Shown piece after piece: positions 1 through 64,000 of a stretch of DNA of 64,000 nucleotides (positions are counted from its first letter, which is position 1; every line of letters begins with the position of its first letter). The notes under the pieces are model-generated. The model saw only the letters and a list, made by a program, of their open reading frames with translations, was not told the origin of the DNA and did no database searches. The DNA lies in assembly GCF_001864895.1 (NCBI RefSeq), contig NZ_MJGO01000037.1, positions 480,759 through 544,758 of the forward strand. The letters run 5' to 3'. The position numbers and the translations under genes are program-made. The DNA comes from Curtobacterium sp. MCBA15_009 (GTDB lineage Bacteria; Actinomycetota; Actinomycetes; Actinomycetales; Microbacteriaceae).

Positions 1-475
1 AGTCGTCGACGAGACCGTCGTCGACCGCGCGGTCGAGCGCGCCGGTGCGCGGCACCCGGCTGCGCTCGAGCGAGACCGGCGTGCCGCCGACGACGTGGCG
101 GACCCGGTCGACGGCGATGAAGGCCGCCGAGTTGGCGCCGACGCGCTCGGCGAGGTCGACGTCCTCGATGCGGGCGATGCGGAGCACGCGGGTGGCGACC
201 TGCACGCCGGTGGCGGCGATCGAGCGGGCCCAGCCGCCGCGGGGGTCGAGGGCCGCGCCGTCGAAGGTCACGACGGATCCGACGCCGCCGTGCGTCGCGA
301 TGTACTCCTCGTCGGCCAGGTCGGCGAGTGCGGCGCGGACGGTGCCGCGACTGACGGCGAACCGATCGGCGAGCTCGTGCTCACCGGGCAGGCGCTGCCC
401 GGGCAGCAGCCGCCCGGTCGCGATCGCGTCGCGCAGGGCGTCGGCGACGAGGCGTCGCTTCGATGAGACGGGCAT
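1..475 (-). CDS. GntR-family transcriptional regulator, HutC/UTRA type (3' end outside window)
   Basis: The reverse strand reads from an ATG at 475 (MPVSSKRRLVADALRDAIAT) without a stop to the window edge. Residues 1-70 form a GntR winged helix: LPGEHELADRFAVSRGTVRAAL is the classic recognition segment, followed by a wing with THGGVGS. From about residue 85 the start of a UTRA effector domain is visible (RIARIEDVDLAERV, then IAVDRVRHVVGGTPVSLERS). Such proteins repress nearby sugar or amino-acid uptake genes in response to a small ligand. The target genes lie outside the window. A TATGCT box sits 7 nt before the ATG, so the mRNA is probably leaderless. Only about 158 residues are visible. Confidence 0.88.
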   Translation of the reverse strand, partial: MPVSSKRRLVADALRDAIATGRLLPGQRLPGEHELADRFAVSRGTVRAALADLADEEYIATHGGVGSVVTFDGAALDPRGGWARSIAATGVQVATRVLRIARIEDVDLAERVGANSAAFIAVDRVRHVVGGTPVSLERSRVPRTGALDRAVDDGLVDD

Positions 476-482
476 GGCAGCG

Positions 483-500
483 AGCATACATGTACAAGAC
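483..500 (-). promoter_or_regulatory. -10 box and probable operator of the GntR gene
   Basis: On the reverse strand TATGCT (488-483) ends 7 nt before the GntR start. It overlaps the 8-bp palindrome TACATGTA (487-494), which lies within CTTGTACATGTAT. GntR/HutC regulators usually bind short AT-centred palindromes like this, so autorepression is likely. The operator role is inferred. Confidence 0.4.
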
Positions 501-612
501 CTGTCCAGTCTCGCGCGTCGGTCCCGGTGCAGCCCCGGACAGGAGGCCCGGCTCGGCCCCGACGGGTCGCCTCCGGTCCGCAGGGACGCACCGCGGATGC
601 GCCCGCAGGCGT

Positions 613-1371
613 TCAGGGAGTCGGCGTTCGCCCTGCTGCCGCGCCGCTCGGGTGGTCGACGATGCGACCGAGCCACTCGCCGAGCACCGCGCGTTCCCCC
701 GGCGACAGGACGTCGAGGTCCGGTGCGGCCGCCGCCAGGGTCACCGCCGCGGCTCGCAGTGCCGACGAGTCGTCCCCGGCGCCGTCCGACGGGCCCGGCG
801 TGAGGATGCGGGCGAGCACGGTCTCCAGGACCACGTCGGCGAGGTGCGTGTCCCGTTCGTCCTCCGGCTCGTCGAGCAGGGCGAGGACGGCTCCGGTGCC
901 GGCGGCGTGCACGAGCCGGATCGCCTCGTGCTCGGGGACCGCGAGCCTGCCGGCAGCCGCGACGCGGCGGAGTCGGGCTGCGAGGAGCTCGAGCCCGACG
1001 GCGACGGCCGGTGACCCTCGACCGCGTCGGGGGTCGCTCATGATGACGAAGAGGTCGGGGTTGGCGAGCCCGAACCCGATCGTCGCGTCCCACCCGCTCC
1101 GCAGGTCGGTCACGGGGTCGTCGTCGGCCGAGGCCTGCACGGCAGCGGCCTTCGTGACGGTGAACGAGGCCATCGTGTGCTCGGCGACGGCGTCGAGCAG
1201 GCCGTCCTTGTCCCCGAAGAGCCGGTAGATCGTGGGTGCCTGCACCCCGGCGCGCTGCGCGACCGCCCGGGTCGTCACCGCGGCCGCGCCGTCGTCGTGC
1301 AGCAGGGCGGCGGCGGCCTCCACCACGCGGAGGCGGACGTCGGCGGCGAGGGGCGCGATCGGTTCGGTCAC
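613..1371 (-). CDS. TetR-family transcriptional regulator
   Basis: A 252-residue protein from a GTG at 1371 (VTEPIAPLAADVRLRVVEAA). The N-terminal helix-turn-helix contains TTRAVAQRAGVQAPTIYRLFGDKDGLLDAV, a typical TetR DNA-binding module; the rest is a helical ligand domain. A longer ATG start at 1401 exists. The GTG is preferred because a TATCGT box ends 6 nt before it and because the longer form would read through operator half-sites. The gene is divergent from the NmrA-like reductase, which it most likely controls together with itself. The ligand is unknown. Confidence 0.88.
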   Translation of the reverse strand: MTEPIAPLAADVRLRVVEAAAALLHDDGAAAVTTRAVAQRAGVQAPTIYRLFGDKDGLLDAVAEHTMASFTVTKAAAVQASADDDPVTDLRSGWDATIGFGLANPDLFVIMSDPRRGRGSPAVAVGLELLAARLRRVAAAGRLAVPEHEAIRLVHAAGTGAVLALLDEPEDERDTHLADVVLETVLARILTPGPSDGAGDDSSALRAAAVTLAAAAPDLDVLSPGERAVLGEWLGRIVDHPSGAAAGRTPTP

Positions 1372-1378
1372 GGAACAA

Positions 1379-1443
1379 CGATAACAACCCGTTGCTACCA
1401 CCGATTTTCCGGTGATACTGTCCAGTTGTTACCACTGATAACA
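1379..1443. promoter_or_regulatory. Paired operators between TetR gene and NmrA-like gene
   Basis: Two related inverted repeats sit in the divergent promoter. One is GATAACAA-CCCG-TTGCTACC near 1380-1399. The other is TGTTA-CCACTGA-TAACA at 1427-1443, next to the reductase start. Both contain a GATAACA half-site and a TTG(T/C)TACC half-site. This is the usual arrangement for a TetR repressor controlling both directions. Binding is inferred. Confidence 0.55.
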
Positions 1444-1457
1444 GAGAGGTCAGACCC

Positions 1458-2312
1458 ATGATCACGATCACCGGCGCGACGGGCGCCCTCAACGGCGCGA
1501 CCGCCGACCACCTGCTCCGACGACTGCCGGCCTCGGAGCTGACCGTCGTCACTCGCGACCCGGCGCGGGCGTCCCGGTTCGCGGACCGCGGCGTCACCGT
1601 TCGCACCGGCAGCTACGACGACCCCGACGGGCTCCGGGCGGCGTTCGAGGGCGCCGACCAGCTGCTGCTCGTGTCCTCGAACGACCCGCACGGCGACACG
1701 GTCACGCAGCACCGGAACGCCGTGCATGCAGCGGCGGCCGTCGGGGTGGGGCGTGTGCTCTACACGAGCCACCAGGGTGCCGGAGCAGCGTCGCCCTTCG
1801 TGCCGGCGCAGCACCACGCGGCCACCGAGGCGATGCTCGCGGCGTCGGGCCTGCCCTGGACCTCGCTGCGGAACGGCTTCTACGCCCACAGCCTGCAGTG
1901 GCTGATGGGACCGTGGCAGCAGACCGGGGTCGTCGCCGTGCCGGCGGACGGCCCGGTGTCGTGGACCGCCCGCGAGGACGCCGCTGCCGGTGCCGCGGCG
2001 ATCCTGCTGCGTGACGAGCCGATCGACGGTCCCGTCACGATCACCGCCGAGCAGGCGCCGACCTTCGCGGAGCTCGCACGGTCGGCGTCCGCGATCACCG
2101 GCACCACCGTCGGTCTCGAGGTGGTCGACGAGGACGAGTGGGTGGACCGCGCCGTCGCCGCCGGGCAGCAGGAACCGATGGTGCGCTTCCTGCTCGGCAT
2201 GTACCAGGCTGCCGGTCAGGGCTGGTTCGCGGGCACCGACCCGGTCCTCACGGAGCTGCTCGGGCACGCGCCACGGACGGCCGAGCAGGTGCTCGCCGAC
2301 CTCGCTGCCTGA
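1458..2312 (+). CDS. NmrA-like / type 2 quinone oxidoreductase-like NAD(P)-binding protein
   Basis: A 284-residue Rossmann protein starting MITITGATGALNGATADHLL. It carries the GATGxxN variant of the dinucleotide-binding loop, then VVTRDPARA and DQLLLVSSND, as in NmrA-like and QorB-type proteins. These either reduce quinones with NAD(P)H or act as redox sensors. The catalytic Tyr-x3-Lys of classical SDRs is not evident, which is normal for this group. A GAGAGG ribosome site precedes the ATG. The divergent TetR gene and shared operators suggest induction by a reactive, possibly quinone-like, compound. Confidence 0.8.
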   Translation: MITITGATGALNGATADHLLRRLPASELTVVTRDPARASRFADRGVTVRTGSYDDPDGLRAAFEGADQLLLVSSNDPHGDTVTQHRNAVHAAAAVGVGRVLYTSHQGAGAASPFVPAQHHAATEAMLAASGLPWTSLRNGFYAHSLQWLMGPWQQTGVVAVPADGPVSWTAREDAAAGAAAILLRDEPIDGPVTITAEQAPTFAELARSASAITGTTVGLEVVDEDEWVDRAVAAGQQEPMVRFLLGMYQAAGQGWFAGTDPVLTELLGHAPRTAEQVLADLAA

Positions 2313-2321
2313 GCGGAGGCG

Positions 2322-2558
2322 TCAGCGGGAGCTGCCTCCGTCCGGACCGTCGCCGTTCCGGTCGTCCCGCGTGATCCGACCGCGCAGCGCGACGAAGGTC
2401 ACCACGATGGCCAGGCCCACGGCGAGGATCGGCACGCCGACGAGCTGGTGCTCCACCCGACCGATGTACGAGCCGGTGCTGAACACCGCCATGCCCACCC
2501 CGAACAGCACCCACAGCCAGACCGGTGTGCGGCGCTGTCCTCGCTCTGGTCGCGTCAT
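2322..2558 (-). CDS. Small two-helix membrane protein
   Basis: Seventy-eight residues starting MTRPERGQRRTPVWLWVLFG. There are two hydrophobic stretches (about residues 12-28 and 38-58) joined by a short polar loop, and a charged C-tail rich in Arg, Asp and Gly. No family is recognised. Its ATG overlaps the TGA of the MarR gene upstream by 4 nt (2555-2558), so the two are translationally coupled. Confidence 0.7.
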   Translation of the reverse strand: MTRPERGQRRTPVWLWVLFGVGMAVFSTGSYIGRVEHQLVGVPILAVGLAIVVTFVALRGRITRDDRNGDGPDGGSSR

Positions 2559-3034
2559 GCTCCGGCGCGCTCCGTCTCGTGCTCGTCCGGGCCGATCGCG
2601 TCGTCCATCCGGCCGCTGACGGACCGCAGCGTGGCCGCGTCGGTCCCCACGGGCCTCCAGAACAGGTCCTCCAGTGCCGCCGTGTGCGCGCGGATGCCGG
2701 CGAGCACCGCGCGGCGACCGTCGGTCGTCATCACGACCCAGCTGCCGCGGCCGTCGGTCGGGCAGTCGGCGCGCTCCACCAGGCCGCGGGAGACCATGCG
2801 CGTGACCTGGTGGCTGACGCGCGACTTCTCCCACCCGATGCCGCTCGCGATGTCCCGGACGCGGAGCCGGTGCTCCGGGTCGCGGTGCAGGCCGATCAGG
2901 ATCTCGAACTCCGGGACGGAGATGCCGGCACCCGACTGCACCGCGCGGTCGAGGGCCCGGTCGAGCCGGCGCCAGGCGTCGTGGAAGGCGTCCCACGTGG
3001 CCCAGTCGTGGCCGTCGTTGCCCTGCGTCGACAT
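2555..3034 (-). CDS. MarR-family transcriptional regulator
   Basis: A 159-residue winged-helix protein. The DNA-binding part shows SVPEFEILIGLHRDPEHRLR, then VRDIASGIGWEKSRVSHQVTRM (recognition helix) and a wing with RADCPTDGRGSWVVMT, all standard for MarR. It is divergent from putA (128 bp apart) and cotranscribed with a small membrane protein. A TACGCT box ends 7 nt before the ATG, so a leaderless transcript is likely. Control of putA is possible but unproven; MarR proteins more often control drug or oxidant responses. Confidence 0.87.
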   Translation of the reverse strand: MSTQGNDGHDWATWDAFHDAWRRLDRALDRAVQSGAGISVPEFEILIGLHRDPEHRLRVRDIASGIGWEKSRVSHQVTRMVSRGLVERADCPTDGRGSWVVMTTDGRRAVLAGIRAHTAALEDLFWRPVGTDAATLRSVSGRMDDAIGPDEHETERAGA

Positions 3035-3162
3035 GCGGCCCAGCGTACCGACCGGCCGGGTTCCGGGGCCGTCGGTGCACGGGTTTCATCCGTCCGGATG
3101 ACTCCTGGCTGACGCTCGGCGCGCTCCGAGGTGGCGTCGGGGGTGCGGCATACGATCGGACC

Positions 3163-6100
3163 ATGCCGAGCGCCCGCCTCCAGGACTGCACCGACGACGC
3201 CGTTGCGCTGGTCCGTCGGTGGCTGGCGGCGTCCGCCGGCGTGAAGCCGGACCCCGGCGCCGCGCGTCTCGCCCGGACCCTGCGCGACGAGCGCGGTCTC
3301 GACTTCGCCCGCGGCTTCGTCGACAAGGTCGTCCGCCCCGAGGACCCCCGGGTGGCCGCACGCAACCTCGAGCGGGCCAGCCGCGACGTCCCCGACTTCC
3401 TCGCCTGGTACCTCCGCGGCGCGGTGACGCTCGGCGGCGGCTTCGCGACCATGGCCCCGTGGGCCGTGGTCCCCACCGCGCGCCGGATCCTGCGTCGGAT
3501 GACCGGGCACCTGGTCGTCGACGCCGCCCCGGCGAAGACCGGTCAGGCGCTCGCCAAGCTCGGCGGCCCGGGAACGCGGCTCGACCTCAGCCTGCTGGGC
3601 GAAGCCGTCCAGGGCACTGCCGAGGCCGACCGACGCCTGCAGCGGATCACGGACCTGCTCGCGCGCGACGACGTCGAGCGCGTGTCCGTCAAGCTCAGTT
3701 CGGTCGTCCCGCCGGCGTCCCCGTGGGGTCTCGACCAGGCGGTCGAGCGCGCCGTCGAGCGGCTCCTCCCGCTCTACCGACTGGCGGCGGCCCCGACGGC
3801 TGCCGGCCGTCCGGCGAAGACGATCACCCTCGACGCCGAGGCGTCCGGCGACCTCGACCGCACGCTCGCCGTGTTCCGGGCGCTGCTCGACCGCGACGAG
3901 TTCGTCGCGCTGCCGGCGGGCGTGACGCTGCAGACCGCCCTGCCCGACACCGCCGGTGCGCTCGACGCGCTGACCGGGTGGGCGCAGCAGCGTCGTGCGG
4001 CGGGTGGAGCACCGATCACCGTGCGGCTCGTCAAGGGCGCGTACCTCGCCACCGAGCACGTCGACGCCGTCCTGCACGGGTGGCCGCTCGCCACGTGGGG
4101 CAGCAAGCGCGAGACCGACACCGCCCACCTGCGACTGCTCGACGCCGCGCTCACCCCGGAGCGCACCGACGCCGTCCGGATCGGCGTCGCCGGTCAGAAC
4201 CTGTTCGACCTCGCGACGGCGTGGACCCTCGCGCAGCGCCGCGGTGTCACCGACGCGGTCGACGTCGAGATGCTCCTCGGCACGGCGGCCGGGCACGTCG
4301 ACGCCGTCCGCGCCGACGTCGGCTCCGTCGTGCTGTACACCCCGGTCGTGCACCCCGACGACCCCGACTCCGCGACCGCGTACCTGGCCCGTCGGCTGCA
4401 GGAGAGCGCGAACCCCGAGGGGTTCGCCGCCGCCGCGTCCGAGATCGACCGCGACGCGAGCGTCTTCGACCGCGAGCACGGTCGGTACCTGGCGTCCGTC
4501 GCCGCGCTCGACGAGCCGGTCGTGCCGACGCACCGAACCCAGGACCGCCACCGCGCCCTCGGCGAGCCCGTCCTGCGCGACGCCTTCCGGAACGCTCCCG
4601 ACACCGACCCGTCCGTGGCCGCGAACCGCTCCTGGGCCCTCGACGTGCTCCGCCGGGTCCCGCGTTCGCAACTCGGCGCGCAGACCATCCGCGGTGCACG
4701 GGTCACCGACCGCTCGCAGCTCGAACGCATCACGGCCCGGACCGCCCAGGCCGGCGTGAACTGGGGTCGGCAGGACCCGGGCGACCGGGCCGAGCTGCTC
4801 GACCTCATCGGCCACGAGCTCGAGACCCGGCGTGCCGACCTGATCGAGGTCACCGCCTCGGAGACCGGCGCCACCTTCGCCGAGGCCGACGCCGAGGTCA
4901 CCGCGGCCGTCGACGCCGCGCACCGGTACGCCGAGAGCGCCCGACGACTCGGCGACGTCCAGGGCGCGCGGTTCGTCCCGCCGCGCCTGACGGTCGTCGT
5001 CCCCCCGCAGAGCTCGCCCGTCGCGGTGCCCGCGGGTGGTGTCCTGGCGGCGCTCGCCGCAGGCAGCGGTGTGGTGCTGAAGCCCGCTCCGCAGGCACGT
5101 CGGAGCGGTGCGCTGCTCGCCGACGTCCTCTGGGACGCGGGCGTCCCGCACTCGTTGCTGCAGCTCGTCGACCTCGACGAGGACGAACTCGGCCGCGACC
5201 TCATCGGCCACCCCGCGGTCGACCGCATCATCCTGACGGGCTCCGCCGAGACCGCGCGCTCGTTCCGCTGGTGGCGTGCGGGCCTCCCGCTCACCGCCGA
5301 GACGGGCGGCAAGAACGCGATCGTCGTCACGCCGAGCGCCGACCTCGACCTGGCGGTGCAGGATGTCGTGCGGTCCGCCTTCGGGCAGGCCGGGCAGCCG
5401 TGCTCGACGGCGTCGCTCGTGGTGCTCGTGGGCTCCGTCGGCGAGAGCGAGCGCTTCCGTCGGCAGCTCGTCGACGCCACCCGGACGCTCCGGGTCGCGT
5501 GGCCCGACGACCCCAGCGCACAGGTCGGCCCGGTCACCTCGGAACCCGCGGGGGCGGCTCGCCGGGGCCTGACGGAGCTCGGCCCGGGGGAGTCCTGGCT
5601 GGTGCAGCCGACGCCGCTCGACGACTCCGGTCGGCTCTGGTCGCCCGGCATCCGCGACGGGGTCCGGCCCGGCAGCGACTTCCACCAGACCGAGTACCCG
5701 GGTCCGGTGCTCGGGATCATGCGCGCCGAGACGCTCGAGCAGGCCGTCGCGATCCAGGACGGCACCGACCACGGGCTGTCCGCGGGCATCCACTCGCTCG
5801 ACGCCGACGAGGTCGCCGACTGGCTCGCTCAGGTCCGCGCCGGCAACCTGTTCGTGAACAGCGCGACCACCGGCGCCGTCGTCGGTCGCCAGCCGTTCGG
5901 CGGCTGGAAGCGCTCGTCGGTGGGCACCGGCACGAAGGCCGGCGGACCGCTGTACGTCGCGACGCTCGGCCGCTGGGAGCCGGTGCCCCGCACCGTGCAC
6001 AAGAGCATCCAGCTGCACGGGCTGCCGCCGCGCGTGACCGCCCTGATCGAAGCGGCTCGGAGCGGCCTGTCGTTCGAGGAGTTCGACCAGGTGCGCGCCG

Positions 6101-6732
6101 GCGCCCTGAGCGACGTCCGCGCCCGCGAGGACCAGTACGGCCGGTCGCACGACCCGTCCGGACTCGTCGTGCAGCGGAACGTCCTGCGCTACCGGCCGCA
6201 GTCCGTCGTCGTCCGCCAGGCCGAGGACGCCTCGATGGGCGACCTCGTGCGCAGCCTCGCCGCCGCCACGGCCGCCCGCGCCCACGTGCTGCTGAGCACC
6301 GCGCGCCCGCTGCCGGGGCCGTTGACGCAGCTGCTCGCGTCGAGCCGGTCACCGCTGCACGTCGTCGACCACCTGGTGGAGTCCGACCAGGACTTCCACG
6401 CCCGGGCGTCGTCCGGGGCGGTGTTCCGGCCGGACTGGTCGAACGGCGAGGACGCCCCGGTCGACGCGCTCGAGGCCGTGCTGTCCCAGGGACAGGACCG
6501 TCCGGCGCCGACGGCGTTCGGGGGACCCGGAGCGCGCATCCGGCTCATCGGCGGCGACGCGTCCGCCCTCGAGGAAGCCCTCGGGGCGAGCATCGACGTC
6601 GCCGTCCACGACGCCCCGGTGGTCGAGGCCGGTCTGATCGAGATGCTCCCCTACCTGCGGGAGCAGACGGTGACGATCACCGCGCACCGCTTCGGCGACC
6701 TCGACAGCGACTTCGCCGAGCTGCGGGTCTAG
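3163..6732 (+). CDS. putA: Bifunctional proline dehydrogenase / L-glutamate gamma-semialdehyde dehydrogenase PutA
   Basis: An 1189-residue fusion enzyme oxidising proline to glutamate in two steps (FAD-dependent proline dehydrogenase, then NAD-dependent P5C dehydrogenase). The N-terminal half (about 70-480) has the proline dehydrogenase barrel with VSVKLSSV, TLDAEASGDLD and VRLVKGAYL. The C-terminal half (about 530-985) is an aldehyde dehydrogenase with ETGGKNAIVV (Glu713), catalytic Cys747 in FGQAGQPCSTAS, and FGGWKRSSVG. About 200 further residues follow. There is no N-terminal ribbon-helix-helix, so unlike E. coli PutA it is not a DNA-binding repressor. A TACGAT box ends 6 nt before the ATG, consistent with leaderless expression. 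Confidence 0.97.
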   Translation: MPSARLQDCTDDAVALVRRWLAASAGVKPDPGAARLARTLRDERGLDFARGFVDKVVRPEDPRVAARNLERASRDVPDFLAWYLRGAVTLGGGFATMAPWAVVPTARRILRRMTGHLVVDAAPAKTGQALAKLGGPGTRLDLSLLGEAVQGTAEADRRLQRITDLLARDDVERVSVKLSSVVPPASPWGLDQAVERAVERLLPLYRLAAAPTAAGRPAKTITLDAEASGDLDRTLAVFRALLDRDEFVALPAGVTLQTALPDTAGALDALTGWAQQRRAAGGAPITVRLVKGAYLATEHVDAVLHGWPLATWGSKRETDTAHLRLLDAALTPERTDAVRIGVAGQNLFDLATAWTLAQRRGVTDAVDVEMLLGTAAGHVDAVRADVGSVVLYTPVVHPDDPDSATAYLARRLQESANPEGFAAAASEIDRDASVFDREHGRYLASVAALDEPVVPTHRTQDRHRALGEPVLRDAFRNAPDTDPSVAANRSWALDVLRRVPRSQLGAQTIRGARVTDRSQLERITARTAQAGVNWGRQDPGDRAELLDLIGHELETRRADLIEVTASETGATFAEADAEVTAAVDAAHRYAESARRLGDVQGARFVPPRLTVVVPPQSSPVAVPAGGVLAALAAGSGVVLKPAPQARRSGALLADVLWDAGVPHSLLQLVDLDEDELGRDLIGHPAVDRIILTGSAETARSFRWWRAGLPLTAETGGKNAIVVTPSADLDLAVQDVVRSAFGQAGQPCSTASLVVLVGSVGESERFRRQLVDATRTLRVAWPDDPSAQVGPVTSEPAGAARRGLTELGPGESWLVQPTPLDDSGRLWSPGIRDGVRPGSDFHQTEYPGPVLGIMRAETLEQAVAIQDGTDHGLSAGIHSLDADEVADWLAQVRAGNLFVNSATTGAVVGRQPFGGWKRSSVGTGTKAGGPLYVATLGRWEPVPRTVHKSIQLHGLPPRVTALIEAARSGLSFEEFDQVRAGALSDVRAREDQYGRSHDPSGLVVQRNVLRYRPQSVVVRQAEDASMGDLVRSLAAATAARAHVLLSTARPLPGPLTQLLASSRSPLHVVDHLVESDQDFHARASSGAVFRPDWSNGEDAPVDALEAVLSQGQDRPAPTAFGGPGARIRLIGGDASALEEALGASIDVAVHDAPVVEAGLIEMLPYLREQTVTITAHRFGDLDSDFAELRV

Positions 6733-6787
6733 CGCGCCCGGCCGGGTCCGGGCCTGGCGGGGCCGGCGGGGCGGCGGGGCCGCACTT

Positions 6788-6840
6788 CGTGAGCAGAAAG
6801 GGTCGAGTGCCCGACGGCGACCCGACCTCTTCTGCTCACG
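6788..6840. terminator. Long inverted repeat between convergent genes (GTGAGCAGAA element, copy 1)
   Basis: CGTGAGCAGAA...GGTCG pairs with CGACC...TTCTGCTCACG across a short loop, between putA and a convergent small gene. A near-identical, more perfect copy lies at 13465-13515. It probably acts as a bidirectional terminator. There is no long T-run. Confidence 0.6.
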
Positions 6841-6906
6841 ATCGGCCGCGCGCAGCGCAGCGCGTCGTCGGAAGGCCGCGCGCGCAGCGCCCCGCCCCCG
6901 GAGGAC

Positions 6907-7104
6907 TCAGTCCTCGACGTCGCCGCCGTCCTCGGATTCGACACCGGTCTCGTCCATGCGGTCGCGCAGGTGGTCGGCCATCGCGCCGGCGCCCTCGCCG
7001 CGGTGGTCGTTGTCGACCTGCTCGATGAGGCCGTGCAGCTTCTCGTGGTTGGTGGCCTCGGTGGCGCCGTCCATGACGGGCTCGGTCTGTTCGTTGTCGC
7101 TCAT
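6907..7104 (-). CDS. Small acidic protein of unknown function
   Basis: Sixty-five residues starting MSDNEQTEPVMDGATEATNH, rich in Asp and Glu, with no hydrophobic segment or Cys. A short amphipathic stretch (HEKLHGLIEQVDNDH) may be helical. No family is recognised. It stands alone between putA (convergent) and the SDR-associated gene. Its codon use matches its neighbours, which supports it as real. Confidence 0.6.
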   Translation of the reverse strand: MSDNEQTEPVMDGATEATNHEKLHGLIEQVDNDHRGEGAGAMADHLRDRMDETGVESEDGGDVED

Positions 7105-7170
7105 GTCCAGGAAGCTACGCCGCGGACGCTGCGCACCGCCCGGCGGGCAGCGGGCGGGCGGCGGCGCGGT

Positions 7171-7231
7171 GCTGAGATCGCACTCCGGCCCGCGACGGCA
7201 TCGGCGACACGGGCGGAAGTGCGACCTCAGC
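7171..7231. terminator. Imperfect 22-bp inverted repeat
   Basis: GCTGAGATCGCACT at 7171 is mirrored by AGTGCGACCTCAGC ending at 7231, with three mismatches over 22 bp and a 17-nt loop. It lies just after the stop of the reverse-strand gene at 7252-7593 and probably terminates it. Confidence 0.5.
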
Positions 7232-7251
7232 GGGCGGACGGGGGCCGGGAC

Positions 7252-7593
7252 TCAGTGTCGTCCGCGCCCGACGAGCCCGACCTCGGCGATCGTCAGCACC
7301 GCCGCGATCCACAGCTGCTCGACGGCGAACCGGCGGCGGCGGGGGTCGAGCAGGGCGAGCGGCACCATCGTCGTGCCGTGCAGGGCGTCGACGACGGCAC
7401 TGGCGGTGTGCGCGTCCGGCCCGCCGGCGCGCTTGACGACGCCGGCCTGCGCGAGCTGCCGCACGCCGAGCACCGCGTGCAGCACCCGCTGGTCACGCCC
7501 GCGCAGCGCACGACCGAGGTGCCAGACCCCGAGCACCGCGCGACCGACCTCGACGACCGTCGACGCGGTCGTGTCCCCGCGACGCCGGGTCAT
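7252..7593 (-). CDS. Conserved small protein downstream of SDR
   Basis: A 113-residue protein starting MTRRRGDTTASTVVEVGRAV. It is mostly helical with weakly hydrophobic stretches (VGRAVLGVWHLGRALRG; ALHGTTMVPLALLDP; EQLWIAAVLTIAEVGLV) and may be membrane-associated. It overlaps the SDR stop by 4 nt (ATGA), so it is translated from the same mRNA. No family is recognised. It may modify or localise the reductase. Confidence 0.65.
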   Translation of the reverse strand: MTRRRGDTTASTVVEVGRAVLGVWHLGRALRGRDQRVLHAVLGVRQLAQAGVVKRAGGPDAHTASAVVDALHGTTMVPLALLDPRRRRFAVEQLWIAAVLTIAEVGLVGRGRH

Positions 7594-8585
7594 CGTCGTC
7601 GTCCCGCCACGAGCGCTACGGCACCGGCGGCGCCGAGGACCGTGCCGACGATCGACCGGCCGAGCCGGCGGTGCTCGATCCACCACGTCTGCGGCGACCA
7701 GGCGTGCGCGCTCTCGTCGAACACCCCGTGCGCACCGTGGTCGCCGGGGACGGGCTCGTACAGGTTGACGCCGATCTCCTCGCCGTCCTTCGCCTCGGCC
7801 TGCTGCCCGGACACCAGGGTCTTCGCCGCGTACCAATCGGCGAAGCGGCCGCCGATCCGGTTGCCGATGATCGTGTACACCGTCGACTCGCCGACCCAGG
7901 TGCGGGGGCGCGGGTGCTCCGCGACGGCGGCGATCGCCCGCGCGCCGACCTCGGGCTGGTAGATCGGCGCGACCGGCTGCGGGTGGTGCGGGAGCTTCGA
8001 CTTCACCCAGCTGAACTGGATGGTGTTGAGCGCCGGCATGTCGACCCGCGACACCTTCACCTTGCTGCCCTGCTGCAGGAGTTCCGAGACGACCGACTCG
8101 GTGAACCCGACGATGGCGTGCTTCGCGCCGCAGTAGGCCGACTGCAGGGGGATGCCCCGGAAGCCCAGTGCCGAGCCGACCTGGATGACCTGACCGCGGT
8201 CGCGCGGCACCATCCGCGAGAGCGCGGCCCTGGTGCCGTTCACGAAGCCGAGGTACGTGACGTGCAGTGCGCGCTCGAAGTCCTCCGGCGCCGTGTCCAT
8301 GAACCGGCCGAAGACCCCGACCATCACGCCGTTCACCCACAGGTCGATCGGACCGAGCTCCTGCTCGACCCGGTCGGCCGCCGCCTCGACGGCGTCCCGG
8401 TCGGACACGTCCGCCACCAGGGCGAGCCCGCGGCGGCCGGCCGCCTCGACCTCGGCGACGGCGGCGTCGACGCCGTCCTCCCCCCGGGCCAGGACTGCGA
8501 CGTCCCACCCCCGGGCGGCCAGCTCGCGGACGGTCGCCCGTCCCAGTCCTGCGGATCCACCGGTCACCACTGCCACTCGAGTCAT
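7590..8585 (-). CDS. SDR-family oxidoreductase
   Basis: A 331-residue classical short-chain dehydrogenase. The cofactor loop is VVTGGSAGLGRATVRELA (TGxxxGxG), LVADVSDRDAVE marks the adenine-binding Asp, and VNGVMVG replaces the usual NNAG. Catalytic YCGAKHA supplies the Tyr-x3-Lys. After the catalytic core there is an extended C-terminus of about 100 residues ending in a hydrophobic stretch and basic tail (GAAGAVALVAGRRR), suggesting peripheral membrane attachment. Substrate unknown. First gene of a two-gene operon with 7252-7593. Confidence 0.88.
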   Translation of the reverse strand: MTRVAVVTGGSAGLGRATVRELAARGWDVAVLARGEDGVDAAVAEVEAAGRRGLALVADVSDRDAVEAAADRVEQELGPIDLWVNGVMVGVFGRFMDTAPEDFERALHVTYLGFVNGTRAALSRMVPRDRGQVIQVGSALGFRGIPLQSAYCGAKHAIVGFTESVVSELLQQGSKVKVSRVDMPALNTIQFSWVKSKLPHHPQPVAPIYQPEVGARAIAAVAEHPRPRTWVGESTVYTIIGNRIGGRFADWYAAKTLVSGQQAEAKDGEEIGVNLYEPVPGDHGAHGVFDESAHAWSPQTWWIEHRRLGRSIVGTVLGAAGAVALVAGRRR

Positions 8586-8648
8586 GGCTCCCTTGTACCC
8601 ACCGCGCCGTGCCGGCCACTCAGCGGGTGTCCCCCGAGCGGTGCGCCG

Positions 8649-9410
8649 TCAGCGCCCCCGACCGAACCGCGTCGTGACCCCCGGCGAGTAGAGCACCGAG
8701 TCCGGCTCGAGCTCGGTGAGCCCGAACGGCAGTCCGGCCGCCCCGACCAGGTCGTCGCGCAGCGACACCACCGAGGCGCGGTGCAACGGCCACGGCTCGT
8801 GCTCGTTCGGCCAGAACCGGGTGCGCCCACCCCGCCGGACGTGCATGCCCCACCGCGCCGTCAGGAACGTCTCGAGCGCCGTCGGTTCGGCGACGGCGTC
8901 GCCGACACGGACGTCGACCATCGACCGCAGGTGGGTGCCGTGCCGCCGCATCGCGTACCCGACGCGACCGTCACCGCTCCGCGCCTCGGCCACCGCCCAC
9001 CGGTACGGCAGGCCGGTCGCGACGCGTGCGCCGAGGGTCGGCAGGAGCTTGCCGGCGTCGAGCGACAGGAACACGACCCCGTGCTGCCCCTGCTCGTCGA
9101 CCGTGTAGACGCGGACGTTCAGCTCGACGAAGTCGCCGATGCTGCCGGTCGAGAACGGCGGGAACCGGGTGTCCTCGAACCGGAACGCGATGAGGCCCAC
9201 CCAGGTGGTCGCCCCGTCGTCGGAGCCGTCGGGCGCCATCGTGTCGGGTCGCGTGCCGGTCGGCAGCAGCGGGGCCACCGCCGACACGTCGACGCGCCAG
9301 TGCACGAAGACGACGTCGAGCCAGTCCTGCGAGATCCAGGGGCGGCCGGTCAGGCCGGGGGCGACGGGTTGGAGGCCCGGGGTGCTCTGAGCGGGTCGGG
9401 TGTCGGTCAC
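8649..9410 (-). CDS. DUF2071 (YqjF-like) family protein
   Basis: A 253-residue protein starting [19 protein letters not shown]. Family features are [21 protein letters not shown] near the N-terminus, [20 protein letters not shown], and [15 protein letters not shown] with HEPWPLHRA in the C-terminal half. The family is widespread in bacteria and its biochemical role is unknown. Its GTG overlaps the nitroreductase stop (9407-9410), so it is translationally coupled as the last gene of the 10624-to-8649 operon. Confidence 0.82.
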
Positions 9411-10237
9411 GGGGTGGTCGCCTCCGGTTCGGTGCTCACGGCGGGCAGGTCGTCCCACCCGGTCTGCGGGGTCGCGCACGTGCCGCGGAACACGTACTGC
9501 GACGGTCGCTTCCGCTCGTTCGACACCCAGTCGATCGCGGGGCGACGACGCTCGGGTGGCAGGTACCCGATCCGGTACACGGCCATCAGCTCGAGCTCCG
9601 GCGGCACCTCGAGCAGGGACTCGACCTCGGCCCACGCCTCCTCGATCTCCATCGGGAACGACACGAACTGGATCCCGAGGCCGAGCTCGGTGGTGGCGAG
9701 CCAGACGTTCTCCATCGCCGCGCCCATGCTGAACACCGAGTAGAACGCGTTCCGCGCCTCCTTGCGGTACTCGTCGCGGTCGAGCAGCACGCCGAGCAGC
9801 AGCGGCGACCCGGCGACGAGCTTCCGGTTCTCCGCCCCGAGCGTCTGCGGCACCCGGAGGGCGTTCATGAGCACCTGCCCACGCTTGGTGAACACCTGCT
9901 TCGTGAAGGGCCGGAGCGGTGCGGGCAGCTTGTCGAACAGCATGCCGTCGCGCCGGGAGTCCATCTCGGCCTGCGAGAACCGGAAGTACGGCTTGTACCG
10001 CTCGAAGAACGTGCCCTCGGCCATGGTCCGGGTCATCGAGCGCCCGCTGATCTCGGCGACGCGGTCGATCGTGGCGCGTTCCTCGATCACCACGAACCGC
10101 CACGGCTGGCTGTTGAGCTGCGAGGGTGCCCGCCCGGCGAGCTCCAGGAGCAGCCGCTGGTGCTCTTCGGACACCGGATCGGGCAGGAACGCCCCGTTCG
10201 TCGTGCGTCGTCGTCGGATGGCCTCGAACAGCTCCAC
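9407..10237 (-). CDS. Nitroreductase-family flavoprotein
   Basis: A 276-residue protein starting [25 protein letters not shown] and [18 protein letters not shown] form the FMN-binding N-terminal site of the nitroreductase fold. [20 protein letters not shown] and [11 protein letters not shown] form the dimer/flavin core. These enzymes reduce nitro groups, quinones or related electron acceptors with NAD(P)H. At 276 residues it is longer than the usual 190-220, with an insertion around residues 70-125 that may set substrate choice. It follows the membrane protein gene by 3 nt. Confidence 0.88.
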
Positions 10238-10240
10238 CGC

Positions 10241-10624
10241 TCACCTCTCTCGTCGTCGGCCGGCGAGCACCGCTGCCAGGTAGGACGGTGCGGCGGCGAC
10301 CGCGACCCTCCAGTGTGCTCGGGAGCGCGGGTCCGTGCGCGGAGCGACCGCCAGGGGCACGAGTGCCGGCAGCAGGAACAGCGCCGTCCGGTCGCGCGTC
10401 CAGACGGGGGTGGTCGCGGCGACGCCGGTCAGGGTCGCGGTGACGACGAACAGCCCGTGGTGCACGACGCGGAGCTTCTTCGTGCGGATGAGCCGCACGG
10501 CGACCGCGGTGCCCCAGAGGCAGTTCGCGAGGTAGGCGACGCTCGCAGCGGCGACCAGCCGACGGGCGGGACGCGATCCCGTGGGCGGTGATCCGGGCCT
10601 CCTGGCCGTCGTCATCCGTCCCAT
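10241..10624 (-). CDS. Small integral membrane protein
   Basis: A 127-residue protein with three or four hydrophobic stretches (LVAAASVAYLANCLWG; GLFVVTATLTGVAA; LFLLPALVPLAVAP; VAAAPSYLAAVLAG) and basic ends. An alternative ATG three codons in (10615) has slightly better upstream spacing. It is the first gene of the operon with the nitroreductase and DUF2071 genes. No function is recognised. Confidence 0.7.
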   Translation of the reverse strand: MGRMTTARRPGSPPTGSRPARRLVAAASVAYLANCLWGTAVAVRLIRTKKLRVVHHGLFVVTATLTGVAATTPVWTRDRTALFLLPALVPLAVAPRTDPRSRAHWRVAVAAAPSYLAAVLAGRRRER

Positions 10625-10634
10625 GCGTGGGACG

Positions 10635-11072
10635 TTACGCGGATTCGCGACTGACGAGCTTGGAGAGCACGATCGCCGAGCGCGTGTGGTCGACCTGGGG
10701 CGCGAGGCGGACGCGGTCGAGCGCCTCTTCGAGCGCGGACAGGTCCTTCGAGCGCATGTGCACGACGGCGTCGGCGCTGCCGGTCACTGTGCCGGCGTCG
10801 ACGACCTCGGGGACGGTGTCGAGCAGCGCCCGCAGCTCGTCGGGCGAGACGGTGCCGCGGCAGTAGAGCTCGACCCAGGCCTCGGTGCCGCGGTCCTCGA
10901 CCGCCGGGTCGACCTTGATCGTGAAGCCCTGGATCACCCCGTCGCCCACGAGTCGGTCCACCCGGCGCTTGACGGCCGACGCGGAGAGTCCGACCACCGA
11001 CCCGATGTCGCCGTAGCCGGCACGGGCGTTGTCCCGGAGCTGGTCCAGGATGCGGTGATCGAGTGTGTCCAT
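10635..11072 (-). CDS. Lrp/AsnC-family transcriptional regulator
   Basis: A 145-residue protein. MDTLDHRILDQLRDNARAGY leads into the helix-turn-helix (IGSVVGLSASAVKRRVDRLV), followed by the effector-binding alpha-beta sandwich (AWVELYCRGTVSPDELRALL; GSADAVVHMRSKDLSALEEAL). It is divergent from the hydrolase/ornithine aminotransferase operon at 11308 and is the obvious candidate to control it in response to arginine or ornithine. A TACGAT box lies 8 nt before the ATG. Assignment to the family is secure; the ligand is inferred from context. Confidence 0.92.
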   Translation of the reverse strand: MDTLDHRILDQLRDNARAGYGDIGSVVGLSASAVKRRVDRLVGDGVIQGFTIKVDPAVEDRGTEAWVELYCRGTVSPDELRALLDTVPEVVDAGTVTGSADAVVHMRSKDLSALEEALDRVRLAPQVDHTRSAIVLSKLVSRESA

Positions 11073-11307
11073 CGACTCCCATCGTACGCGGGGTCGTTGC
11101 GAGCCCGACGGGTTCCACGCACGAATCGTGCGTCACCCGAACGGGTGCCACGCGGTTCGGCACGGAGCACTGCACGGCTCGGACGGTCTGTGCGAGGATC
11201 GGAGCGGCGTCGACCTGGTCCGCTACGGCGAGTGAGCCTGCATCTCGCCGGAGCATCTCTTCAGTGGTGGTTCCTGGCAGGCTCGGACCCCGGTCCTCGG
11301 AGGACTG

Positions 11308-12210
11308 ATGTCGAACACCGCACCCGCCACTCCCACCGCTCCGGCCCGTGTCGCCACGAAGCGCACGATCCTGATGTGCAAGCCGGACTTCTACACGGTG
11401 AGCTACCGGATCAACCCCTGGATGCACCCGGAGGAGCCGACCGACACGTCGAAGGCCGTCGAGCAGTGGGAGTCGCTCGTCGCCGTCTATGAGCAGCTCG
11501 GCTTCGACATCTCGTACATCGACCCCATCGACGGCCTGCCGGACATGGTCTACGCAGCCAACGGCGGGTTCGTCCTCGACGGCATCGCCTACGGCGCGAA
11601 GTTCCAGTACCCGGAGCGCCAGCCTGAGGGCCCGGCGTACATGGACTGGTTCCGCCAGGCCGGCCTGACCGTCGCCGAGCCGGAGCAGACCAACGAGGGC
11701 GAGGGCGACTTCCTGCTCATCGGGGACACCATCTTCGCCGGCACCGGCTTCCGGTCGGACAGCACCTCGCACGACGAGCTCGCGACGATCTACGGCCGCG
11801 AGGTCGTCACGCTCAAGCTCATCAACCCGAGCTTCTACCACCTCGACACCGCCATCGCCGTGCTCGACCCGGAGCCCGACGCTTCGGGTCGGTCGAACAT
11901 CGCCTACCTCGAGAGCGCCTTCGACGAGCCGTCGCTGGCGATCCTGCGCGAGCGCTTCCCCGACGCGATCATCGCGACCGAGGAGGACGCCGCGATCCTC
12001 GGCCTGAACTCGTACTCGGACGGGTACAACGTCGTGATCGCGTCGCGCGCGACCACGTTCGCGTCGCAGCTGCGTGAGAAGGGCTACAACCCGATCGGCG
12101 TCGACCTGTCCGAGCTGCTGCTCGGCGGTGGCGGTGTGAAGTGCTGCACGCTCGACCTGCACCCGGTCGGCACCGGCACCTCGGTCGCGCGTTCCCTCGG
12201 GGTCAGCTGA
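11308..12210 (+). CDS. Guanidino-group-modifying hydrolase (annotated class: dimethylargininase; possibly arginine dihydrolase)
   Basis: A 300-residue pentein-fold enzyme. Visible landmarks are substrate loop PDMVYAANGGFV with Asn85, EGEGDFLLIGDTIFAGTGFR, catalytic His178 in FYHLDTA and nucleophile Cys279 in GGGGVKCCTLDL. Known members either hydrolyse dimethylarginine to citrulline or, in cyanobacterial ArgZ/AgrE, take arginine directly to ornithine with release of ammonia and CO2. As I recall, DDAH and arginine deiminase carry Asp at the Asn85 position and the dihydrolases carry Asn. Together with the overlapping ornithine aminotransferase gene, this favours a dihydrolase. The family is sure; the reaction is an inference. 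Confidence 0.85.
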   Translation: MSNTAPATPTAPARVATKRTILMCKPDFYTVSYRINPWMHPEEPTDTSKAVEQWESLVAVYEQLGFDISYIDPIDGLPDMVYAANGGFVLDGIAYGAKFQYPERQPEGPAYMDWFRQAGLTVAEPEQTNEGEGDFLLIGDTIFAGTGFRSDSTSHDELATIYGREVVTLKLINPSFYHLDTAIAVLDPEPDASGRSNIAYLESAFDEPSLAILRERFPDAIIATEEDAAILGLNSYSDGYNVVIASRATTFASQLREKGYNPIGVDLSELLLGGGGVKCCTLDLHPVGTGTSVARSLGVS

Positions 12211-13439
12211 TGTCGGCGGCAGCGTCGCTCGGGGTCAACACCGCGGCGGCGCTCGCCGTCGAGGACCGCGCCCTCGCGCACAACTACAGCCCGCTGCCCG
12301 TCGTCATCGCGTCGGGTGCCGGAGCGACCGTCACCGACGTCGACGGCAAGCAGTACCTGGACGGCCTCGCCGCGTACTCGGCGGTGAACTTCGGCCACGG
12401 CAACCCGCGGCTGCTCGCCGCCGCACGGGCACAGCTCGACCGCGTGACGCTCACGAGCCGCGCGTTCGTGAACGACCAGCTCGGCCCGTTCGCCACGGCA
12501 CTGGCGGCGTTGACGGAGACCGAGATGGTCCTGCCGATGAACACCGGAGCCGAGGCCGTCGAGTCCGCGATCAAGGTGTCCCGCGCCTGGGGCTACCGCG
12601 TCAAGGGCGTCCCGGCCGAGCGGGCGACGATCATCGTCGCGTCCGGGAACTTCCACGGCCGCACCACGACGATCATCTCGTTCTCCGACGACCCCTCGGC
12701 CCGCGACGACTTCGGCCCGTACACCCCGGGCTTCCGCACGGTGCCGTACGGCGACGCTGCGGCCCTGCGCGCGGCGATGGACGAGACCGTCGTCGCCGTG
12801 CTGCTCGAGCCGATCCAGGGCGAGGGCGGCGTGGTCATCCCGCCGGAGTCGTACCTCCCGTCCGTCCGGCAGGTCTGCGACGAGTTCGGTGCGCTGTTCG
12901 TCGCCGACGAGATCCAGTCCGGCCTCGGTCGCACCGGGCACACGCTCGCGGTGCAGCGCGTCGGAGTGCGCCCCGACCTCATCACGCTCGGCAAGGCCCT
13001 CGGCGGCGGCATCGTGCCGGTGTCGGCGGTCGTGGGTTCGCGCGACGTCCTCGGCGTCCTGCGCCCCGGTGAGCACGGGTCCACCTTCGGCGGCAACCCG
13101 CTCGCCGCGGCCGTCGGCGCCGAGGTCGTGGCGATGCTCGGTGAGGGCACGTTCCAGCAGCGGGCCCTCGAGGGCGAACCGCTGCTGCGCGGCCTGCTCG
13201 ACGAGCTCGTCGGGCACGGCGTCGTGTCGCACCGCGTGGCCGGACTCTGGGCCGGGATCGACATCGACCCCGCGCTCGGCACCGGCAAGGCGATCGCGAA
13301 GGACCTCGCCGACCGCGGGCTCCTGGTGAAGGACACCCACGGGTCGACGATCCGCTTCGCGCCGCCCCTGGTCGTCACCGACGACGAGGTGCGCACCGCG
13401 ATCGGGACGCTGTCGGACGTCCTGGCCGCGCGCGCCTGA
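12210..13439 (+). CDS. rocD: Ornithine aminotransferase (ornithine-oxo-acid transaminase)
   Basis: A 409-residue class III PLP aminotransferase converting ornithine and 2-oxoglutarate to glutamate semialdehyde and glutamate. Seen are the N-terminal NYSPLPVVIASGAGATV, the phosphate-binding MNTGAEAVESAIK, the cofactor segment FVADEIQSGLGRTG, and Lys262 in LGKALGGGIVPVSAV (Schiff base). The ATG overlaps the previous stop (TGATG at 12208-12212), showing coupled translation with the hydrolase. Its product is the same intermediate that PutA oxidises, so the locus can feed arginine nitrogen and carbon into glutamate. Confidence 0.93.
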   Translation: MSAAASLGVNTAAALAVEDRALAHNYSPLPVVIASGAGATVTDVDGKQYLDGLAAYSAVNFGHGNPRLLAAARAQLDRVTLTSRAFVNDQLGPFATALAALTETEMVLPMNTGAEAVESAIKVSRAWGYRVKGVPAERATIIVASGNFHGRTTTIISFSDDPSARDDFGPYTPGFRTVPYGDAAALRAAMDETVVAVLLEPIQGEGGVVIPPESYLPSVRQVCDEFGALFVADEIQSGLGRTGHTLAVQRVGVRPDLITLGKALGGGIVPVSAVVGSRDVLGVLRPGEHGSTFGGNPLAAAVGAEVVAMLGEGTFQQRALEGEPLLRGLLDELVGHGVVSHRVAGLWAGIDIDPALGTGKAIAKDLADRGLLVKDTHGSTIRFAPPLVVTDDEVRTAIGTLSDVLAARA

Positions 13440-13464
13440 CGGGTTCGCTCCACGCGTTCGCTTC

Positions 13465-13515
13465 GTGAGCAGAAATGGTCGGGTCGCCACACGGCACCCG
13501 ACCATTTCTGCTCAC
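13465..13515. terminator. Perfect 20-bp inverted repeat (GTGAGCAGAA element, copy 2)
   Basis: GTGAGCAGAAATGGTCGGGT at 13465-13484 is exactly repeated in inverse at 13496-13515 with an 11-nt loop, between convergent rocD and the epimerase gene. The same sequence family occurs at 6788-6840. It is a likely bidirectional terminator or a dispersed palindromic repeat. Confidence 0.65.
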
Positions 13516-13525
13516 CCAGTGCGGC

Positions 13526-14518
13526 TCACACCGCCCAGCGCGCCGCCAACTCGTCCATCAGCGCGTCGAGTCGCTCGTCCACGACCTGCTCCTCGGGGTG
13601 GGCCTCGTACCAGGCGATGACCTCGCGCACCCCCTGCCGGTAGGTCGTGCGCGGCCGGTACCACGGCACGAGCGACCGGACCTTGCTGTTGTCGAACACC
13701 GAGCTGTTCGCCTTGTCCCCGAGCAGCGCCGCACCCCACTCCGGGTCCACCGCGTTGATGGCGTCCGCCGGCACGTGCACGATCCGCAGGTCCTCGACCC
13801 CGGCCGCCGCCGCGATCTCGTGCGCGATGGCGTTCCACGTCGGCGCCTCGTCGCTCGTGATCGTGAACGCCTCCCCGATGGCTGCAGCCCGGTCGAGCAG
13901 CCCCGTGAACCCGACCGCAAAGTCTCGGCTGTGCGTCAGGGTCCACAGCGAGGTCCCGTCACCCGTGATGATGATCGGCTTGCCGGCCCGCATCCGCGCC
14001 ACCGCGGTCCACCCGCCGGTCAGCGGCAGCTTCGTCTCGTCGTAGGTGTGCGACGGCCGCACGATCGTCACCGGGAAGTCCTGCTCCCGGTACGCCTGCA
14101 CCAGCAGCTCCTCGCACGCGATCTTGTCGCGCGAGTACTGCCAGTACGGGTTCTTCAGCGGCGTCGACTCCGTGATCGGCAGGTGCGTCGCCGGCGTCTG
14201 GTACGCCGAGGCCGAGCTGATGAACACGTACTGCCGCGTCCGCCCCGCGAAGAAGTCGACGTCCGCCTGCACCTGGTCCGGCGTGAAGGCGATCCAGTTC
14301 ACGACCACGTCGAAGCGCTGGTCGCCGAGTGCGTCCGCCAGTGCGCCGCGGTCGGACACGTCGGCCTGGAGGCGCGTCACACCCTCCGGGATCGGCCTGC
14401 CCCCGGTGGTCCCCCGGTTGAGCACGGTCACGTCGAACCCCTGCTCGACGGCTTCCCGCACGCAGGCGGCGCTGATGACGCCGCTCCCGCCGATGAACAA
14501 CACGCTCGCTCCGGTCAT
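13526..14518 (-). CDS. NAD-dependent epimerase/dehydratase family protein
   Basis: A 330-residue extended SDR. MTGASVLFIGGSGVISAACV carries a GGSGxIS nucleotide loop, FISSASAYQT and YWQYSRDKIACEELL give the Ser and Tyr-x3-Lys active site, and IVRPSHTYDE follows. It belongs to the group of atypical epimerases that act on sugar nucleotides or related compounds; the substrate is unknown. The start at 14518 is chosen for its GAGGGAG ribosome site. A longer frame to 14785 exists but would add about 89 unrelated residues. Confidence 0.85.
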   Translation of the reverse strand: MTGASVLFIGGSGVISAACVREAVEQGFDVTVLNRGTTGGRPIPEGVTRLQADVSDRGALADALGDQRFDVVVNWIAFTPDQVQADVDFFAGRTRQYVFISSASAYQTPATHLPITESTPLKNPYWQYSRDKIACEELLVQAYREQDFPVTIVRPSHTYDETKLPLTGGWTAVARMRAGKPIIITGDGTSLWTLTHSRDFAVGFTGLLDRAAAIGEAFTITSDEAPTWNAIAHEIAAAAGVEDLRIVHVPADAINAVDPEWGAALLGDKANSSVFDNSKVRSLVPWYRPRTTYRQGVREVIAWYEAHPEEQVVDERLDALMDELAARWAV

Positions 14519-15001
14519 GGGTGCTCCCTCGCTCCTGGCGGCACCGCTCCGTGCCGCGCTTCCTCGATCCTGCACCTCATCGACGGACCGGGCGCGACCG
14601 TGGCCCGAGCGGACAGTGCGGCGCAGGGGCATCCTGCCTCCGTGACCGGACCGCTCACGGAGCCTTCGACCACGGACGAAGTCTGCGGCGATCGATACGC
14701 CTGTGAAGACCACGGCTTGGATCAGCGCAGACGGCACCTCGTCGGACAGCAGCTGGACGAACGACTGAAGGAACAACTGGTTCATGTGAGTGCCTGTGCG
14801 CCGCGCTCGTCCGCAATCGCACGCGCCGACGGAGACATGCGAGGATGGACAGCGAAGACCCCGGAACGATCCCTGGCTCAGGCCACATCGCCGGGGTTTC
14901 GTCGTGTGGACGACTTCGGCCGCTGTGCTCTGGCACCGACCCGAGGACTACCGTCACGGGTCGAGCCGCACCGACGCGGCCACGACAGGAGTGACACGCA
15001 C
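14519..15001. other. Intergenic stretch without a convincing gene
   Basis: This 483-bp gap separates the divergent epimerase and aldo/keto reductase genes. On the reverse strand an open frame from 14785 begins with a hydrophobic segment (MNQLFLQSFVQLLSDEVPSA), but it runs in frame into the epimerase and its later part looks non-coding. On the forward strand ACCCCGG and CCGGGGT (about 14859-14898) can pair. AGGAG before 15002 is the reductase ribosome site. Otherwise nothing is recognised. Confidence 0.4.
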
Positions 15002-16012
15002 ATGGAGTACCGCTACCTCGGCAACTCGGGCCTCAAGGTCTCCGAGATCACCTACGGCAACTGGCTCACCCACGCCTCACAGGTCGAGAACGACGCGGCG
15101 ATCGCCTGCGTCAAGGCAGCGCTCGAGGTCGGCATCTCGACGTTCGACACCGCCGACGTCTACGCCAACACCGGCGCCGAGACCGTCCTGGGCGAGGCGC
15201 TCAAGGGGGAGCGGCGCCAGTCCCTCGAGATCGCGACGAAGGTGTTCGGGCCGACCGGGCCGAAGGGGCACAACGACACCGGCCTGTCCCGCAAGCACAT
15301 CCTCGAGTCGATCGACGGTTCGCTCGAGCGGCTGCAGACGGACTACGTCGACCTGTACCAAGCGCACCGGTTCGACCACGAGACCCCCCTCGAAGAGACC
15401 ATGCAGGCCTTCGCCGACATCGTGCGGCAGGGCAAGGTCCTGTACGTCGGCGTGAGCGAGTGGACCGCCGACCAGCTCCGTGCGGGTGCGGCGCTCGCGA
15501 AGGACCTCGGCTTCCAGCTCATCTCGAACCAGCCGCAGTACTCGGCGCTGTGGCGCGTCATCGAGGACGAGGTGGTGCCGACCTCGAAGGAGCTCGGCAT
15601 CTCGCAGATCGTCTGGTCGCCGATCGCCCAGGGCGTGCTCACCGGCAAGTACCAGCCCGGTCAGCCCCTGCCCGAGGGTTCGCGGGCCACGGACGACAAG
15701 GGCGGCGCGAAGATGATCGAGCGCTTCATGAACGACGAGGTGCTCTCGGCCGTCCAGGAGCTCAAGCCGATCGCCGACGAGCTCGACCTGTCGATGGCGC
15801 AGCTCGCCGTCGCGTGGGTGCTGCAGAACGAGAACGTCGCGAGCGCGATCATCGGCGCCTCGCGTCCGGAGCAGGTGCACGACAACGCCGGCGCCGCCGG
15901 TGTGACGATCCCGGCCGAGTTGCTGACCCGGATCGACGACGTGCTCGGCTCCGTGGTCGAGCGCGACCCGGCGAAGACGAACGACAGCAGCCCGAAGACC
16001 CGCGAGGCCTGA
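15002..16012 (+). CDS. Aldo/keto reductase, Kv-beta-like subgroup
   Basis: A 336-residue TIM-barrel NADPH-dependent oxidoreductase beginning MEYRYLGNSGLKVSEITYGN. The catalytic set is visible: Asp and Tyr in STFDTADVYANTGAE, Lys in LEIATKVFGPTG, and His in YQAHRFDHETP. The cofactor-binding end carries IIGASRPEQVHDNAGA. The length and the DLYQAHRFD/QYSALWRVIE motifs resemble the potassium-channel-beta-like group, which reduces a broad range of aldehydes. It is monocistronic, with an AGGAG site before the ATG and a large inverted repeat after the stop. Confidence 0.93.
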   Translation: MEYRYLGNSGLKVSEITYGNWLTHASQVENDAAIACVKAALEVGISTFDTADVYANTGAETVLGEALKGERRQSLEIATKVFGPTGPKGHNDTGLSRKHILESIDGSLERLQTDYVDLYQAHRFDHETPLEETMQAFADIVRQGKVLYVGVSEWTADQLRAGAALAKDLGFQLISNQPQYSALWRVIEDEVVPTSKELGISQIVWSPIAQGVLTGKYQPGQPLPEGSRATDDKGGAKMIERFMNDEVLSAVQELKPIADELDLSMAQLAVAWVLQNENVASAIIGASRPEQVHDNAGAAGVTIPAELLTRIDDVLGSVVERDPAKTNDSSPKTREA

Positions 16013-16025
16013 TCGCCCGATCGGT

Positions 16026-16088
16026 CCGCACAACCGGGGTCACCCCGAACCGCACACTCGCGTGGTTCGGGGTGACTGCCGTTGTGCG
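16026..16088. terminator. Long inverted repeat after aldo/keto reductase gene
   Basis: GCACAACCGGGGTCACCCCG, continuing to GAACC, is mirrored by GGTTCGGGGTGACTGCCGTT, continuing to GTGC, with few mismatches over about 25 bp and a 12-nt loop. It follows the reductase stop by about 15 nt, so it is a probable terminator. Its length resembles the other dispersed palindromes in this window. Confidence 0.55.
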
Positions 16089-16166
16089 AGGCGGAAGCGA
16101 ACCGGCGCGTGACCGAACCGGCCCGCCGCCGAAGGCCCCCGAAGGAACACCCCTCAGACAACCGAA

Positions 16167-16194
16167 AAGGCCCCCTGCCGAAGCAGGGGGCCTT
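16167..16194 (-). terminator. Rho-independent terminator of the tRNA cluster
   Basis: AAGGCCCCCTGC and GCAGGGGGCCTT form a perfect 12-bp stem with a UUCG-type tetraloop on the reverse strand, followed by T residues. It ends the reverse-strand tRNA-Glu/Asp/Phe transcript. Confidence 0.85.
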
Positions 16195-16200
16195 CACCGG

Positions 16201-16273
16201 TGGCTGGACACGGCATCGATCCGTGGACCTTTCGATTTTCAGTCGAACGCTCTACCAACTGAGCTATCCAGCC
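16201..16273 (-). tRNA. tRNA-Phe (GAA)
   Basis: The reverse strand folds as a full cloverleaf. The acceptor GGCTGGA pairs with TCCAGCC, the D-loop has AGCTCAGTTGGTAGAGC, and the anticodon loop CTGAAAA gives GAA. 73 nt, discriminator A. The 3' CCA is not encoded (the next bases are CCG). Only one base separates it from tRNA-Asp upstream. Confidence 0.95.
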
Positions 16274-16274
16274 G

Positions 16275-16351
16275 TGGCGACCCTGACGGGACTTGAACCC
16301 GCGACCTCCGCCGTGACAGGGCGGCACGCTAACCAGCTGCGCTACAGGGCC
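16275..16351 (-). tRNA. tRNA-Asp (GTC)
   Basis: Reverse-strand cloverleaf. The acceptor GGCCCTG pairs with CAGGGTC (one G-U), the anticodon stem CCGCC/GGCGG encloses CTGTCAC (anticodon GTC), and the T-arm has GGTTCAAGTCC. The discriminator is G and CCA is encoded. 77 nt including CCA. Confidence 0.95.
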
Positions 16352-16404
16352 ATGTTGAATTGCTGTGGTGTTGTTCAGTACTACTTGCTCGCTCACTCGG
16401 AGAG

Positions 16405-16477
16405 TGACCCCAACGGGATTCGAACCCGTGCTGCCGCCGTGAAAGGGCGGTGTCCTAGGCCACTAAACGATAGGGCC
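16405..16477 (-). tRNA. tRNA-Glu (TTC)
   Basis: Reverse-strand cloverleaf. The acceptor GGCCCTA pairs with TGGGGTC using G-U wobbles, and the anticodon loop CTTTCAC gives TTC. The T-arm has GGTTCGAATCC. 73 nt, discriminator A, CCA not encoded. First gene of the three-tRNA reverse-strand transcript. Confidence 0.95.
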
Positions 16478-16662
16478 GCAAGCAGTGCATCGCGCTACCG
16501 ATGGACAAGCATACGGATGCCCCGCGGGTTTCACAAATCGAGGCCTGTTCGCCCGTGATCCCCGGCGTGTCGCGCCGTCGCCGCAGGCTCGTCGGAGGCC
16601 GTGGTGCGAGCATCGTCGGCGGCCGGCATCCCTCGTCCGAGGGGCTGTCGAGCCTGCGTCTC

Positions 16663-16726
16663 CTGTTGTTACTGTTGCCTCTGTTAACAGTGTTACGTGC
16701 GTGAGCCTTGCCGCGCTGTTACGAAA
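16663..16726. promoter_or_regulatory. GTTAC-repeat region upstream of M23 peptidase gene
   Basis: TGTTGTTACTGTTGCC, the palindrome CTGTTAACAG (16681-16690), GTGTTACG and CTGTTACG follow one another within about 60 bp. Tandem GTTAC/GTAAC elements resemble the direct-repeat sites of the actinobacterial response regulator MtrA, which controls murein hydrolases. The match is by eye and spacing was not tested. Confidence 0.35.
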
Positions 16727-16735
16727 TCGAGATAC

Positions 16736-18013
16736 ATGTCGACCTCAGCCCAGTCCTCCCTCCGCTCCCGCAGCCGCCTCGTCGCCGCTGCGGTCGCCGT
16801 CGTGCTCACGGCCGGCACGCTCGCCGCGCTGGCGCCCACCACGTCGGCCAGTGCTGCGTCCTACCCGTCGTGGAGCGAGGTGCAGCAGGCGAAGAAGTCG
16901 ACCAGCGCCCAGCAGGCGAAGGTCTCCGAGATCAAGTCGCTCATCTCGTCGCTGCAGACCGAGGCCGCCGCGAAGCAGAAGGCCGCGCAGGCCGCCGGCG
17001 AGGCGTACCAGGCCGCCCAGACCAAGTACGACGCCGCCGCGCTCGCGCAGCACAAGCTGCAGGCGCAGGCCGACGACGCGGCGAAGACCGCGACGCAGTC
17101 CGAGGAGCAGGCGGGCCAGCTCGCCGCGCAGCTCGGGCGGGCGAGCGCCAACGACGTGACGACGGACATCCTCACCCACCCGTCGAACTCCGGCGACCTG
17201 CTGTACGAGCTCGGCGCGATGTCGAAGCTCAGCGAGCAGGCCGACGGCATCTACTCGCAGGCCACGCAGGACCGCGGGACGGCCCAGGCCCAGGCGGACA
17301 AGGCCGACTCCGCGAAGGACGCCCTCGGCGACCTCGCCGACGCCGCGCAGTCGACGATGCAGGAAGCGCAGGGCGCGGCGGACGCGGCGCAGACGGCCGT
17401 CGACGCGCAGAACGACAACGAGACCCGGCTCGAGGCGCAGCTCACCGCGCTCACGACGAAGCAACGCGGCGTCGAGTCGGCGTACAAGCGGGGCGTGGCC
17501 GCCGAGAAGGCGCGGCAGGAGCGCATCGCGGCCGCGGCGGCCCGGGCGGCGGCGAAGGCCGCGGCGACGAGCCAGGGCGGCACCGGCGGTGGCACGGCGA
17601 ACTCGGCCGGCTGGGTGCGGCCGTCCGGCGGCTTCCAGACGAGCGGCTACGGGTACCGCGTCGACCCGTACACGCACTACACGGCACTGCACGCCGGGGT
17701 GGACCTGGCCCCCGCCTGCTACGCGCCGATCTACGCGGCGCACGACGGCACCGTGACCTTCGCCGGCAACGGCGGCGGCTACGGCAACGAGGTCGTGCTC
17801 GACAACGGCGGCGGCATCTCGACGGCCTACGGGCACGTCGTCGACGGGGGCATCCTCGTCACGAGCGGGCAACACGTCACCGCTGGGCAGCAGATCGCGA
17901 AGATCGGCTCGACCGGCTGGTCGACCGGCTGCCACCTGCACTTCGAGACCCGGATCAACGGTGCCGCCGTCGACCCGGTCCCCTTCATGGCAGCGCGGGG
18001 GATCTCGGTTTGA
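16736..18013 (+). CDS. Secreted M23-family murein endopeptidase with coiled-coil N-terminus
   Basis: A 425-residue protein with a signal peptide (RSRSRLVAAAVAVVLTAGTL...SASA, cleavage near residue 40). A long Ala/Gln-rich coiled coil (about 45-275) follows, with a short Gly-rich linker and a C-terminal LytM domain. Zinc ligands are visible in HAGVDLAPAC (His, Asp) and GCHLHFET, with YGHV supplying the other active-site His. Such enzymes cut peptide cross-links in peptidoglycan, and the coiled coil usually holds them inactive until division machinery engages it. The start at 16736 places the signal peptide correctly. It is followed 34 nt later by a sister NlpC/P60 gene with the same scaffold. 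Confidence 0.92.
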   Translation: MSTSAQSSLRSRSRLVAAAVAVVLTAGTLAALAPTTSASAASYPSWSEVQQAKKSTSAQQAKVSEIKSLISSLQTEAAAKQKAAQAAGEAYQAAQTKYDAAALAQHKLQAQADDAAKTATQSEEQAGQLAAQLGRASANDVTTDILTHPSNSGDLLYELGAMSKLSEQADGIYSQATQDRGTAQAQADKADSAKDALGDLADAAQSTMQEAQGAADAAQTAVDAQNDNETRLEAQLTALTTKQRGVESAYKRGVAAEKARQERIAAAAARAAAKAAATSQGGTGGGTANSAGWVRPSGGFQTSGYGYRVDPYTHYTALHAGVDLAPACYAPIYAAHDGTVTFAGNGGGYGNEVVLDNGGGISTAYGHVVDGGILVTSGQHVTAGQQIAKIGSTGWSTGCHLHFETRINGAAVDPVPFMAARGISV

Positions 18014-18047
18014 GCATCAGCGCCGTCGGAAGGCCCCGGCCCACGTC

Positions 18048-19493
18048 ATGAACCTGTCCGCCCGCTCCCTGTCCTGCGGGATCGCGACCGTCGCCGTGCT
18101 CGGCCTCGGGCTGTCGCTCGTCGTCGCCGGCCCGGCCCAGGCTGCCCCGTCGGGCCCCTCGTGGGACGACGTCAAGGCCGCCAAGTCGGACGCCGCCGAC
18201 GCCCAGCAGACCGTCGACGAGCTCAGCTCGCGGCTCACGACGCTGCAGGAGGCCGCCGACCGCGCCGGTGTCGTCGAGCAGCAGGCGGGACAGGCGTACG
18301 CCATGGCGGTGTCGCAGCAGCAGCAGGCGCAGGACACCCTCGACGACCTCGCCGCGCAGTCGAAGCGGGCGAAGGCGAAGGCCGACGACTCCGCCGGGCA
18401 GGTCGCCGGCCTCGTGGTCGAGCTGTCGCGCACCGGCGGCGGCGACCTGTCCACCGCGATGCTCGTCGACGCGTCCGACTCCGAGGACCTGCTCTACCGC
18501 GTCGGCACGATGTCGCACCTGTCCGAGCGGTCGGCGACCGTCCTCGCCGAGGCGCGGGCGGACCAGAAGACCGTCGACTCCCTCGCCGACCAGCAGGACG
18601 CCGCGACCACGGCGCTCCGCGCGGCGACCCGGACGTCCGAGACGGCGCTCACGACGGCGAACGACGTGTCCGCCGACGCGCAGTCCCGGGTGCAGGAGCA
18701 GCAGGAGCAGCAGGACGAGGTCCTGCGCCAGCTCGCCTACCTCAAGGGCACGAGCGTCGCGACGGAGACCGCGTACTGGACGGCACAACAGGCGAAGGCC
18801 GCCGAGGTCGCCCTGGCGGCGCAGACCGCACGCGACGACGACGGTGACGGACGAGCGACGGGCACCCGCCCGGGCGCGTCCACCGGCACCTCCGACCCGT
18901 CGACGAGCACGCCGTCCACGAGCAGGCCGTCCACGAGCACCCCCTCGACGAGCACCCCGGCGAACCCGGCACCCGCGCAGCCGGCGCCGAGCAAGCCGAA
19001 GCCCTCCCCAGCGAACCCGGCACCGGCCCCAGCACCGAGCAAGCCGAAGCCCGCACCGGCCCCCGCCCCCGCTCCGACGCCCACCGTCCCGAGCGGCCCG
19101 TCGAAGGCCGCCGGCGCCATCGCCTACGCGCGGGCCCAGCTCGGCAAGCCGTACGTGCTGAACGGCGCCGGGCCGAACACCTGGGACTGCTCCGGTCTCG
19201 TGATGATGGCCTACGGCTCGCAGGGCATCCCGACCGGCGGTCACAACGTGGTCTGGCAGTACAACCACTTCGCCTCGATCGGACGGCTCGTGCCGCTGTC
19301 GCAGCGCCAGCCCGGTGACATCCTGTTCTACTCGTCGAACGGAACCGCTTCAGGCGGTTACCACGACTCGATCTACACCGGCAACGGGATGATGGTCGAG
19401 GCGGCCCGTCCGGGCGTCGGCGTGGTCGAGCGGGCGGTCTGGACCCCGAGCCAGCTCCTGCCCTACGTCGCCCGTCCGAGCGGCGCCCTGTAG
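18048..19493 (+). CDS. Secreted NlpC/P60 endopeptidase with coiled-coil N-terminus (RipA-like)
   Basis: A 481-residue protein. Signal peptide MNLSARSLSCGIATVAVLGL to about residue 35; coiled coil (about 40-260) beginning PSWDDVKAAKSDAADAQQ; a Pro/Ser/Thr/Lys linker made of STPST and KPAPAP repeats (about 270-350); and a C-terminal NlpC/P60 domain. The catalytic Cys is in WDCSGLVMMAYGS and the His in YHDSIYTGNG. Layout and function resemble RipA, which cleaves stem peptides during septation. It shares its N-terminal scaffold with the M23 gene immediately upstream, and the two are probably cotranscribed. Confidence 0.93.
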   Translation: MNLSARSLSCGIATVAVLGLGLSLVVAGPAQAAPSGPSWDDVKAAKSDAADAQQTVDELSSRLTTLQEAADRAGVVEQQAGQAYAMAVSQQQQAQDTLDDLAAQSKRAKAKADDSAGQVAGLVVELSRTGGGDLSTAMLVDASDSEDLLYRVGTMSHLSERSATVLAEARADQKTVDSLADQQDAATTALRAATRTSETALTTANDVSADAQSRVQEQQEQQDEVLRQLAYLKGTSVATETAYWTAQQAKAAEVALAAQTARDDDGDGRATGTRPGASTGTSDPSTSTPSTSRPSTSTPSTSTPANPAPAQPAPSKPKPSPANPAPAPAPSKPKPAPAPAPAPTPTVPSGPSKAAGAIAYARAQLGKPYVLNGAGPNTWDCSGLVMMAYGSQGIPTGGHNVVWQYNHFASIGRLVPLSQRQPGDILFYSSNGTASGGYHDSIYTGNGMMVEAARPGVGVVERAVWTPSQLLPYVARPSGAL

Positions 19494-19509
19494 ACGCAGC
19501 ACGACGCAG

Positions 19510-19547
19510 AACGGCGCCCGCCCTCCGGATGGAGAGCGGGCGCCGTT
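19510..19547. terminator. Bidirectional terminator between NlpC gene and ppa
   Basis: AACGGCGCCCGC and GCGGGCGCCGTT form a 12-bp perfect stem with an extended inner CTCC/GGAG pairing. It lies between the convergent ends of the NlpC/P60 and pyrophosphatase genes. Confidence 0.8.
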
Positions 19548-19574
19548 CGTCGTCAGGGAAGCGTCACCGGCGCG

Positions 19575-20066
19575 TCAGTGACCGGCGGGCACGTACGCGG
19601 CCTGGCCGGCCTGCACGATCGCCTCGGCCTCGGCGGCGTCGCCCCAGCCCTCGGCCTTGACCCACTTGTTCGGCTCGAGGTCCTTGTAGCGCTCGAAGAA
19701 GTGCGCGATCTCGGCCTTCGTCTGCTCGTCGACGTCGGAGATGTCCTGGATGTGCGCCCAGCGCGGGTCCTTCGCGGGGACCACGAGGACCTTCTCGTCC
19801 TTGCCGGCCTCGTCGCTCATCTTGAAGACGCCGACCGGACGGACCTTGACGCCCACACCGGGGAACGTCGGGAACTCGAGCAGCAGCAGTGCGTCCACGG
19901 GGTCGCCGTCGTCGGCCAGGGTCTTCTCGAAGAAGCCGTAGTCGGTCGGGTAGACGAACGACGTGAACAGCACGCGGTCGAGGTAGACGCGACCGGTCTC
20001 GTGGTCCACCTCGTACTTGTTGCGGCTGCCCTTGGGGATCTCGACGACGACGTCGTACGCGGCCAT
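19575..20066 (-). CDS. ppa: Inorganic pyrophosphatase (family I, soluble)
   Basis: A 163-residue cytoplasmic enzyme hydrolysing pyrophosphate to phosphate, pulling biosynthetic reactions forward. Signature residues are seen in [24 protein letters not shown], and the metal-binding [10 protein letters not shown] with further acids downstream ([23 protein letters not shown]). Length and sequence match the hexameric bacterial type. It is divergent from tilS, with about 64 bp between the starts, a normal arrangement in this lineage. Confidence 0.97.
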
Positions 20067-20130
20067 GTCTGCACTCCTGGTTTGTCGAACGGGCTGTCGG
20101 TGGTTCCGAAAGCGCGGCTAACGTTACCGG

Positions 20131-21150
20131 GTGAACTCTCCGCGCCCCCGGCTGGACCCCGCGGTCGCCGACACCCGTCGAGCGGTGCGCACGCTGCTCG
20201 CCGACGCCCGCGACCAGGGTGTCGTCGCCGACGGCGACCTGGTGCTCGTCGCGCTGAGCGGCGGACCGGACTCGCTCGCGCTCGCCGCGGCCACCGCGTT
20301 CGAGGCGACGAAGCAGGGGCTCCGGTCCGGGGCGGTGGTCGTCGACCACGCGCTCCAGGCGGACTCCGAGGCGGTGGCGACCCGTGCCTCCCGACAGGCC
20401 GCGGAGCTGGGACTCGACCCGGTGACGGTCCGTCGGGTCGCCGTCGGCTCCGACGGCGGTCCGGAAGCCGCCGCCCGGGAGGCCCGTCACGCGTCGATCG
20501 CGCAGGTCGCGTCCGCCGTCGGCGCACCCCTCGTGCTGTTCGGGCACACGCTCGACGACCAGGCCGAGACGGTGCTGCTCGGCCTGGTGCGCGGCAGCGG
20601 GCCGGACAGCCTGTCCGGCATGCAGCCGCTCGTCCGGCGTGCTGAGGGCCCGGCCTACGGCCGGCCGCTGCTCGCGGTGCGGCGCCACACCACCCGGCAG
20701 GCGTGCGCCGCCGCGGGCCTCGCGCCCTGGCAGGACCCGCAGAACGACGACCCGGCGTTCGCCCGGGTGCGGGTGCGGCAGGTGCTCATGCCGGTGCTCG
20801 AACGGGAGCTCGGCGCCGGGGTGCCCGAGGCGCTCGCCCGGACGGCCGACCAACTGCGCGAGGACGCCGCGGCGCTCGACCACTTCGCGGAGGAGATCGC
20901 CGAGGACCTGGCCGAGCACTCCGAGGCGGGCATCTCGCTGTCCGTGCCGGGACTCGCCGCGAACCCGCCGGCGCTGCGGCAGCGGCTGGTCCGGCTCGCG
21001 GTGCGGAGCGAGTTCGGGGTGACGCTGTCCCGCGTGCAGACGCTCGAGGTCTGCCGGCTCGTGACGGACTGGAGCGGCCAGGGGCCGATCGACCTGCCGG
21101 GCGTCCGTGCGGCGCGGATCGGCGACCGCATCGCGTTCAGCGCCGGTTAG
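20131..21150 (+). CDS. tilS: tRNA(Ile)-lysidine synthase
   Basis: A 339-residue N-type ATP pyrophosphatase that converts C34 of tRNA-Ile(CAU) to lysidine so that it reads AUA. The P-loop-like ALSGGPDSLALAAA (residues about 41-54) and HTLDDQAETVLLGLVRGSG are diagnostic. The second half holds the RNA-binding region. It starts with GTG at 20131, 6 nt after a TAACGT box, suggesting leaderless translation. Next to hpt and ftsH as in most Actinobacteria. Confidence 0.95.
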   Translation: MNSPRPRLDPAVADTRRAVRTLLADARDQGVVADGDLVLVALSGGPDSLALAAATAFEATKQGLRSGAVVVDHALQADSEAVATRASRQAAELGLDPVTVRRVAVGSDGGPEAAAREARHASIAQVASAVGAPLVLFGHTLDDQAETVLLGLVRGSGPDSLSGMQPLVRRAEGPAYGRPLLAVRRHTTRQACAAAGLAPWQDPQNDDPAFARVRVRQVLMPVLERELGAGVPEALARTADQLREDAAALDHFAEEIAEDLAEHSEAGISLSVPGLAANPPALRQRLVRLAVRSEFGVTLSRVQTLEVCRLVTDWSGQGPIDLPGVRAARIGDRIAFSAG

Positions 21151-21159
21151 GCTGGGGCG

Positions 21160-21711
21160 GTGGAACTCTCCGACGTCCAGGCAGACCTGTCCGAAGTGCT
21201 CTTCACCCCCGAGCAGATCGACGAGAAGCTCGCCGAGCTCGCGGCGGTCGTCGACGCCGACTACGCGGGGCGCGACCCGCTGCTCGTCGGGGTCCTCAAG
21301 GGGGCCGTCATGGTGATGGCGGACTTCTCGCGACACCTGAAGATGCAGGCGCGGATGGACTGGATGGCGGTGTCGTCGTACGGCTCCGGCACGAAGTCGT
21401 CGGGTGTGGTGCGGATCCTCAAGGACCTCGACACCGACCTGCACGGGCGCGACGTCCTCATCGTCGAGGACATCATCGACTCGGGGCTGACCCTGTCGTG
21501 GCTCAAGCAGAACCTGCAGTCCCGCGGGGCCGCGAGCGTCGAGATCGTCGCGCTGCTGCGCAAGCCCGAGGCCGCCAAGGTCGAGGTCGACGTGAAGTAC
21601 GTCGGCTTCGACATCCCGGACGCCTTCGTGGTGGGGTACGGCCTCGACTACGACGAGCGCTACCGGAACCTGCGCGGCGTCGGCGTCCTCGCCCCGCACG
21701 TCTACAGCTGA
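21160..21711 (+). CDS. hpt: Hypoxanthine phosphoribosyltransferase
   Basis: A 183-residue purine salvage enzyme (hypoxanthine or guanine + PRPP to IMP or GMP). The PRPP-binding loop DVLIVEDIIDSGLTLSWL is clear. GVLKGAVMVMADFSR (PPi loop), SYGSGTKSSGVVRI (flexible loop) and VVGYGLDYDERYRNL complete the family pattern. It starts with GTG at 21160, 6 nt after TAGGCT, which overlaps the tilS stop. It therefore probably has its own leaderless transcript in addition to read-through. Confidence 0.96.
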   Translation: MELSDVQADLSEVLFTPEQIDEKLAELAAVVDADYAGRDPLLVGVLKGAVMVMADFSRHLKMQARMDWMAVSSYGSGTKSSGVVRILKDLDTDLHGRDVLIVEDIIDSGLTLSWLKQNLQSRGAASVEIVALLRKPEAAKVEVDVKYVGFDIPDAFVVGYGLDYDERYRNLRGVGVLAPHVYS

Positions 21712-21866
21712 GCGGGTCCGGGCCGCGCGGTCTCGCGCCGCGGACACTCGCCGAACGGTGAGTTCGCCCGCAGAGGACACCCATTCTCGCCACAGAATCG
21801 CAGCCGTATGCTGATCAGCACGCAACTTCGGCAGAGAAAGGTGTCGGGCATCTCAGCCCGGATCAC

Positions 21867-23852
<1,986 letters not shown>

Positions 23853-23861
23853 GCGGCCGGC

Positions 23862-24755
23862 ATGTCCGACCTCCCGACGCGACGCGCACGTCGGCTCGCC
23901 GAGGTGAGCCGTCCGCGCTCGGCACCCGTGACCCGGGTGCCGAGCGCGGCCGGCACCCGGGTGATGGGCATCCTCAACGTCACCCCCGACTCGTTCAGCG
24001 ACGGCGGGCTGCACCAGGCGTACGACGCCGCGGTGGCCCACGCCCGTGACCTCGTGGCCGCCGGTGCCGACATCGTCGACGTCGGTGGCGAGTCCACCCG
24101 TCCGGGCTCCGAACGGGTGCCGCTGGCGGTCGAGCAGGAACGCGTGCTGCCGGTGGTGCGGCAGCTCGTGGCCGAGGGCATCCCGGTGAGCATCGACACG
24201 ATGAACGCCGCCACCGCCGAACGCGCGGTCGAGGCCGGCGCGGCGATCGTGAACGACGTCTCCGGCGGACTCGCCGACCCGGAGATGGTCCGCGTGGTGC
24301 GGGACACCGGCACCCGGTTCGTCGTGATGCACTGGCGCGGGCACAGCGACCGGATGTACCGGAACGCCGAGTACACGCACGCGGTGGACGAGGTCCGGCG
24401 TGAGGTCGAGATGCGCGTCGCCGAGCTCATCGTCCTCGGGGTCCGCCAGGAGCAGGTCGTCATCGACCCGGGCCTCGGCTTCGCGAAGCAGGGCGCGCAG
24501 AACTGGGAGATCCTGGCCGGCTACGAGCGGTTCGCCTCGATCGGCCTGCCGGTGCTCGTCGCCGCGTCGCGCAAGCGGTTCCTCGACGGAGTCGGGAGCC
24601 CCGAGGGAGCAGCTCCGCGCGAGCGCGACCTCGCCACCGCCGCCATCAGCCTGCTCGCCGCCGAACGGGGCGCGTGGGGGGTGCGCGTGCACGACCCGGC
24701 ACCGACCCGTGCCGTGCTCGACGTCTGGGACGCCTGGAGGGCAGCTCGCTCGTGA
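23862..24755 (+). CDS. folP: Dihydropteroate synthase
   Basis: A 297-residue TIM-barrel enzyme joining p-aminobenzoate to hydroxymethyl-dihydropterin diphosphate, the sulfonamide target. Motifs are GILNVTPDSFSDGG, DIVDVGGESTRPGS, SIDTMNAATAERAVEAGA, NDVSGG, and VVIDPGLGFAKQG followed by VAASRKRFL. The extra N-terminal 25 residues are basic and probably unstructured; a start near MGILN is too short to be likely. The folB GTG overlaps its TGA. folE, usually between ftsH and folP in actinobacteria, is absent here. Confidence 0.96.
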   Translation: MSDLPTRRARRLAEVSRPRSAPVTRVPSAAGTRVMGILNVTPDSFSDGGLHQAYDAAVAHARDLVAAGADIVDVGGESTRPGSERVPLAVEQERVLPVVRQLVAEGIPVSIDTMNAATAERAVEAGAAIVNDVSGGLADPEMVRVVRDTGTRFVVMHWRGHSDRMYRNAEYTHAVDEVRREVEMRVAELIVLGVRQEQVVIDPGLGFAKQGAQNWEILAGYERFASIGLPVLVAASRKRFLDGVGSPEGAAPRERDLATAAISLLAAERGAWGVRVHDPAPTRAVLDVWDAWRAARS

Positions 24756-25141
24756 ACGACACCATCCGCCTCGTCGGGGTCCGCGCCCGCGGCAACCACG
24801 GCGTCTTCGACCACGAACGCACCGACGGCCAGGACTTCGTCGTCGACGTCGCCGTGGAGCTCGACGCCCGAGCCGCCTCCGGCAGCGACGACCTCGACGC
24901 CACCGTGCACTACGGGGTGCTCGCCGAGCAGGTCGTCGCCGAGGTCGAGCGCGACCCGGTCGACCTCATCGAGACGCTGGCCGAGCGCATCGCCGCCGTC
25001 GTGCTCAGCCACCGCGCGGCCCTGGCGACCGAGGTCACGGTGCACAAGCCGCAGGCGCCGATCACCGTCCCGTTCACCGACGTGTCGATCACCATCCGTC
25101 GCACCCGCGGCGCCGACGCCCCGGTCGAGGGGGCGGCGTGA
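24752..25141 (+). CDS. folB: Dihydroneopterin aldolase
   Basis: A 129-residue enzyme of folate synthesis (7,8-dihydroneopterin to 6-hydroxymethyl-dihydropterin and glycolaldehyde). NDTIRLVGVRARGNHGVFDH contains the catalytic Gly/His region. DATVHYGVLAEQVV and DLIETLAERIA supply the conserved Tyr and Glu, and VTVHKPQAPI is the family C-terminal signature with its Lys-Pro. The GTG start (24752) overlaps the folP stop, and its TGA overlaps the folK start. Confidence 0.95.
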   Translation: MNDTIRLVGVRARGNHGVFDHERTDGQDFVVDVAVELDARAASGSDDLDATVHYGVLAEQVVAEVERDPVDLIETLAERIAAVVLSHRAALATEVTVHKPQAPITVPFTDVSITIRRTRGADAPVEGAA

Positions 25142-25689
25142 GCCGCGTCGTGGTCGCCCTCGGCGCCAACCTCGGCGACCGGGGCAGCACCCTGCGCGCC
25201 GCTGCCGAGGCCGTCGCCGCACTGCCCGGCGTGCGCCCGGTGGCGTCGAGCCACGAGGTCGAGTCCGTCGCCGTCACGCTGGACGGCCCGGACGACGCGA
25301 AGCCCCGCTACCGCAACGCCGTGGTGATCGTCGACACCGACCTCGAGCCGCAGGTGTTCCTCGACGCCCTGCACGGCATCGAGGACGCCCACGGCCGCAC
25401 CCGCGACGTCCGCTGGGGCGACCGCACGCTCGACCTCGACGTCGTGGCCGTCGACGACCTCCGGATCGACACGGCGACCCTCACGGTGCCGCACCCGCGG
25501 GCCGCCGAGCGGGCGTTCGTGCTCGCGCCGTGGCTCGACGCCGACCCCGCGGCCGTCCTGCCCGGTGCCGGGCCGGTGGCCGACCTGCTCGCCGCACTGG
25601 GCGACGACACCGAGCGCGTCGACGAGCCGCGCCTGCTCGCCGAGCCGACCCGGGCCTCCGCACCGGAACGGGACGTGACCAGCGCATGA
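25138..25689 (+). CDS. folK: 2-amino-4-hydroxy-6-hydroxymethyldihydropteridine pyrophosphokinase
   Basis: A 183-residue HPPK transferring pyrophosphate from ATP to hydroxymethyl-dihydropterin, the step before FolP. Seen are VVALGANLGDRGSTLRAA, RYRNAVVIVDTDLEPQ, DVRWGDRTLDLDVVAV (metal-binding Asp pair) and PHPRAAERAFVLAPW. The GTG start overlaps the folB stop and the TGA overlaps the next gene (ATGA), giving a tightly coupled folP-folB-folK-DUF3180 chain. Confidence 0.96.
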   Translation: MSRVVVALGANLGDRGSTLRAAAEAVAALPGVRPVASSHEVESVAVTLDGPDDAKPRYRNAVVIVDTDLEPQVFLDALHGIEDAHGRTRDVRWGDRTLDLDVVAVDDLRIDTATLTVPHPRAAERAFVLAPWLDADPAAVLPGAGPVADLLAALGDDTERVDEPRLLAEPTRASAPERDVTSA

Positions 25690-26177
25690 AGCCGACCCGA
25701 CTCTCCACCCTGCTCGCCCTCGCCGTGGTCACCGCCGTCGCCGGGTACGCGATCGACGCCGTGCTCGCCTCACGCCAGGCGCCGACGCTCCTGCTCGCCG
25801 TGCCGCTCGGCGTCACGCTCGCGTTCATCGGCGTCGCCGTCGTGGCCATGGCGCGCCCGATCCGGCAGCACGCACGGGACGGCGCCGGGCGCCGGCACCC
25901 GGTCGACCCGCTGTACGCGACCCGCGTCGTCGTGCTCGCGAAGGCCGCGAGCCTGTGCGGCGCGCTCTTCACCGGCTTCGGCACCGGGCTCGTCGTCTAC
26001 CTGCTGACGCGCGCGGTGGTGCCTTCGCTAGGCTCGACCCTGCCGAACGTGGTCGCCGTCGGCGGCGGTGTCGTCCTGACGGTCTGCGCCCTGGTGGCCG
26101 AGCGGATGTGCGTCGCACCCCCGGAGGACGACGACGACCGTCACGGTCCCGGCGCCGGCACGACGACGCTCGACTGA
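25686..26177 (+). CDS. DUF3180 family membrane protein
   Basis: A 163-residue protein starting MKPTRLSTLLALAVVTAVAG. It has four predicted transmembrane helices (about 8-24, 33-52, 78-102, 112-134) and a short acidic tail. DPLYATRVVVLAKAASLCGALFTG is typical of DUF3180, an actinobacterial family that always follows folK and has no established role. It overlaps the folK stop by 4 nt. Confidence 0.88.
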   Translation: MKPTRLSTLLALAVVTAVAGYAIDAVLASRQAPTLLLAVPLGVTLAFIGVAVVAMARPIRQHARDGAGRRHPVDPLYATRVVVLAKAASLCGALFTGFGTGLVVYLLTRAVVPSLGSTLPNVVAVGGGVVLTVCALVAERMCVAPPEDDDDRHGPGAGTTTLD

Positions 26178-26204
26178 CCGAGCACCACCCCAGGAGGCCC
26201 CGCG

Positions 26205-26726
26205 ATGCCGCGTGAACGACTCGACGAGGACGGCCTCGGCCTGCAGGGCATCGCGTGGACGCGGGTGTCCGCCAAGCTCGTCTGGACCGAACTCGTCATC
26301 GCCCTGGTGATCGGCGCGGTGTTCACCGCCGGCTTCGTGCTCATCGGCGTCGTCAACGACGGCTTCGGCTCGCCCGCCGGCACGGTCTTCACCCTCATCG
26401 GGATCGCCGCCGCCGTCGTCACCATCGTCACGGCGTCCCTCACCCCGCGCCGGGTCCGCGCGATCGGCTACGCCCTGCGGGACGACGACCTGGTGGTCCG
26501 GCGCGGGCTCATGTGGCAGCGCTTCACGGCGGTGCCGTACGGCCGCATGCAGCTCGTCGACGTCGCCCGCGGTCCGCTCGACCGCGCGCTCGGCATGAGC
26601 GAGCTGAAGTTCGTCACCGCCGCGGCCGCCACGAACGTCCGGATCCCCGGGGTCCCCGCCTCCGACGCCGACGCGCTGCGCGACCGGCTGGTCGAACTCG
26701 CCGAGTCCCGCCGCGCCGGGCTCTAG
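26205..26726 (+). CDS. PH domain-containing membrane protein (YdbS-like)
   Basis: A 173-residue protein. Two transmembrane helices (about 28-50 and 62-80) are followed by one bacterial PH (bPH2) domain: IGYALRDDDLVVRRGLMWQRF, PYGRMQLVDVARGPLDRALG and MSELKFVTAAAATNVRIPGV. It forms a pair with the longer multi-PH protein downstream (8 bp gap), the same arrangement as ydbS-ydbT in Bacillus, which affects resistance to membrane-active and cell-wall stress. The exact role here is not known. Confidence 0.88.
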   Translation: MPRERLDEDGLGLQGIAWTRVSAKLVWTELVIALVIGAVFTAGFVLIGVVNDGFGSPAGTVFTLIGIAAAVVTIVTASLTPRRVRAIGYALRDDDLVVRRGLMWQRFTAVPYGRMQLVDVARGPLDRALGMSELKFVTAAAATNVRIPGVPASDADALRDRLVELAESRRAGL

Positions 26727-26734
26727 GAGGACCC

Positions 26735-28606
26735 GTGACCTTCCGACCCGGTCCGCCGCCGGCCCCGCCCCGCCGAGGTGACGCCGCGGCCGCCGCGCCC
26801 CTGACCGACGGCGACTGGCACCGCCTGCACCCGCTGACGCCGCTGCTCAAGGGCGGCATCGTGCTCATCGTCGTCCTCGGCTACGTGCTCAACAGCCTGC
26901 GTGACCGGCTCGTCGACGTGTTCATCCCGGGCGGCCCGCGCGAGGACGGCGACCCCGTGCAGTACGTCTACGAGCACGGTGCGGTCGGCTGGGTGCTGCT
27001 CGGCGTCGCCGGCCTGCTCGTCGTCCTCATCGGGCTCTTCTACCTGTCCTGGCGGATGCACGAGTTCCGGGTCACCGGCGAGATCGTCGAGGTGCGCTCC
27101 GGCGTGCTCTTCCGGAACCACCGGAAGGCGCGACTCGACCGCATCCAGGGCATCAACATCCAGCGGCCGCTCGTGCCCCGGCTGTTCGGCACCGCGAAGC
27201 TCGAGATCGCGCAGGCCGGCAACGACGCCAACGTCCAGCTCGCCTACCTCGGGGTGAAGGCCGCCGACGACCTGCGGCAGCGGATCCTCGTGCTCGCCTC
27301 CGGGGCGAAGGACGACGACCCCGCCGGCGGGCCGACCCGGGTGTCGCACGGCGTGCTGCAGGACCGCCTCGGCGAGGTCTTCTCACCGGAGCTCGACCCC
27401 GCCGCCGTGCACGCCACCCGCATCGTGAAGGTGCACCCGGGCCGGCTCATCGCCTCGATGCTGCTGTCCGGCACGACGTTCTTCATCCTGCTGGTCGTCG
27501 CGGCGATGGTCGTCAGCGTCGCGCTCACCGGCGAGTACGGGTTCCTGTTCGGGCTGTTCCCCGCCGTCATCGGCGCCGGCGGGTACTACGTCCGCAAGTT
27601 CTCGCGGTCGTTGCAGTACACGATCGCCGAGACCCGCGACGGCATCCGCATCGGCTTCGGCCTCGTCTCCACCTCGAACGAGACCCTGCCGCCGGGGCGG
27701 ATCCACGCCGTCAGCGTCGCCCAGCCCCTGTTCTGGCGGCCGTTCGGCTGGTGGGACGTCCGGATCAACCGCGCGACGAACGCCGGCAACGGGGCGTCGA
27801 ACAACCAGCAGGTCTCGTCGATCGTGCTGCCGGTCGGCACGGCCGCCGACGTCCGCGAGGTCCTCGACATCATCCTGCCCGGCCTCGTCGGCACCGTCGT
27901 CGCCGGTCCCGCCGCCTCGCAGGAGGCCCTGCGCGAGGGCTCGGCCGAGGCCGTCGACGTCGTCGACGACAGCCTGACCACCACCGGCGACCGTGGCGGC
28001 TTCGTGCACTCCCCGCGCCGCGGCGCCTGGCTGCGCCCGCTGTCCTCGCGCCGCAACGGCTACCGCTTCGTGCAAGGTGCCGTGCTGCTCCGCCTCGGCG
28101 CGGTGTGGCGGTCGCTCGTCGTCGTGCCCCTGCCCCGGGTGCAGAGCGTCAAGGTCGAGCAGGGCCCGCTCGAGCGCGCCCTGCGGCTCGCCTCCGTGCA
28201 CGTGCACACCGTCGCCGGCCCGGTCTCGCCCCGCGTCGGTGCACTCGACGCCCGCGACGCGCAGCGGCTGTGGTCCGAGACCGCCCACCGCGCCGTCGAG
28301 GCGGCCGCCGTGGACACCACCCACCGGTGGCGCGCACGGGAGGCCCGGCCCGCGCCCGGCACGCACGCCGCGGACGGGTCGTGGGTCACCTCGGGCGCCC
28401 CTGCCGGGCCCGGCACGAGCGTGGCGGGCGGACCAGGAGCAGCGGCCGGTGCGTCTGCCGGGCCGGGCGCGGGCGTGCCGGGCGGACCGGGGGCCCTCGC
28501 CGGTGCGTCCGCCGGGCTGGACGCGGACCGCCGGACCGGAGCCGTGCCTCCCGGACCGGTGCCCGCGGGGTGGACGGACGTGCCGTCGACGGAGGCCGCA
28601 CGATGA
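26735..28606 (+). CDS. Multi-PH-domain membrane protein (YdbT-like)
   Basis: A 623-residue protein from a GTG at 26735 with an AGGAGG ribosome site. Paired transmembrane helices (about 38-55 and 82-103, then 240-285) separate three bPH2 domains: FRVTGEIVEVRSGVLFRNHR with KARLDRIQGINIQRPLV; YTIAETRDGIRIGFGLV with LPPGRIHAVSVAQP; and YRFVQGAVLLRLGAVWRSL with VPLPRVQSVKVEQG. The last 100 residues are a Gly/Ala/Pro-rich tail with imperfect AGPGAGVPGGPG repeats. It likely acts with the smaller PH protein upstream at the membrane. Confidence 0.87.
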   Translation: MTFRPGPPPAPPRRGDAAAAAPLTDGDWHRLHPLTPLLKGGIVLIVVLGYVLNSLRDRLVDVFIPGGPREDGDPVQYVYEHGAVGWVLLGVAGLLVVLIGLFYLSWRMHEFRVTGEIVEVRSGVLFRNHRKARLDRIQGINIQRPLVPRLFGTAKLEIAQAGNDANVQLAYLGVKAADDLRQRILVLASGAKDDDPAGGPTRVSHGVLQDRLGEVFSPELDPAAVHATRIVKVHPGRLIASMLLSGTTFFILLVVAAMVVSVALTGEYGFLFGLFPAVIGAGGYYVRKFSRSLQYTIAETRDGIRIGFGLVSTSNETLPPGRIHAVSVAQPLFWRPFGWWDVRINRATNAGNGASNNQQVSSIVLPVGTAADVREVLDIILPGLVGTVVAGPAASQEALREGSAEAVDVVDDSLTTTGDRGGFVHSPRRGAWLRPLSSRRNGYRFVQGAVLLRLGAVWRSLVVVPLPRVQSVKVEQGPLERALRLASVHVHTVAGPVSPRVGALDARDAQRLWSETAHRAVEAAAVDTTHRWRAREARPAPGTHAADGSWVTSGAPAGPGTSVAGGPGAAAGASAGPGAGVPGGPGALAGASAGLDADRRTGAVPPGPVPAGWTDVPSTEAAR

Positions 28607-29295
28607 GGGCGGGACGGCTCGGCGTCGGCATCGTCGGTGCCGGACGCGTCGGCCCGGTGCTCGGAGCCGCCCTGGCGAACGCGGAGCACGCGGTCGTCGG
28701 CGTCACCGCGGTCTCGGACGAAGGACGCGACCGCGCCGAGGCGATGCTGCCCGGCGCCCCGGTGCTCACCACGCCGGAACTCGTCGAGCGCAGCGAGCTC
28801 GTGCTCCTCGCGGTGCCGGACGACCAGCTGCCCTCGCTCGTCCAGGGCCTGGCCGACGCCGGCGTCTGGCAGCCCGGGCAGCTCGTCGTGCACACGAGTC
28901 CCGACCACGGCGTCGGCATCCTCGCCCCGGCGATGGCGGCCGGGGCGATCCCGCTCGCGATCCACCCGGCGATGGCGTTCACCGGTACGAGCGTCGACCT
29001 GTCCCGGCTGCGCGACGCCTACTGCGCGGTGACCGCCCCGTCGCCGGTGCTGCCGATCGCGCAGGCGCTCGTCGTCGAGATGGGCGCGGAGCCGTTCGTG
29101 GTGGCCGAGGGCGACCGGCCCGCGTACGCCGACGCCGTGCGCGCTGCCGTGGCGTTCTCGACCGCCATCGTCGACCAGTCAGCGGGCACGCTGTCCGGCA
29201 TCGGGGTGGAACACCCCGGCCGGGTGCTCGGGGCGCTCGTGCGGTCCGCCGTCGACAACGCGCTCACCGCGGCCGACGGGCAGTCGACGCTGTAG
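28603..29295 (+). CDS. Rossmann-like and DUF2520 domain protein
   Basis: A 230-residue protein. The N-terminal NAD(P)-binding fold (VGIVGAGRVGPVLGAALANA; LVLLAVPDDQLPSLVQGLAD) is followed by a helical DUF2520 domain (PAYADAVRAAVAFSTAIVDQ). The architecture resembles ketopantoate or pyrroline reductases, and in many actinobacteria this gene stands just before panC. Here panC and panD are missing and lysS follows. The ATG overlaps the upstream stop. No reaction is established. Confidence 0.85.
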   Translation: MRAGRLGVGIVGAGRVGPVLGAALANAEHAVVGVTAVSDEGRDRAEAMLPGAPVLTTPELVERSELVLLAVPDDQLPSLVQGLADAGVWQPGQLVVHTSPDHGVGILAPAMAAGAIPLAIHPAMAFTGTSVDLSRLRDAYCAVTAPSPVLPIAQALVVEMGAEPFVVAEGDRPAYADAVRAAVAFSTAIVDQSAGTLSGIGVEHPGRVLGALVRSAVDNALTAADGQSTL

Positions 29296-29383
29296 CGGGC
29301 GGCGACGTCGCGCGGGGTCCGGCTCGGCGCCGGTCGCGGGTAGCATTTCCCCCGACCCCCACGACCCCCGGAGCCGCACCCGC

Positions 29384-30910
29384 ATGACCGACGAGACCGT
29401 CACCCCCGACACCGCGACCGCCGACGCCGCCGCACAGGCCGAGCAGGAGACGAGCGAGCAGCGACAGGTCCGGCTCGACAAGCGGGCGAAGCTGCTGGAG
29501 TCGGGCATCGAGGCGTACCCCGCCGAGCTCCCGATCACCACGACGATCCCGGCGGTCCGCGAGCAGTACGCGCACCTCGAGACCGGCGAGGAGACGCAGG
29601 ACGTCGTCGGCGTCGCCGGCCGCATCGTGTTCTCGCGCAACACCGGCAAGCTCTGCTTCGCGTCGCTGCAGTCCGGTGACGGGTCCCGGATCCAGGCGAT
29701 GGTGTCCCTGGCCGAGGTGGGCGACGAGTCGCTCGCCCGCTGGAAGGAGTTCGTCGACCTCGGCGACCACGTGTTCGTGCACGGCCGCGTCATCTCGTCG
29801 CGCCGCGGCGAGCTGTCGATCATGGTCGACGACTGGGCGATCGCGGCGAAGGCGATCCTGCCCCTGCCGAACCTGCACAACGAGCTGAACGAGGAGACCC
29901 GGGTCCGCCAGCGCTACCTGGACCTCATCGTCCGCGACGAGGCGCGCGCCACCGTCCGCGCCCGTGCCGCCGTGATGGCATCGCTGCGCCAGACCTTCAC
30001 CGGCCACGAGTACCTCGAGGTCGAGACGCCGATGCTGCAGACCCAGCACGGCGGTGCCTCGGCGCGACCCTTCGTGACGCACTCGAACGCCTTCGACACC
30101 GAGCTGTTCCTGCGCATCGCGCCCGAGCTGTTCCTCAAGCGCGCCGTCGTCGGCGGCATCGACCGCGTGTTCGAGATCAACCGCAACTTCCGCAACGAGG
30201 GCGCCGACTCGTCGCACTCGCCCGAGTTCGCGATGGTCGAGGCGTACCAGGCGTACGGCAACTACGAGCAGATGGCCGACCTGACCCAGGAGCTCGTGCA
30301 GAACGCCGCCCGCGCGGTGACCGGCGGCTCGCTCGTCGTCACCCTGCCCGACGGCACCGACTACGACCTCGGCGGCGAGTGGGCCCGGATGGACATGTAC
30401 GGGTCGCTGTCCGAGGCGGCCGGACGCGAGATCACGCCGGAGACGCCGCTGGCCGAGCTCCAGGCGCTCGCCGCGGCCGAGGGCGTCGAGGTCGCCCACG
30501 CCACCCACGGCAAGTACGTCGAGGAGCTCTGGGAGCACTTCAACGAGGACCGCCTGTACGCCCCGACGTTCGTGATGAACTTCCCGGTCGACACCTCGCC
30601 GCTCACCCGGCAGCACCGCACCCGCCCCGGCATCGTCGAGAAGTGGGACCTGTACGTCCGCGGGTTCGAGCTCGCCACGGCGTACTCGGAGCTCGTCGAC
30701 CCGGTGGTGCAGCGCGAGCGCTTCGTCGAGCAGGCGAAGCTCGCGGCGGGCGGGGACCCCGAGGCGATGCGCGTCGACGAGGAGTTCCTCCGGGCGCTCG
30801 AGCACGCGATGCCGCCGTCGGGCGGCATGGGCATGGGGATCGACCGCCTGCTCATGGCCATCACGGGCCTCGGCATCCGCGAGACCATCCTGTTCCCGCT
30901 GGTCAAGTAG
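29384..30910 (+). CDS. lysS: Lysyl-tRNA synthetase (class II)
   Basis: A 508-residue enzyme charging tRNA-Lys. The N-terminal OB fold (about 60-170: VVGVAGRIVFSRNTGKLCFA) binds the anticodon. The class II catalytic core shows motif 1 (FTGHEYLEVETPMLQTQHGG), motif 2 (FEINRNFRNEGADSSHSPEF) and motif 3 (GMGMGIDRLLMAITG). An acidic Thr/Ala-rich N-tail of about 35 residues precedes the OB fold. A TAGCAT box at 29341 and GGAG before the ATG suggest an ordinary leadered transcript, distinct from leaderless neighbours. Confidence 0.97.
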   Translation: MTDETVTPDTATADAAAQAEQETSEQRQVRLDKRAKLLESGIEAYPAELPITTTIPAVREQYAHLETGEETQDVVGVAGRIVFSRNTGKLCFASLQSGDGSRIQAMVSLAEVGDESLARWKEFVDLGDHVFVHGRVISSRRGELSIMVDDWAIAAKAILPLPNLHNELNEETRVRQRYLDLIVRDEARATVRARAAVMASLRQTFTGHEYLEVETPMLQTQHGGASARPFVTHSNAFDTELFLRIAPELFLKRAVVGGIDRVFEINRNFRNEGADSSHSPEFAMVEAYQAYGNYEQMADLTQELVQNAARAVTGGSLVVTLPDGTDYDLGGEWARMDMYGSLSEAAGREITPETPLAELQALAAAEGVEVAHATHGKYVEELWEHFNEDRLYAPTFVMNFPVDTSPLTRQHRTRPGIVEKWDLYVRGFELATAYSELVDPVVQRERFVEQAKLAAGGDPEAMRVDEEFLRALEHAMPPSGGMGMGIDRLLMAITGLGIRETILFPLVK

Positions 30911-30939
30911 CCCCGGGGTTCGCGGGGTACCATGCTCGG

Positions 30940-31143
30940 GTGCCGCATGGAGTCGTGACCGGGATCATCTTCGCCCTGACGCCGACGATCATCGTCGGCC
31001 TCATCTTCTGGTTCGTCATGCGCGCCATCATGCGGGCGGACCGCACCGAGCGCGCTGCGTACGCCAAGGTCGAGGCCGAGGAGCGTGCCCGCTTCGAGCG
31101 TGAGCACGGCTACCCGGCGCCGAGCACCACCTCCGCCGAGTAG
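30940..31143 (+). CDS. Small single-pass membrane protein
   Basis: Sixty-seven residues from a GTG, beginning VPHGVVTGIIFALTPTIIVG. One transmembrane helix (about 6-27) is followed by a charged helix with many Arg and Glu (RAAYAKVEAEERARFEREHG). A TACCAT box ends 6 nt before the GTG, consistent with leaderless expression. No family is named; similar short proteins commonly follow lysS in this lineage. Confidence 0.7.
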   Translation: MPHGVVTGIIFALTPTIIVGLIFWFVMRAIMRADRTERAAYAKVEAEERARFEREHGYPAPSTTSAE

Positions 31144-31194
31144 CGCGCCCGCTTCCGACGGCGCCCGTCCGCGGACCAGCGCGCCCGCTGCCGG

Positions 31195-31262
31195 GCTGCG
31201 CCCCTCCGCACGCTGCGCCCCTTCGCACGCAGCGCCCCTCCGCGCGCAGCGCTCGTCTGCGC
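31195..31262. repeat. Four tandem copies of a 17-bp unit
   Basis: GCTGCGCCCCTCCGCAC is repeated four times head to tail with progressive divergence (GCTGCGCCCCTTCGCAC, GCAGCGCCCCTCCGCGC, GCAGCGCTCGTCTGCGC). It is intergenic, between a small membrane protein gene and a 43-codon ORF. The unit is not a multiple of three, so it is unlikely to be coding. Confidence 0.85.
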
Positions 31263-31350
31263 GCAGCGGCCCCGCCAGGACGCCTGCGCGCCGGCGTCCC
31301 GTCACGACCCGTTCACCCGGTCGTCGCGCGCCGGGGTGACCATCGTCGGC

Positions 31351-31482
31351 ATGGCAACCGCACACCCCTTCACCGGTCGCAGCCTCGTCGGTGACATCGA
31401 GAGCGAGTACGACGAGTTCGACCGCGACGCCGACCTCGAGGCCTCGAAGCGCCGGGACGGCTGGCTCGAACCCTCCTGGTGA
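31351..31482 (+). CDS. Possible 43-residue acidic peptide
   Basis: ATG to TGA encodes MATAHPFTGRSLVGDIESEY followed by DEFDRDADLEASKRRDGWLE and PSW. Codon usage (third-position G/C nearly throughout) and strongly patterned acidic composition suggest real coding. No clear ribosome site is present. It lies just upstream of the sigma factor leader. Function unknown. Confidence 0.5.
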   Translation: MATAHPFTGRSLVGDIESEYDEFDRDADLEASKRRDGWLEPSW

Positions 31483-31839
31483 CCCCCATCGCACCACAAT
31501 CGGGGTACGCCGACCAGATCGAGCCGATCAGGTCGGGCGTACCCCTTTCGTTCGTCCTGGGGGCGGTGTGCCCCGGGGGTCGGGGGCGGAAACGCGGCCG
31601 AAACACGGCGGCAACGGCGGAAACATCACGTCACAGCCGCTCTGCGCACCCGGGCAGGGGGACAGATCGGGGGGCACCCGTACCCCGTTCCGACCCGTTC
31701 CGGGGGCGAACCACGGAGAAGCCTGGGAATCGATCCAGCGGGTTTGTGGGGTACACCCCCCGACCGCTTTACTCATGACCACCCCCCGGTGAGCACCACC
31801 CCCCAGATGGCCACCACGTCGAACGCAGGGAGAAACACC
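31483..31839. other. Leader and promoter region of the sigma factor gene
   Basis: No gene is seen in these 357 bp. The stretch is rich in G- and C-runs (GGGGGCGG, CCCCGGGGG, CACCCCCC) and contains repeated GGCGGAAAC/GGCCGAAAC motifs near 31588-31625. AGGGAG at 31827 is the ribosome site of the downstream gene. The promoter could not be assigned by eye. Confidence 0.4.
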
Positions 31840-32898
31840 ATGACGATCGCAACGGCTGCACCCAGCACCACCCGCCGCTCCACCACCAAGAAGACAGCAG
31901 CGTCGAAGACCGCGACCGCCGAGTCCGCGACCACCTCCCTCGACACCGAGGTCGAGGCCGACGAGCAGCTCGCCGGCGTCCGTGGCGCCTCCGTCGACCA
32001 GGTCGGCGACTACCTCCGTCACATCGGCCGCCTCTCGCTCCTCACCGCCGAGGAAGAAGCACAGATCGCCCGCCGCATCGAGGTCGGCCTGTTCGCCGAG
32101 GAGAAGCTGACCACCGAGAAGGGGCTCGCCAAGTCCCTGCAGCGCGAACTGCGCTGGCTCGTCCGCGACGGTGAGCGCGCCAAGGAGCGCATGATCACCT
32201 CGAACCTCCGCCTCGTCGTGAGCATCGCGAAGCGCTACTCGCAGCGCGGCCTGCCGTTCATGGACGTCATCCAGGAGGGCAACCTCGGCCTGGTCCGTGC
32301 CGTCGAGAAGTTCGACTTCACGCAGGGCTACAAGTTCTCGACCTACGCCACCTGGTGGATCCGCCAGGCGATCTCGCGTGGTCTCGCCGACAAGGCCCGC
32401 ACGATCCGCATCCCGGTGCACACCGTCGAGCTGATCAACAAGATCTCGCGCACCGAGCGCGACCTGACCGTCGACCTCGGCCGTGCGCCGATGCCGGAGG
32501 AAGTGGCCGCCGAGCTGAGCATGAGCGTCGAGGAACTCGTCGACCTCAAGGGCCGCTCGCACGAGCCGGTCTCGATCCACACCGTCGTCGGTGACTCCGA
32601 CGACAGCGAGCTCGGTGACTTCATCGAGGACGAGGACGCCGCGAGCCCCAACGAGCTCACCGAGACGACGCTGCTGCACCGCGACATCCGCTCCATCGTC
32701 GCCGAGCTGCCGAGCGACGAGGCCAACGTCATCCGCATGCGCTACGGCCTGGACGACGACAAGCCGATGACCCTCGACGAGATCTCGAAGATCGTGCACA
32801 CCACGCGTCAGGCCGTCAGCCGTGTCGAGTCGCGCGCCAAGCTGCGCCTCTTCGCGAAGGCCGTGTCGCAGGACATGCAGCTGTACCTGACCGACTAG
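31840..32898 (+). CDS. RNA polymerase sigma factor, sigma-70 group 2 (SigB/HrdB-like)
   Basis: A 352-residue sigma factor. Region 1.2 (about 52-85: SVDQVGDYLRHIGRLSLLTA), region 2 (NLRLVVSIAKRYSQRGLPFM, FDFTQGYKFSTYATWWIRQA), region 3 and region 4 (MTLDEISKIVHTTRQAVSRV) are all present. The acidic N-terminal region 1.1 of a principal sigma is replaced by about 50 Thr/Ala/Lys-rich residues, and the usual C-terminal tail after region 4 is short. This suggests a non-essential group 2 factor, although the principal sigma cannot be excluded. The ATG at 31840 has AGGGAG upstream; earlier starts lack one. Confidence 0.88.
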   Translation: MTIATAAPSTTRRSTTKKTAASKTATAESATTSLDTEVEADEQLAGVRGASVDQVGDYLRHIGRLSLLTAEEEAQIARRIEVGLFAEEKLTTEKGLAKSLQRELRWLVRDGERAKERMITSNLRLVVSIAKRYSQRGLPFMDVIQEGNLGLVRAVEKFDFTQGYKFSTYATWWIRQAISRGLADKARTIRIPVHTVELINKISRTERDLTVDLGRAPMPEEVAAELSMSVEELVDLKGRSHEPVSIHTVVGDSDDSELGDFIEDEDAASPNELTETTLLHRDIRSIVAELPSDEANVIRMRYGLDDDKPMTLDEISKIVHTTRQAVSRVESRAKLRLFAKAVSQDMQLYLTD

Positions 32899-32985
32899 GT
32901 CAGCAGGCTTCGGCCGGCACCGATCGTGTCGGCGCGGGGAACCCGGAGCGTCCTGTGGGAAGGCGATCCGGTGGGGTGATGGAAC

Positions 32986-33014
32986 GGCCCGCTCGAGCAC
33001 TGCTCGGGCGGGCC
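32986..33014. terminator. Terminator between sigma factor and NAD kinase genes
   Basis: GGCCCGCTCGAGCA and TGCTCGGGCGGGCC pair with one mismatch across a 1-nt centre, between the convergent ends of the two genes. It probably works in both directions. Confidence 0.7.
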
Positions 33015-33042
33015 ACTCTCGTTCCCGGGCCGGAACGGACCG

Positions 33043-33975
33043 TCACTCGTCGATCTCGCGGTCGAGCTTCTGCCGCAGGTCGTTCGGGATGAGCTCGATG
33101 AGCTGGTCCGGCCGGAGCGGCAGGTCGAGCAGGCTCAGCTTCACGCGGCCGGTGCGCCCGTGGCGCTCGGCGTCGAGCCGGACCACGCTGCCGGCGTCCT
33201 TCCGCAGGCGGATGTCGATCTGCGCCCCGGTCGCGACCTCGCCGACGACGAGGCCGTCGACCTCGAGCGCAGCGCTCCTCGTGCCCTCGGCGATGTCGAG
33301 GCGGTAGCGCTCCCGGGCGGCGAGCACCACGGACCGGTCGATGCCGGCCATCGGCGCGACCGGGGTCACGACGGAGCCGGACAGGGCGGGGGAGAGCACC
33401 GGGCCGCCGGCGGCGTAGTTGTAGGCGGTCGACCCGGCGGGCGTCGACGCGACGACGGCGTCCGCGCGGTAGTAGCCGTAGCCGAGCCCGCCGACGCTCA
33501 GGTCGGCCGAGACCTGGCCCGCTCCCGGTCGTCGCACGACCGTCAGGTCGTTGAACGCCAGGTAGTCGGTGCGGGCGCCGCCCCACGACAGCCGGGCCTC
33601 GAGCGCGTGGTGCGGCTCGAGCTGGTACTCGCCGGCGGACAGCCGTTCGAGCGCGGCCTCGAGCTCCGGCGGCTCGATCTCGACCAGGAACCCGACGTTG
33701 CCGTAGTTGACGCCGAGCACCGGCACCGGGCGCTTCGCGACGAGGCGCATCGCCCCGAGCATCGTGCCGTCCCCGCCCAGCGCGACGACGAGGTCCACCC
33801 GGTCGGTGAAGTCGTCGTCGTCGACGACGGCGACCCCGCGGCCGACGCGCTGGGCGTCCGCCCGACGGGCCACGAGCTCCCCGAGACCGGACGCGTTCCA
33901 GCGCTGCAGGGTCGCGACGGACTCCTGGACGTTCTTGGTCGGGTGGACGACGAGGCCGACGACGGGCTGATCCAT
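33043..33975 (-). CDS. nadK: NAD kinase
   Basis: A 310-residue cytoplasmic enzyme phosphorylating NAD to NADP. Diagnostic motifs are VVALGGDGTMLGAMR (GGDGT), GVNYGNVGFLVEIE, AFNDLTVVRR (NE/D motif variant), and VVASTPAGSTAYNYAAGGPV. The start at 33975 (MDQPVVGLVVHPTKNVQESV) is 7 nt after TAGCAT on the reverse strand, so the mRNA is probably leaderless. It is usually near recN and tlyA in actinobacteria; here it is divergent from the Clp N-domain gene. Confidence 0.95.
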   Translation of the reverse strand: MDQPVVGLVVHPTKNVQESVATLQRWNASGLGELVARRADAQRVGRGVAVVDDDDFTDRVDLVVALGGDGTMLGAMRLVAKRPVPVLGVNYGNVGFLVEIEPPELEAALERLSAGEYQLEPHHALEARLSWGGARTDYLAFNDLTVVRRPGAGQVSADLSVGGLGYGYYRADAVVASTPAGSTAYNYAAGGPVLSPALSGSVVTPVAPMAGIDRSVVLAARERYRLDIAEGTRSAALEVDGLVVGEVATGAQIDIRLRKDAGSVVRLDAERHGRTGRVKLSLLDLPLRPDQLIELIPNDLRQKLDREIDE

Positions 33976-34046
33976 GCTGCGGATGCTACCGACCGGACCT
34001 CGATCGGGGGCTGGCCGTTGAGAGGCGCATCCGATATTCTGCATAC

Positions 34047-34523
34047 ATGCAGATCGCTCACCTGTCCGTCGCCCTCCCCGCTGCACGGCACGGCCGCGAG
34101 ATCGTCCTGCTCGCCGACCTCGAGGCGCACGAGACCGGCTTCGGCTTCGTCGACGCCGAACACCTCCTGCTCGCCGCCGTGACCCTGTGCAGCGGCATGC
34201 CCCGGTTCTGTCCCGTCCTGGCGGCACACGGTGTCACGCCGGAGACCGTCCGCCGTGGCATCACGGCCTTCGTCGGTGCCAGGACGCCGTGCCCCGGCGA
34301 GCACGACCGGGTCGCCTGCACGCCAGCTGCCGCCCGGGTGCTCGCCCGCGCGGCCGTCCTCGCCGGCCCGTTCGACCGGGTCCGGCCCGCGCACGTCGTG
34401 CTCGCGGTGCTCGACGGTGTCGACGACCCGTTCATGGGCTCGGCACACGACGTCCTCGAGACGCTCGGCGTCGACCCGCGGCGCTTCCGACGGGCACTGC
34501 GGCGAGCGGTCCGGCGCGGCTGA
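34047..34523 (+). CDS. Free-standing Clp N-domain protein (ClpC2/ClpC3-like)
   Basis: A 158-residue protein made only of the two pseudo-symmetric helical repeats of a Clp N-domain. REIVLLADLEAHETGFGFVD-AEHLLLAAV in repeat 1 and AARVLARAAVLAGPFDRVRP-AHVVLAVLDG in repeat 2 line up with the [29 protein letters not shown] and [29 protein letters not shown] repeats of the ClpC gene 160 bp downstream. It has no ATPase module. Mycobacterial ClpC2 and ClpC3 are similar stand-alone domains reported to bind ClpC1-targeting antibiotics. It could be a decoy, adaptor or regulator of ClpC. TATTCT ends 6 nt before the ATG. Confidence 0.85.
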   Translation: MQIAHLSVALPAARHGREIVLLADLEAHETGFGFVDAEHLLLAAVTLCSGMPRFCPVLAAHGVTPETVRRGITAFVGARTPCPGEHDRVACTPAAARVLARAAVLAGPFDRVRPAHVVLAVLDGVDDPFMGSAHDVLETLGVDPRRFRRALRRAVRRG

Positions 34524-34556
34524 ACCGGCTCCCGGACGCCGAGGAGCCGGCCGGCG

Positions 34557-34571
34557 TTCGCTCATCGCGCA
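34557..34571. promoter_or_regulatory. ClgR-like box upstream of clpC
   Basis: CGCTCATCGCG at 34559-34569, within TTCGCTCATCGCGCA, differs by one base from the CGCYNANRGCG pattern bound by ClgR, the actinobacterial activator of clp genes. It is about 115 bp before the clpC start. TAGTCT around 34634 may be the -10. Found by eye only. Confidence 0.35.
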
Positions 34572-34683
34572 CATCGCGCACTCCAGGTCACGCCCACGGC
34601 GAACAGGGGGAGCCCGTCGGGGGAGCGCTGGTTAGTCTCGATGTACGTCACCGGACTCCCACGATTCCGGCAAGGGAGAGCAC

Positions 34684-37203
34684 ATGTTCGAGAGATTCAC
34701 CGACCGAGCCCGTCGGGTTGTCGTCCTCGCTCAAGAAGAAGCGAAGATGCTCAACCACAACTACATCGGCACCGAGCACATCCTCCTCGGCCTCATCCAC
34801 GAGGGCGAGGGCGTCGCCGCCAAGGCGCTGGAGTCGCTCGGCATCTCGCTCGATGCCGTCCGCGAGCAGGTCCAGGACATCATCGGGCAGGGCCAGCAGC
34901 AGCCGACCGGGCACATCCCGTTCACGCCGCGCGCCAAGAAGGTGCTCGAGCTGTCCCTGCGCGAGGCGCTGCAGCTCGGTCACAACTACATCGGCACCGA
35001 GCACATCCTGCTCGGCCTGATCCGCGAGGGCGAGGGCGTCGCAGCCCAGGTCCTCGTGAAGCTCGGCGCCGACCTCAACCGGGTCCGCCAGCAGGTCATC
35101 CAGCTCCTGTCCGGTTACCAGGGCAAGGAAGCCGTCGCCGTCGGTGGCGAGCAGCAGCAGAACGCGCAGCAGGGTTCGCAGGTCCTCGACCAGTTCGGTC
35201 GGAACCTCACCCAGGCCGCGCGCGACGGCAAGCTCGACCCCGTCATCGGGCGCGAGAAGGAGATGGAGCGGGTCATGCAGATCCTCTCCCGCCGCTCCAA
35301 GAACAACCCCGTCCTGATCGGTGAGCCCGGCGTCGGCAAGACCGCCGTCGTCGAGGGCCTCGCCCAGGCGATCGTCAAGGGCGACGTGCCCGAGACGCTC
35401 AAGGACAAGCAGCTCTACTCGCTCGACCTCGGGTCGCTCATCGCCGGGTCCCGCTACCGCGGTGACTTCGAGGAGCGCCTGAAGAAGGTCACGAAGGAGA
35501 TCCGCACCCGCGGCGACATCATCGTCTTCATCGACGAGATCCACACGCTCGTCGGTGCCGGTGCTGCCGAGGGCGCGATCGACGCGGCCTCGATCCTCAA
35601 GCCGCTCCTGGCCCGCGGTGAGCTCCAGACCATCGGTGCCACCACGCTCGACGAGTACCGCAAGCACTTCGAGAAGGACGCCGCACTCGAGCGTCGCTTC
35701 CAGCCGGTGCAGGTCAACGAGCCGTCGCTGCCCCACGCGATCAACATCCTCAAGGGGCTGCGCGACAAGTACGAGGCGTTCCACAAGGTGTCCATCACCG
35801 ACGGCGCGATCGTCGCCGCGGCGAACCTGGCGGACCGCTACGTGCAGGACCGCTTCCTGCCGGACAAGGCCATCGACCTGATCGACGAGGCGGGCGCCCG
35901 CCTGCGTCTGTCGATCCTGTCGGCGCCGCCGGAACTCCGCGAGTTCGACGAGAAGATCTCGACGGTCCGCGGGTCGAAGGAAGCCGCCATCGAGGAGCAG
36001 GACTTCGAGAAGGCCGCGAGCCTGCGCGACGAGGAGAAGAAGCTCCTCGGCGAGCGTCTCCGCCTCGAGAAGCAGTGGCGTGCAGGTGACGTCGCCGCGT
36101 CCGGCACCGTCGACGAGGGCATCATCGCCGAGGTCCTGGCCCAGGCCACGGGCATCCCGGTGTTCAAGCTCACCGAAGAGGAGACCTCGCGTCTCGTCTT
36201 CATGGAGAAGGCACTGCACGAGCGCGTCATCGGTCAGGAAGAGGCCATCTCGGCCCTGTCCAAGACCATCCGCCGTACCCGTGCCGGCCTGAAGGACCCG
36301 AACCGTCCCTCCGGCTCGTTCATCTTCGCCGGCCCCACGGGCGTCGGGAAGACCGAGCTCGCCAAGGCCCTCGCCGAGTTCCTGTTCGACGACGAGGGTG
36401 CGCTGATCTCCCTCGACATGTCGGAGTTCGGTGAGAAGCACACCGTGTCCCGCCTGTTCGGTGCCCCTCCCGGGTTCGTCGGGTTCGAGGAGGGCGGCCA
36501 GCTCACCGAGAAGGTGCGCCGCAAGCCGTTCTCCGTGGTCCTGTTCGACGAGATCGAGAAGGCCCACCCGGACATCTTCAACTCGCTGCTGCAGGTGCTC
36601 GAGGAAGGCCGTCTGACCGACGGTCAGGGCCGCGTGGTCGACTTCAAGAACACCGTCATCATCATGACCACGAACCTCGGTTCGCAGGGCATCGCCGGTG
36701 GCCCGGTGGGCTTCCAGGTCGAGGGTGACTCGGCCGTCGGCTACGACCGCATGCGCGGCAAGGTGAACGAGGAGCTGAAGAAGCACTTCAAGCCCGAGTT
36801 CCTGAACCGTGTCGACGACACGATCGTGTTCCCGCAGCTGTCGCAGCCCGAGCTGCTGCAGATCGTGGACCTGTTCGTGAAGCGTCTGGCCGACCGCCTG
36901 CTCGACCGCGACATGACGGTGGAGCTCACGCTCGCCGCCAAGGAGCAGCTCATCAAGGTCGGGTTCGACCCGTCCCTCGGTGCTCGCCCCCTGCGCCGCG
37001 CGATGCAGCACGAGGTCGAGGACCAGCTGTCCGAGCACATCCTGCAGGGTGAGCTCAACGCGGGCGACCACGTGAAGGTCGACTTCGCCGAGGGCAAGTT
37101 CCAGTTCGAGACCGGGCGTCAGCCGGGCCGCGAAGAGGTCCTCGCCGGTGCGCCGTCGCTCGACAAGGCGCCCGAGGCGCCGCAGGGCGAGATCGAGTCC
37201 TGA
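34684..37203 (+). CDS. clpC: ATP-dependent Clp protease ATP-binding subunit ClpC
   Basis: An 839-residue Hsp100 unfoldase that feeds substrates to ClpP1P2. Domains in order: double-repeat N-domain (1-145); D1 AAA module (Walker [22 protein letters not shown]); a coiled-coil middle region (about 410-470, with a UVR-like [19 protein letters not shown]); D2 module ([40 protein letters not shown]); and the C-terminal D2-small domain. The VGF loop that docks ClpP is visible as [14 protein letters not shown]. Preceded by GGGAGAG and followed by a strong terminator. Confidence 0.97.
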
Positions 37204-37227
37204 CGCACGGATAACCGACACGTGTCG

Positions 37228-37269
37228 GGACGGGAGGCCCGTTGCCATCTGGCAACGGGCCTCCCGTCC
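37228..37269 (+). terminator. Strong rho-independent terminator of clpC (GGACGGGAGGC element, copy 1)
   Basis: GGACGGGAGGCCCGTTGCC is perfectly mirrored after a 4-nt loop (19-bp stem, 37228-37246 and 37251-37269). Related palindromes recur at 38511-38567 and 40613-40656. The short palindrome CCGACACGTGTCGG lies just upstream. Confidence 0.85.
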
Positions 37270-37319
37270 GTTCTGCGCGCGTCGCGGCCACCGGCCCTCG
37301 TCCGGGGGTAGTGTTGCCA

Positions 37320-37428
37320 GTACGCGCGAGACGTTCCCCCCAACTCCTCGCGCGGAGCACTCGATCGGTTCCCCCCAACGGATCGAGGCGCTGCCGGCCC
37401 CGGTCTGTTCGCAGACCGGGGCCGTTGC
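37320..37428 (+). ncRNA. 6C RNA
   Basis: This is the actinobacterial 6C small RNA. It has two hairpins, each presenting exactly six cytosines in its loop: stem GCGCGAG/CTCGCGC with Cs at 37336-37341, and stem CTCGATC/GATCGAG with Cs at 37371-37376. A perfect 12-bp terminator stem with a TTCG loop (37396-37423) follows. A TAGTGT -10 box at 37309-37314 fits a start near 37320. The RNA is conserved across Actinobacteria, where overexpression perturbs development or growth and C-rich loops are thought to pair with G-rich mRNA leaders. The start coordinate is approximate. Confidence 0.9.
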
Positions 37429-37431
37429 ACG

Positions 37432-38445
37432 TCAGGGGGTCGGCGCGACCTCGGCGGCGAACCGGCGGACGGTGTCCTCCCAGCGGGCCGGGTCCTCGTT
37501 CCACTCGAGCGTGTGCGGTGCGGTGCGGAACGCGACCGCCGTGACACCCGCCCGGGCAGCCTGCGCGGCGACGTCGTCGGCGCTGACGAGGGCGTCGGCC
37601 GTCGAGTGCAGGAGCAGGGTCGGGGTGGTCCGGTCCGGCCAGGTGGTCACGGCCACGGGGTCGTTCGTGCCGGCGAGCCGGCAGACGAGCGGCGTCGACG
37701 CGGTGCGGGCGGCCAGTGAGCCGACGACCGACGGCAGGTGTGCCGCCCGGACGGCCCCGCGCAGCGCGGAGGCCATGGAGAGCAGCGGTGCGACGCCGAC
37801 GATGCCGTCGACGTGCTCGCGGTCGGCCGCCACCGCGCACGCGAGGGCCCCGGCCGACCAGCCCTGCAGGACGACGCGCTCGGCCCCGTCCGCGCGGGCG
37901 GCCCGGACGGCGGCGACGATGCGGTCCGCGGCTGCGGGGTCGAGCGAGCGCAGCGGCAGGTCGGTGGTGTCGACGATCGTGTTCGACGCCCCGAGCGACC
38001 GCCAGACGGCGAGCCCGCGGAGCACCTGGCGCGGCCCGAGCGACTGCCCGTGGACGTGCACGACGTGGGTGCGGGCGGTCGTGGCCGGCTCCTCGCCCGG
38101 TACGTCGTCCGGGGAGTCGGCCATCAGCGCGTCCCACTCCCAGACGCCGGGGTCGACGGGTTCGGAGACCGCGCGGCGGACGGCGTCGCCGTCGACCCCG
38201 AGCACGGTGCCGATCCGCTCGCGTCGGCCCGAGCGCTGCAGGCCGTACGTGCCCGGCAGCCGGGTGTCACGGGTGGCGTCGAGGAGCGCCTCGGTCCGCG
38301 TGGAGCTCCGGACGGTGGCCGTCGCCCGGTACGGGGCGGGGGCGAGCAGTCGGCGGGCGACGAGCGCGGCGAGGGCGATGCTGCCGGCCGTCCCCACCGC
38401 GGTGCCGATCGTCGTGCCGAGGACGGTGGTGCGTGTGCCGGTCAT
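37432..38445 (-). CDS. Alpha/beta-hydrolase fold protein with N-terminal membrane anchor
   Basis: A 337-residue protein. An N-terminal hydrophobic segment (TVLGTTIGTAVGTAGSIALA, about 7-33) is followed by an alpha/beta-hydrolase core. HVHGQSLGPRQV suggests the oxyanion loop, LQGWSAGALACAV contains the nucleophile elbow GWSAG, TPTLLLHSTADALVS carries the acid, and APHTLEW carries the His. A lipase, esterase or peptidase is possible and the substrate cannot be predicted. It converges on the 6C RNA, ending 4 nt after it. Confidence 0.83.
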   Translation of the reverse strand: MTGTRTTVLGTTIGTAVGTAGSIALAALVARRLLAPAPYRATATVRSSTRTEALLDATRDTRLPGTYGLQRSGRRERIGTVLGVDGDAVRRAVSEPVDPGVWEWDALMADSPDDVPGEEPATTARTHVVHVHGQSLGPRQVLRGLAVWRSLGASNTIVDTTDLPLRSLDPAAADRIVAAVRAARADGAERVVLQGWSAGALACAVAADREHVDGIVGVAPLLSMASALRGAVRAAHLPSVVGSLAARTASTPLVCRLAGTNDPVAVTTWPDRTTPTLLLHSTADALVSADDVAAQAARAGVTAVAFRTAPHTLEWNEDPARWEDTVRRFAAEVAPTP

Positions 38446-38510
38446 GTGGTCTCCCCTCGCGGAGCCTCCCGGCGTGCGTCGGCGCGGGTGCGGGGGTGGA
38501 CCCGACCCCC

Positions 38511-38567
38511 GGACGGACGGGAGGCGCGGTGCCGTCCGGCACCGCGCCTCCAGTCTGGCCGTCCGTC
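38511..38567. repeat. Inverted repeat (GGACGGGAGGC element, copy 2)
   Basis: GGACGGACGGGAGGCGCGGT (38511-38530), running into GCC, is mirrored by GGCACCGCGCCTC (38538-38550), with outer GTCCGTC pairing. The core 13 bp are perfect. It lies between the hydrolase start and the SRPBCC stop (both reverse strand), where it may terminate the SRPBCC transcript. Confidence 0.65.
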
Positions 38568-38590
38568 ACCACGGACGACCGCAGCCGGTC

Positions 38591-39043
38591 TCAGGCCTGG
38601 ACGTCCCCGCGCCAGCCGGAGTCGGTCGGAGCGGACTCGACGCGCTCCTTGAAGTTCTGCAGGTCCTTCTTGATGGCGTGGCCACCGATGCCGACGGCCG
38701 AGCCGAGCTTCTCGAGGAAGCCGGAGGGCTGCCAGTCGATCTGGGCGGTCACACGCGTCTCGTTGTCGGAGAGCTTGTGGAAGGTGACGACACCGGCGTG
38801 GTCGGTCTCGCCGTCCTTGACGGTCCAGGCGACGCGCTCGTCGGGGTGCTGCTCGGTGATGATCGCCCGGAACTCGCGCTCCTGGCCGGCGACCTTCACG
38901 GTCCAGTCGGTGGTCTTGTCGTCCACCTGGACGATCTTCTCGACCTCGTCGAGGAAGGTGGGGAACTCCTCGAAGCGGGTCCACTGGTTGTAGGCAGCGG
39001 AGACGGGCACGTTCACGTCGACGGTTTCGATGATCTGGGGCAT
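38591..39043 (-). CDS. SRPBCC (START-like) polyketide cyclase/dehydrase family protein
   Basis: A 150-residue protein beginning MPQIIETVDVNVPVSAAYNQ. It has the START/Bet v1-type opening WTRFEEFPTFLDEVEKIVQV, a beta-sheet with REFRAIITEQHPDERVAW, and a closing helix (GFLEKLGSAVGIGGHAIKKD). The fold makes a hydrophobic pocket for lipids or polyketides. Ligand unknown. Start chosen at 39043, 7 nt after TACCGT on the reverse strand (leaderless); a longer ATG at 39109 lacks this. Confidence 0.87.
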   Translation of the reverse strand: MPQIIETVDVNVPVSAAYNQWTRFEEFPTFLDEVEKIVQVDDKTTDWTVKVAGQEREFRAIITEQHPDERVAWTVKDGETDHAGVVTFHKLSDNETRVTAQIDWQPSGFLEKLGSAVGIGGHAIKKDLQNFKERVESAPTDSGWRGDVQA

Positions 39044-39141
39044 GGGTTGCACGGTAGGCCGGTCGTCCTGAGCGGGACCCAGACGGGTGTCCCCCTGGGC
39101 GTGGTGCACGTCGACGGTCGGCTCGCACTAGTGTGGGCCGG

Positions 39142-39684
39142 ATGACAGAGCACGGCAGGCACGCGTTCGACGAGCGCGACGAGCACGGGATCCTCGTGCG
39201 TCCGGCGCTGGCGTCGGACGTCCCGCACATCCAGCGGCTCATCGCCCCGTACGTCGACCGCCGCATCCTGCTCGGCAAGGAGAACGTCCAGCTCTACGGC
39301 TCGATCCAGCAGTTCCGGATCGCCGAGGGCCCCGACGGCGTGCCGATCGGCTGCGGTGCCCTCGCCGTGTTCTGGGACGACATCGCCGAGGTCCGCACGC
39401 TCGCTCTCGACGCCGACTGGATCCACAAGCGCGTCGGCCACCGCATGCTCGAGGCGCTCGAGCACGACGCCCGCGAGCTCGCCGTCGCGCGCATCTTCTG
39501 CCTGACGTTCGAGGTCGACTTCTTCGCGAAGCACGGCTACCTGGAGATCGGCGAGAGCGTCGTCTCGCCGGACGTCTACGCCGAACTCGTCCGTTCGTCG
39601 GACGAGGGGGTCGCGGAGTTCCTCGACCTCGCCCGGGTCAAACCGAACACCCTCGGCAACACCCGCATGCTGAAGATCCTCTGA
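39142..39684 (+). CDS. argA: N-acetylglutamate synthase, short GNAT type
   Basis: A 180-residue GNAT acetyltransferase of the type that makes N-acetylglutamate, first step of arginine synthesis, in actinobacteria (comparable to mycobacterial Rv2747). ILVRPALASDVPHIQRLIAP opens the fold, GCGALAVFWDDIAEVRTLAL leads to the acetyl-CoA loop (DWIHKRVGHRMLEALEHDAR), and FCLTFEVDFFAKHGYLEIGE with PDVYAEL closes it. It lacks the amino-acid-kinase domain of classical ArgA. TAGTGT ends 7 nt before the ATG, so leaderless initiation is likely. Confidence 0.88.
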   Translation: MTEHGRHAFDERDEHGILVRPALASDVPHIQRLIAPYVDRRILLGKENVQLYGSIQQFRIAEGPDGVPIGCGALAVFWDDIAEVRTLALDADWIHKRVGHRMLEALEHDARELAVARIFCLTFEVDFFAKHGYLEIGESVVSPDVYAELVRSSDEGVAEFLDLARVKPNTLGNTRMLKIL

Positions 39685-39735
39685 CGCGTCGCGCGGCATC
39701 CGCGCTCGTCCGACCTGCCGCCCTACCCTGTGCGC

Positions 39736-40407
39736 ATGTCGTCGTTCCGCCACCCCGTCGGCCCCGAGCGCCCCAGCGTCTACTGGCGCCGGCGCGCCAT
39801 CGCGCTCGGCGCGGTCCTCGTCGTCGTGATCGTGGTCGTGCTCATCGTGGTGGGCCGCGGCGGGGCAGCCGAGTCGGCTGCTCCCGGGGCCTCCGGTTCC
39901 GCAGAACCGGGATCGGGATCGGGTGCGAGCTCCGGCTCGTCGTCGACGGCGACGTCGCGCACGCCCGCGCCCTCCCGCTCCGCAGCGCCGACCGCCGCCG
40001 ACGGCGCCGAGTGCACGGCCGACCAGATCGAGCTCAAGCCCGTCCTCGACAAGGAGGCCTACGGCCCCACCGAGGACCCAAAGATCGCCATGTCGATCAC
40101 CAACTCCGGCTCGAACAGCTGCCACTGGGACCTCGGCTCGGCGCAGCAGGTCCTGACGATCAGCTCCGGCGAGGAGCAGTACTGGTCATCGAAGGACTGC
40201 CAGACCGGCGGCACCCACCAGGACGTCACCATCAAGGTCGGTCAGACCCTCACCACGCCGGCGATCGAGTGGGACCGCACCCGGTCGTCGACGACGACCT
40301 GCGACTCGTCGCGGCCGGCCGTCACCGGCGGGGGAGCGAGCTACCACCTGCAGGTCGCGGTGGGGAAGGTCGAGTCGAAGCGGTCGGCGCAGTTCGTGCT
40401 GAACTGA
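39736..40407 (+). CDS. Membrane-anchored extracytoplasmic protein of unknown function
   Basis: A 223-residue protein. A basic N-terminus is followed by one transmembrane segment (RAIALGAVLVVVIVVVLIVV, about 17-37), a Ser/Gly/Ala/Pro linker (about 40-80) and a beta-rich domain with four Cys (AECTADQIELKPVLDKEAYG; NSCHWDLGSAQQVLTISSGE; SKDCQTGG; TTTCDSSRP). The pattern resembles DUF4232-like secreted domains. TACCCT ends 6 nt before this ATG. Confidence 0.75.
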   Translation: MSSFRHPVGPERPSVYWRRRAIALGAVLVVVIVVVLIVVGRGGAAESAAPGASGSAEPGSGSGASSGSSSTATSRTPAPSRSAAPTAADGAECTADQIELKPVLDKEAYGPTEDPKIAMSITNSGSNSCHWDLGSAQQVLTISSGEEQYWSSKDCQTGGTHQDVTIKVGQTLTTPAIEWDRTRSSTTTCDSSRPAVTGGGASYHLQVAVGKVESKRSAQFVLN

Positions 40408-40414
40408 GGCGGGC

Positions 40415-40500
40415 TGGGCGCCGGGCGGGGCTTGGCGCCGGGCGCGGGCGCCGTGCGGGGCTGGGCAGCTCGGCGGGGCGCCGGGCGGGGCTTGGCGTTC
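40415..40500. repeat. G-rich direct repeats downstream of 39736-40407
   Basis: GGGCGCCGGGCGGGGCTTGG occurs near 40416 and again near 40475, with GGGCTGGGC and GGCGCCGTGCGGGGCT variants between. All G-runs are on one strand. The tract has no coding look and may be a decayed repeat or a G-rich structure. The whole 40408-40862 gap holds only repeats and palindromes. Confidence 0.6.
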
Positions 40501-40517
40501 GGGGCTTGTGGGTGTGT

Positions 40518-40570
40518 CGCGAAAGCGACTGATCGCCGCGGATGGTTCGCGGCACACTGTCGCTTTCGCG
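40518..40570. repeat. Nested inverted repeat
   Basis: CGCGAAAGCGAC (40518-40529) pairs perfectly with GTCGCTTTCGCG (40559-40570), and inside it GCCGCG (40535-40540) pairs with CGCGGC (40548-40553). Intergenic, unrelated to the neighbouring GGACGGGAGGC element 43 bp away. Confidence 0.65.
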
Positions 40571-40612
40571 GGTCCGTCGCTGCGGTGCTGCGGCGCTCGA
40601 CGTGCGCACGGA

Positions 40613-40656
40613 CGGACGGGAGGCGCGGTGCCAGCTGGTGCCGCGCCTCCCGTCCG
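40613..40656. repeat. Perfect 16-bp inverted repeat (GGACGGGAGGC element, copy 3)
   Basis: CGGACGGGAGGCGCGG is exactly mirrored at 40641-40656 with a 12-nt loop. The sequence is nearly the same as the 38511 copy and shares its outer half with the clpC terminator. Confidence 0.7.
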
Positions 40657-40814
40657 GCGGTGGTCGCGACCAGGGCAGGGTGGCGACGGGCGGGGGTCCC
40701 GGTGCTCGGTCGGGTGGTTCGGGGACGCTGTGCACAACCGAAGTGCGTCCGCGCCGGGTCGTGTGCCGGTCCCGACGCGCTGTGGTTGTGCGGTCTTCCC
40801 TGCCCGGGACAGCA

Positions 40815-40848
40815 AACGGCCCCGTCGTCCGAAGACGACGGGGCCGTT
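40815..40848 (-). terminator. Terminator of the cold-shock gene
   Basis: AACGGCCCCGTCGTC and GACGACGGGGCCGTT form a 15-bp perfect stem around a 4-nt loop, 15 nt after the cold-shock stop on the reverse strand. Confidence 0.85.
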
Positions 40849-40862
40849 CGAAGCTGATGTGA

Positions 40863-41072
40863 TCAGCCGAGGACGGTGATGTTCTCCGCCTGCGGGCCCT
40901 TGCGGCCCTCGGTGATGTCGAACTCCACCTTCTGGTTCTCCTCCAGCGACTTGTAGCCGTTGCCGGCGATCGCGGAGAAGTGCGCGAAGACGTCAGCGCT
41001 GCCGTCGTCCGGGGCGATGAAGCCGAAGCCCTTTTCGTTGTTGAACCACTTGACGGTACCGGTAGATGCCAT
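40863..41072 (-). CDS. Cold-shock protein (CspA family)
   Basis: A 69-residue single cold-shock domain binding single-stranded [26 protein letters not shown] contains RNP1 (KGFGFI), and [11 protein letters not shown] contains RNP2-like VFAHF. Full domain length with no extension. It has a long untranslated leader (41073 upward) typical of cold-shock genes, with the 14-bp palindrome GGTGCGATCGCACC near 41109-41122 that could fold in the leader. It is divergent from the SseB-like gene. Confidence 0.95.
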
Positions 41073-41364
41073 GATGGCGTTTCCTTAGCTTTCTTGCGTT
41101 CCGCCATGGTGCGATCGCACCTGCGGAGCCCCGACGTACGTCGACGGGGGTGATGCGCCACGCGGGCAGGTGCCGGCGGGACGGGTTCGGGATCAGGTCT
41201 GACGACCGGTGATCCTGGTAGTCCGAGTCAGGGGCAAACCACCTGACCAAGACGTTGAGCGCCGCCGAAGCGGTTTCACCAGGCTAGCGTGCTCAGGCTC
41301 CGCTGGCTACCCGTTCTCGCGACGCGTTCTCCACGGCACAGCGAAATCTGGTGGAATCGTTCCG

Positions 41365-41748
41365 ATGGCAGACAAGGAACAGCGCTTCCGGAGTGAACAA
41401 CTCGAGGAAGCCCTCGCGAAGCAGGACGTCGCTGCGGTGGCGTTCGCGCTGCGCAACGACATCGTGATCGTCCCCCGACTCGTCACCGGCAAGAAGGACA
41501 TGCAGGTGCGGGTGTTCGGCCGTGAGGGCTCGGACAAGCGCATCCTGCTGCTGTTCTCGTCGGCCGACGCCTACACGGCGATGGTGCCCGACGAGAAGAT
41601 CCGGCAGGTCATGGTCTACGACGGACCGCGGCTCGAGGAGTTCCTCGCGGCGCACCTCGACCTGCTCGAGGGCGTGTTCTTCGACATCGCCGGACCGCAC
41701 ACCATGCAGGCGACGCCCGAGGACCTGCTGGCCGCATTGCGCGCCTGA
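41365..41748 (+). CDS. SseB N-terminal domain family protein
   Basis: A 127-residue protein starting MADKEQRFRSEQLEEALAKQ. The fold is alpha/beta with VAFALRNDIVIVPRLVTGKK, RILLLFSSADAYTAMVPDEK and LLEGVFFDIAGPHTMQATPE, matching the SseB N-terminal domain (PF07179-type). In actinobacteria these small cytosolic proteins have no defined role. An upstream in-frame extension to 41209 exists but is not protein-like. Confidence 0.78.
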   Translation: MADKEQRFRSEQLEEALAKQDVAAVAFALRNDIVIVPRLVTGKKDMQVRVFGREGSDKRILLLFSSADAYTAMVPDEKIRQVMVYDGPRLEEFLAAHLDLLEGVFFDIAGPHTMQATPEDLLAALRA

Positions 41749-41866
41749 GGGGCGTCTGGCGGCTCGTGCAGGTGCCTGCGTCGGTGTGCCCGGCTGGGCC
41801 TGTGCTCGTGTGTGCCGGTACTCGTGAGTGCCGGTGTTCGTACGTGCCGGTGCTCGGACGTGCCGG

Positions 41867-43228
41867 TCAGAACGCGCGGTCGAGTTCGCGCTCGCGGGCG
41901 GACTGGGTCATCGAGAACGCGACCCGGAGTGCCTCGCGCAGGTGACCGGAGTCTGCGCCGAGCACCGTCGTGAAGCCGAGGCGCTTCGCCTCGGCCACCC
42001 GCTGCTTCGTCCCCGTGGCCGGACGGATCTCGCCGGCGAGGCTGATCTCACCCACCGCCGCCAACGTGTGCGGGTACGGGCGGTCACGGGCGGCGCTCGC
42101 GAGCGCCAGTGCGATGGCGAGGTCGGCGCCCGGTTCGGTGAGCTTCATGCCGCCGACCGTCGAGACGTAGACGTCGGCATCGGAGAGCTTCAGCCCCGCG
42201 CGCCGTTCGAGGACGGCGAGCAGCATCGCCACGCGCGACGAGTCGACACCGTTCACCACCCGGCGCGGCTGCGGGGCCGAACTCGGCACGATGAGTGCCT
42301 GCACCTCGACCGGGAGCGCCCGACGCCCCTCGAGCGCGACGGTGACGCACGTGCCCGACACCGGGGTGGCGTTCTTCGACATGAACAGGCCGCTCGGGTC
42401 GGGGACCTCGTGGATGCCGTCGCCGGCCATGTCGAAGCAGCCGACCTCGTCGGTGGGGCCGAAGCGGTTCTTCAGCGCCCGGACGAACCGGAGCGCGGTC
42501 TGCCGATCGCCTTCGAAGTGGCAGACGACGTCGACCAGGTGCTCGAGCAGCCGCGGACCGGCGATCGTGCCGTCCTTCGTCACGTGTCCGACGATGAGGA
42601 CCGGCAGCGCGCGGTCCTTCGCGATCCGGATCAGGGTCGAGGCGACCTCGCGCACCTGTGACGTCCCACCGGCGATGCCGTCGATCGCGCCCGATGAGAT
42701 CGTCTGCACCGAGTCGGCGATGAGCAGGTCGGGCTGCACCTGGTCGATCTGCCCGATGATGACGCCGAGGTCGACCTCGCTCGCCAGGAAGAGCTGGTCG
42801 TGCATGGCGCCGGTGCGCTCGGCTCGCAGGCGGACCTGGTCGACGGACTCCTCGGCGCTGACGTAGAGGACGCGCTTGCCGGCGGCCGCCGCGCGCGAGG
42901 CGACCTCGAGCAGGAGCGTCGACTTGCCGACGCCGGGCTCACCCGACAGCAGCACCGCCGCCCCGGGCACGACGCCGCCGCCGAGCACCCGGTCGAACTC
43001 GCCGATGCCGGTCTGCCACCGCTGCACCGACGTGCCACGGGCCTCGGTGATCGGTCGGGCGACGCGCGTGCCGGTGACGGCGACCGCCGTGGTGCCTCGT
43101 GAGCTCGCCGAGGTGGCGGAGGAGTCCTCGACCGTTCCCCAGGTCTGGCACTCGCCGCAGCGGCCGACCCACTTCACGCTGGTCCAGCCGCACTCGGTGC
43201 ATCGGTAGAGGGACTGCGGGCGCGCCAT
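41867..43228 (-). CDS. radA: DNA repair protein RadA
   Basis: A 453-residue RecA-like branch-migration helicase that processes recombination intermediates. The N-terminal zinc finger (CTECGWTSVKWVGRCGECQT), Walker A GEPGVGKSTLLLEVA, the RadA-specific ALKNRFGPTDEVGCF (KNRFG), and a C-terminal Lon-like domain (VYVSTVGGMKLTEPGADLAI) are all present. Start at 43228, 7 nt after TAACCT on the reverse strand, consistent with leaderless expression. The SGNH gene lies just upstream on the same strand. Confidence 0.96.
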   Translation of the reverse strand: MARPQSLYRCTECGWTSVKWVGRCGECQTWGTVEDSSATSASSRGTTAVAVTGTRVARPITEARGTSVQRWQTGIGEFDRVLGGGVVPGAAVLLSGEPGVGKSTLLLEVASRAAAAGKRVLYVSAEESVDQVRLRAERTGAMHDQLFLASEVDLGVIIGQIDQVQPDLLIADSVQTISSGAIDGIAGGTSQVREVASTLIRIAKDRALPVLIVGHVTKDGTIAGPRLLEHLVDVVCHFEGDRQTALRFVRALKNRFGPTDEVGCFDMAGDGIHEVPDPSGLFMSKNATPVSGTCVTVALEGRRALPVEVQALIVPSSAPQPRRVVNGVDSSRVAMLLAVLERRAGLKLSDADVYVSTVGGMKLTEPGADLAIALALASAARDRPYPHTLAAVGEISLAGEIRPATGTKQRVAEAKRLGFTTVLGADSGHLREALRVAFSMTQSARERELDRAF

Positions 43229-43238
43229 GACGTCGAGG

Positions 43239-44357
43239 TTAGGCGGTGCCGCCGACATCACCCGACGGGCCGGCGGGCTGCTGTCGAGCGGGTTGCGCTC
43301 GGTCGTCGTGTTGGGTGGGCGCGGCTTGCTCGCCGTGGTGGGCGGGGGCGGTCTGCTCGTCGTGCTGAGCGGGGGCGGCTTGCTCGTCTGGGTGTCGGGC
43401 TGGGTTCGCGTCGGTGGCGTGCTCGTGCTCGTCGTGTGTCGCCGATGCCGTCATTCGCTGGCGGAGTCGCTCGACCGGGCCGGGGCTCTGCCGCCCCGCG
43501 TGGTCGAGGGCCTCGGCGCCCTCCGTGTCCTGCTCGGCGCGGGCGTTGGCGACGGCACCTGCCTCACGCCCCAGGTTCTCGGCCTCGCGAGCAGAGAGGT
43601 AGTGCCGGATCGCGGCGACGGTGTCCACGCGAGCATCCACCGCCGGCTCGAACGCACTCGCCCAGATCTCGTACCCGCGGTCGTTCGGGTGGAACAGGTC
43701 GCCGTAGCTGTTGAAGAACGTGCGCCGCAGCCCGACCCGCTTCGTGATGGTGTGCAGCGGCGCCACCGTCAACCCGAACTCGGCGGCCACCCGGTGCACG
43801 ATCTCGTTCGCCACCGCCACCTTGCGCTCCCGGTCCGGCACGAACATGCACGGCAGCTCGGCGACCACCGTGTGCGACGGCACGGCACCGTAGATCGCCC
43901 GGATGTTCCGCTCGAACTTGCCCGGGTCGAAGTCGGCGATGTCGTTCGCACCGATCGACACCGTGCAGACGTCGGGCGAGTAGTGCTGCAGCTTCGGGAG
44001 CTGGTCCCGCTTCGCACCCCAGGTCGTCGAGCCCGAGACGCTGAGGTTCACCACGCGCACCGACATGCGGGAGCGGTGTCGGATGCGCCGAGCGAGCAGG
44101 CCCACGTACCCGCGGGACGGAGCGGTCGCGCCCACGCCCTGAGCGGCGGAGTCGCCGATCGCCAGGTAGAGGAGCTGCCCCTCGTGCTGCTGGCGTTCGC
44201 GCCACCAGTCGGCATGGACCGGCAGCATGTCCACCACGCGCTGGGCAGCGGCGCGCTGGCCCTTCACTCCGGCGCGGGTACCGAGGGCGGCGCTGCCGGC
44301 GACGAGCAGGCCCCCGCCGATCGAGGACACCAGGGCGATGAGCGTGCGGGACTTCAT
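43239..44357 (-). CDS. SGNH/GDSL hydrolase with repeat tail
   Basis: A 372-residue protein. An N-terminal hydrophobic segment (MKSRTLIALVSSIGGGLLVA) may anchor or export it. The SGNH blocks are YLAIGDSAAQGVGA (block I Ser), NLSVSGSTTWG (block II), VSIGANDIADFD (block III Asn) and GDLFHPNDRG (block V Asp/His). Substrate is likely an ester of lipid or polysaccharide. The last 110 residues are low-complexity, with HDEQAAPAQ/HHGEQAAPT repeats of about 10 residues. TACCGT ends 7 nt before the ATG; 10 nt separate its stop from the radA start. Confidence 0.88.
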   Translation of the reverse strand: MKSRTLIALVSSIGGGLLVAGSAALGTRAGVKGQRAAAQRVVDMLPVHADWWRERQQHEGQLLYLAIGDSAAQGVGATAPSRGYVGLLARRIRHRSRMSVRVVNLSVSGSTTWGAKRDQLPKLQHYSPDVCTVSIGANDIADFDPGKFERNIRAIYGAVPSHTVVAELPCMFVPDRERKVAVANEIVHRVAAEFGLTVAPLHTITKRVGLRRTFFNSYGDLFHPNDRGYEIWASAFEPAVDARVDTVAAIRHYLSAREAENLGREAGAVANARAEQDTEGAEALDHAGRQSPGPVERLRQRMTASATHDEHEHATDANPARHPDEQAAPAQHDEQTAPAHHGEQAAPTQHDDRAQPARQQPAGPSGDVGGTA

Positions 44358-44499
44358 GCCGAGGACGGTACGCCGCAACGCTTCGTCCTCGACGAAGGTG
44401 CTGCGCGGATGTGGAGAGGGCCCTGGTGGCGACCGCCTGTGGAGGGCGAGCCGACCCTGGGTGACGGGAGGGGCCTCCTGATCGTGTATGATCTTTCCC

Positions 44500-44589
44500 G
44501 GTACCGTGTCCGAGCGGCCGAAGGATCATGTCTCGAAAACATGTGTGGGGGCAACTCCACCGTGGGTTCAAATCCCACCGGTACCGCCA
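44500..44589 (+). tRNA. tRNA-Ser (CGA)
   Basis: A 90-nt class II tRNA. The acceptor GGTACCG pairs with CGGTACC, the anticodon stem CATGT/ACATG carries loop CTCGAAA (anticodon CGA), there is a long variable arm (TGTGGGGGCAACTCCAC), the T-arm is GGGTTCAAATCCC, and CCA is encoded. TGTATGAT at 44485-44492 is an extended -10. It marks the left edge of the accessory island, a common integration site. Confidence 0.96.
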
Positions 44590-44594
44590 CAGAG

Positions 44595-44618
44595 AACCCC
44601 CGTTCACGCGGGGGTTTT
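44595..44618 (+). terminator. Terminator of tRNA-Ser
   Basis: AACCCCCG and CGGGGGTT enclose a 6-nt loop and are followed by TTCTTG, directly after the tRNA-Ser CCA end. Confidence 0.85.
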
Positions 44619-45140
44619 CTTGTTCCTGGGAGTGGTCGTGGTGCGTCTTTGGTGCAGGTCTCGTTCGGGGTATCCCGTGCTGCGGTGCCCCATGGTCGGG
44701 CGCAGGCACAGCCGAAGATTGTTCGACTCGATGTCGGAGTCAGATCCGTGCGCTGATCAAGCGGGCAGCCCTGTCCAGGGGTCCGCACCTGTAAGCCCGT
44801 GCTGGGCCGAATCGAGCTGACCTCTGCTTCGCGCTGCGCAAGATCTAGATCAGCGGGCAGATGTGTGGCGACGGCGTGGAGAGGACCCCAGAACCGCAGG
44901 CTCCCCCCATCGGCGCGAGTGGCAGTCGGGTGCACCTCATCACAACGTGACGCCATCGGCTGCCGCCTCGGCCGCGTCGCGGCTCCGACAACTGCTACGC
45001 GGGACTTGTGGGGTGCTTCTCGATTGCGGTCGAGCGACAGCATCGCCCGCGGCTTGGCCCGGCGAGTTGCCGAAGGCGTGGGACGGCCCCCAAGGTGAGC
45101 CTTGGGGGCTGACTCATGTCGGGCACCGTAGGAGCGCCTC
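44619..45140. other. Gene-free left end of the island
   Basis: About 520 bp with no convincing frame on either strand. Base composition falls toward the right. A 10-bp perfect hairpin ends it (45086-45109). It may be the decayed edge of an integrated element. No copy of the tRNA 3' end was seen here beyond the tRNA itself. Confidence 0.45.
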
Positions 45141-45148
45141 TGTAAGAT
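45086..45148 (+). promoter_or_regulatory. Hairpin and -10 box upstream of AIPR gene
   Basis: GCCCCCAAGG (45086-45095) and CCTTGGGGGC (45100-45109) form a perfect 10-bp stem with a TGAG loop, insulating the gene from read-through. TAAGAT at 45143-45148, preceded by TG, looks like the promoter -10 for the AIPR gene. Confidence 0.5.
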
Positions 45149-45181
45149 TTGCTCACCATCGGCAAAACAGTCAGGGACGTC

Positions 45182-46921
45182 ATGCCCAGCAACGAGCGCA
45201 ACCTAATCGATCACCTCACCCAGGAGGCTCAAGCGAGCCGAGCCGTCCCTTACCCAGACGACATTGCGTTCGAGTTGTTCGCCGCGGAGACGATGCTCCG
45301 AGATCGCAACCTAAGCGAAGAGGAGATTGAGTCAGGCCGCATTGGGGGCGGGAAAGATGGCGGGATTGATGCCGTGTATACCTTCGTTGACGATGCCCTC
45401 CTCGACGAGGACTGGACGATGTTCGACCAGGACGCACCGGCGAGCAAGATCCGCAAGGGTGTTGAGCTCGAATGCGTCTTCATACAGGCAAAACGGGAGG
45501 AATCCTTCACTGAGACCGCTTTCGACAAAGCGGAATCCTCTCTGAGGAGACTGCTGAGTCTCGAGAGCACGGACGCTGAACTGCTCGTTCTGTATTCAGC
45601 GGAACTCATCGGACGCGTGCGACTCTTCACGGAGGCTTGGAAAAAGCTCCTCACGCGATCCCCGAAGATCAGCTTGCAATTTGCCTATGTAACACGCGGA
45701 GAGACTGAAACGGCTGGCCCTCCGGTTGTAATGAAGGCGAATGATCTGCGCAAGCTTCTTGAGGAGTGTGTCCCCAACGCATCTGCACGTGTGGACCTCG
45801 TCGGTGCCAGCCAGCTTTGGGAGCGCGCCAGTACGACACCCGAGTATGACTTGCAGATTCAGTTCGATGACTATGTAACTCGCGGCCAATCGTATGCCGG
45901 TCTGGTGACTCTGAATAACTATCATAAGTTTCTTTCCGACGAAGCCGGAAACCTGCGACCCCACATCTTCGATTGGAACGTTCGAGACTTCCAAGGGGAC
46001 GTGACGGTCAATCGCGAAATCCAGCGCTCGCTGGAAACCGTGAATGGCGACGATTTCTGGTGGCTGAACAACGGAGTCACCATATTGTGCTCAAAAGCAG
46101 TGATCGGGGGCGGGAAAACCTTCACCCTCGAAGGTGTGCAGATCGTGAACGGGATGCAGACCTCCCACCGCATCCACACAGCGGTTAGCTCCTCGGTGGA
46201 GGGCGATGGCTTTGAAGGTGATCGTGCCGTTCAGGTCCGCGTCATCGAGACTCAGGATGAAGCGGCTAGAGATCGCATCATCCGCGCGACGAACAGCCAA
46301 ACGAAGGTTCCCGACGCATCGTTGCACGCTACAGAAGAGATCCATAGGCAGATCGAGGCGCACTTCCTCGCCAACGGTTGGTTCTACGACCGTAGGAAGA
46401 ACTTCTACAAGAACCACGGCAAGCCCTCGGATAAAATCATCGGCATCCCTGCTCTCGGGCAATCGATCATGGCTATTGGGCTGAGTAGGCCAAATGACGC
46501 AAGGGCTCGGCCTACCACAATTCTGAACGCCGAGAACGACTACAACAGCATTTTTGATTCGTCACTTCCACTCAGTGTTTACCTGTGGGTGGCGCGCGTT
46601 CAAAAGATGGTAGATCAGCTGCTACTCAGTGAGCCCGACGCGGCGCTTCGTGCAAACTTCCGATACTATGTCAGCTTGTACTGGGCGACTGCTCGTTTCG
46701 GTGCGCGAATCTACAGTCCCAAGCAGCTTGTTGAGTTGTCTAGGGCAGGCGAAGTTCCTTCGCTACTCGAAGTTATGAATGTCTTGTCTGAGATTGAATC
46801 TCTCGCGAGTACACTTGCCGTACAGCAGGACTGGACGCTAGATAGAGTGGCGAAGAATAGGCTCCTCACGGAGCTCGTGATCGATGAAGCTCTCGCGGGT
46901 GCCCCCGAGCCTGCTGAATGA
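45182..46921 (+). CDS. AIPR-family abortive-infection phage-resistance protein with PD-(D/E)XK-like N-terminus
   Basis: A 579-residue protein. The N-terminal 150 residues look like a nuclease core: GKDGGIDAVY (Asp59, Asp63), then Glu97 and FIQAKRE (Gln102, Lys104) in the D...E-x-(Q)xK order of PD-(D/E)XK enzymes. The central and C-terminal part matches AIPR (NVRDFQGDVTVNREIQRSLE; DDFWWLNNGVTILC; LEGVQIVNGMQTSH; IIRATNSQTKV), a family linked to abortive phage infection. GC content is clearly below the neighbourhood and AT-ending codons are common, indicating transfer. ATG at 45182 has GGGA upstream; a TTG at 45149 overlaps the -10. Next gene is a DNA methyltransferase. Confidence 0.87.
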   Translation: MPSNERNLIDHLTQEAQASRAVPYPDDIAFELFAAETMLRDRNLSEEEIESGRIGGGKDGGIDAVYTFVDDALLDEDWTMFDQDAPASKIRKGVELECVFIQAKREESFTETAFDKAESSLRRLLSLESTDAELLVLYSAELIGRVRLFTEAWKKLLTRSPKISLQFAYVTRGETETAGPPVVMKANDLRKLLEECVPNASARVDLVGASQLWERASTTPEYDLQIQFDDYVTRGQSYAGLVTLNNYHKFLSDEAGNLRPHIFDWNVRDFQGDVTVNREIQRSLETVNGDDFWWLNNGVTILCSKAVIGGGKTFTLEGVQIVNGMQTSHRIHTAVSSSVEGDGFEGDRAVQVRVIETQDEAARDRIIRATNSQTKVPDASLHATEEIHRQIEAHFLANGWFYDRRKNFYKNHGKPSDKIIGIPALGQSIMAIGLSRPNDARARPTTILNAENDYNSIFDSSLPLSVYLWVARVQKMVDQLLLSEPDAALRANFRYYVSLYWATARFGARIYSPKQLVELSRAGEVPSLLEVMNVLSEIESLASTLAVQQDWTLDRVAKNRLLTELVIDEALAGAPEPAE

Positions 46922-47017
46922 AGTCGTTGAAGGATGAGTGGTCGCTACCTGATCGAGCCGTGTGCGTCGCGGGAGGTAGGAGGCTCGTATGACGGAGGGC
47001 ACCGTTAGGCTCTGAGG

Positions 47018-48187
47018 GTGCCTACCGTCGTCGACATCGCGTCTGCCCGCCCAAAGGTTCTCGAGTTCTTCGCCGGCATCGGGTTGGCGCGGATGGGGTT
47101 GGAGAGCGCGGGCTTCCGCGTTGCGTGGGCGAACGACTACGAGCCGGACAAGTGGGACCTCTATCGCAGCCACTTCAACGACCCCGAGGACGGCGCGCAC
47201 AGCTTCTCCCTTGGCGACGTTGGTGCCGTCGATGCGGACCAGCTACCAAGGGACGCGAAGCTCGCCTGGGGCTCGTCACCGTGCACTGATCTGTCACTCG
47301 CCGGCGCACGTGGAGGTCTCCGCGCCGGGGAGTCCAACGCGTTCTGGCAGTACATACGTCTCCTCGACGAGCTCGGTGACGACCGTCCTGAAGTCGCAGT
47401 GTTGGAGAACGTGGTCGGATTGGCGACCTCTCACGGTGGTGACGACCTCGCCGCCGCTGTCCGCGCATTCAACGATCTGGGTTACTCGGTCGACGTGCTC
47501 GCGCTCGATGCCCGACGCTTCATCCCACAGTCACGGCCGCGGTTGTTCCTCGTAGGGGCCATGAACCCGCCCGAGGACACAGCGGAACCCAACAGCGAGC
47601 TCCGCCCGGACTGGTTGCAGGCCGTCTACGGCGACCCGACCCTGCGCACGCATCGGGCACCGTTGCCCACTCCGCCGGCACCGCTGCTGTCCGGGTTCGG
47701 AGAATACGTCGAGACGATGCCCTCCAACGACGAGCGCTGGTGGGACGCCGCACGAACGGAGGCGTTTGTGGCGTCACTATCTCCGTTGCAGCGTGAGCGG
47801 ATCGCGGAAATGCGCCGCGGACAAGGCATGAAGTATCGGACGGCCTACCGCCGCACGCGCAACGGTGTCGCGGTGTGGGAGGTCCGCCCTGATGACATTT
47901 CCGGTTGCCTCCGCACCGCTCGGGGTGGGTCCTCGAAGCAGGCTGTGGTGAAGCTCGGTAACAAGCGGCTTCAGGTCCGATGGATGACACCGCTCGAGTA
48001 CGCACGCCTCATGGGTGCCGGCGACTACAACCTCTCCGGGGCCCGCACCAACCAGGCCTTGTTCGCGTTCGGTGACGCCGTCGCTGTGCCCGCAGTTTCC
48101 TGGCTCGCAGAGCACTACCTGATGCCGCTAGTACGCGGCGAGCTTGCTGCGCAGGGCATTGTCCCGGCGAAGGAGCACCGTGGGTAG
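47018..48187 (+). CDS. DNA (cytosine-5-)-methyltransferase
   Basis: A 389-residue C5 methyltransferase. Motif I LEFFAGIGLARMGLES (SAM binding), motif IV SSPCTDLSLAG with catalytic Cys89, motif VI VLENVVGLA (Glu130), motif VIII QSRPRLFLVGA, and C-terminal motifs IX/X (TPLEYARLMGAGDYN; ALFAFGDAVAVPAV) are in order, with a target recognition region at about 190-300. GTG start at 47018, 6 nt after a TAGGCT box, suggests leaderless expression, as for many host genes. Its last 8 nt overlap the GIY-YIG gene, so the two form a coupled pair, as in type II restriction-modification. Confidence 0.94.
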   Translation: MPTVVDIASARPKVLEFFAGIGLARMGLESAGFRVAWANDYEPDKWDLYRSHFNDPEDGAHSFSLGDVGAVDADQLPRDAKLAWGSSPCTDLSLAGARGGLRAGESNAFWQYIRLLDELGDDRPEVAVLENVVGLATSHGGDDLAAAVRAFNDLGYSVDVLALDARRFIPQSRPRLFLVGAMNPPEDTAEPNSELRPDWLQAVYGDPTLRTHRAPLPTPPAPLLSGFGEYVETMPSNDERWWDAARTEAFVASLSPLQRERIAEMRRGQGMKYRTAYRRTRNGVAVWEVRPDDISGCLRTARGGSSKQAVVKLGNKRLQVRWMTPLEYARLMGAGDYNLSGARTNQALFAFGDAVAVPAVSWLAEHYLMPLVRGELAAQGIVPAKEHRG

Positions 48188-48974
48188 TCGCGGGATCGCG
48201 TCGTACAACGACGCAGACGGCAAACCGCCGTCGAAGCGGTCCATGCCGACCAGGTTCGTGCAGCGGTTTCGGCAGCTGCTCTCCGACGCTCTGGCCAACG
48301 TCGACGAGGCCAGTGGCAAGAAGCTCAACAAGTGCATCGGCGTGTACGCGTTTTACGACTACGACGGCGAACCGATCTACGTCGGACAGACATGGGAAGA
48401 CTTTGGCACGCGCGTCGGTCGGCACCTTCGCGGCCAACGCACCGACACCCTCGCCTACCGAATCCTCGACCCGTTCGAAGTCGCGGAGATGGAGCTCTAC
48501 CCGGCCGAAGACGCTCGAGCGTTGCCAAAGGCGGAGAAGACTGCCGCGATCGATGCTCTGGAGTACTCGGTCTATCTCACGGCGATTGAAAGATCGAAAT
48601 ACCGCGCGATCCTGAACGAAAAGATCCCGCCGGTGTCGCCGAGGATTACACTGCCTCGCTCGTACCGGTTCCCCCTGGTCCCAAACGACATGCGCGAGGA
48701 TCGCGAGCACCCGGACGTTCGCATCGCCCGTCGGGCAGAGACGCTTGCGCGAGTCGCCGCGGTCGCCCACGAACGTGGCGAGGTCTCATCTGGTCTACGG
48801 CGCGTGATCGTCATCCAAGCGGTCCGGCTCGCAGACCTCGCCGCCGCCCGATTGGCCTACGCAGAAGGTCGATCCCGTCCTGCTGCGACTGCGATCGACG
48901 TCCAGGGGCTGGTCGGCAGTGTGATGGCAGAGTACGGCGATGAAGACTCAGAGGCCGACAGCACCGATGCTTAG
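48180..48974 (+). CDS. GIY-YIG nuclease, probable restriction endonuclease partner of the methyltransferase
   Basis: A 264-residue protein from a GTG at 48180. The GIY-YIG core is complete: Tyr56 in GVYAFYDYDGEPIYVGQT, Tyr67, Arg78/Arg81 and His82 in TRVGRHLRG, Glu128 in ALEYSVYL, and Asn146 in ILNEKIPP. The N-terminal 40 and C-terminal 110 residues are helical and may recognise DNA. An adjacent overlapping C5 methyltransferase and a His next to the catalytic Arg are features also seen in GIY-YIG type II restriction enzymes such as Eco29kI. A repair or homing role is less likely given the overlap. Recognition site unknown. Confidence 0.82.
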   Translation: MGSRGIASYNDADGKPPSKRSMPTRFVQRFRQLLSDALANVDEASGKKLNKCIGVYAFYDYDGEPIYVGQTWEDFGTRVGRHLRGQRTDTLAYRILDPFEVAEMELYPAEDARALPKAEKTAAIDALEYSVYLTAIERSKYRAILNEKIPPVSPRITLPRSYRFPLVPNDMREDREHPDVRIARRAETLARVAAVAHERGEVSSGLRRVIVIQAVRLADLAAARLAYAEGRSRPAATAIDVQGLVGSVMAEYGDEDSEADSTDA

Positions 48975-49106
48975 CAAGCTCACCTAGCTGAGCTTGTCGC
49001 TCTCTGCGTGGACCGGCAGCGTCGCGGGGCGAGAAGAAAGACCGACGGTGAGCGGCCACGCTCGCGGCGCCGCCAACTTCCGGTGATCCGCGTCTACGAT
49101 CTCATC

Positions 49107-49859
49107 ATGGAGGGGTCACCGGTCAAGGGCGCACACATGCTGAGCAAGGGGTATATCGCGGCATGGGCGGATGATCGAGGAGTCGTCTCGGTGATCGACA
49201 AAACACGTCAACGCGGTTACCCGGCCTCGGTGACGAAAGCCACGATCAGGAATTACGCCTACGTAACCAACGTAGTCACTCGGGACCTCGAAGATGACTA
49301 CTCGAAAATCGAAAGCGACGGCCTGCGCGCTATCAGGGGTCTCCGCAGCGGACAAACTGACCTCAGTTCCGCGTCCGTGGCCGCGATCATCGAGTTTTTG
49401 GAGATGCACCGGGAACGCGGTCAATACGCGGACCAGATGGACGCGAAGGTTCCCGCAGTCGCGATAGGCACAGACGGCAGTTTGCACGACATCGAGCTCT
49501 CCGTTGGTGACATCATCTTCCTCGGCCGGCACCGCACGGAGACACTCCGGCTTTCTTCGCTCGGCCTCGAGTCCTGGGAGTGGCGCGTGGAATCGTGGGA
49601 AGGTTCGCTTGCCACGGGCGACGGTGCCGTACTCCTCTTCCGTGAAAGCAGCACTGCCGCCGTGAGCACAGTTACCTTTCCGATCTCTCCCCACCAGCTC
49701 TTGGTGATCGGCACACCCCTGCAGTACGAGCGAATGCTGCCGAACCATTTGAACTTTTTTATTGCGGAACAGAGCCGGCAGTGGCTCGTGAGTGCGAGCG
49801 GCACGCTTCGCGCGGGTGACCTCACCGTCGTTGCTACGCCGCCGCCTAATGCGGAGTGA
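49107..49859 (+). CDS. DUF4238-like protein
   Basis: A 250-residue protein from ATG 49107; in-frame GTGs at 49083 and 49008 are possible starts. The N-terminal part (KGAHMLSKGYIAAWADDRGV, VSVIDKTRQRGYPASV, TRDLEDDYSKIES) follows the DUF4238 pattern of an N-terminal His, a YxxxW/F segment and a D-x-E/IE pair. The middle and C-terminal part is beta-rich (ISPHQLLVIGTPLQYERM). DUF4238 genes are common in mobile and defence regions, and their activity is unknown. It stands 130 bp after the GIY-YIG gene in the same direction. Confidence 0.55.
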   Translation: MEGSPVKGAHMLSKGYIAAWADDRGVVSVIDKTRQRGYPASVTKATIRNYAYVTNVVTRDLEDDYSKIESDGLRAIRGLRSGQTDLSSASVAAIIEFLEMHRERGQYADQMDAKVPAVAIGTDGSLHDIELSVGDIIFLGRHRTETLRLSSLGLESWEWRVESWEGSLATGDGAVLLFRESSTAAVSTVTFPISPHQLLVIGTPLQYERMLPNHLNFFIAEQSRQWLVSASGTLRAGDLTVVATPPPNAE

Positions 49860-50044
49860 TTACTCGCAATGCCGAGACCAGCAGTACATATTGCTGCTGC
49901 CGCCATCGTCGTCAAAGCAGTCGAGTAATGGCAGTCTTCTCGACTTCGAAAGGGCGAAACTGACATGCGAGCGCCGTGCCGGCGCGAACGAGAACAGCCG
50001 GCCGCGTTTCGGGGTGGTCGCATGTTTCGTCTAGGGGAATGGCG

Positions 50045-50284
50045 TTAGGGCGCGGTTTCGTACGCGTCGCGGAAGGCCTGGCTTCTGCGACAGTGTGAGC
50101 AGACCTCGTGACCGTTTGGGTTTGCCCACTCGCGGATCTTTGCGGCCTCGCCGGGGTTGACCAGCGCGGTCGTCCTCCACGCGGGGGCGATACCAGTTGC
50201 GACGTCCTCCCACGAGGAGCAGCACGGGCGTCGGTCGGGCTCGTCTGGTGGTGTTGGGTCACGCTCGCGCGACGATGACCACAT
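50045..50284 (-). CDS. Small Cys-containing protein, partner of RHH protein
   Basis: Seventy-nine residues starting MWSSSRERDPTPPDEPDRRP. A Cys pair (RPCCSSWED) and a C-terminal CSHCRRS could bind zinc. Its ATG shares a base with the stop of the upstream RHH-like gene (TGATG at 50282-50286), so the two are coupled. No family is recognised. Confidence 0.6.
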   Translation of the reverse strand: MWSSSRERDPTPPDEPDRRPCCSSWEDVATGIAPAWRTTALVNPGEAAKIREWANPNGHEVCSHCRRSQAFRDAYETAP

Positions 50285-50496
50285 CACACCTCGTCGCTCC
50301 GAAGCCGTTGTTCTACTCGGCCGTGGACGATGTCTGTGTAGCCAGACCGCTCGATCTCTCGTCGGATGAGAAGTCTGATGGACATGCCCGCATCGTGCTG
50401 ACGCTCCCACCAGTCGAGCACTGAGGTGTCGACCTTCGGAATCGAGATCCGCTTACGCTCGGACGTGCCGTCCGCGGCTTCCATCTTCGCCATCAT
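50284..50496 (-). CDS. Possible ribbon-helix-helix DNA-binding protein
   Basis: Seventy residues. ERKRISIPKVDTSVLDWWER resembles a ribbon strand and first helix, and SIRLLIRREIERSGYTDIVH the second helix of a MetJ/CopG-like fold. Such small proteins act as plasmid copy, mobilisation or antitoxin regulators. First gene of a two-gene operon with the Cys-containing protein. The assignment is by pattern only. Confidence 0.55.
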   Translation of the reverse strand: MMAKMEAADGTSERKRISIPKVDTSVLDWWERQHDAGMSIRLLIRREIERSGYTDIVHGRVEQRLRSDEV

Positions 50497-50708
50497 GTCC
50501 TGTTCCGATCGGGGCTCGCTTCTCAGTCTCCTGTTCCGGCTGGCAGACGTCGAACCGACGGGCCGGACTGATCCTGTTTCGGGCTGACATCTCGCGCGGA
50601 GAGAGCCACGGCTGAGGGCGTAGCCGCCGCGATCGATCAGGTTCGTTCGTCGTATTCAACGGCGTAGGCCGGTTACGCCGGCGATTGGTCAGACCCACCG
50701 GCGAGCTC

Positions 50709-51050
50709 CTAGGACAGCACTCTGGGCCAAGCGAGCGTGCCCTCGGCCTCGAGGCGGTTCAACTGCTCGATCAGGCGTTCTCGTGGGATCGAGTAGAGCC
50801 TTGGCTCCTGAACTGCCGAGCCCACGCGGTGAACCACCTCATAGCCGCGCTTCTCCGCGGGAGCAAGGAACATTGCGACACCAGACGGAAGCTCGAAGTA
50901 CCACGTGTCGTACACCCGCGCCGCACCGAGGTGGCCGCGTCGCAGCGAAAGCCATCCTCGAGGCACCAGCACTTCGTCGAGCGCGCTATCTAACCCTAGT
51001 TCGTAGTCGTCGTCATCGAATTCAGCATCGGTTCCGTCTTCGAAGTCCAT
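50709..51050 (-). CDS. Uncharacterised protein, third gene of small operon
   Basis: A 113-residue protein starting MDFEDGTDAEFDDDDYELGL, acidic at the N-terminus, then basic and aromatic (VPRGWLSLRRGHLGAARVYD; TWYFELPSGVAMFLAP) with a leucine-rich end. The start at 51050 is chosen because GAAGGA stands 6 nt upstream. An in-frame ATG at 51221 would overlap the previous gene by 80 bp. No family is recognised. Same strand and order as the two genes before it. Confidence 0.6.
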   Translation of the reverse strand: MDFEDGTDAEFDDDDYELGLDSALDEVLVPRGWLSLRRGHLGAARVYDTWYFELPSGVAMFLAPAEKRGYEVVHRVGSAVQEPRLYSIPRERLIEQLNRLEAEGTLAWPRVLS

Positions 51051-51141
51051 CGGTGTTCCTTCCCAGAAATTGCTGTCGTCATTATGGAAGCCGAGCGCAG
51101 AGGGGTCGCCGGCTACTAGGAAGCGCTTCGCGATCTCCCGC

Positions 51142-51381
51142 TCAGTCCCCGGCGTCGTCGATGCCCAGACGTCGAAGAGCGGGCCCGTACGCCTCGATCT
51201 GAGACAAGAAGATGAGCTCAACCCAATCGGTGATGTTGCTCCTCTCCTCGTCGGTCAGTTGCTCCCAGGAACCGAAAGTGGCTCTGCCGGATTGACTTAG
51301 ATGCCCCGTGACTACTCGAGCGGTTTCTTGGGCGTGAACTCGATGAAAGTCGTTCTCTCCTGAACTGAGCGATGCGCTCAC
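51142..51381 (-). CDS. Uncharacterised small protein, second gene of small operon
   Basis: Seventy-nine residues from a GTG (VSASLSSGENDFHRVHAQET). It is helical, with SWEQLTDEERSNITDWVELI as the most conserved-looking segment; such short all-helical proteins occur in phage and defence islands. The GTG overlaps the stop of the upstream gene (51378-51381), so translation is coupled. Function unknown. Confidence 0.6.
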   Translation of the reverse strand: MSASLSSGENDFHRVHAQETARVVTGHLSQSGRATFGSWEQLTDEERSNITDWVELIFLSQIEAYGPALRRLGIDDAGD

Positions 51382-52028
51382 AAGGTATCCCTGCCGTCGA
51401 TGAGGTCCAGGACTGCGGAGACCGCTCCGCCCGCCTGTAACCACTGATGAGGGGTCGTAGCGACCACTGCCCGCAACGAGTCTTGAGGGGTCGCCATGAA
51501 CGCCGCGTCACTCTGCCAACCAGCTCCGTCAGCCTCGAGGGACTCAAAGATATCTGGAAGGTTGCGAATCGTCTTCATCGGCGAATTGCGAGGGTCGAAC
51601 TGCCAATCGGGGAAGCGCAGCTGACCGTTCAGCTTGACAGGAACCAGGTGTCGACTTGCGACTCGGCGGACAAGCTCCTCGTCATCGATCTGGAGGAAGG
51701 CTTTCGTCTCTTCAACGGAGAGCGTGGCGCAGACCGAGTTGAGCCACGTCCTCACGATCTTCAGGTGGAGGTCACCCCGGCCGATTGCACTTGCTTCTCG
51801 ATCGATCGGCATCCCCAAGCTGGACGCCACATCCGCGAGGAGGAGCTTCCGGTCGTCGGCGGACAGAGATGGATCGGTTGACTGCATCGACCGCATGTGC
51901 TGCGTCAGCGCTTCGACCAGCCAGTCGCCGTCGACCTCGAGCCGAGCGAGGGCCTGCGCGAAACGATCGATCACCTCGCTGGTCGGTACGTGCGAGGGGG
52001 CGGCGGGCGGCTCTGAGTGACCTTGCAT
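51378..52028 (-). CDS. Possible DNA-binding antitoxin-like protein, first gene of small operon
   Basis: A 216-residue protein. The middle holds a helix-turn-helix-like segment (VEETKAFLQIDDEELVRRVA) followed by HLVPVKLNGQLRFPDWQFD. The C-terminus (TPHQWLQAGGAVSAVLDLID) has a WLxxG...VLDLIDG arrangement like the parS/MbcA-type domain of Xre-class antitoxins. The match is by eye and partial. Two small coupled genes follow, which could be a toxin or immunity set, although no toxin fold is recognisable. Confidence 0.55.
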   Translation of the reverse strand: MQGHSEPPAAPSHVPTSEVIDRFAQALARLEVDGDWLVEALTQHMRSMQSTDPSLSADDRKLLLADVASSLGMPIDREASAIGRGDLHLKIVRTWLNSVCATLSVEETKAFLQIDDEELVRRVASRHLVPVKLNGQLRFPDWQFDPRNSPMKTIRNLPDIFESLEADGAGWQSDAAFMATPQDSLRAVVATTPHQWLQAGGAVSAVLDLIDGRDTL

Positions 52029-52521
52029 GGGCTGCAGCTTGCACGCTCACGCCGGGTGCTGTCCAGTGCGCCGAGATTGCTTCTGATCTGGGCTTTTCAG
52101 TTTTCCACGTATACGAGGGAGAAACGCTCCGAAACCATGGAAAGACGGTCCGGTCATCAGCCGCGAGGCGCACTCACCGGCTCGCGAGGACTGCTGGGCA
52201 GACGGTGCGGTCCCTGCAGCGGCAGGCTCTCGGTTGACCAGATAGCTGCGATAACTGTGATTCTCGTCGGCCTCGATCCGACCCCCTGAAGTAACACTGG
52301 GCTGAGCTTGTCGGCGGGGGCAGAGGACGGCGATCACCTCATTGGCGGCCGTCTGATGAGTCCGGAGCTGGGCGTCCGACGACGTGACGTCGGCGGCAGC
52401 TGCGACAGGGGAAGCTGGGTGCATCTCGGATACTTCCTCGACAACTGAGCGGGAGCCCCGGACGCTGGTTATTGGCGCGAGAACGCAGCACGATGGGGAC
52501 GAGGGGCCGGGGAGGAAGCAG
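52029..52521. other. Divergent intergenic region
   Basis: About 490 bp between the reverse-strand three-gene operon and the forward gene at 52522. No convincing gene. TGGCGCGAG and GGGGACGAGGGGCCGGGGAG lead to a GGAGGA ribosome site at 52511. The promoters of both operons must lie here but were not identifiable by eye. Confidence 0.4.
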
Positions 52522-53094
52522 GTGAACGACGCAGAGGACGTGCCCGCTGCCGCGGACGGTCATCCGCAGCTCGGTTCGGTGCACAAGAACGGTGACCGCC
52601 GGTTCGGGACGACGGGGCTCTTAGCGAGTGTCTATGCCATCCGCGGAACGCCGCAGGCGTCGAACCTCTACCGCTCGAGCGTGGCCGAGCACATGCGTGG
52701 GGTGCGCTTGGGTGACGAGCTCTGTGTGCGGTGGGATGGAAGCCACTGGTGGGCGGCCTCACCCGCCGGGACGGTCGGACGGCTCACCTGGTCGAAGAAC
52801 CTCCGGGAGACGACTGCGTACGTCCCTTACGGCCGGAGGCCGTTCAACTTCAACGACGAGACGTTGCACGTGCAGAGCGTCACGATCATCGCCGCCGTCA
52901 AGGTCGTCAACTGCGGCGGGTACGTGGTGCCCGACAACTACGTGCCGGCGGACTGGCCGATGACGCCGATGCCGGACCCGGCGGAGCGAGAGCGGACCAT
53001 GACGATCGGCGTTCCCGTGCCGGCTGGAGCCTCGGAGGCGCGCGTCGCACCACCGCGACGCCGCGGGCGGTTCGGTCGGCTCACGGGACGATGA
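52522..53094 (+). CDS. Uncharacterised beta-rich protein
   Basis: A 190-residue protein from a GTG with a strong GGAGGA site 5 nt upstream. The central part (GLLASVYAIRGTPQASNLYR; GDELCVRWDGSHWWAASPAG; TVGRLTWSKNLRETT) alternates hydrophobic and charged residues like a small beta-barrel, and the tail is Pro/Arg-rich. No family is recognised. The next gene, a GIY-YIG protein, is 25 bp downstream in the same direction. Confidence 0.6.
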   Translation: MNDAEDVPAAADGHPQLGSVHKNGDRRFGTTGLLASVYAIRGTPQASNLYRSSVAEHMRGVRLGDELCVRWDGSHWWAASPAGTVGRLTWSKNLRETTAYVPYGRRPFNFNDETLHVQSVTIIAAVKVVNCGGYVVPDNYVPADWPMTPMPDPAERERTMTIGVPVPAGASEARVAPPRRRGRFGRLTGR

Positions 53095-53119
53095 CGATGA
53101 CCTCGAGGGAGTGGTGACC

Positions 53120-53740
53120 ATGAGCGACCAGGCAAAGGTGCCGGCGTCAGCAGTCGGGTACGTGTTCAGGACCGAACCGGCCGACAAGGCGTGGGCCTAC
53201 ATCGGTCAGAGCACGCGCCTCGACCCGAAGCATGTCGATGGCTACCTCGGCAGCGGGGCCTTCATGACCGAGGTGCTCGCGGAGTATGGCACCAGTGGCC
53301 TCACCAAGACGATCGTCGCGACGGCGGAGTCGCCTCTCGAACTGCACTACCTCGAGATGCTGCACATCGCCGAAGCCCGACGAGACGGTGTCCGCGTCGG
53401 CAACGGCGACTGCGGTGGTCCGCGACCGTTTCCGAACCTGCAGCGGGCGCTGTGGGAGGTCGCCCCGGCCGTGATGCGTGTGGCCGACGACCCAAAGCGG
53501 TTCTACGACGCGCTCGTGAAGCACCGCGATCTGGTCGAACAGGCGATCCTCGACTCGTCGAGTGTTCCGGTGGACGCGTTCTACGCAGGTATGGAGCGCG
53601 ATCTTCGCGCCACCGAGGACTTGTCCCACCCGTGCCCGTCGTGCGGCTCCGGAATCGGCGAGCTTTGCCGGACGAACTCGAAGTCACTCACCAAGCCTCG
53701 GAACCCCGTGCGGAACCACTCGAAGCGGCCGCGCTCGTGA
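53120..53740 (+). CDS. Phage-type GIY-YIG protein with C-terminal zinc-finger motif
   Basis: A 206-residue protein. VGYVFRTEPADKAWAYIGQS, then HVDGYLGSGAFMTEVLAEYG, GLTKTIVATAESPLELHYLE and EMLHIAEA follow the GIY-YIG order found in phage homing-type nucleases (Y...YIGxS, GYxGSG, Glu in the helix). The C-terminus CPSCGSGIGELC with RNHSKR is a short zinc-binding module common in actinophage proteins. It may be a free-standing homing or nicking nuclease. ATG at 53120 has GAGGGA upstream. Its TGA overlaps the next gene. Confidence 0.72.
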   Translation: MSDQAKVPASAVGYVFRTEPADKAWAYIGQSTRLDPKHVDGYLGSGAFMTEVLAEYGTSGLTKTIVATAESPLELHYLEMLHIAEARRDGVRVGNGDCGGPRPFPNLQRALWEVAPAVMRVADDPKRFYDALVKHRDLVEQAILDSSSVPVDAFYAGMERDLRATEDLSHPCPSCGSGIGELCRTNSKSLTKPRNPVRNHSKRPRS

Positions 53741-53913
53741 CGACGTACACGCCAGGAGAGCTGGCGGCCGAGCTCGGCTACACGAATGAGTCGCGGCCGG
53801 GAAAGGTGGTGCGGGAGTACATCCGTGAGAAGTACCCGGAGCACACCGGACTCTGGGACCTCGACGAGACACAGGCCGATGACGTGCGCGCGAACGTGCC
53901 TCGAGCGTCCTGA
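53737..53913 (+). CDS. 58-residue helix-turn-helix-like protein
   Basis: From a GTG overlapping the GIY-YIG stop (53737-53740): VTTYTPGELAAELGYTNESR, then PGKVVREYIREKYPEHTG. The first part reads as a helix-turn-helix (TPGELAAELGY...KVVREYIR). It is probably a DNA-binding partner translated with the nuclease. Too short to assign to a family. Confidence 0.55.
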   Translation: MTTYTPGELAAELGYTNESRPGKVVREYIREKYPEHTGLWDLDETQADDVRANVPRAS

Positions 53914-54151
53914 CTTGGCAACAAGCGGCTCTGATCAACGCGATCCCGGGGAGATTAATAGTCGACATGACTGTTGCGAGGCGGCCGATCGAATGGTTTC
54001 GGCGAAGCATAGAGTCCACGCAGCACAGGTTCTCGGGCGTCGACCGACGCGGCGTGACTGAACAGCTGCGGCGGAGAGCCGCACCCGTCGTCGGGCACGG
54101 GTGCTCAGGCTCGCCAGCCACTTCGGCCTACTCGAGGGCGCGATCGGACCA

Positions 54152-54619
54152 CATGTACCACTTTCGCGTTCGGAAACCGGTACAGGCTCGCGTGGCAGGT
54201 TTTCCCAGGTCAAACCGGCATTTGAGGGCTCGTGCAGGTGTGAGTCGTGTACCACTTTTGAGCCGTGATTTTCGAGAACCGGTACGCCCCACGAGCCCTA
54301 CTTCCCCAATTTTCCAAGGAAGTAGGAGGGTAGAGGGGCAGGTTGTACCGGTTGTACCGGTTTCTGCGAACCTCTACGCACGCGCGCATGCGCGCACACG
54401 CACGCATAGGGGTTCCTCGAAAGAAGCGGTACAACCGGTACACGGCACGCTTTCCCCCGATCAGGACCGCCTTCATGCGGGTCTGCTCCCGGTACACGAA
54501 GTGGAACATCGCGTGTGCCTACAATCGGTGAGGCGGCGAAAATCAGCCCTCTGAACTGGGGTTTTCGCGGCGTCGTTGAACGCGTGCCTGTACCGAGAAA
54601 TCCGGTACAAACCGGTACG
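54152..54619. repeat. Array of GGTACA/TGTACC elements
   Basis: At least eleven GGTAC-type or inverse TGTACC elements lie in 470 bp, most in the form ACCGGTAC or TGTACCGGT: near 54154, 54176, 54248, 54278, 54343, 54352, 54427, 54435, 54489, 54589, 54602 and 54611. Several are tandem (GGTTGTACC twice at 54341-54358) or paired head to head. A GTAGAGG/CCTCTAC inverted repeat (about 54329 and 54370) encloses one pair, and a CG/CA alternating tract (54377-54405) lies beside it. No gene is seen in 53914-54622. Confidence 0.85.
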
Positions 54620-54622
54620 ACG

Positions 54623-54656
54623 AAAAAACCCCGGGGAGCAGCTGCCCCTCGGGGGG
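54623..54656 (-). terminator. Terminator for reverse-strand gene at 54803-55273
   Basis: A GC-rich hairpin (CCCCGAGGGGCAGCTGCTCC then CCGGGG, reverse strand) is followed by six T residues. It lies downstream of the 54803-55273 gene, on its right-hand side of the GGTACA array. Confidence 0.7.
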
Positions 54657-54802
54657 ATCATTCATGTGGTCGACGCCGGCACGGCGTGTTCGCACAGGCT
54701 GGGCGCGTCACCCGATTGTGACGTGGCGCGCTGCTCTGCCCGCTGTTGGCGGGTGAGCGCATCGGATTGGACTTGCCACCCCCGGTCTGTCAGTCACGCC
54801 GG

Positions 54803-55273
54803 TCACTCCTCGTGCGCTGACGCTCCGGGCGCTGCCATCAGCTGCAGCCGCTGCGCGGCCTCGACGCGCGCGTGCGCTTCGTCGTCGATCGCGACTCGGA
54901 CGACCTCGACACCGCTGTCGCGGAGTGCCGCGGTCAGCCAAGCCTTTGGCCGCATCAGGTACTGCTCGACCCCGACGTCGATGACCGCGATGACGAGCCG
55001 AGTCGCCTCGAGCTTCCGGCCGGCCCAGAGGAGCTTGAAGGCGTCTGTCGCGAGCTTCTTCGGCTGCCCGCCTCGAAGCGCGCCGACGTGCGCGTACGCC
55101 TCGACGAGGACCTTCCGGTCCTCGGACGCTCCGTCGAGCTCGACACGGACGCCGTCCTCGAACTCGACGCGCGCCGGCGCCAGCGGCACTCCGACGTGCG
55201 CCGCGATCGCGGCGATGATCAACGGCTCGACGTCGCGCCGAGCGAGGGAGTCGGATGCGTGCGCTGTGCTCAC
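54803..55273 (-). CDS. Uncharacterised protein, possible PD-(D/E)XK-like fold
   Basis: A 156-residue protein from a GTG (VSTAHASDSLARRDVEPLII). VRVELDGASEDRKVLVEAYA, then HVGALRGGQPKKLATDAFKL and ATRLVIAVIDVGVEQYL suggest an alpha/beta nuclease-like core with acidic residues and a conserved Q-x-KK...D helix. Proteins of this type occur as orphans in actinobacterial genomes and mobile elements. No function known. The reverse-strand terminator at 54623 fits it as a single-gene transcript. Confidence 0.6.
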   Translation of the reverse strand: MSTAHASDSLARRDVEPLIIAAIAAHVGVPLAPARVEFEDGVRVELDGASEDRKVLVEAYAHVGALRGGQPKKLATDAFKLLWAGRKLEATRLVIAVIDVGVEQYLMRPKAWLTAALRDSGVEVVRVAIDDEAHARVEAAQRLQLMAAPGASAHEE

Positions 55274-55900
55274 GGCCGCAGCGTACCGACTGGGGGCCGC
55301 CGGCACTGGTCGGTCACTGGCGGGCCCACTGTGGGTCTTGCGTGGCCGGAGCGGGACCGCTGCGCTCCCTCTCGCTGTCGCTTGATGGTCGCTGCAGAGT
55401 GATCCGCCCACTTGCTGACCGACAAGTGACCGCCGTATGGTCACGGCATGGCCATCCGACGCTGAACGCGTCCGGGTGGCCCCCTTTCTCCTCCGATGCG
55501 CCATCGAAGGAGCTTCGGCGGTCGCTTCGCGGCCCAGAGAAGGCCGCCCCTGGTCAGAATTTGCCCACGAGTGGCGCAGCCGTGACCAGGAACGGGGCAC
55601 CGAAGCCCGGTGCTGAACGCACCGCATGTGGCTCCCAGCGTGAGGGCGCTCGGTCTCGTGGCTGGACCTGAGTCACACCTGTTGTTACGAGCCTCGTTCA
55701 CGTGCACTCCACAGTCGCGCTCGAGGGGAGAAAGGAGAACCCAAGGGCGCCGCTGAAGCGGGCGGCAGCGGGACCCGTCACGGCGTCGTTCCTCCCCCGT
55801 GACGATGTGGCCATGGCGCTACGCGAGAGGTTTCCGCGATGCTTCGACCTGCGCTGCTTGCGAGGGCCAAGGCAGCCGCGTGCCCGCGTCTGCGTCGGGG

Positions 55901-56092
55901 TTGATCAGGTGTTGATCCGCAGGCTCCTCAGCCCCTGGCGTCGCTGCGCTCCATGGGTTGATCCCCGGCGTCACGACGCCCAGAACCGTGGATCAACCCA
56001 AACCCCGACTTCCCGCGCGAAACGGATGCCACTTGATCACCACCACCAGACTTGATCCTTCGGAGCTGGTGTTGATCAAGATGAGGCTGATC
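55901..56092. repeat. TTGATC repeat cluster (possible iterons)
   Basis: TTGATC(A/C) occurs at 55901, 55912, 55958, 56033, 56052 and 56072, with inverse GATCAA at 55991 and a CTGATCC variant at 56087: eight in 190 bp. GGGTTGATCC (55956-55965) and GGATCAACCC (55990-55999) form a perfect 10-bp inverted repeat. The density resembles replication-initiator binding arrays; no Rep gene is recognised in the window. Confidence 0.7.
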
Positions 56093-56450
56093 CATCCGTT
56101 TCTCCCGATCACAGCAGCAATCGTGACCTCGATCCGTCGCTGAAGCTCCGGATCTTCGCGGCAGAGAAGAAGGGCATAAGGGGGACTGACGCCGACCTGC
56201 GTTTCCTTCCTCGCTGCGCTCGTCGGAAACTGGTTCGTCGGTCGGCGTAGCCGACAGTCCTTCGGAACCCCCTGAGACCTTCGCTGCGCTCGGTCTCCGG
56301 GTGCCCCTCACCCGTCGTCGCTGGCGCTCCTTGGGGCCCATACTGCGTCGCTACGCTCCTTGCCCTCCAACGCCCCGTCGGGGGCGTTCTCGGGTGCCTT
56401 GCGCCGCTGCCGCGCCTCCGCTTCGCTCCGTCTCGGACACCGGCTGCGAG
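55940..56450. repeat. Dispersed CGCTGCGCTC hairpin motifs
   Basis: GTCGCTGCGCTCC (55940), CTCGCTGCGCTCGTC (56210), TTCGCTGCGCTCGGTC (56281), GTCGCTACGCTCC (56346) and CTTCGCTCCG (56422) recur. Several are the loop of longer hairpins, for example GAGACC-TTCGCTGCGCTC-GGTCTC. Related motifs recur at 58327-58370 and 60732. Function unknown. Confidence 0.6.
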
Positions 56451-56845
56451 CCGCCCTTCCGGGTCGGCGGCACTATGCGGCGGCGCCGCGAGAGAGGCCT
56501 GTGATGAAGCGCCCTCGGGGCGGTGGAGCAGGGCGTGAAGCTGCGGAATCATTTCTCAAATGATTCGCCTCGAAGTCTCCCAGGTGAGTCGCTTGGGAGA
56601 GACGCTGCTCGCGCGAGCAGCCCCGCGGCGGTTTGCACAGGACCGGCAGAGTCAGGTAGCTATGAAGGGGGCGCTCATGTGTCCGGCGTTGTCCGAGACA
56701 GTCGCATCAGGTATGGTGAACGCACGTCTGAATGAGATAAAAGGACTAGGGCCACTGCAGGCTCGACGAGTGGGTACGCCAAGCAACCGTTAACAGGTTC
56801 GGCTCCAAAGGCCTCCTCGGAAGCATCGACTTTCGAGGAACACCT

Positions 56846-57073
56846 ATGTCTCAGACCACTCTCGCTCCGCTCGCGCAGCCCAGCGATCTGCTCACCCCTG
56901 ACGCGCTGGCCGCTCGGCTCCATGTGACGACCCGTAACTTGCGGCAGTGGCGCGTCACGGGAGCGGGCCCACGGTTCATTCGCGTCGGGCGATTTCCGCT
57001 CTACCGGCAGGAAGCCGTCGAGGCGTGGCTTCTCGAGCAGGAGTACGCCAGCACCGCCGACGAACTGCGCTGA
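56846..57073 (+). CDS. Excisionase-like helix-turn-helix protein
   Basis: A 75-residue protein. LLTPDALAARLHVTTRNLRQ followed by WRVTGAGPRFIRVGR and YRQEAVEAWL is the MerR-like HTH_17 domain of excisionases, which bend DNA at attachment sites and switch integrase to excision. GAGGAA precedes the ATG. The integrase follows 2 nt after the stop, the usual xis-int order in actinobacterial integrative elements. Confidence 0.88.
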   Translation: MSQTTLAPLAQPSDLLTPDALAARLHVTTRNLRQWRVTGAGPRFIRVGRFPLYRQEAVEAWLLEQEYASTADELR

Positions 57074-57075
57074 GA

Positions 57076-58225
<1,150 letters not shown>

Positions 58226-58322
58226 CGTCTTGATGCCCGAGCCCCATCGCACGACACCGTCTCGCATTGGTCACCTTGCCGGAACCAGTTTCGGACCAGC
58301 TAGATGAGACAGTCGAGGCCTG

Positions 58323-58405
58323 TGAGCAGCTTCGCTCTGTGTCGCCCTTCTCGCTGCGCTCTGTGTCGCCCTGCGCTCTGTGTCGTGATCGCGTCCCGGT
58401 AGCCG
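58323..58405. repeat. GCTCTGTGTCG direct repeats
   Basis: GAGCAGCTTCGCTCTGTGTC then two further CGCTCTGTGTCG units lead into GTGATCGCGTCCC. The same sequence without the extra units occurs at 60725-60757 (GAGCAGCTTCGCTCCGTGTC, then GTGGTCGCGTCCC). Intergenic. Confidence 0.7.
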
Positions 58406-58453
58406 ATGCACGTCCGGATGTACCGCGCCGACTCGTATGCCAACCTTGAACAT

Positions 58454-58942
58454 ATGGGAATCGAACTCGTGGAGCACCGCAGCGCGAAGGACGTGCGCCG
58501 GATTCTCGAGGCGCTACCCGAATGGTTTGGTGACGTCGACGCCATCGACAACTACGTAGCGGCGGCGGAGAACGACGACTACGGGAGCCTGCTCGCTGTT
58601 GCCCCTGACGGGGTTATTGGCGTTGCACTGACACGACGTCACTTCCGCGAGGCCGCCGAGCTGCACCTCATCGCGGTGGATCCAGAGGCTCGCGGGACCG
58701 GTGTCGGGCGGTTGCTCGTCGAGCGCATCGCGTCACGGTTAGCGGTTGATGGTTGCACCCTGCTGTCGGTGCACACGGTCGGGCCGTCCTTTGAGAACGA
58801 GCCGTACGCGCAAACACGGGCGTTCTACCGCAGCGTCGGCTTTGTGCCGTTGGAAGAGCGCGACGGACTTGACTGGCCCGGACCCACTCTCATCCTGGTT
58901 CGCCCGTTGGTCGTTCAGATGCAACAGGACGGGTCCCGGTAG
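58454..58942 (+). CDS. GNAT-family N-acetyltransferase
   Basis: A 162-residue protein starting MGIELVEHRSAKDVRRILEA (an ATG at 58406 would add 16 residues). The acetyl-CoA site is ELHLIAVDPEARGTGVGRLL (Q/RxxGxG/A form), and the closing segment is TRAFYRSVGFVPLEER. Its length and the WFGDVDAIDNYV start suggest small-molecule acetylation. No substrate can be predicted. It sits between the integrase and a broken second GNAT gene. Confidence 0.85.
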   Translation: MGIELVEHRSAKDVRRILEALPEWFGDVDAIDNYVAAAENDDYGSLLAVAPDGVIGVALTRRHFREAAELHLIAVDPEARGTGVGRLLVERIASRLAVDGCTLLSVHTVGPSFENEPYAQTRAFYRSVGFVPLEERDGLDWPGPTLILVRPLVVQMQQDGSR

Positions 58943-58950
58943 CCGATCCT

Positions 58951-59139
58951 TCATCGGGCGGTCTGGAACTCGAAAGCGCTTCCGGCCGGGTATGGGTCGC
59001 TTGCGAGGCGCGCGTGGGTCTGGACGTCGAAGCGCTCAGCACCGTAGCGCAGCTTCTGGCGTTCGATGCCTTCTGCCAGGAAGCCGGCTGCTGAGGCCAC
59101 TCGGCACGAAGCCAGGCCGTGATTCTCGACCCTCCACAT
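58951..59139 (-). pseudogene. C-terminal remnant of a RimJ/RimL-type acetyltransferase
   Basis: On the reverse strand 62 codons read WRVENHGLASCRVASAAGFL, then AEGIERQKLRYGAERFDVQT and HARLASDPYPAGSAFEF to a stop. This matches the end of RimJ/L-like acetyltransferases (N-x2-S-x2-V-x3-GF-x2-EG...DxxxxARL). The first two thirds of such a protein, including the acetyl-CoA loop, are missing upstream. It is therefore a truncated gene, plausibly broken by rearrangement near the island edge. Confidence 0.72.
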
Positions 59140-59158
59140 ACGAAAGGACCCGGCGCCC

Positions 59159-59392
59159 GTGAACAACCTCGCCGCATGGCACCTGCTCGTCATCGCCGTC
59201 TATCTCGCCTTCATCATCGTCGCGCTCGTTCAGGTTGCTCGTGATCGGCGCCGGAGCGGGACGAACAAGGTCGTATGGGTGGTCATCATCGTGCTCATCC
59301 CGGTCATCGGGTTCGTCGGCTGGTTCATCGACTGGGTCCTCGGGGCCGTGACGCGCGGGCTCGACCGTCGCAACTCCCGCACTACCGGCTGA
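59159..59392 (+). CDS. Small PLDc_N-type membrane protein
   Basis: A 77-residue protein from a GTG with AAAGGA upstream. Two transmembrane segments (WHLLVIAVYLAFIIVALVQV and VVWVVIIVLIPVIGFVGWFI) are joined by a basic RDRRRSGTNK loop. The second segment with the following IDWVLG matches the phospholipase D N-terminal membrane module that also occurs alone in small actinobacterial proteins. Role unknown. Confidence 0.78.
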   Translation: MNNLAAWHLLVIAVYLAFIIVALVQVARDRRRSGTNKVVWVVIIVLIPVIGFVGWFIDWVLGAVTRGLDRRNSRTTG

Positions 59393-59734
59393 CAACACCC
59401 AGTGTGCGGCTCCGGTAGGCGAGACCGGGCGCATCGCTCGTGCCGTCTAGTTGCATAGCGGTCCCCGTCGACCGGCTCTAGGCCGTCGGCTGAGCGCGTT
59501 GCGAAGGTGTCCGGACAGGGATTACTCACCGGTCACATCTTCGGCCCGTAAAGCAATAAGTCGCCGATCCTCACCACTGATCTAGCAGCCCTCAACAACA
59601 GGTGTTGCAGGCGAGCGATGTACACGCCAGCTGACCGGCGTCAGCGTCCTACGTGAGATCGGCTTGCACCTGCCGCAGCGTCATGTGGTCTGCTCGAAGC
59701 ACGTTAAGTTTCGTCCCCAGCCCGGAGGCCCGCC
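59393..59734. other. Intergenic region before MerR gene
   Basis: About 340 bp with no convincing gene. It includes lower-GC sequence (GGCCCGTAAAGCAATAAGTC) and ends with GGAGG before the MerR start at 59735. No MerR-type operator with a 19-bp spacer was clear by eye. Confidence 0.4.
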
Positions 59735-60634
59735 ATGCACCCATTCCCGACGCCTCCCCGTGAGGTCCTGATCGGCGACGCCGCGGCCTTCGTCGGCACC
59801 ACTCCGCGCGCAATCCGCCACTACCACCAGGTCGGCCTGCTCCCGGAGCGCAAGCGAGGCAGCGACGGTCGACGCCGGTACGGCTATGCAGAGATCATCC
59901 GACTGCTCTGGATCCGACGCATGGCCGACGCCGGCATCGCCCTCGACGACGTCCGCGATGCGTTCACCGGTGGCGCACCCGCCGACGCTGACAGCGACGA
60001 CGAGGTCGCCGGTGTCCTCGCGCGGCTCGAGGACACCCTCGTCGCGCAGATGGCCGAGCTGCAGAAGAAGCTCAGCTCCGTGCAGCGCATGCGTACCCTC
60101 GGCAGCCGGCTGGGGCTGCTCGACGACTTCGTTTCCAGCCGCCTCGAGGCCGCACCCGTGGGCTCGCTGCGCCAGGACGACCTCGACACCCTCCTGGTCA
60201 CCGAGCGCATCTTCGGTCCCCTCGGCGCCATCGCTCAGGCCAGCCGCTTCCTCACCCTCGCCCTTCACCCCGAACTGCGCACCGAGTCCGACCGCGTCGA
60301 CGCCGCTGAAGCGGCACTCGACGATACGGTCGCCGTCGATGACCCTCGCGTGGCGCAGGTGGCGGCCGAGCGGTACGCCTTCGAGACCACTCTGATGAGC
60401 GTTATCGAGGAGTCCGGTCAGCTGGAGGAGGACGACGCTCTCTTCGATGCCTGGGACGAACTGCACCTGCCCAAAGACACCGACACGGCGCCCGACTCCG
60501 ACACGGCGAAGGACACACGGGTCACCAGCGCGGCGGAGGCGATCCAGGCCATGCCCTATGACTTCTCACCGGCTCGTCTGCGCTCGATGGAGCTGGCGGT
60601 GCGGCTCGGCGTATCGGCAGAACAGGCACCCTGA
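59735..60634 (+). CDS. MerR-family transcriptional regulator
   Basis: A 299-residue protein. The N-terminal winged helix is typical (VLIGDAAAFVGTTPRAIRHY; HQVGLLPERKRGSDGRRRYG; YAEIIRLLWIRRMADAGIAL) and is followed by a coiled-coil dimer helix (about 85-130). The C-terminal 170 residues (REDDL-type acidic helices, ERIFGPLGAIAQASRFLTLA; FDAWDELHLP) are longer than in metal-sensing MerR proteins, suggesting a small-molecule or drug sensor. Its target may be itself or nearby transport genes. Confidence 0.88.
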   Translation: MHPFPTPPREVLIGDAAAFVGTTPRAIRHYHQVGLLPERKRGSDGRRRYGYAEIIRLLWIRRMADAGIALDDVRDAFTGGAPADADSDDEVAGVLARLEDTLVAQMAELQKKLSSVQRMRTLGSRLGLLDDFVSSRLEAAPVGSLRQDDLDTLLVTERIFGPLGAIAQASRFLTLALHPELRTESDRVDAAEAALDDTVAVDDPRVAQVAAERYAFETTLMSVIEESGQLEEDDALFDAWDELHLPKDTDTAPDSDTAKDTRVTSAAEAIQAMPYDFSPARLRSMELAVRLGVSAEQAP

Positions 60635-60724
60635 ACGGAGCTCGCAGCTGAACCCAAGATCGGCTACCGAGACGGGTCGCGCTCGATGTCGACCCCGCGT
60701 AACGGCTGACGACGAGACGTTTAC

Positions 60725-60757
60725 GAGCAGCTTCGCTCCGTGTCGTGGTCGCGTCCC
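60725..60757. repeat. Second copy of the GAGCAGCTTCGCTC element
   Basis: GAGCAGCTTCGCTCCGTGTC, then GTGGTCGCGTCCC, matches 58323-58405 apart from the expanded middle of that copy. The two copies flank the GNAT/PLDc_N/MerR segment. Confidence 0.65.
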
Positions 60758-60789
60758 AATCGACGTTCCGATGCGGTTAGGCGGAAGGA

Positions 60790-61632
60790 TCATCTGCCCT
60801 CTGCGGCTCGCAGCGCGCGCAGGTGCACCGTGGCCCAGGAGCGATACGGCTTCCACGCCTCGGTGATCTCATCGAAGGAGCGATCGGTTCCGTATCGTCT
60901 CGTGATTTCGTCGCTCAGCTTGCCTTCGTGGTGTGGCAGCACGTCGGGGAAGTTCGCGCCGCGGATCACCACGAGCTCGGCCGAGAACGGTCCCATTCCC
61001 AGGATGCCCTGCACCTGCACGAACGCCTCAGCCGACGGCATCGATCGGAGGAACGAGCCGGAGAGCCTGCCGTCGAGCGCGGCCTCGGCGATCGCGTGCA
61101 GGTACTCCGCTTTGCGTCCGGGCAGGACCAGTGATTCCGCGAACAGCGCGGCTGGAGACGGGAAGGCTCCGTCGTCGCCGAGCTGCTGTGTGAGCCGTGT
61201 CTTGATCGCGGCCGCCTGCCGGATTTGCAGGCGTTGCGACAGCACCGACCAGACGGCGGCCTCGTAGGGCGAGAAGAAGCCGCACGGACGGAAGCCACGG
61301 AGCTGCGCCTGCGCCTCCGCGATGACCCCGTCGCGCATCGCGACGTCGGGCCAGCTGCGTCCGTCGATGTCGATCGACAGCAGCCGGCGGACCTGGTCGG
61401 TCGCGGCATCCAGATCCCCGGTGCCATCGACCACGATGCGGACGGACGGCCCGTCTTGGGTGATGACGGCGTCCACCCGCTGCCAGTCGGTGTCGCACAG
61501 GAAGGTGGTGTGGATGCCCGGTGCCTGCGTCTGGGACGCGAGCCTGCCGGGGGTGAAGCCCTCCCAGAACCGCCTGCTGGTGGCGAGCGACCAGGGCCCG
61601 ACGACGTCGTGGACGGTCTCGAGTCGCGACAC
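60790..61632 (-). CDS. DNA-3-methyladenine glycosylase II-like protein (AlkA type)
   Basis: A 280-residue helix-hairpin-helix glycosylase, from a GTG. RPCGFFSPYEAAVWSVLSQR leads into the glycosylase core, and VQGILGMGPFSAELVVIRGA with NFPDVLP supplies the HhH hairpin and the catalytic Asp. The N-terminal beta domain of AlkA (residues about 1-95) is present. Such enzymes remove alkylated purines. It follows the DHA2 exporter by 5 nt, so the two form one operon, suggesting defence against an alkylating or DNA-damaging compound. Confidence 0.87.
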   Translation of the reverse strand: MSRLETVHDVVGPWSLATSRRFWEGFTPGRLASQTQAPGIHTTFLCDTDWQRVDAVITQDGPSVRIVVDGTGDLDAATDQVRRLLSIDIDGRSWPDVAMRDGVIAEAQAQLRGFRPCGFFSPYEAAVWSVLSQRLQIRQAAAIKTRLTQQLGDDGAFPSPAALFAESLVLPGRKAEYLHAIAEAALDGRLSGSFLRSMPSAEAFVQVQGILGMGPFSAELVVIRGANFPDVLPHHEGKLSDEITRRYGTDRSFDEITEAWKPYRSWATVHLRALRAAEGR

Positions 61633-61637
61633 GGCGC

Positions 61638-63104
61638 TCAGTGCACGTACACCGCTGCCTCGGTGTCGGACACCTGGGGCAGCAGCTCGGACTTCGAACC
61701 ACGGATGAACACGGCCGCGATGATCGATGCGAGCACCAGTCCGATCGCCGCAGCGAGGAACGCGACGGAGTACCCGCTGGTGAACGCGTCAAGTTGTGAC
61801 CCGCCGGTGCCGAAGTCGGCCACGCGTGCGGCGTAGAGGGCGGTGAACACCGACAGACCGATCGACCCACCGATCTGCAACGCCGAGTTCAGCGTGGCCG
61901 AGGCTGCCCCGGCGTCGTGCGGCTCGACACCCGTCAGCGCGAGGTTCTGCAGTGGGACGAAGACGAACGCCATGCCGAGGCCGAGCACGATCAACGCCGG
62001 CAGCACCTGCACCAGGTACGAGCCGTCGGCCGTGACACGGCTGAGGTAGGCGAGGCCGATGGCGGAGACCAGGGGTCCGCCGATCATCATGGGGCGCGGG
62101 CCGATGGTGGACAGCAGCTTCGTCGCGATCGGCACCATGACCATGATGCTGAGCGTGATCGGCAGCGTCGCCAGGCCGGCGAGCAGCGGGTCCATCCCGA
62201 GCACGATCTGCAGGTGGAACGAGACGTAGAGCATGGCCCCGATCATCACGCTGCCGACGATCATCTGGACCAGGAACGCGCCACCGCGAACCGAGTCGGC
62301 GACGACCCGGAGCGGCAGCAACGGCTGCGCCACACGGCTCTCGATGACCACGAAGAGCACCAGCAGACCGGCACCCAGGGCGAGGAACCCGACCGTCTGG
62401 ATCTGGCCCCAGCCCTGCTCGGCGAGGCTGAACCCGTACACCAGCGAACCCAGCCCGAGCGTGACCGTGACGGCCCCGATGAGGTCGTAACGGTTGTTGC
62501 CCGCGGTCTGGGACTCCGTCACCAGCAGCATCCCGCCGATGAGTCCCACGACCACGAAGAACACGTTCACGAGCAGGCACCAACGCCAGTCGGCGAACTC
62601 GGTGAGCACACCGCCGAGCACGAGTCCCACGGCCGCACCAGCGCCCGCGACCGCTCCGAAGACCGCGAAGGCGGTGTTCCGCTCCCGCCCGCTCGGGAAG
62701 GTCACGGTCAGCAGAGCCAGAGCAGCCGGGGCGAGCAGGGCTGCGAAGACGCCCTGGAGACCGCGAGCGACGATCAGTTCGGTGCCGTTCTGGGCGAGGC
62801 CGCCGAACGCGGAAGCCGCACCGAAACCGAGCATCCCGACCAAGAAGGTGCGCTTGCGGCCCCAGTAGTCCGCGACCCGACCGCCCAGGAGCAGGAGGGC
62901 ACCGAACGCCAGGGCGTAGGCAGTCACGACCCACTGGCGTTCCAGGTCGCTGAGGCCGAGTTCCTGCTGCGCCTGCGGCAGCGCGATGGTGACGATGGTG
63001 CCGTCGAGCACCACGACGAGTTGGGTGAGCGCGAGGACGACGAGCGCCCACCAACGCTTGGGAGATGCGGATGTGCTGGGCGCGGTCCGCGACGACATGG
63101 CCAT
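61638..63104 (-). CDS. MFS multidrug transporter, DHA2 (14-TM) family
   Basis: A 488-residue proton-driven exporter. The N-terminus (WWALVVLALTQLVVVLDGTI) holds motif D1 (LDGTIVTIALP). GGRVADYWGRKRTFLVGMLG is MFS motif A, and VFGAVAGAGAAVGLVLGGVL is the antiporter motif C. About 14 transmembrane segments fit the EmrB/QacA subfamily. GGAGG stands 6 nt before the ATG, but inside the 3' arm of a 12-bp perfect hairpin, so translation may be regulated. Upstream gene of the glycosylase. Confidence 0.92.
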   Translation of the reverse strand: MAMSSRTAPSTSASPKRWWALVVLALTQLVVVLDGTIVTIALPQAQQELGLSDLERQWVVTAYALAFGALLLLGGRVADYWGRKRTFLVGMLGFGAASAFGGLAQNGTELIVARGLQGVFAALLAPAALALLTVTFPSGRERNTAFAVFGAVAGAGAAVGLVLGGVLTEFADWRWCLLVNVFFVVVGLIGGMLLVTESQTAGNNRYDLIGAVTVTLGLGSLVYGFSLAEQGWGQIQTVGFLALGAGLLVLFVVIESRVAQPLLPLRVVADSVRGGAFLVQMIVGSVMIGAMLYVSFHLQIVLGMDPLLAGLATLPITLSIMVMVPIATKLLSTIGPRPMMIGGPLVSAIGLAYLSRVTADGSYLVQVLPALIVLGLGMAFVFVPLQNLALTGVEPHDAGAASATLNSALQIGGSIGLSVFTALYAARVADFGTGGSQLDAFTSGYSVAFLAAAIGLVLASIIAAVFIRGSKSELLPQVSDTEAAVYVH

Positions 63105-63105
63105 G

Positions 63106-63145
63106 GAAAACCTCCGGGCTTCGATTGGGAATGCCGGAGGTTTTC
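63106..63145 (-). promoter_or_regulatory. Hairpin occluding the Shine-Dalgarno of the DHA2 exporter
   Basis: On the reverse strand GAAAACCTCCGG (63145-63134) and CCGGAGGTTTTC (63117-63106) form a perfect 12-bp stem with a 16-nt loop. The second arm contains GGAGG, the ribosome site of the exporter whose ATG starts at 63104. It could work by translational attenuation, or the DNA palindrome could be an operator. A further imperfect palindrome (ACCGATCGGAATCGGTC, 63184-63200) lies upstream. Confidence 0.7.
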
Positions 63146-63408
63146 AGCCTCGGATCGACTGCGCTGGACCAGCAGGTCGACCACACCGATCGGAATCGGT
63201 CAGACCATCAGGGTACCCCAACCCCGGGCCGGTCGCCCGACCTGCGGACCGCCTCGGCAGCGCTACGATCGACTCGTTCACCTTCGTGAAGCGGTCGCCC
63301 TGCTCGGGCGGTCCGGGGCTGGAAACCCTCGCATCCAGCCCCGTTGACCCCGCGTCGACCGACGTCGCGAGTGGTGGCTGGCGTGCGTTCCGAGCACAGG
63401 AAGCAGCC
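63146..63408. other. Divergent promoter region of exporter and SDR genes
   Basis: About 260 bp between the divergent exporter and SDR genes. It contains the imperfect palindrome at 63184-63200 and, near the SDR, GCCCTGCTCGGGC. AGGAAG at 63399 is the SDR ribosome site. No gene is seen. Confidence 0.4.
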
Positions 63409-64000
63409 ATGCGCTTGCACAACCACACCTCGTCTCCCGCCGCTCCACTGAACGACCGGGTCGTCATCATCACAGGAGGGTCGAAGGGCCTCGGCGCGGC
63501 GATCAGCGCCCGCTGCGCGGCAGCAGGAGCCCGAGTCGTCCTCGTCGGCCGCGACGGTCAGGCACTGCGTGAGCACGCCGCGACGCTGGGGCAGGCTGCC
63601 AGCTGGATCCAGGCGGACCTGAACGACCCGGCGGCGCCGACCGAGGTCCTCGCACAGACCCTGGAACGCCATGGACGGGTCGACGGGTTGGTCAACAACG
63701 CGGGCACCGCGCACTTTGCACCGATCGAGCGGATCAGCGCGAGTGACATCGACCTGACGATGTCACTCGACGTCCGAGCACCGCGGCTGCTGTCCGGCGC
63801 GGCCGCGCTGGTGATGCGTGAAGGCGGGAGCATCGTCAACGTCTCGTCCACGTTGTCTGCTGTCGGTAGCCCGGCAACGGCGCTCTACGCGGCGGCGAAG
63901 GGAGCACTCGATGCGGCCACTCGCGCCTTGGCAGCGGAGCTCGGCCCCCGCAACATCCGTGTGAACGGTGTCCGGCCCGGTCTGACCCGCACCGAGGCGA
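63409..64000 (+). CDS. SDR-family oxidoreductase (3' end outside window)
   Basis: From ATG 63409 the frame is open to the window edge (197 codons). VVIITGGSKGLGAAISARCA is the NAD(P) loop, LVNNAGTAHFAP the NNAG motif, SIVNVSSTLSA the catalytic Ser, and YAAAKGALDAATRA the Tyr-x3-Lys, with RVNGVRPGLTRTEA following. It is a classical short-chain dehydrogenase; the substrate is unknown. AGGAAG precedes the ATG. Divergent from the exporter operon. Confidence 0.9.
   Translation, partial: MRLHNHTSSPAAPLNDRVVIITGGSKGLGAAISARCAAAGARVVLVGRDGQALREHAATLGQAASWIQADLNDPAAPTEVLAQTLERHGRVDGLVNNAGTAHFAPIERISASDIDLTMSLDVRAPRLLSGAAALVMREGGSIVNVSSTLSAVGSPATALYAAAKGALDAATRALAAELGPRNIRVNGVRPGLTRTEA

Follow-up and report, generated by a model that had tools for sequence, protein, structure and literature searches.

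A predicted methyltransferase/GIY-YIG restriction-modification pair and a probably separate AIPR (AbiU-family) gene in a tRNA-Ser island of Curtobacterium sp. MCBA15_009

The closest described systems are the type II restriction-modification (R-M) systems Eco29kI, Cfr42I and Hpy188I, whose restriction enzyme is of the GIY-YIG type and which, like the locus described here, contain a DNA methyltransferase adjoining a GIY-YIG nuclease. The recognition site of R.Eco29kI-like enzymes is CCGCGG. The active site of R.Eco29kI was reported to contain the residues Y49, Y76, R104, H108, E142 and N154 (PMC1952068). The MORC-type R-M operons and the MZA system resemble the locus in the presence of AIPR beside a cytosine methyltransferase. 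Neighbourhoods of AIPR and R-M genes were described in papers of 2008 and 2012, whose passages on them also raise the idea that suicide or dormancy serves as a back-up to restriction (PMC2292703, PMC3506569), and the passage on AIPR proteins in the 2012 paper gives them an N-terminal HEPN domain (PMC3506569). No paper on the combination of AIPR, GIY-YIG nuclease and methyltransferase was found in one open-access library.

The stretch of DNA analysed here (the window) comprised 64,000 nucleotides of contig NZ_MJGO01000037.1 (GCF_001864895.1) of Curtobacterium sp. MCBA15_009. Its AIPR gene and its methyltransferase/GIY-YIG pair are probably two separate defence units in one tRNA-Ser island. The following features were found in the window:

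44500 to 44589, + strand: tRNA-Ser(CGA), the integration site of the island (ARAGORN)
44563 to 44592, + strand: the left of two identical direct repeats of 30 bp, at the tRNA-Ser end
45182 to 46921, + strand: AIPR/AbiU-family protein, 579 aa (Pfam, PADLOC, predicted model, alignment)
47005 to 48975, + strand: unit common to Curtobacterium and Clavibacter relatives, the predicted R-M pair without AIPR (DNA, 84-88% identity)
47018 to 48187, + strand: C5-cytosine DNA methyltransferase of 389 aa, predicted to serve modification in the R-M pair (Pfam, PADLOC, alignment)
48180 to 48974, + strand: GIY-YIG nuclease (264 aa, counted from the GTG at 48180), which would be the restriction endonuclease of the pair
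49008 to 49859, + strand: DUF4238 protein, directly downstream of the GIY-YIG gene (Pfam)
56947 to 58167, + strand: tyrosine integrase within the island (Pfam Phage_integrase, 2e-16)

The AIPR, methyltransferase and GIY-YIG genes were all found to be intact and co-directional, at the place and on the strand given in a preliminary description of this DNA, and the defence character that it assigned to the neighbourhood was borne out. The GTG start of the GIY-YIG gene at 48180 was found to overlap the methyltransferase stop codon (48185-48187), with AAGGAG four bases before the GTG and an alternative ATG at 48243, and the GIY-YIG residue numbers of the preliminary description were consistent with the GTG start. 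The AIPR and methyltransferase genes were separated by 96 bp on the same strand, so co-transcription of the two is possible, and a scan of the + strand showed nothing resembling a terminator in the gap. The DUF4238 protein was rejected as a further component, with no tblastn match at 1e-4 across loci L020-L146 (the 80 GIY-YIG loci included).

The three genes sit in an island of roughly 43 kb at tRNA-Ser with 30-bp repeats, the right copy of the repeat being located 43.5 kb downstream of the left on the same contig, beyond the window. The upstream flank and tRNA-Ser were found to have a strong match in 28 of 29 sister genomes. This mobile island carries much unrelated cargo.

The methyltransferase matched the Pfam family DNA_methylase (6.1e-41) and the PADLOC profile MTase_II (7.2e-172), and was found to contain Pro88-Cys89 followed by Glu130-Asn131-Val132, all invariant in 11 sequences. 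The GIY-YIG nuclease matched its Pfam family (1e-5; score 26.2 bits, cut-off 22.6), as did all 48 rows of an alignment of its homologues, from which rows L117 and L119 (stop codon) were left out. Tyr56, Tyr67, Arg78, Arg81, His82 and Asn146 were found to be invariant and Glu128 nearly invariant in these 48 homologues, and the complete active set (Tyr56, Tyr67, Arg78/81, His82, Glu128, Asn146) proposed earlier was thus conserved. The methyltransferase was present in 79/80 of the genomic GIY-YIG loci kept, upstream and on the same strand in 75/80; the gap between the HMM matches was 250 bp or less in 70 of these 75 loci, and in 61/64 close pairs tested a start codon of the GIY-YIG frame was no more than 40 bp away from the methyltransferase stop. 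Of the 80 GIY-YIG loci, 41 also contained a Vsr homologue, as would suit a 5-methylcytosine system. Altogether 375 relatives were found across the genome collection; the pair occurs in numerous genera of actinobacteria and in some further phyla, though in only a small fraction of genomes, and in a single-protein search of 396 genomes of the host's phylum the host's own genome was the only match. From this linkage and the conserved active site, the two genes look like a conserved, ordinary two-gene type II-like R-M system, and the restriction role given to them in the preliminary description is supported.

The preliminary description had taken AIPR, methyltransferase and GIY-YIG nuclease as one compact module, perhaps a layered one with restriction by the pair as the first line and, after its failure or a loss of methylation, death or arrest of the cell through AIPR. 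The 96-bp gap on one strand agrees with this arrangement, and the coupling of such functions is set out as a hypothesis in the literature on these neighbourhoods (PMC3506569). The search for AIPR-methyltransferase-GIY-YIG triplets that it had proposed did return AIPR in 5/80 genomic pair loci, but in varying order and orientation: convergent and downstream in L044 and L045, on the opposite strand in L059, downstream of the pair and interrupted by a contig end in L113, and in L056 as a distant AIPR (26% identical) about 3.8 kb upstream of the pair. No AIPR was found in the other 75/80 loci, several of which end at contig ends, and on this count the fixed three-gene module was rejected as the main reading. 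The similarity at DNA level to the three closest relatives, L020, L042 and L056, covered the pair but not AIPR, its hits (from 46980, 47005 and 47016) starting in the gap between AIPR and methyltransferase; in L020 and L042 no AIPR was found in the stretch available.

The loci opened from the AIPR side were mostly without the pair, which was present in 1/14 AIPR loci of the host's phylum (with wider flanks), in 0/16 viral-contig loci opened and in 1/13 plasmid loci opened. AIPR was joined with the same methyltransferase family on an Arthrobacter plasmid, in L211 and in the viral contig L137, whose order AIPR-methyltransferase-REase_II-Vsr, together with the Arthrobacter plasmid and the single locus of the host's phylum, speaks for a layered arrangement. 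AIPR was also found beside other R-M genes, namely a type I system in L038 and REase_II with a methyltransferase in L034 and L137, and the closest AIPR in the tree (60%) was located on a Microbacterium plasmid within a DUF499/DUF1156 cluster, with the pair absent from 12 further AIPR loci opened on plasmids. The six sequences from beside the pair were clustered in a tree of 31 AIPRs (3 changes, a value as low in 1 of 500 shuffles); four of them, all sampled by way of the GIY-YIG search, formed one clade. Long AIPR matches were found in only 5/298 other genomes of the host's family, so that the presence of AIPR in 5/80 pair loci exceeds uniform placement, and by this informal comparison of 5/80 with 5/298 AIPR occurs near R-M genes more often than expected from its rarity. 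The absence of linkage between AIPR and the methyltransferase in other genomes, named beforehand as the outcome that would speak against the module, was therefore found largely but not wholly, and for the same reason occasional cooperation of AIPR with R-M systems is conceivable. The base composition of AIPR (55.5% GC) also differs from that of the two R-M genes (66.1% and 63.5%), which alone is a weak argument because other island genes differ as well. The layered arrangement was thus judged unlikely, and AIPR appears to be an anti-phage gene that was acquired separately and shares the island with the pair.

The AIPR protein was found to match the Pfam family AIPR (3.5e-38, above the family cut-off) and, over residues 5-569, the PADLOC profile AbiU (2.8e-177), which was matched by 13/13 members of the AIPR alignment A2. 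Its predicted model suggests a PD-(D/E)XK nuclease (about residues 1-222), followed by a putative ParB-like region (about 233-375) and a helical C-terminus. Residues 1-222 of the model matched FokI (Z 9.2, rmsd 3.0, about 142 residues aligned) and MspJI (Z 8.1, rmsd 4.2, 136 aligned), whereas the middle region matched PadC, ParB and Noc at Z 5.8-6.1 over 93-99 residues, below the level that excludes chance arrangements. Foldseek gave no match of the model at E<=0.001, and in comparison with solved structures by sequence the single protein gave two chance-level rows and the profile none. Asp59, Asp63 and Lys104 were conserved in 31/31 AIPRs and Gln102 in 29/31, whereas the position of Glu97 was occupied by E in 12/31 and by D in 9/31. 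The D-D...E...QxK pattern described earlier was thus retained at Asp59, Asp63, Gln102 and Lys104, and Glu97 was rejected as a conserved catalytic residue. The nuclease-like N-terminus proposed with that pattern agrees with the D...QxK-type motif and the FokI/MspJI match of the model, and the N-terminus is predicted to belong to the PD-(D/E)XK nuclease superfamily. Sequence kinship of the middle region to DndB or GmrSD gained no support from small alignments (hhalign probability <=0.13%). It is a speculative and improbable extension that AIPR would be a nucleotide-gated PD-(D/E)XK nuclease repeatedly recruited as second-line guard for R-M systems of the pair's methyltransferase family, in which one restriction enzyme could replace another (GIY-YIG here; REase_II in L137), and triggered by failed restriction or falling methylation.

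The GIY-YIG protein could alternatively be a repair or modification-dependent nuclease working with the methyltransferase instead of the restriction enzyme of the pair. The top fold matches of its predicted model were to the GIY-YIG domain of the repair nuclease UvrC (Z 8.2, rmsd 2.5, 93 residues aligned), followed by I-TevI (Z 6.4, rmsd 2.8, 85 aligned), and PD-T4-3, a 5hmC-specific restriction enzyme (Z 4.5), scored above R.Eco29kI (Z 3.8, rmsd 4.4, 99 aligned), which scored no better than unrelated proteins listed with it. With Foldseek, no match reached E<=0.001 (R.Eco29kI at E 2.5). No significant match to a solved restriction enzyme was found by sequence, the single protein giving one chance-level row and the profile giving UvrC as best at E 0.11, the remainder being weaker or unrelated and R.Eco29kI absent. 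The low rank of R.Eco29kI is compatible with kinship or with none, and neither shows nor excludes it. The tight linkage to and overlap with the methyltransferase argue against a repair or modification-dependent role, as does the Vsr homologue of 41/80 loci, which would supply the repair nuclease, and such a role was considered quite unlikely. That the three genes are decayed, functionless cargo, as the unrelated content of the mobile island might suggest, is highly improbable, their frames being intact, their catalytic residues conserved and their GC by codon position of the coding type.

In the preferred reading of two separate units, the methyltransferase would mark cytosine in a short site and the GIY-YIG enzyme would cut incoming DNA unmarked at that site, the families and the linkage of the two being observed. 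AIPR would act alone as an AbiU-family anti-phage protein, probably through an abortive response, and the ParB-like, possibly nucleotide-binding region of its predicted model may control the PD-(D/E)XK nuclease. AIPR genes would settle beside several types of R-M systems, this pair included, in no fixed order. An apparent single system is thus split into an R-M pair and AIPR; the pair represents a tightly linked R-M family whose recognition site is directly measurable, and with the AIPR model an architecture of nuclease and ParB-like region becomes available for testing in an anti-phage family about which little is understood.

Compared with the known systems, the locus was found to differ from MORC and MZA in that the window ORFs given to a Pfam scan included no MORC-type ATPase or helicase, and membership in MZA was rejected (MzaE score of 30.7 bits against a cut-off of 1050). 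Unlike R.Eco29kI-type enzymes, to which the weak fold match was accompanied by no significant match in sequence, the GIY-YIG protein has a long helical C-terminal part in its predicted model. Its residues Y56, Y67, R78, H82, E128 and N146 are nonetheless likely counterparts, by motif alignment by eye, of the active-site residues listed for R.Eco29kI (PMC1952068). AIPR resembles the AbiU family in its near full-length profile match, and whereas the account in PMC3506569 places a HEPN domain at the N-terminus, the model obtained here suggests no HEPN and predicts a PD-(D/E)XK nuclease in that position.

The AIPR/AbiU, C5 DNA methyltransferase and GIY-YIG genes, reported in the preliminary description, were found to be intact and co-directional at 45182-48974, directly downstream of a tRNA-Ser(CGA) gene. 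The region contained the following features:

44500-44589: tRNA-Ser(CGA) gene
44563-44592: 30-bp perfect repeat at the end of tRNA-Ser(CGA), with a second copy 43.5 kb downstream in the same contig
45182-46921, forward strand: AIPR gene
47018-48187, forward strand: C5 DNA methyltransferase gene
48180-48974, forward strand: GIY-YIG gene
56947-58167: integrase gene within the island

The GTG start of the GIY-YIG gene at 48180, found 3′ of AAGGAG, overlapped the stop codon of the methyltransferase gene and agreed with the residue numbering used earlier; the active-site residues proposed for the GIY-YIG protein were conserved across 48 homologues in that same numbering.

The methyltransferase and GIY-YIG genes were found to be the unit. 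The GIY-YIG alignment, scanned against genome contigs, gave 375 relatives, and the closest 80 loci were analysed, several of which end at contig edges. A profile search found the methyltransferase in 79 of these best 80 loci (75 upstream on the same strand, three downstream on the same strand and one on the opposite strand), the exception being L114. Among the 64 close pairs tested, 61 had a start codon in the GIY-YIG frame no more than 40 bp from the stop of the methyltransferase gene. On plasmids, a member of this methyltransferase family, whole or in pieces, was present near the GIY-YIG gene in all 10 loci analysed from 14 matching records; it was directly upstream on Curtobacterium, Arthrobacter, Mycobacterium and Mesorhizobium plasmids, and the layout was looser on other Proteobacteria plasmids. 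Viral contigs contained a methyltransferase near GIY-YIG in 8/9 loci. Despite this tight linkage the pair was uncommon, and a single-protein search with GIY-YIG across 396 genomes of the phylum matched its own genome only. A Vsr homologue was present in 41/80 GIY-YIG loci, which fits a 5-methylcytosine system; the ORF scan around the pair in the window found none. The same genome contains another C5 methyltransferase gene (G000:C23:460664-462139).

The proposal that AIPR joins this pair in one compact three-gene module was not upheld, as AIPR was found in only 5 of the best 80 genomic GIY-YIG loci (several cut by contig ends), its arrangement varied, and the DNA shared with relatives excluded it. 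The five loci were arranged as follows:

L044 and L045: AIPR downstream of the pair, convergent
L056: AIPR about 3.8 kb upstream
L059: AIPR upstream, on the opposite strand
L113: AIPR just downstream, interrupted by the contig end

Among plasmid GIY-YIG loci AIPR was present in 1/10, namely L021, where it precedes the methyltransferase by 2.4 kb; among viral-contig loci it was present in 0/9. Searched from the AIPR side, the pair was found in 1/13 plasmid loci opened (again L021), in 0/16 viral-contig loci and, with wider flanks, in 1/14 loci of the host's phylum (L211), of which L214 and L216 were nearly flankless on one side. In the three closest relatives, DNA similarity to the window started at 46980 (L056), 47005 (L020) and 47016 (L042) and ended at or near 48975, so that the shared DNA takes in the pair and not AIPR; elsewhere within 43000-60000 the three gave only an 82-bp match at 52377, from L020, and one at the tRNA end, from L056. 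The Curtobacterium plasmid L020 contained an Mrr-type nuclease gene upstream of the pair in the place of AIPR. The GC content of AIPR was 55.5% whereas that of the methyltransferase and GIY-YIG genes was 66.1% and 63.5%, respectively, a contrast which is no more than suggestive of a separate origin. The closest relative of AIPR in the tree (60% identical) was located within a DUF499/DUF1156 gene cluster on a Microbacterium plasmid. AIPR looks like a separate acquisition.

The association of AIPR with the pair was sparse, though not nil. Since AIPR is rare in the family (long matches in 5/298 other genomes) and in the order (7/395 other genomes at E≤1e-40), its presence in five of the 80 neighbourhoods exceeds uniform placement, an excess to which the grouping of defence genes in islands would also give rise. 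In a tree of 31 AIPRs, the six pair-adjacent members required three label changes, a number as low being reached in 1/500 shuffles. Four of the six formed one clade, whose unity may be a sampling effect because all of them came from the GIY-YIG search. The other two, from the window and from the Arthrobacter plasmid, were in another clade, and both clades had pair-less AIPRs as neighbours. Viral contig L137 (5944-10237) contained AIPR, a member of this methyltransferase family, REase_II and Vsr one after another on a single strand, its type II restriction enzyme (PADLOC REase_II, 2e-91) differing from GIY-YIG. On an Azospirillum plasmid AIPR was close to a methyltransferase gene and to another REase_II gene, and in L038 AIPR adjoined a type I system. 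A functional link of AIPR, if any, is more likely to be with restriction-modification (R-M) systems generally than with the GIY-YIG enzyme. We judge the AIPR gene to be independently mobile, within the tRNA island.

That island, of about 43 kb, was bounded by the 30-bp perfect repeats. Judged by the nearest named relatives, the host probably belongs to Microbacteriaceae. The upstream flank and the tRNA were strongly matched in 28/29 sister genomes, and four of the 29 contained a second tRNA-end copy 8.7 to 29 kb from the first within one contig, which indicates a recurrent integration site. The right end of one of the four (L191) matched that of the window's island over 325 bp at 90%. In Plantibacter contig L046 (5502-7705) the R-M pair adjoined a matching tRNA-Ser(CGA), with the flank equivalent to 43038-43257 (in an ORF which we take to be radA) present and no AIPR found. 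In Curtobacterium contig L056 a tRNA-Ser end fragment (7968-8060) was located just past the pair. In view of both contigs, elements using the tRNA-Ser site may carry the pair. Within the ~43-kb island itself, L187 contained an AAA ATPase gene beside a gene for a Mu-type transposase that matched TnsB (424-2624) and an enolase gene (6090-7424), probably island cargo because it is situated between the two repeats. A putative phage zinc-finger domain protein was also encoded within the island at 53111-53740 (Pfam 1.9e-5).

The nuclease motif proposed for AIPR was retained in part: D59, D63 and K104 were conserved in 31/31 and Q102 in 29/31 sequences, whereas E97 was not (E in 12/31, D in 9/31). 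In the predicted model (mean pLDDT 83.8, pTM 0.50) the N-terminal region aligned with FokI (Z 9.2), MspJI (Z 8.1), Avs4 (Z 7.6) and HamA of Hachiman (Z 6.0), all PD-(D/E)XK enzymes, and so appears to resemble nucleases of that class. Residues ~233-375 gave Z 5.8-6.1 against PadC, ParB and Noc, with 93-99 residues aligned; a ParB-like middle region is a lead, since Foldseek alone gave nothing at E≤0.001 and no relation emerged when profiles were compared with small alignments of DndB and GmrSD. A 2012 paper assigns AIPR proteins an N-terminal HEPN domain (PMC3506569), whereas the predicted model contained no hint of HEPN; the HEPN families named in PMC3710099 include AbiU2, which does not imply identity with the window's AIPR.

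The predicted GIY-YIG structure (mean pLDDT 87.6) aligned with the GIY-YIG domain of UvrC (Z 8.2, rmsd 2.5, 93 aligned), I-TevI (Z 6.4, rmsd 2.8, 85 aligned) and PD-T4-3 (Z 4.5, rmsd 3.5, 85 aligned), and Foldseek gave nothing at E≤0.001. GIY-YIG restriction enzymes form a short list in PMC4081073, and the active site of R.Eco29kI is described in PMC1952068. The alignment with R.Eco29kI (Z 3.8, rmsd 4.4, 99 aligned) was at the same level as that of the unrelated proteins listed. The methyltransferase and GIY-YIG genes are regarded as an ordinary, little characterised R-M pair, read as a type II-like system with a putative GIY-YIG restriction enzyme, a possible relative of Eco29kI.
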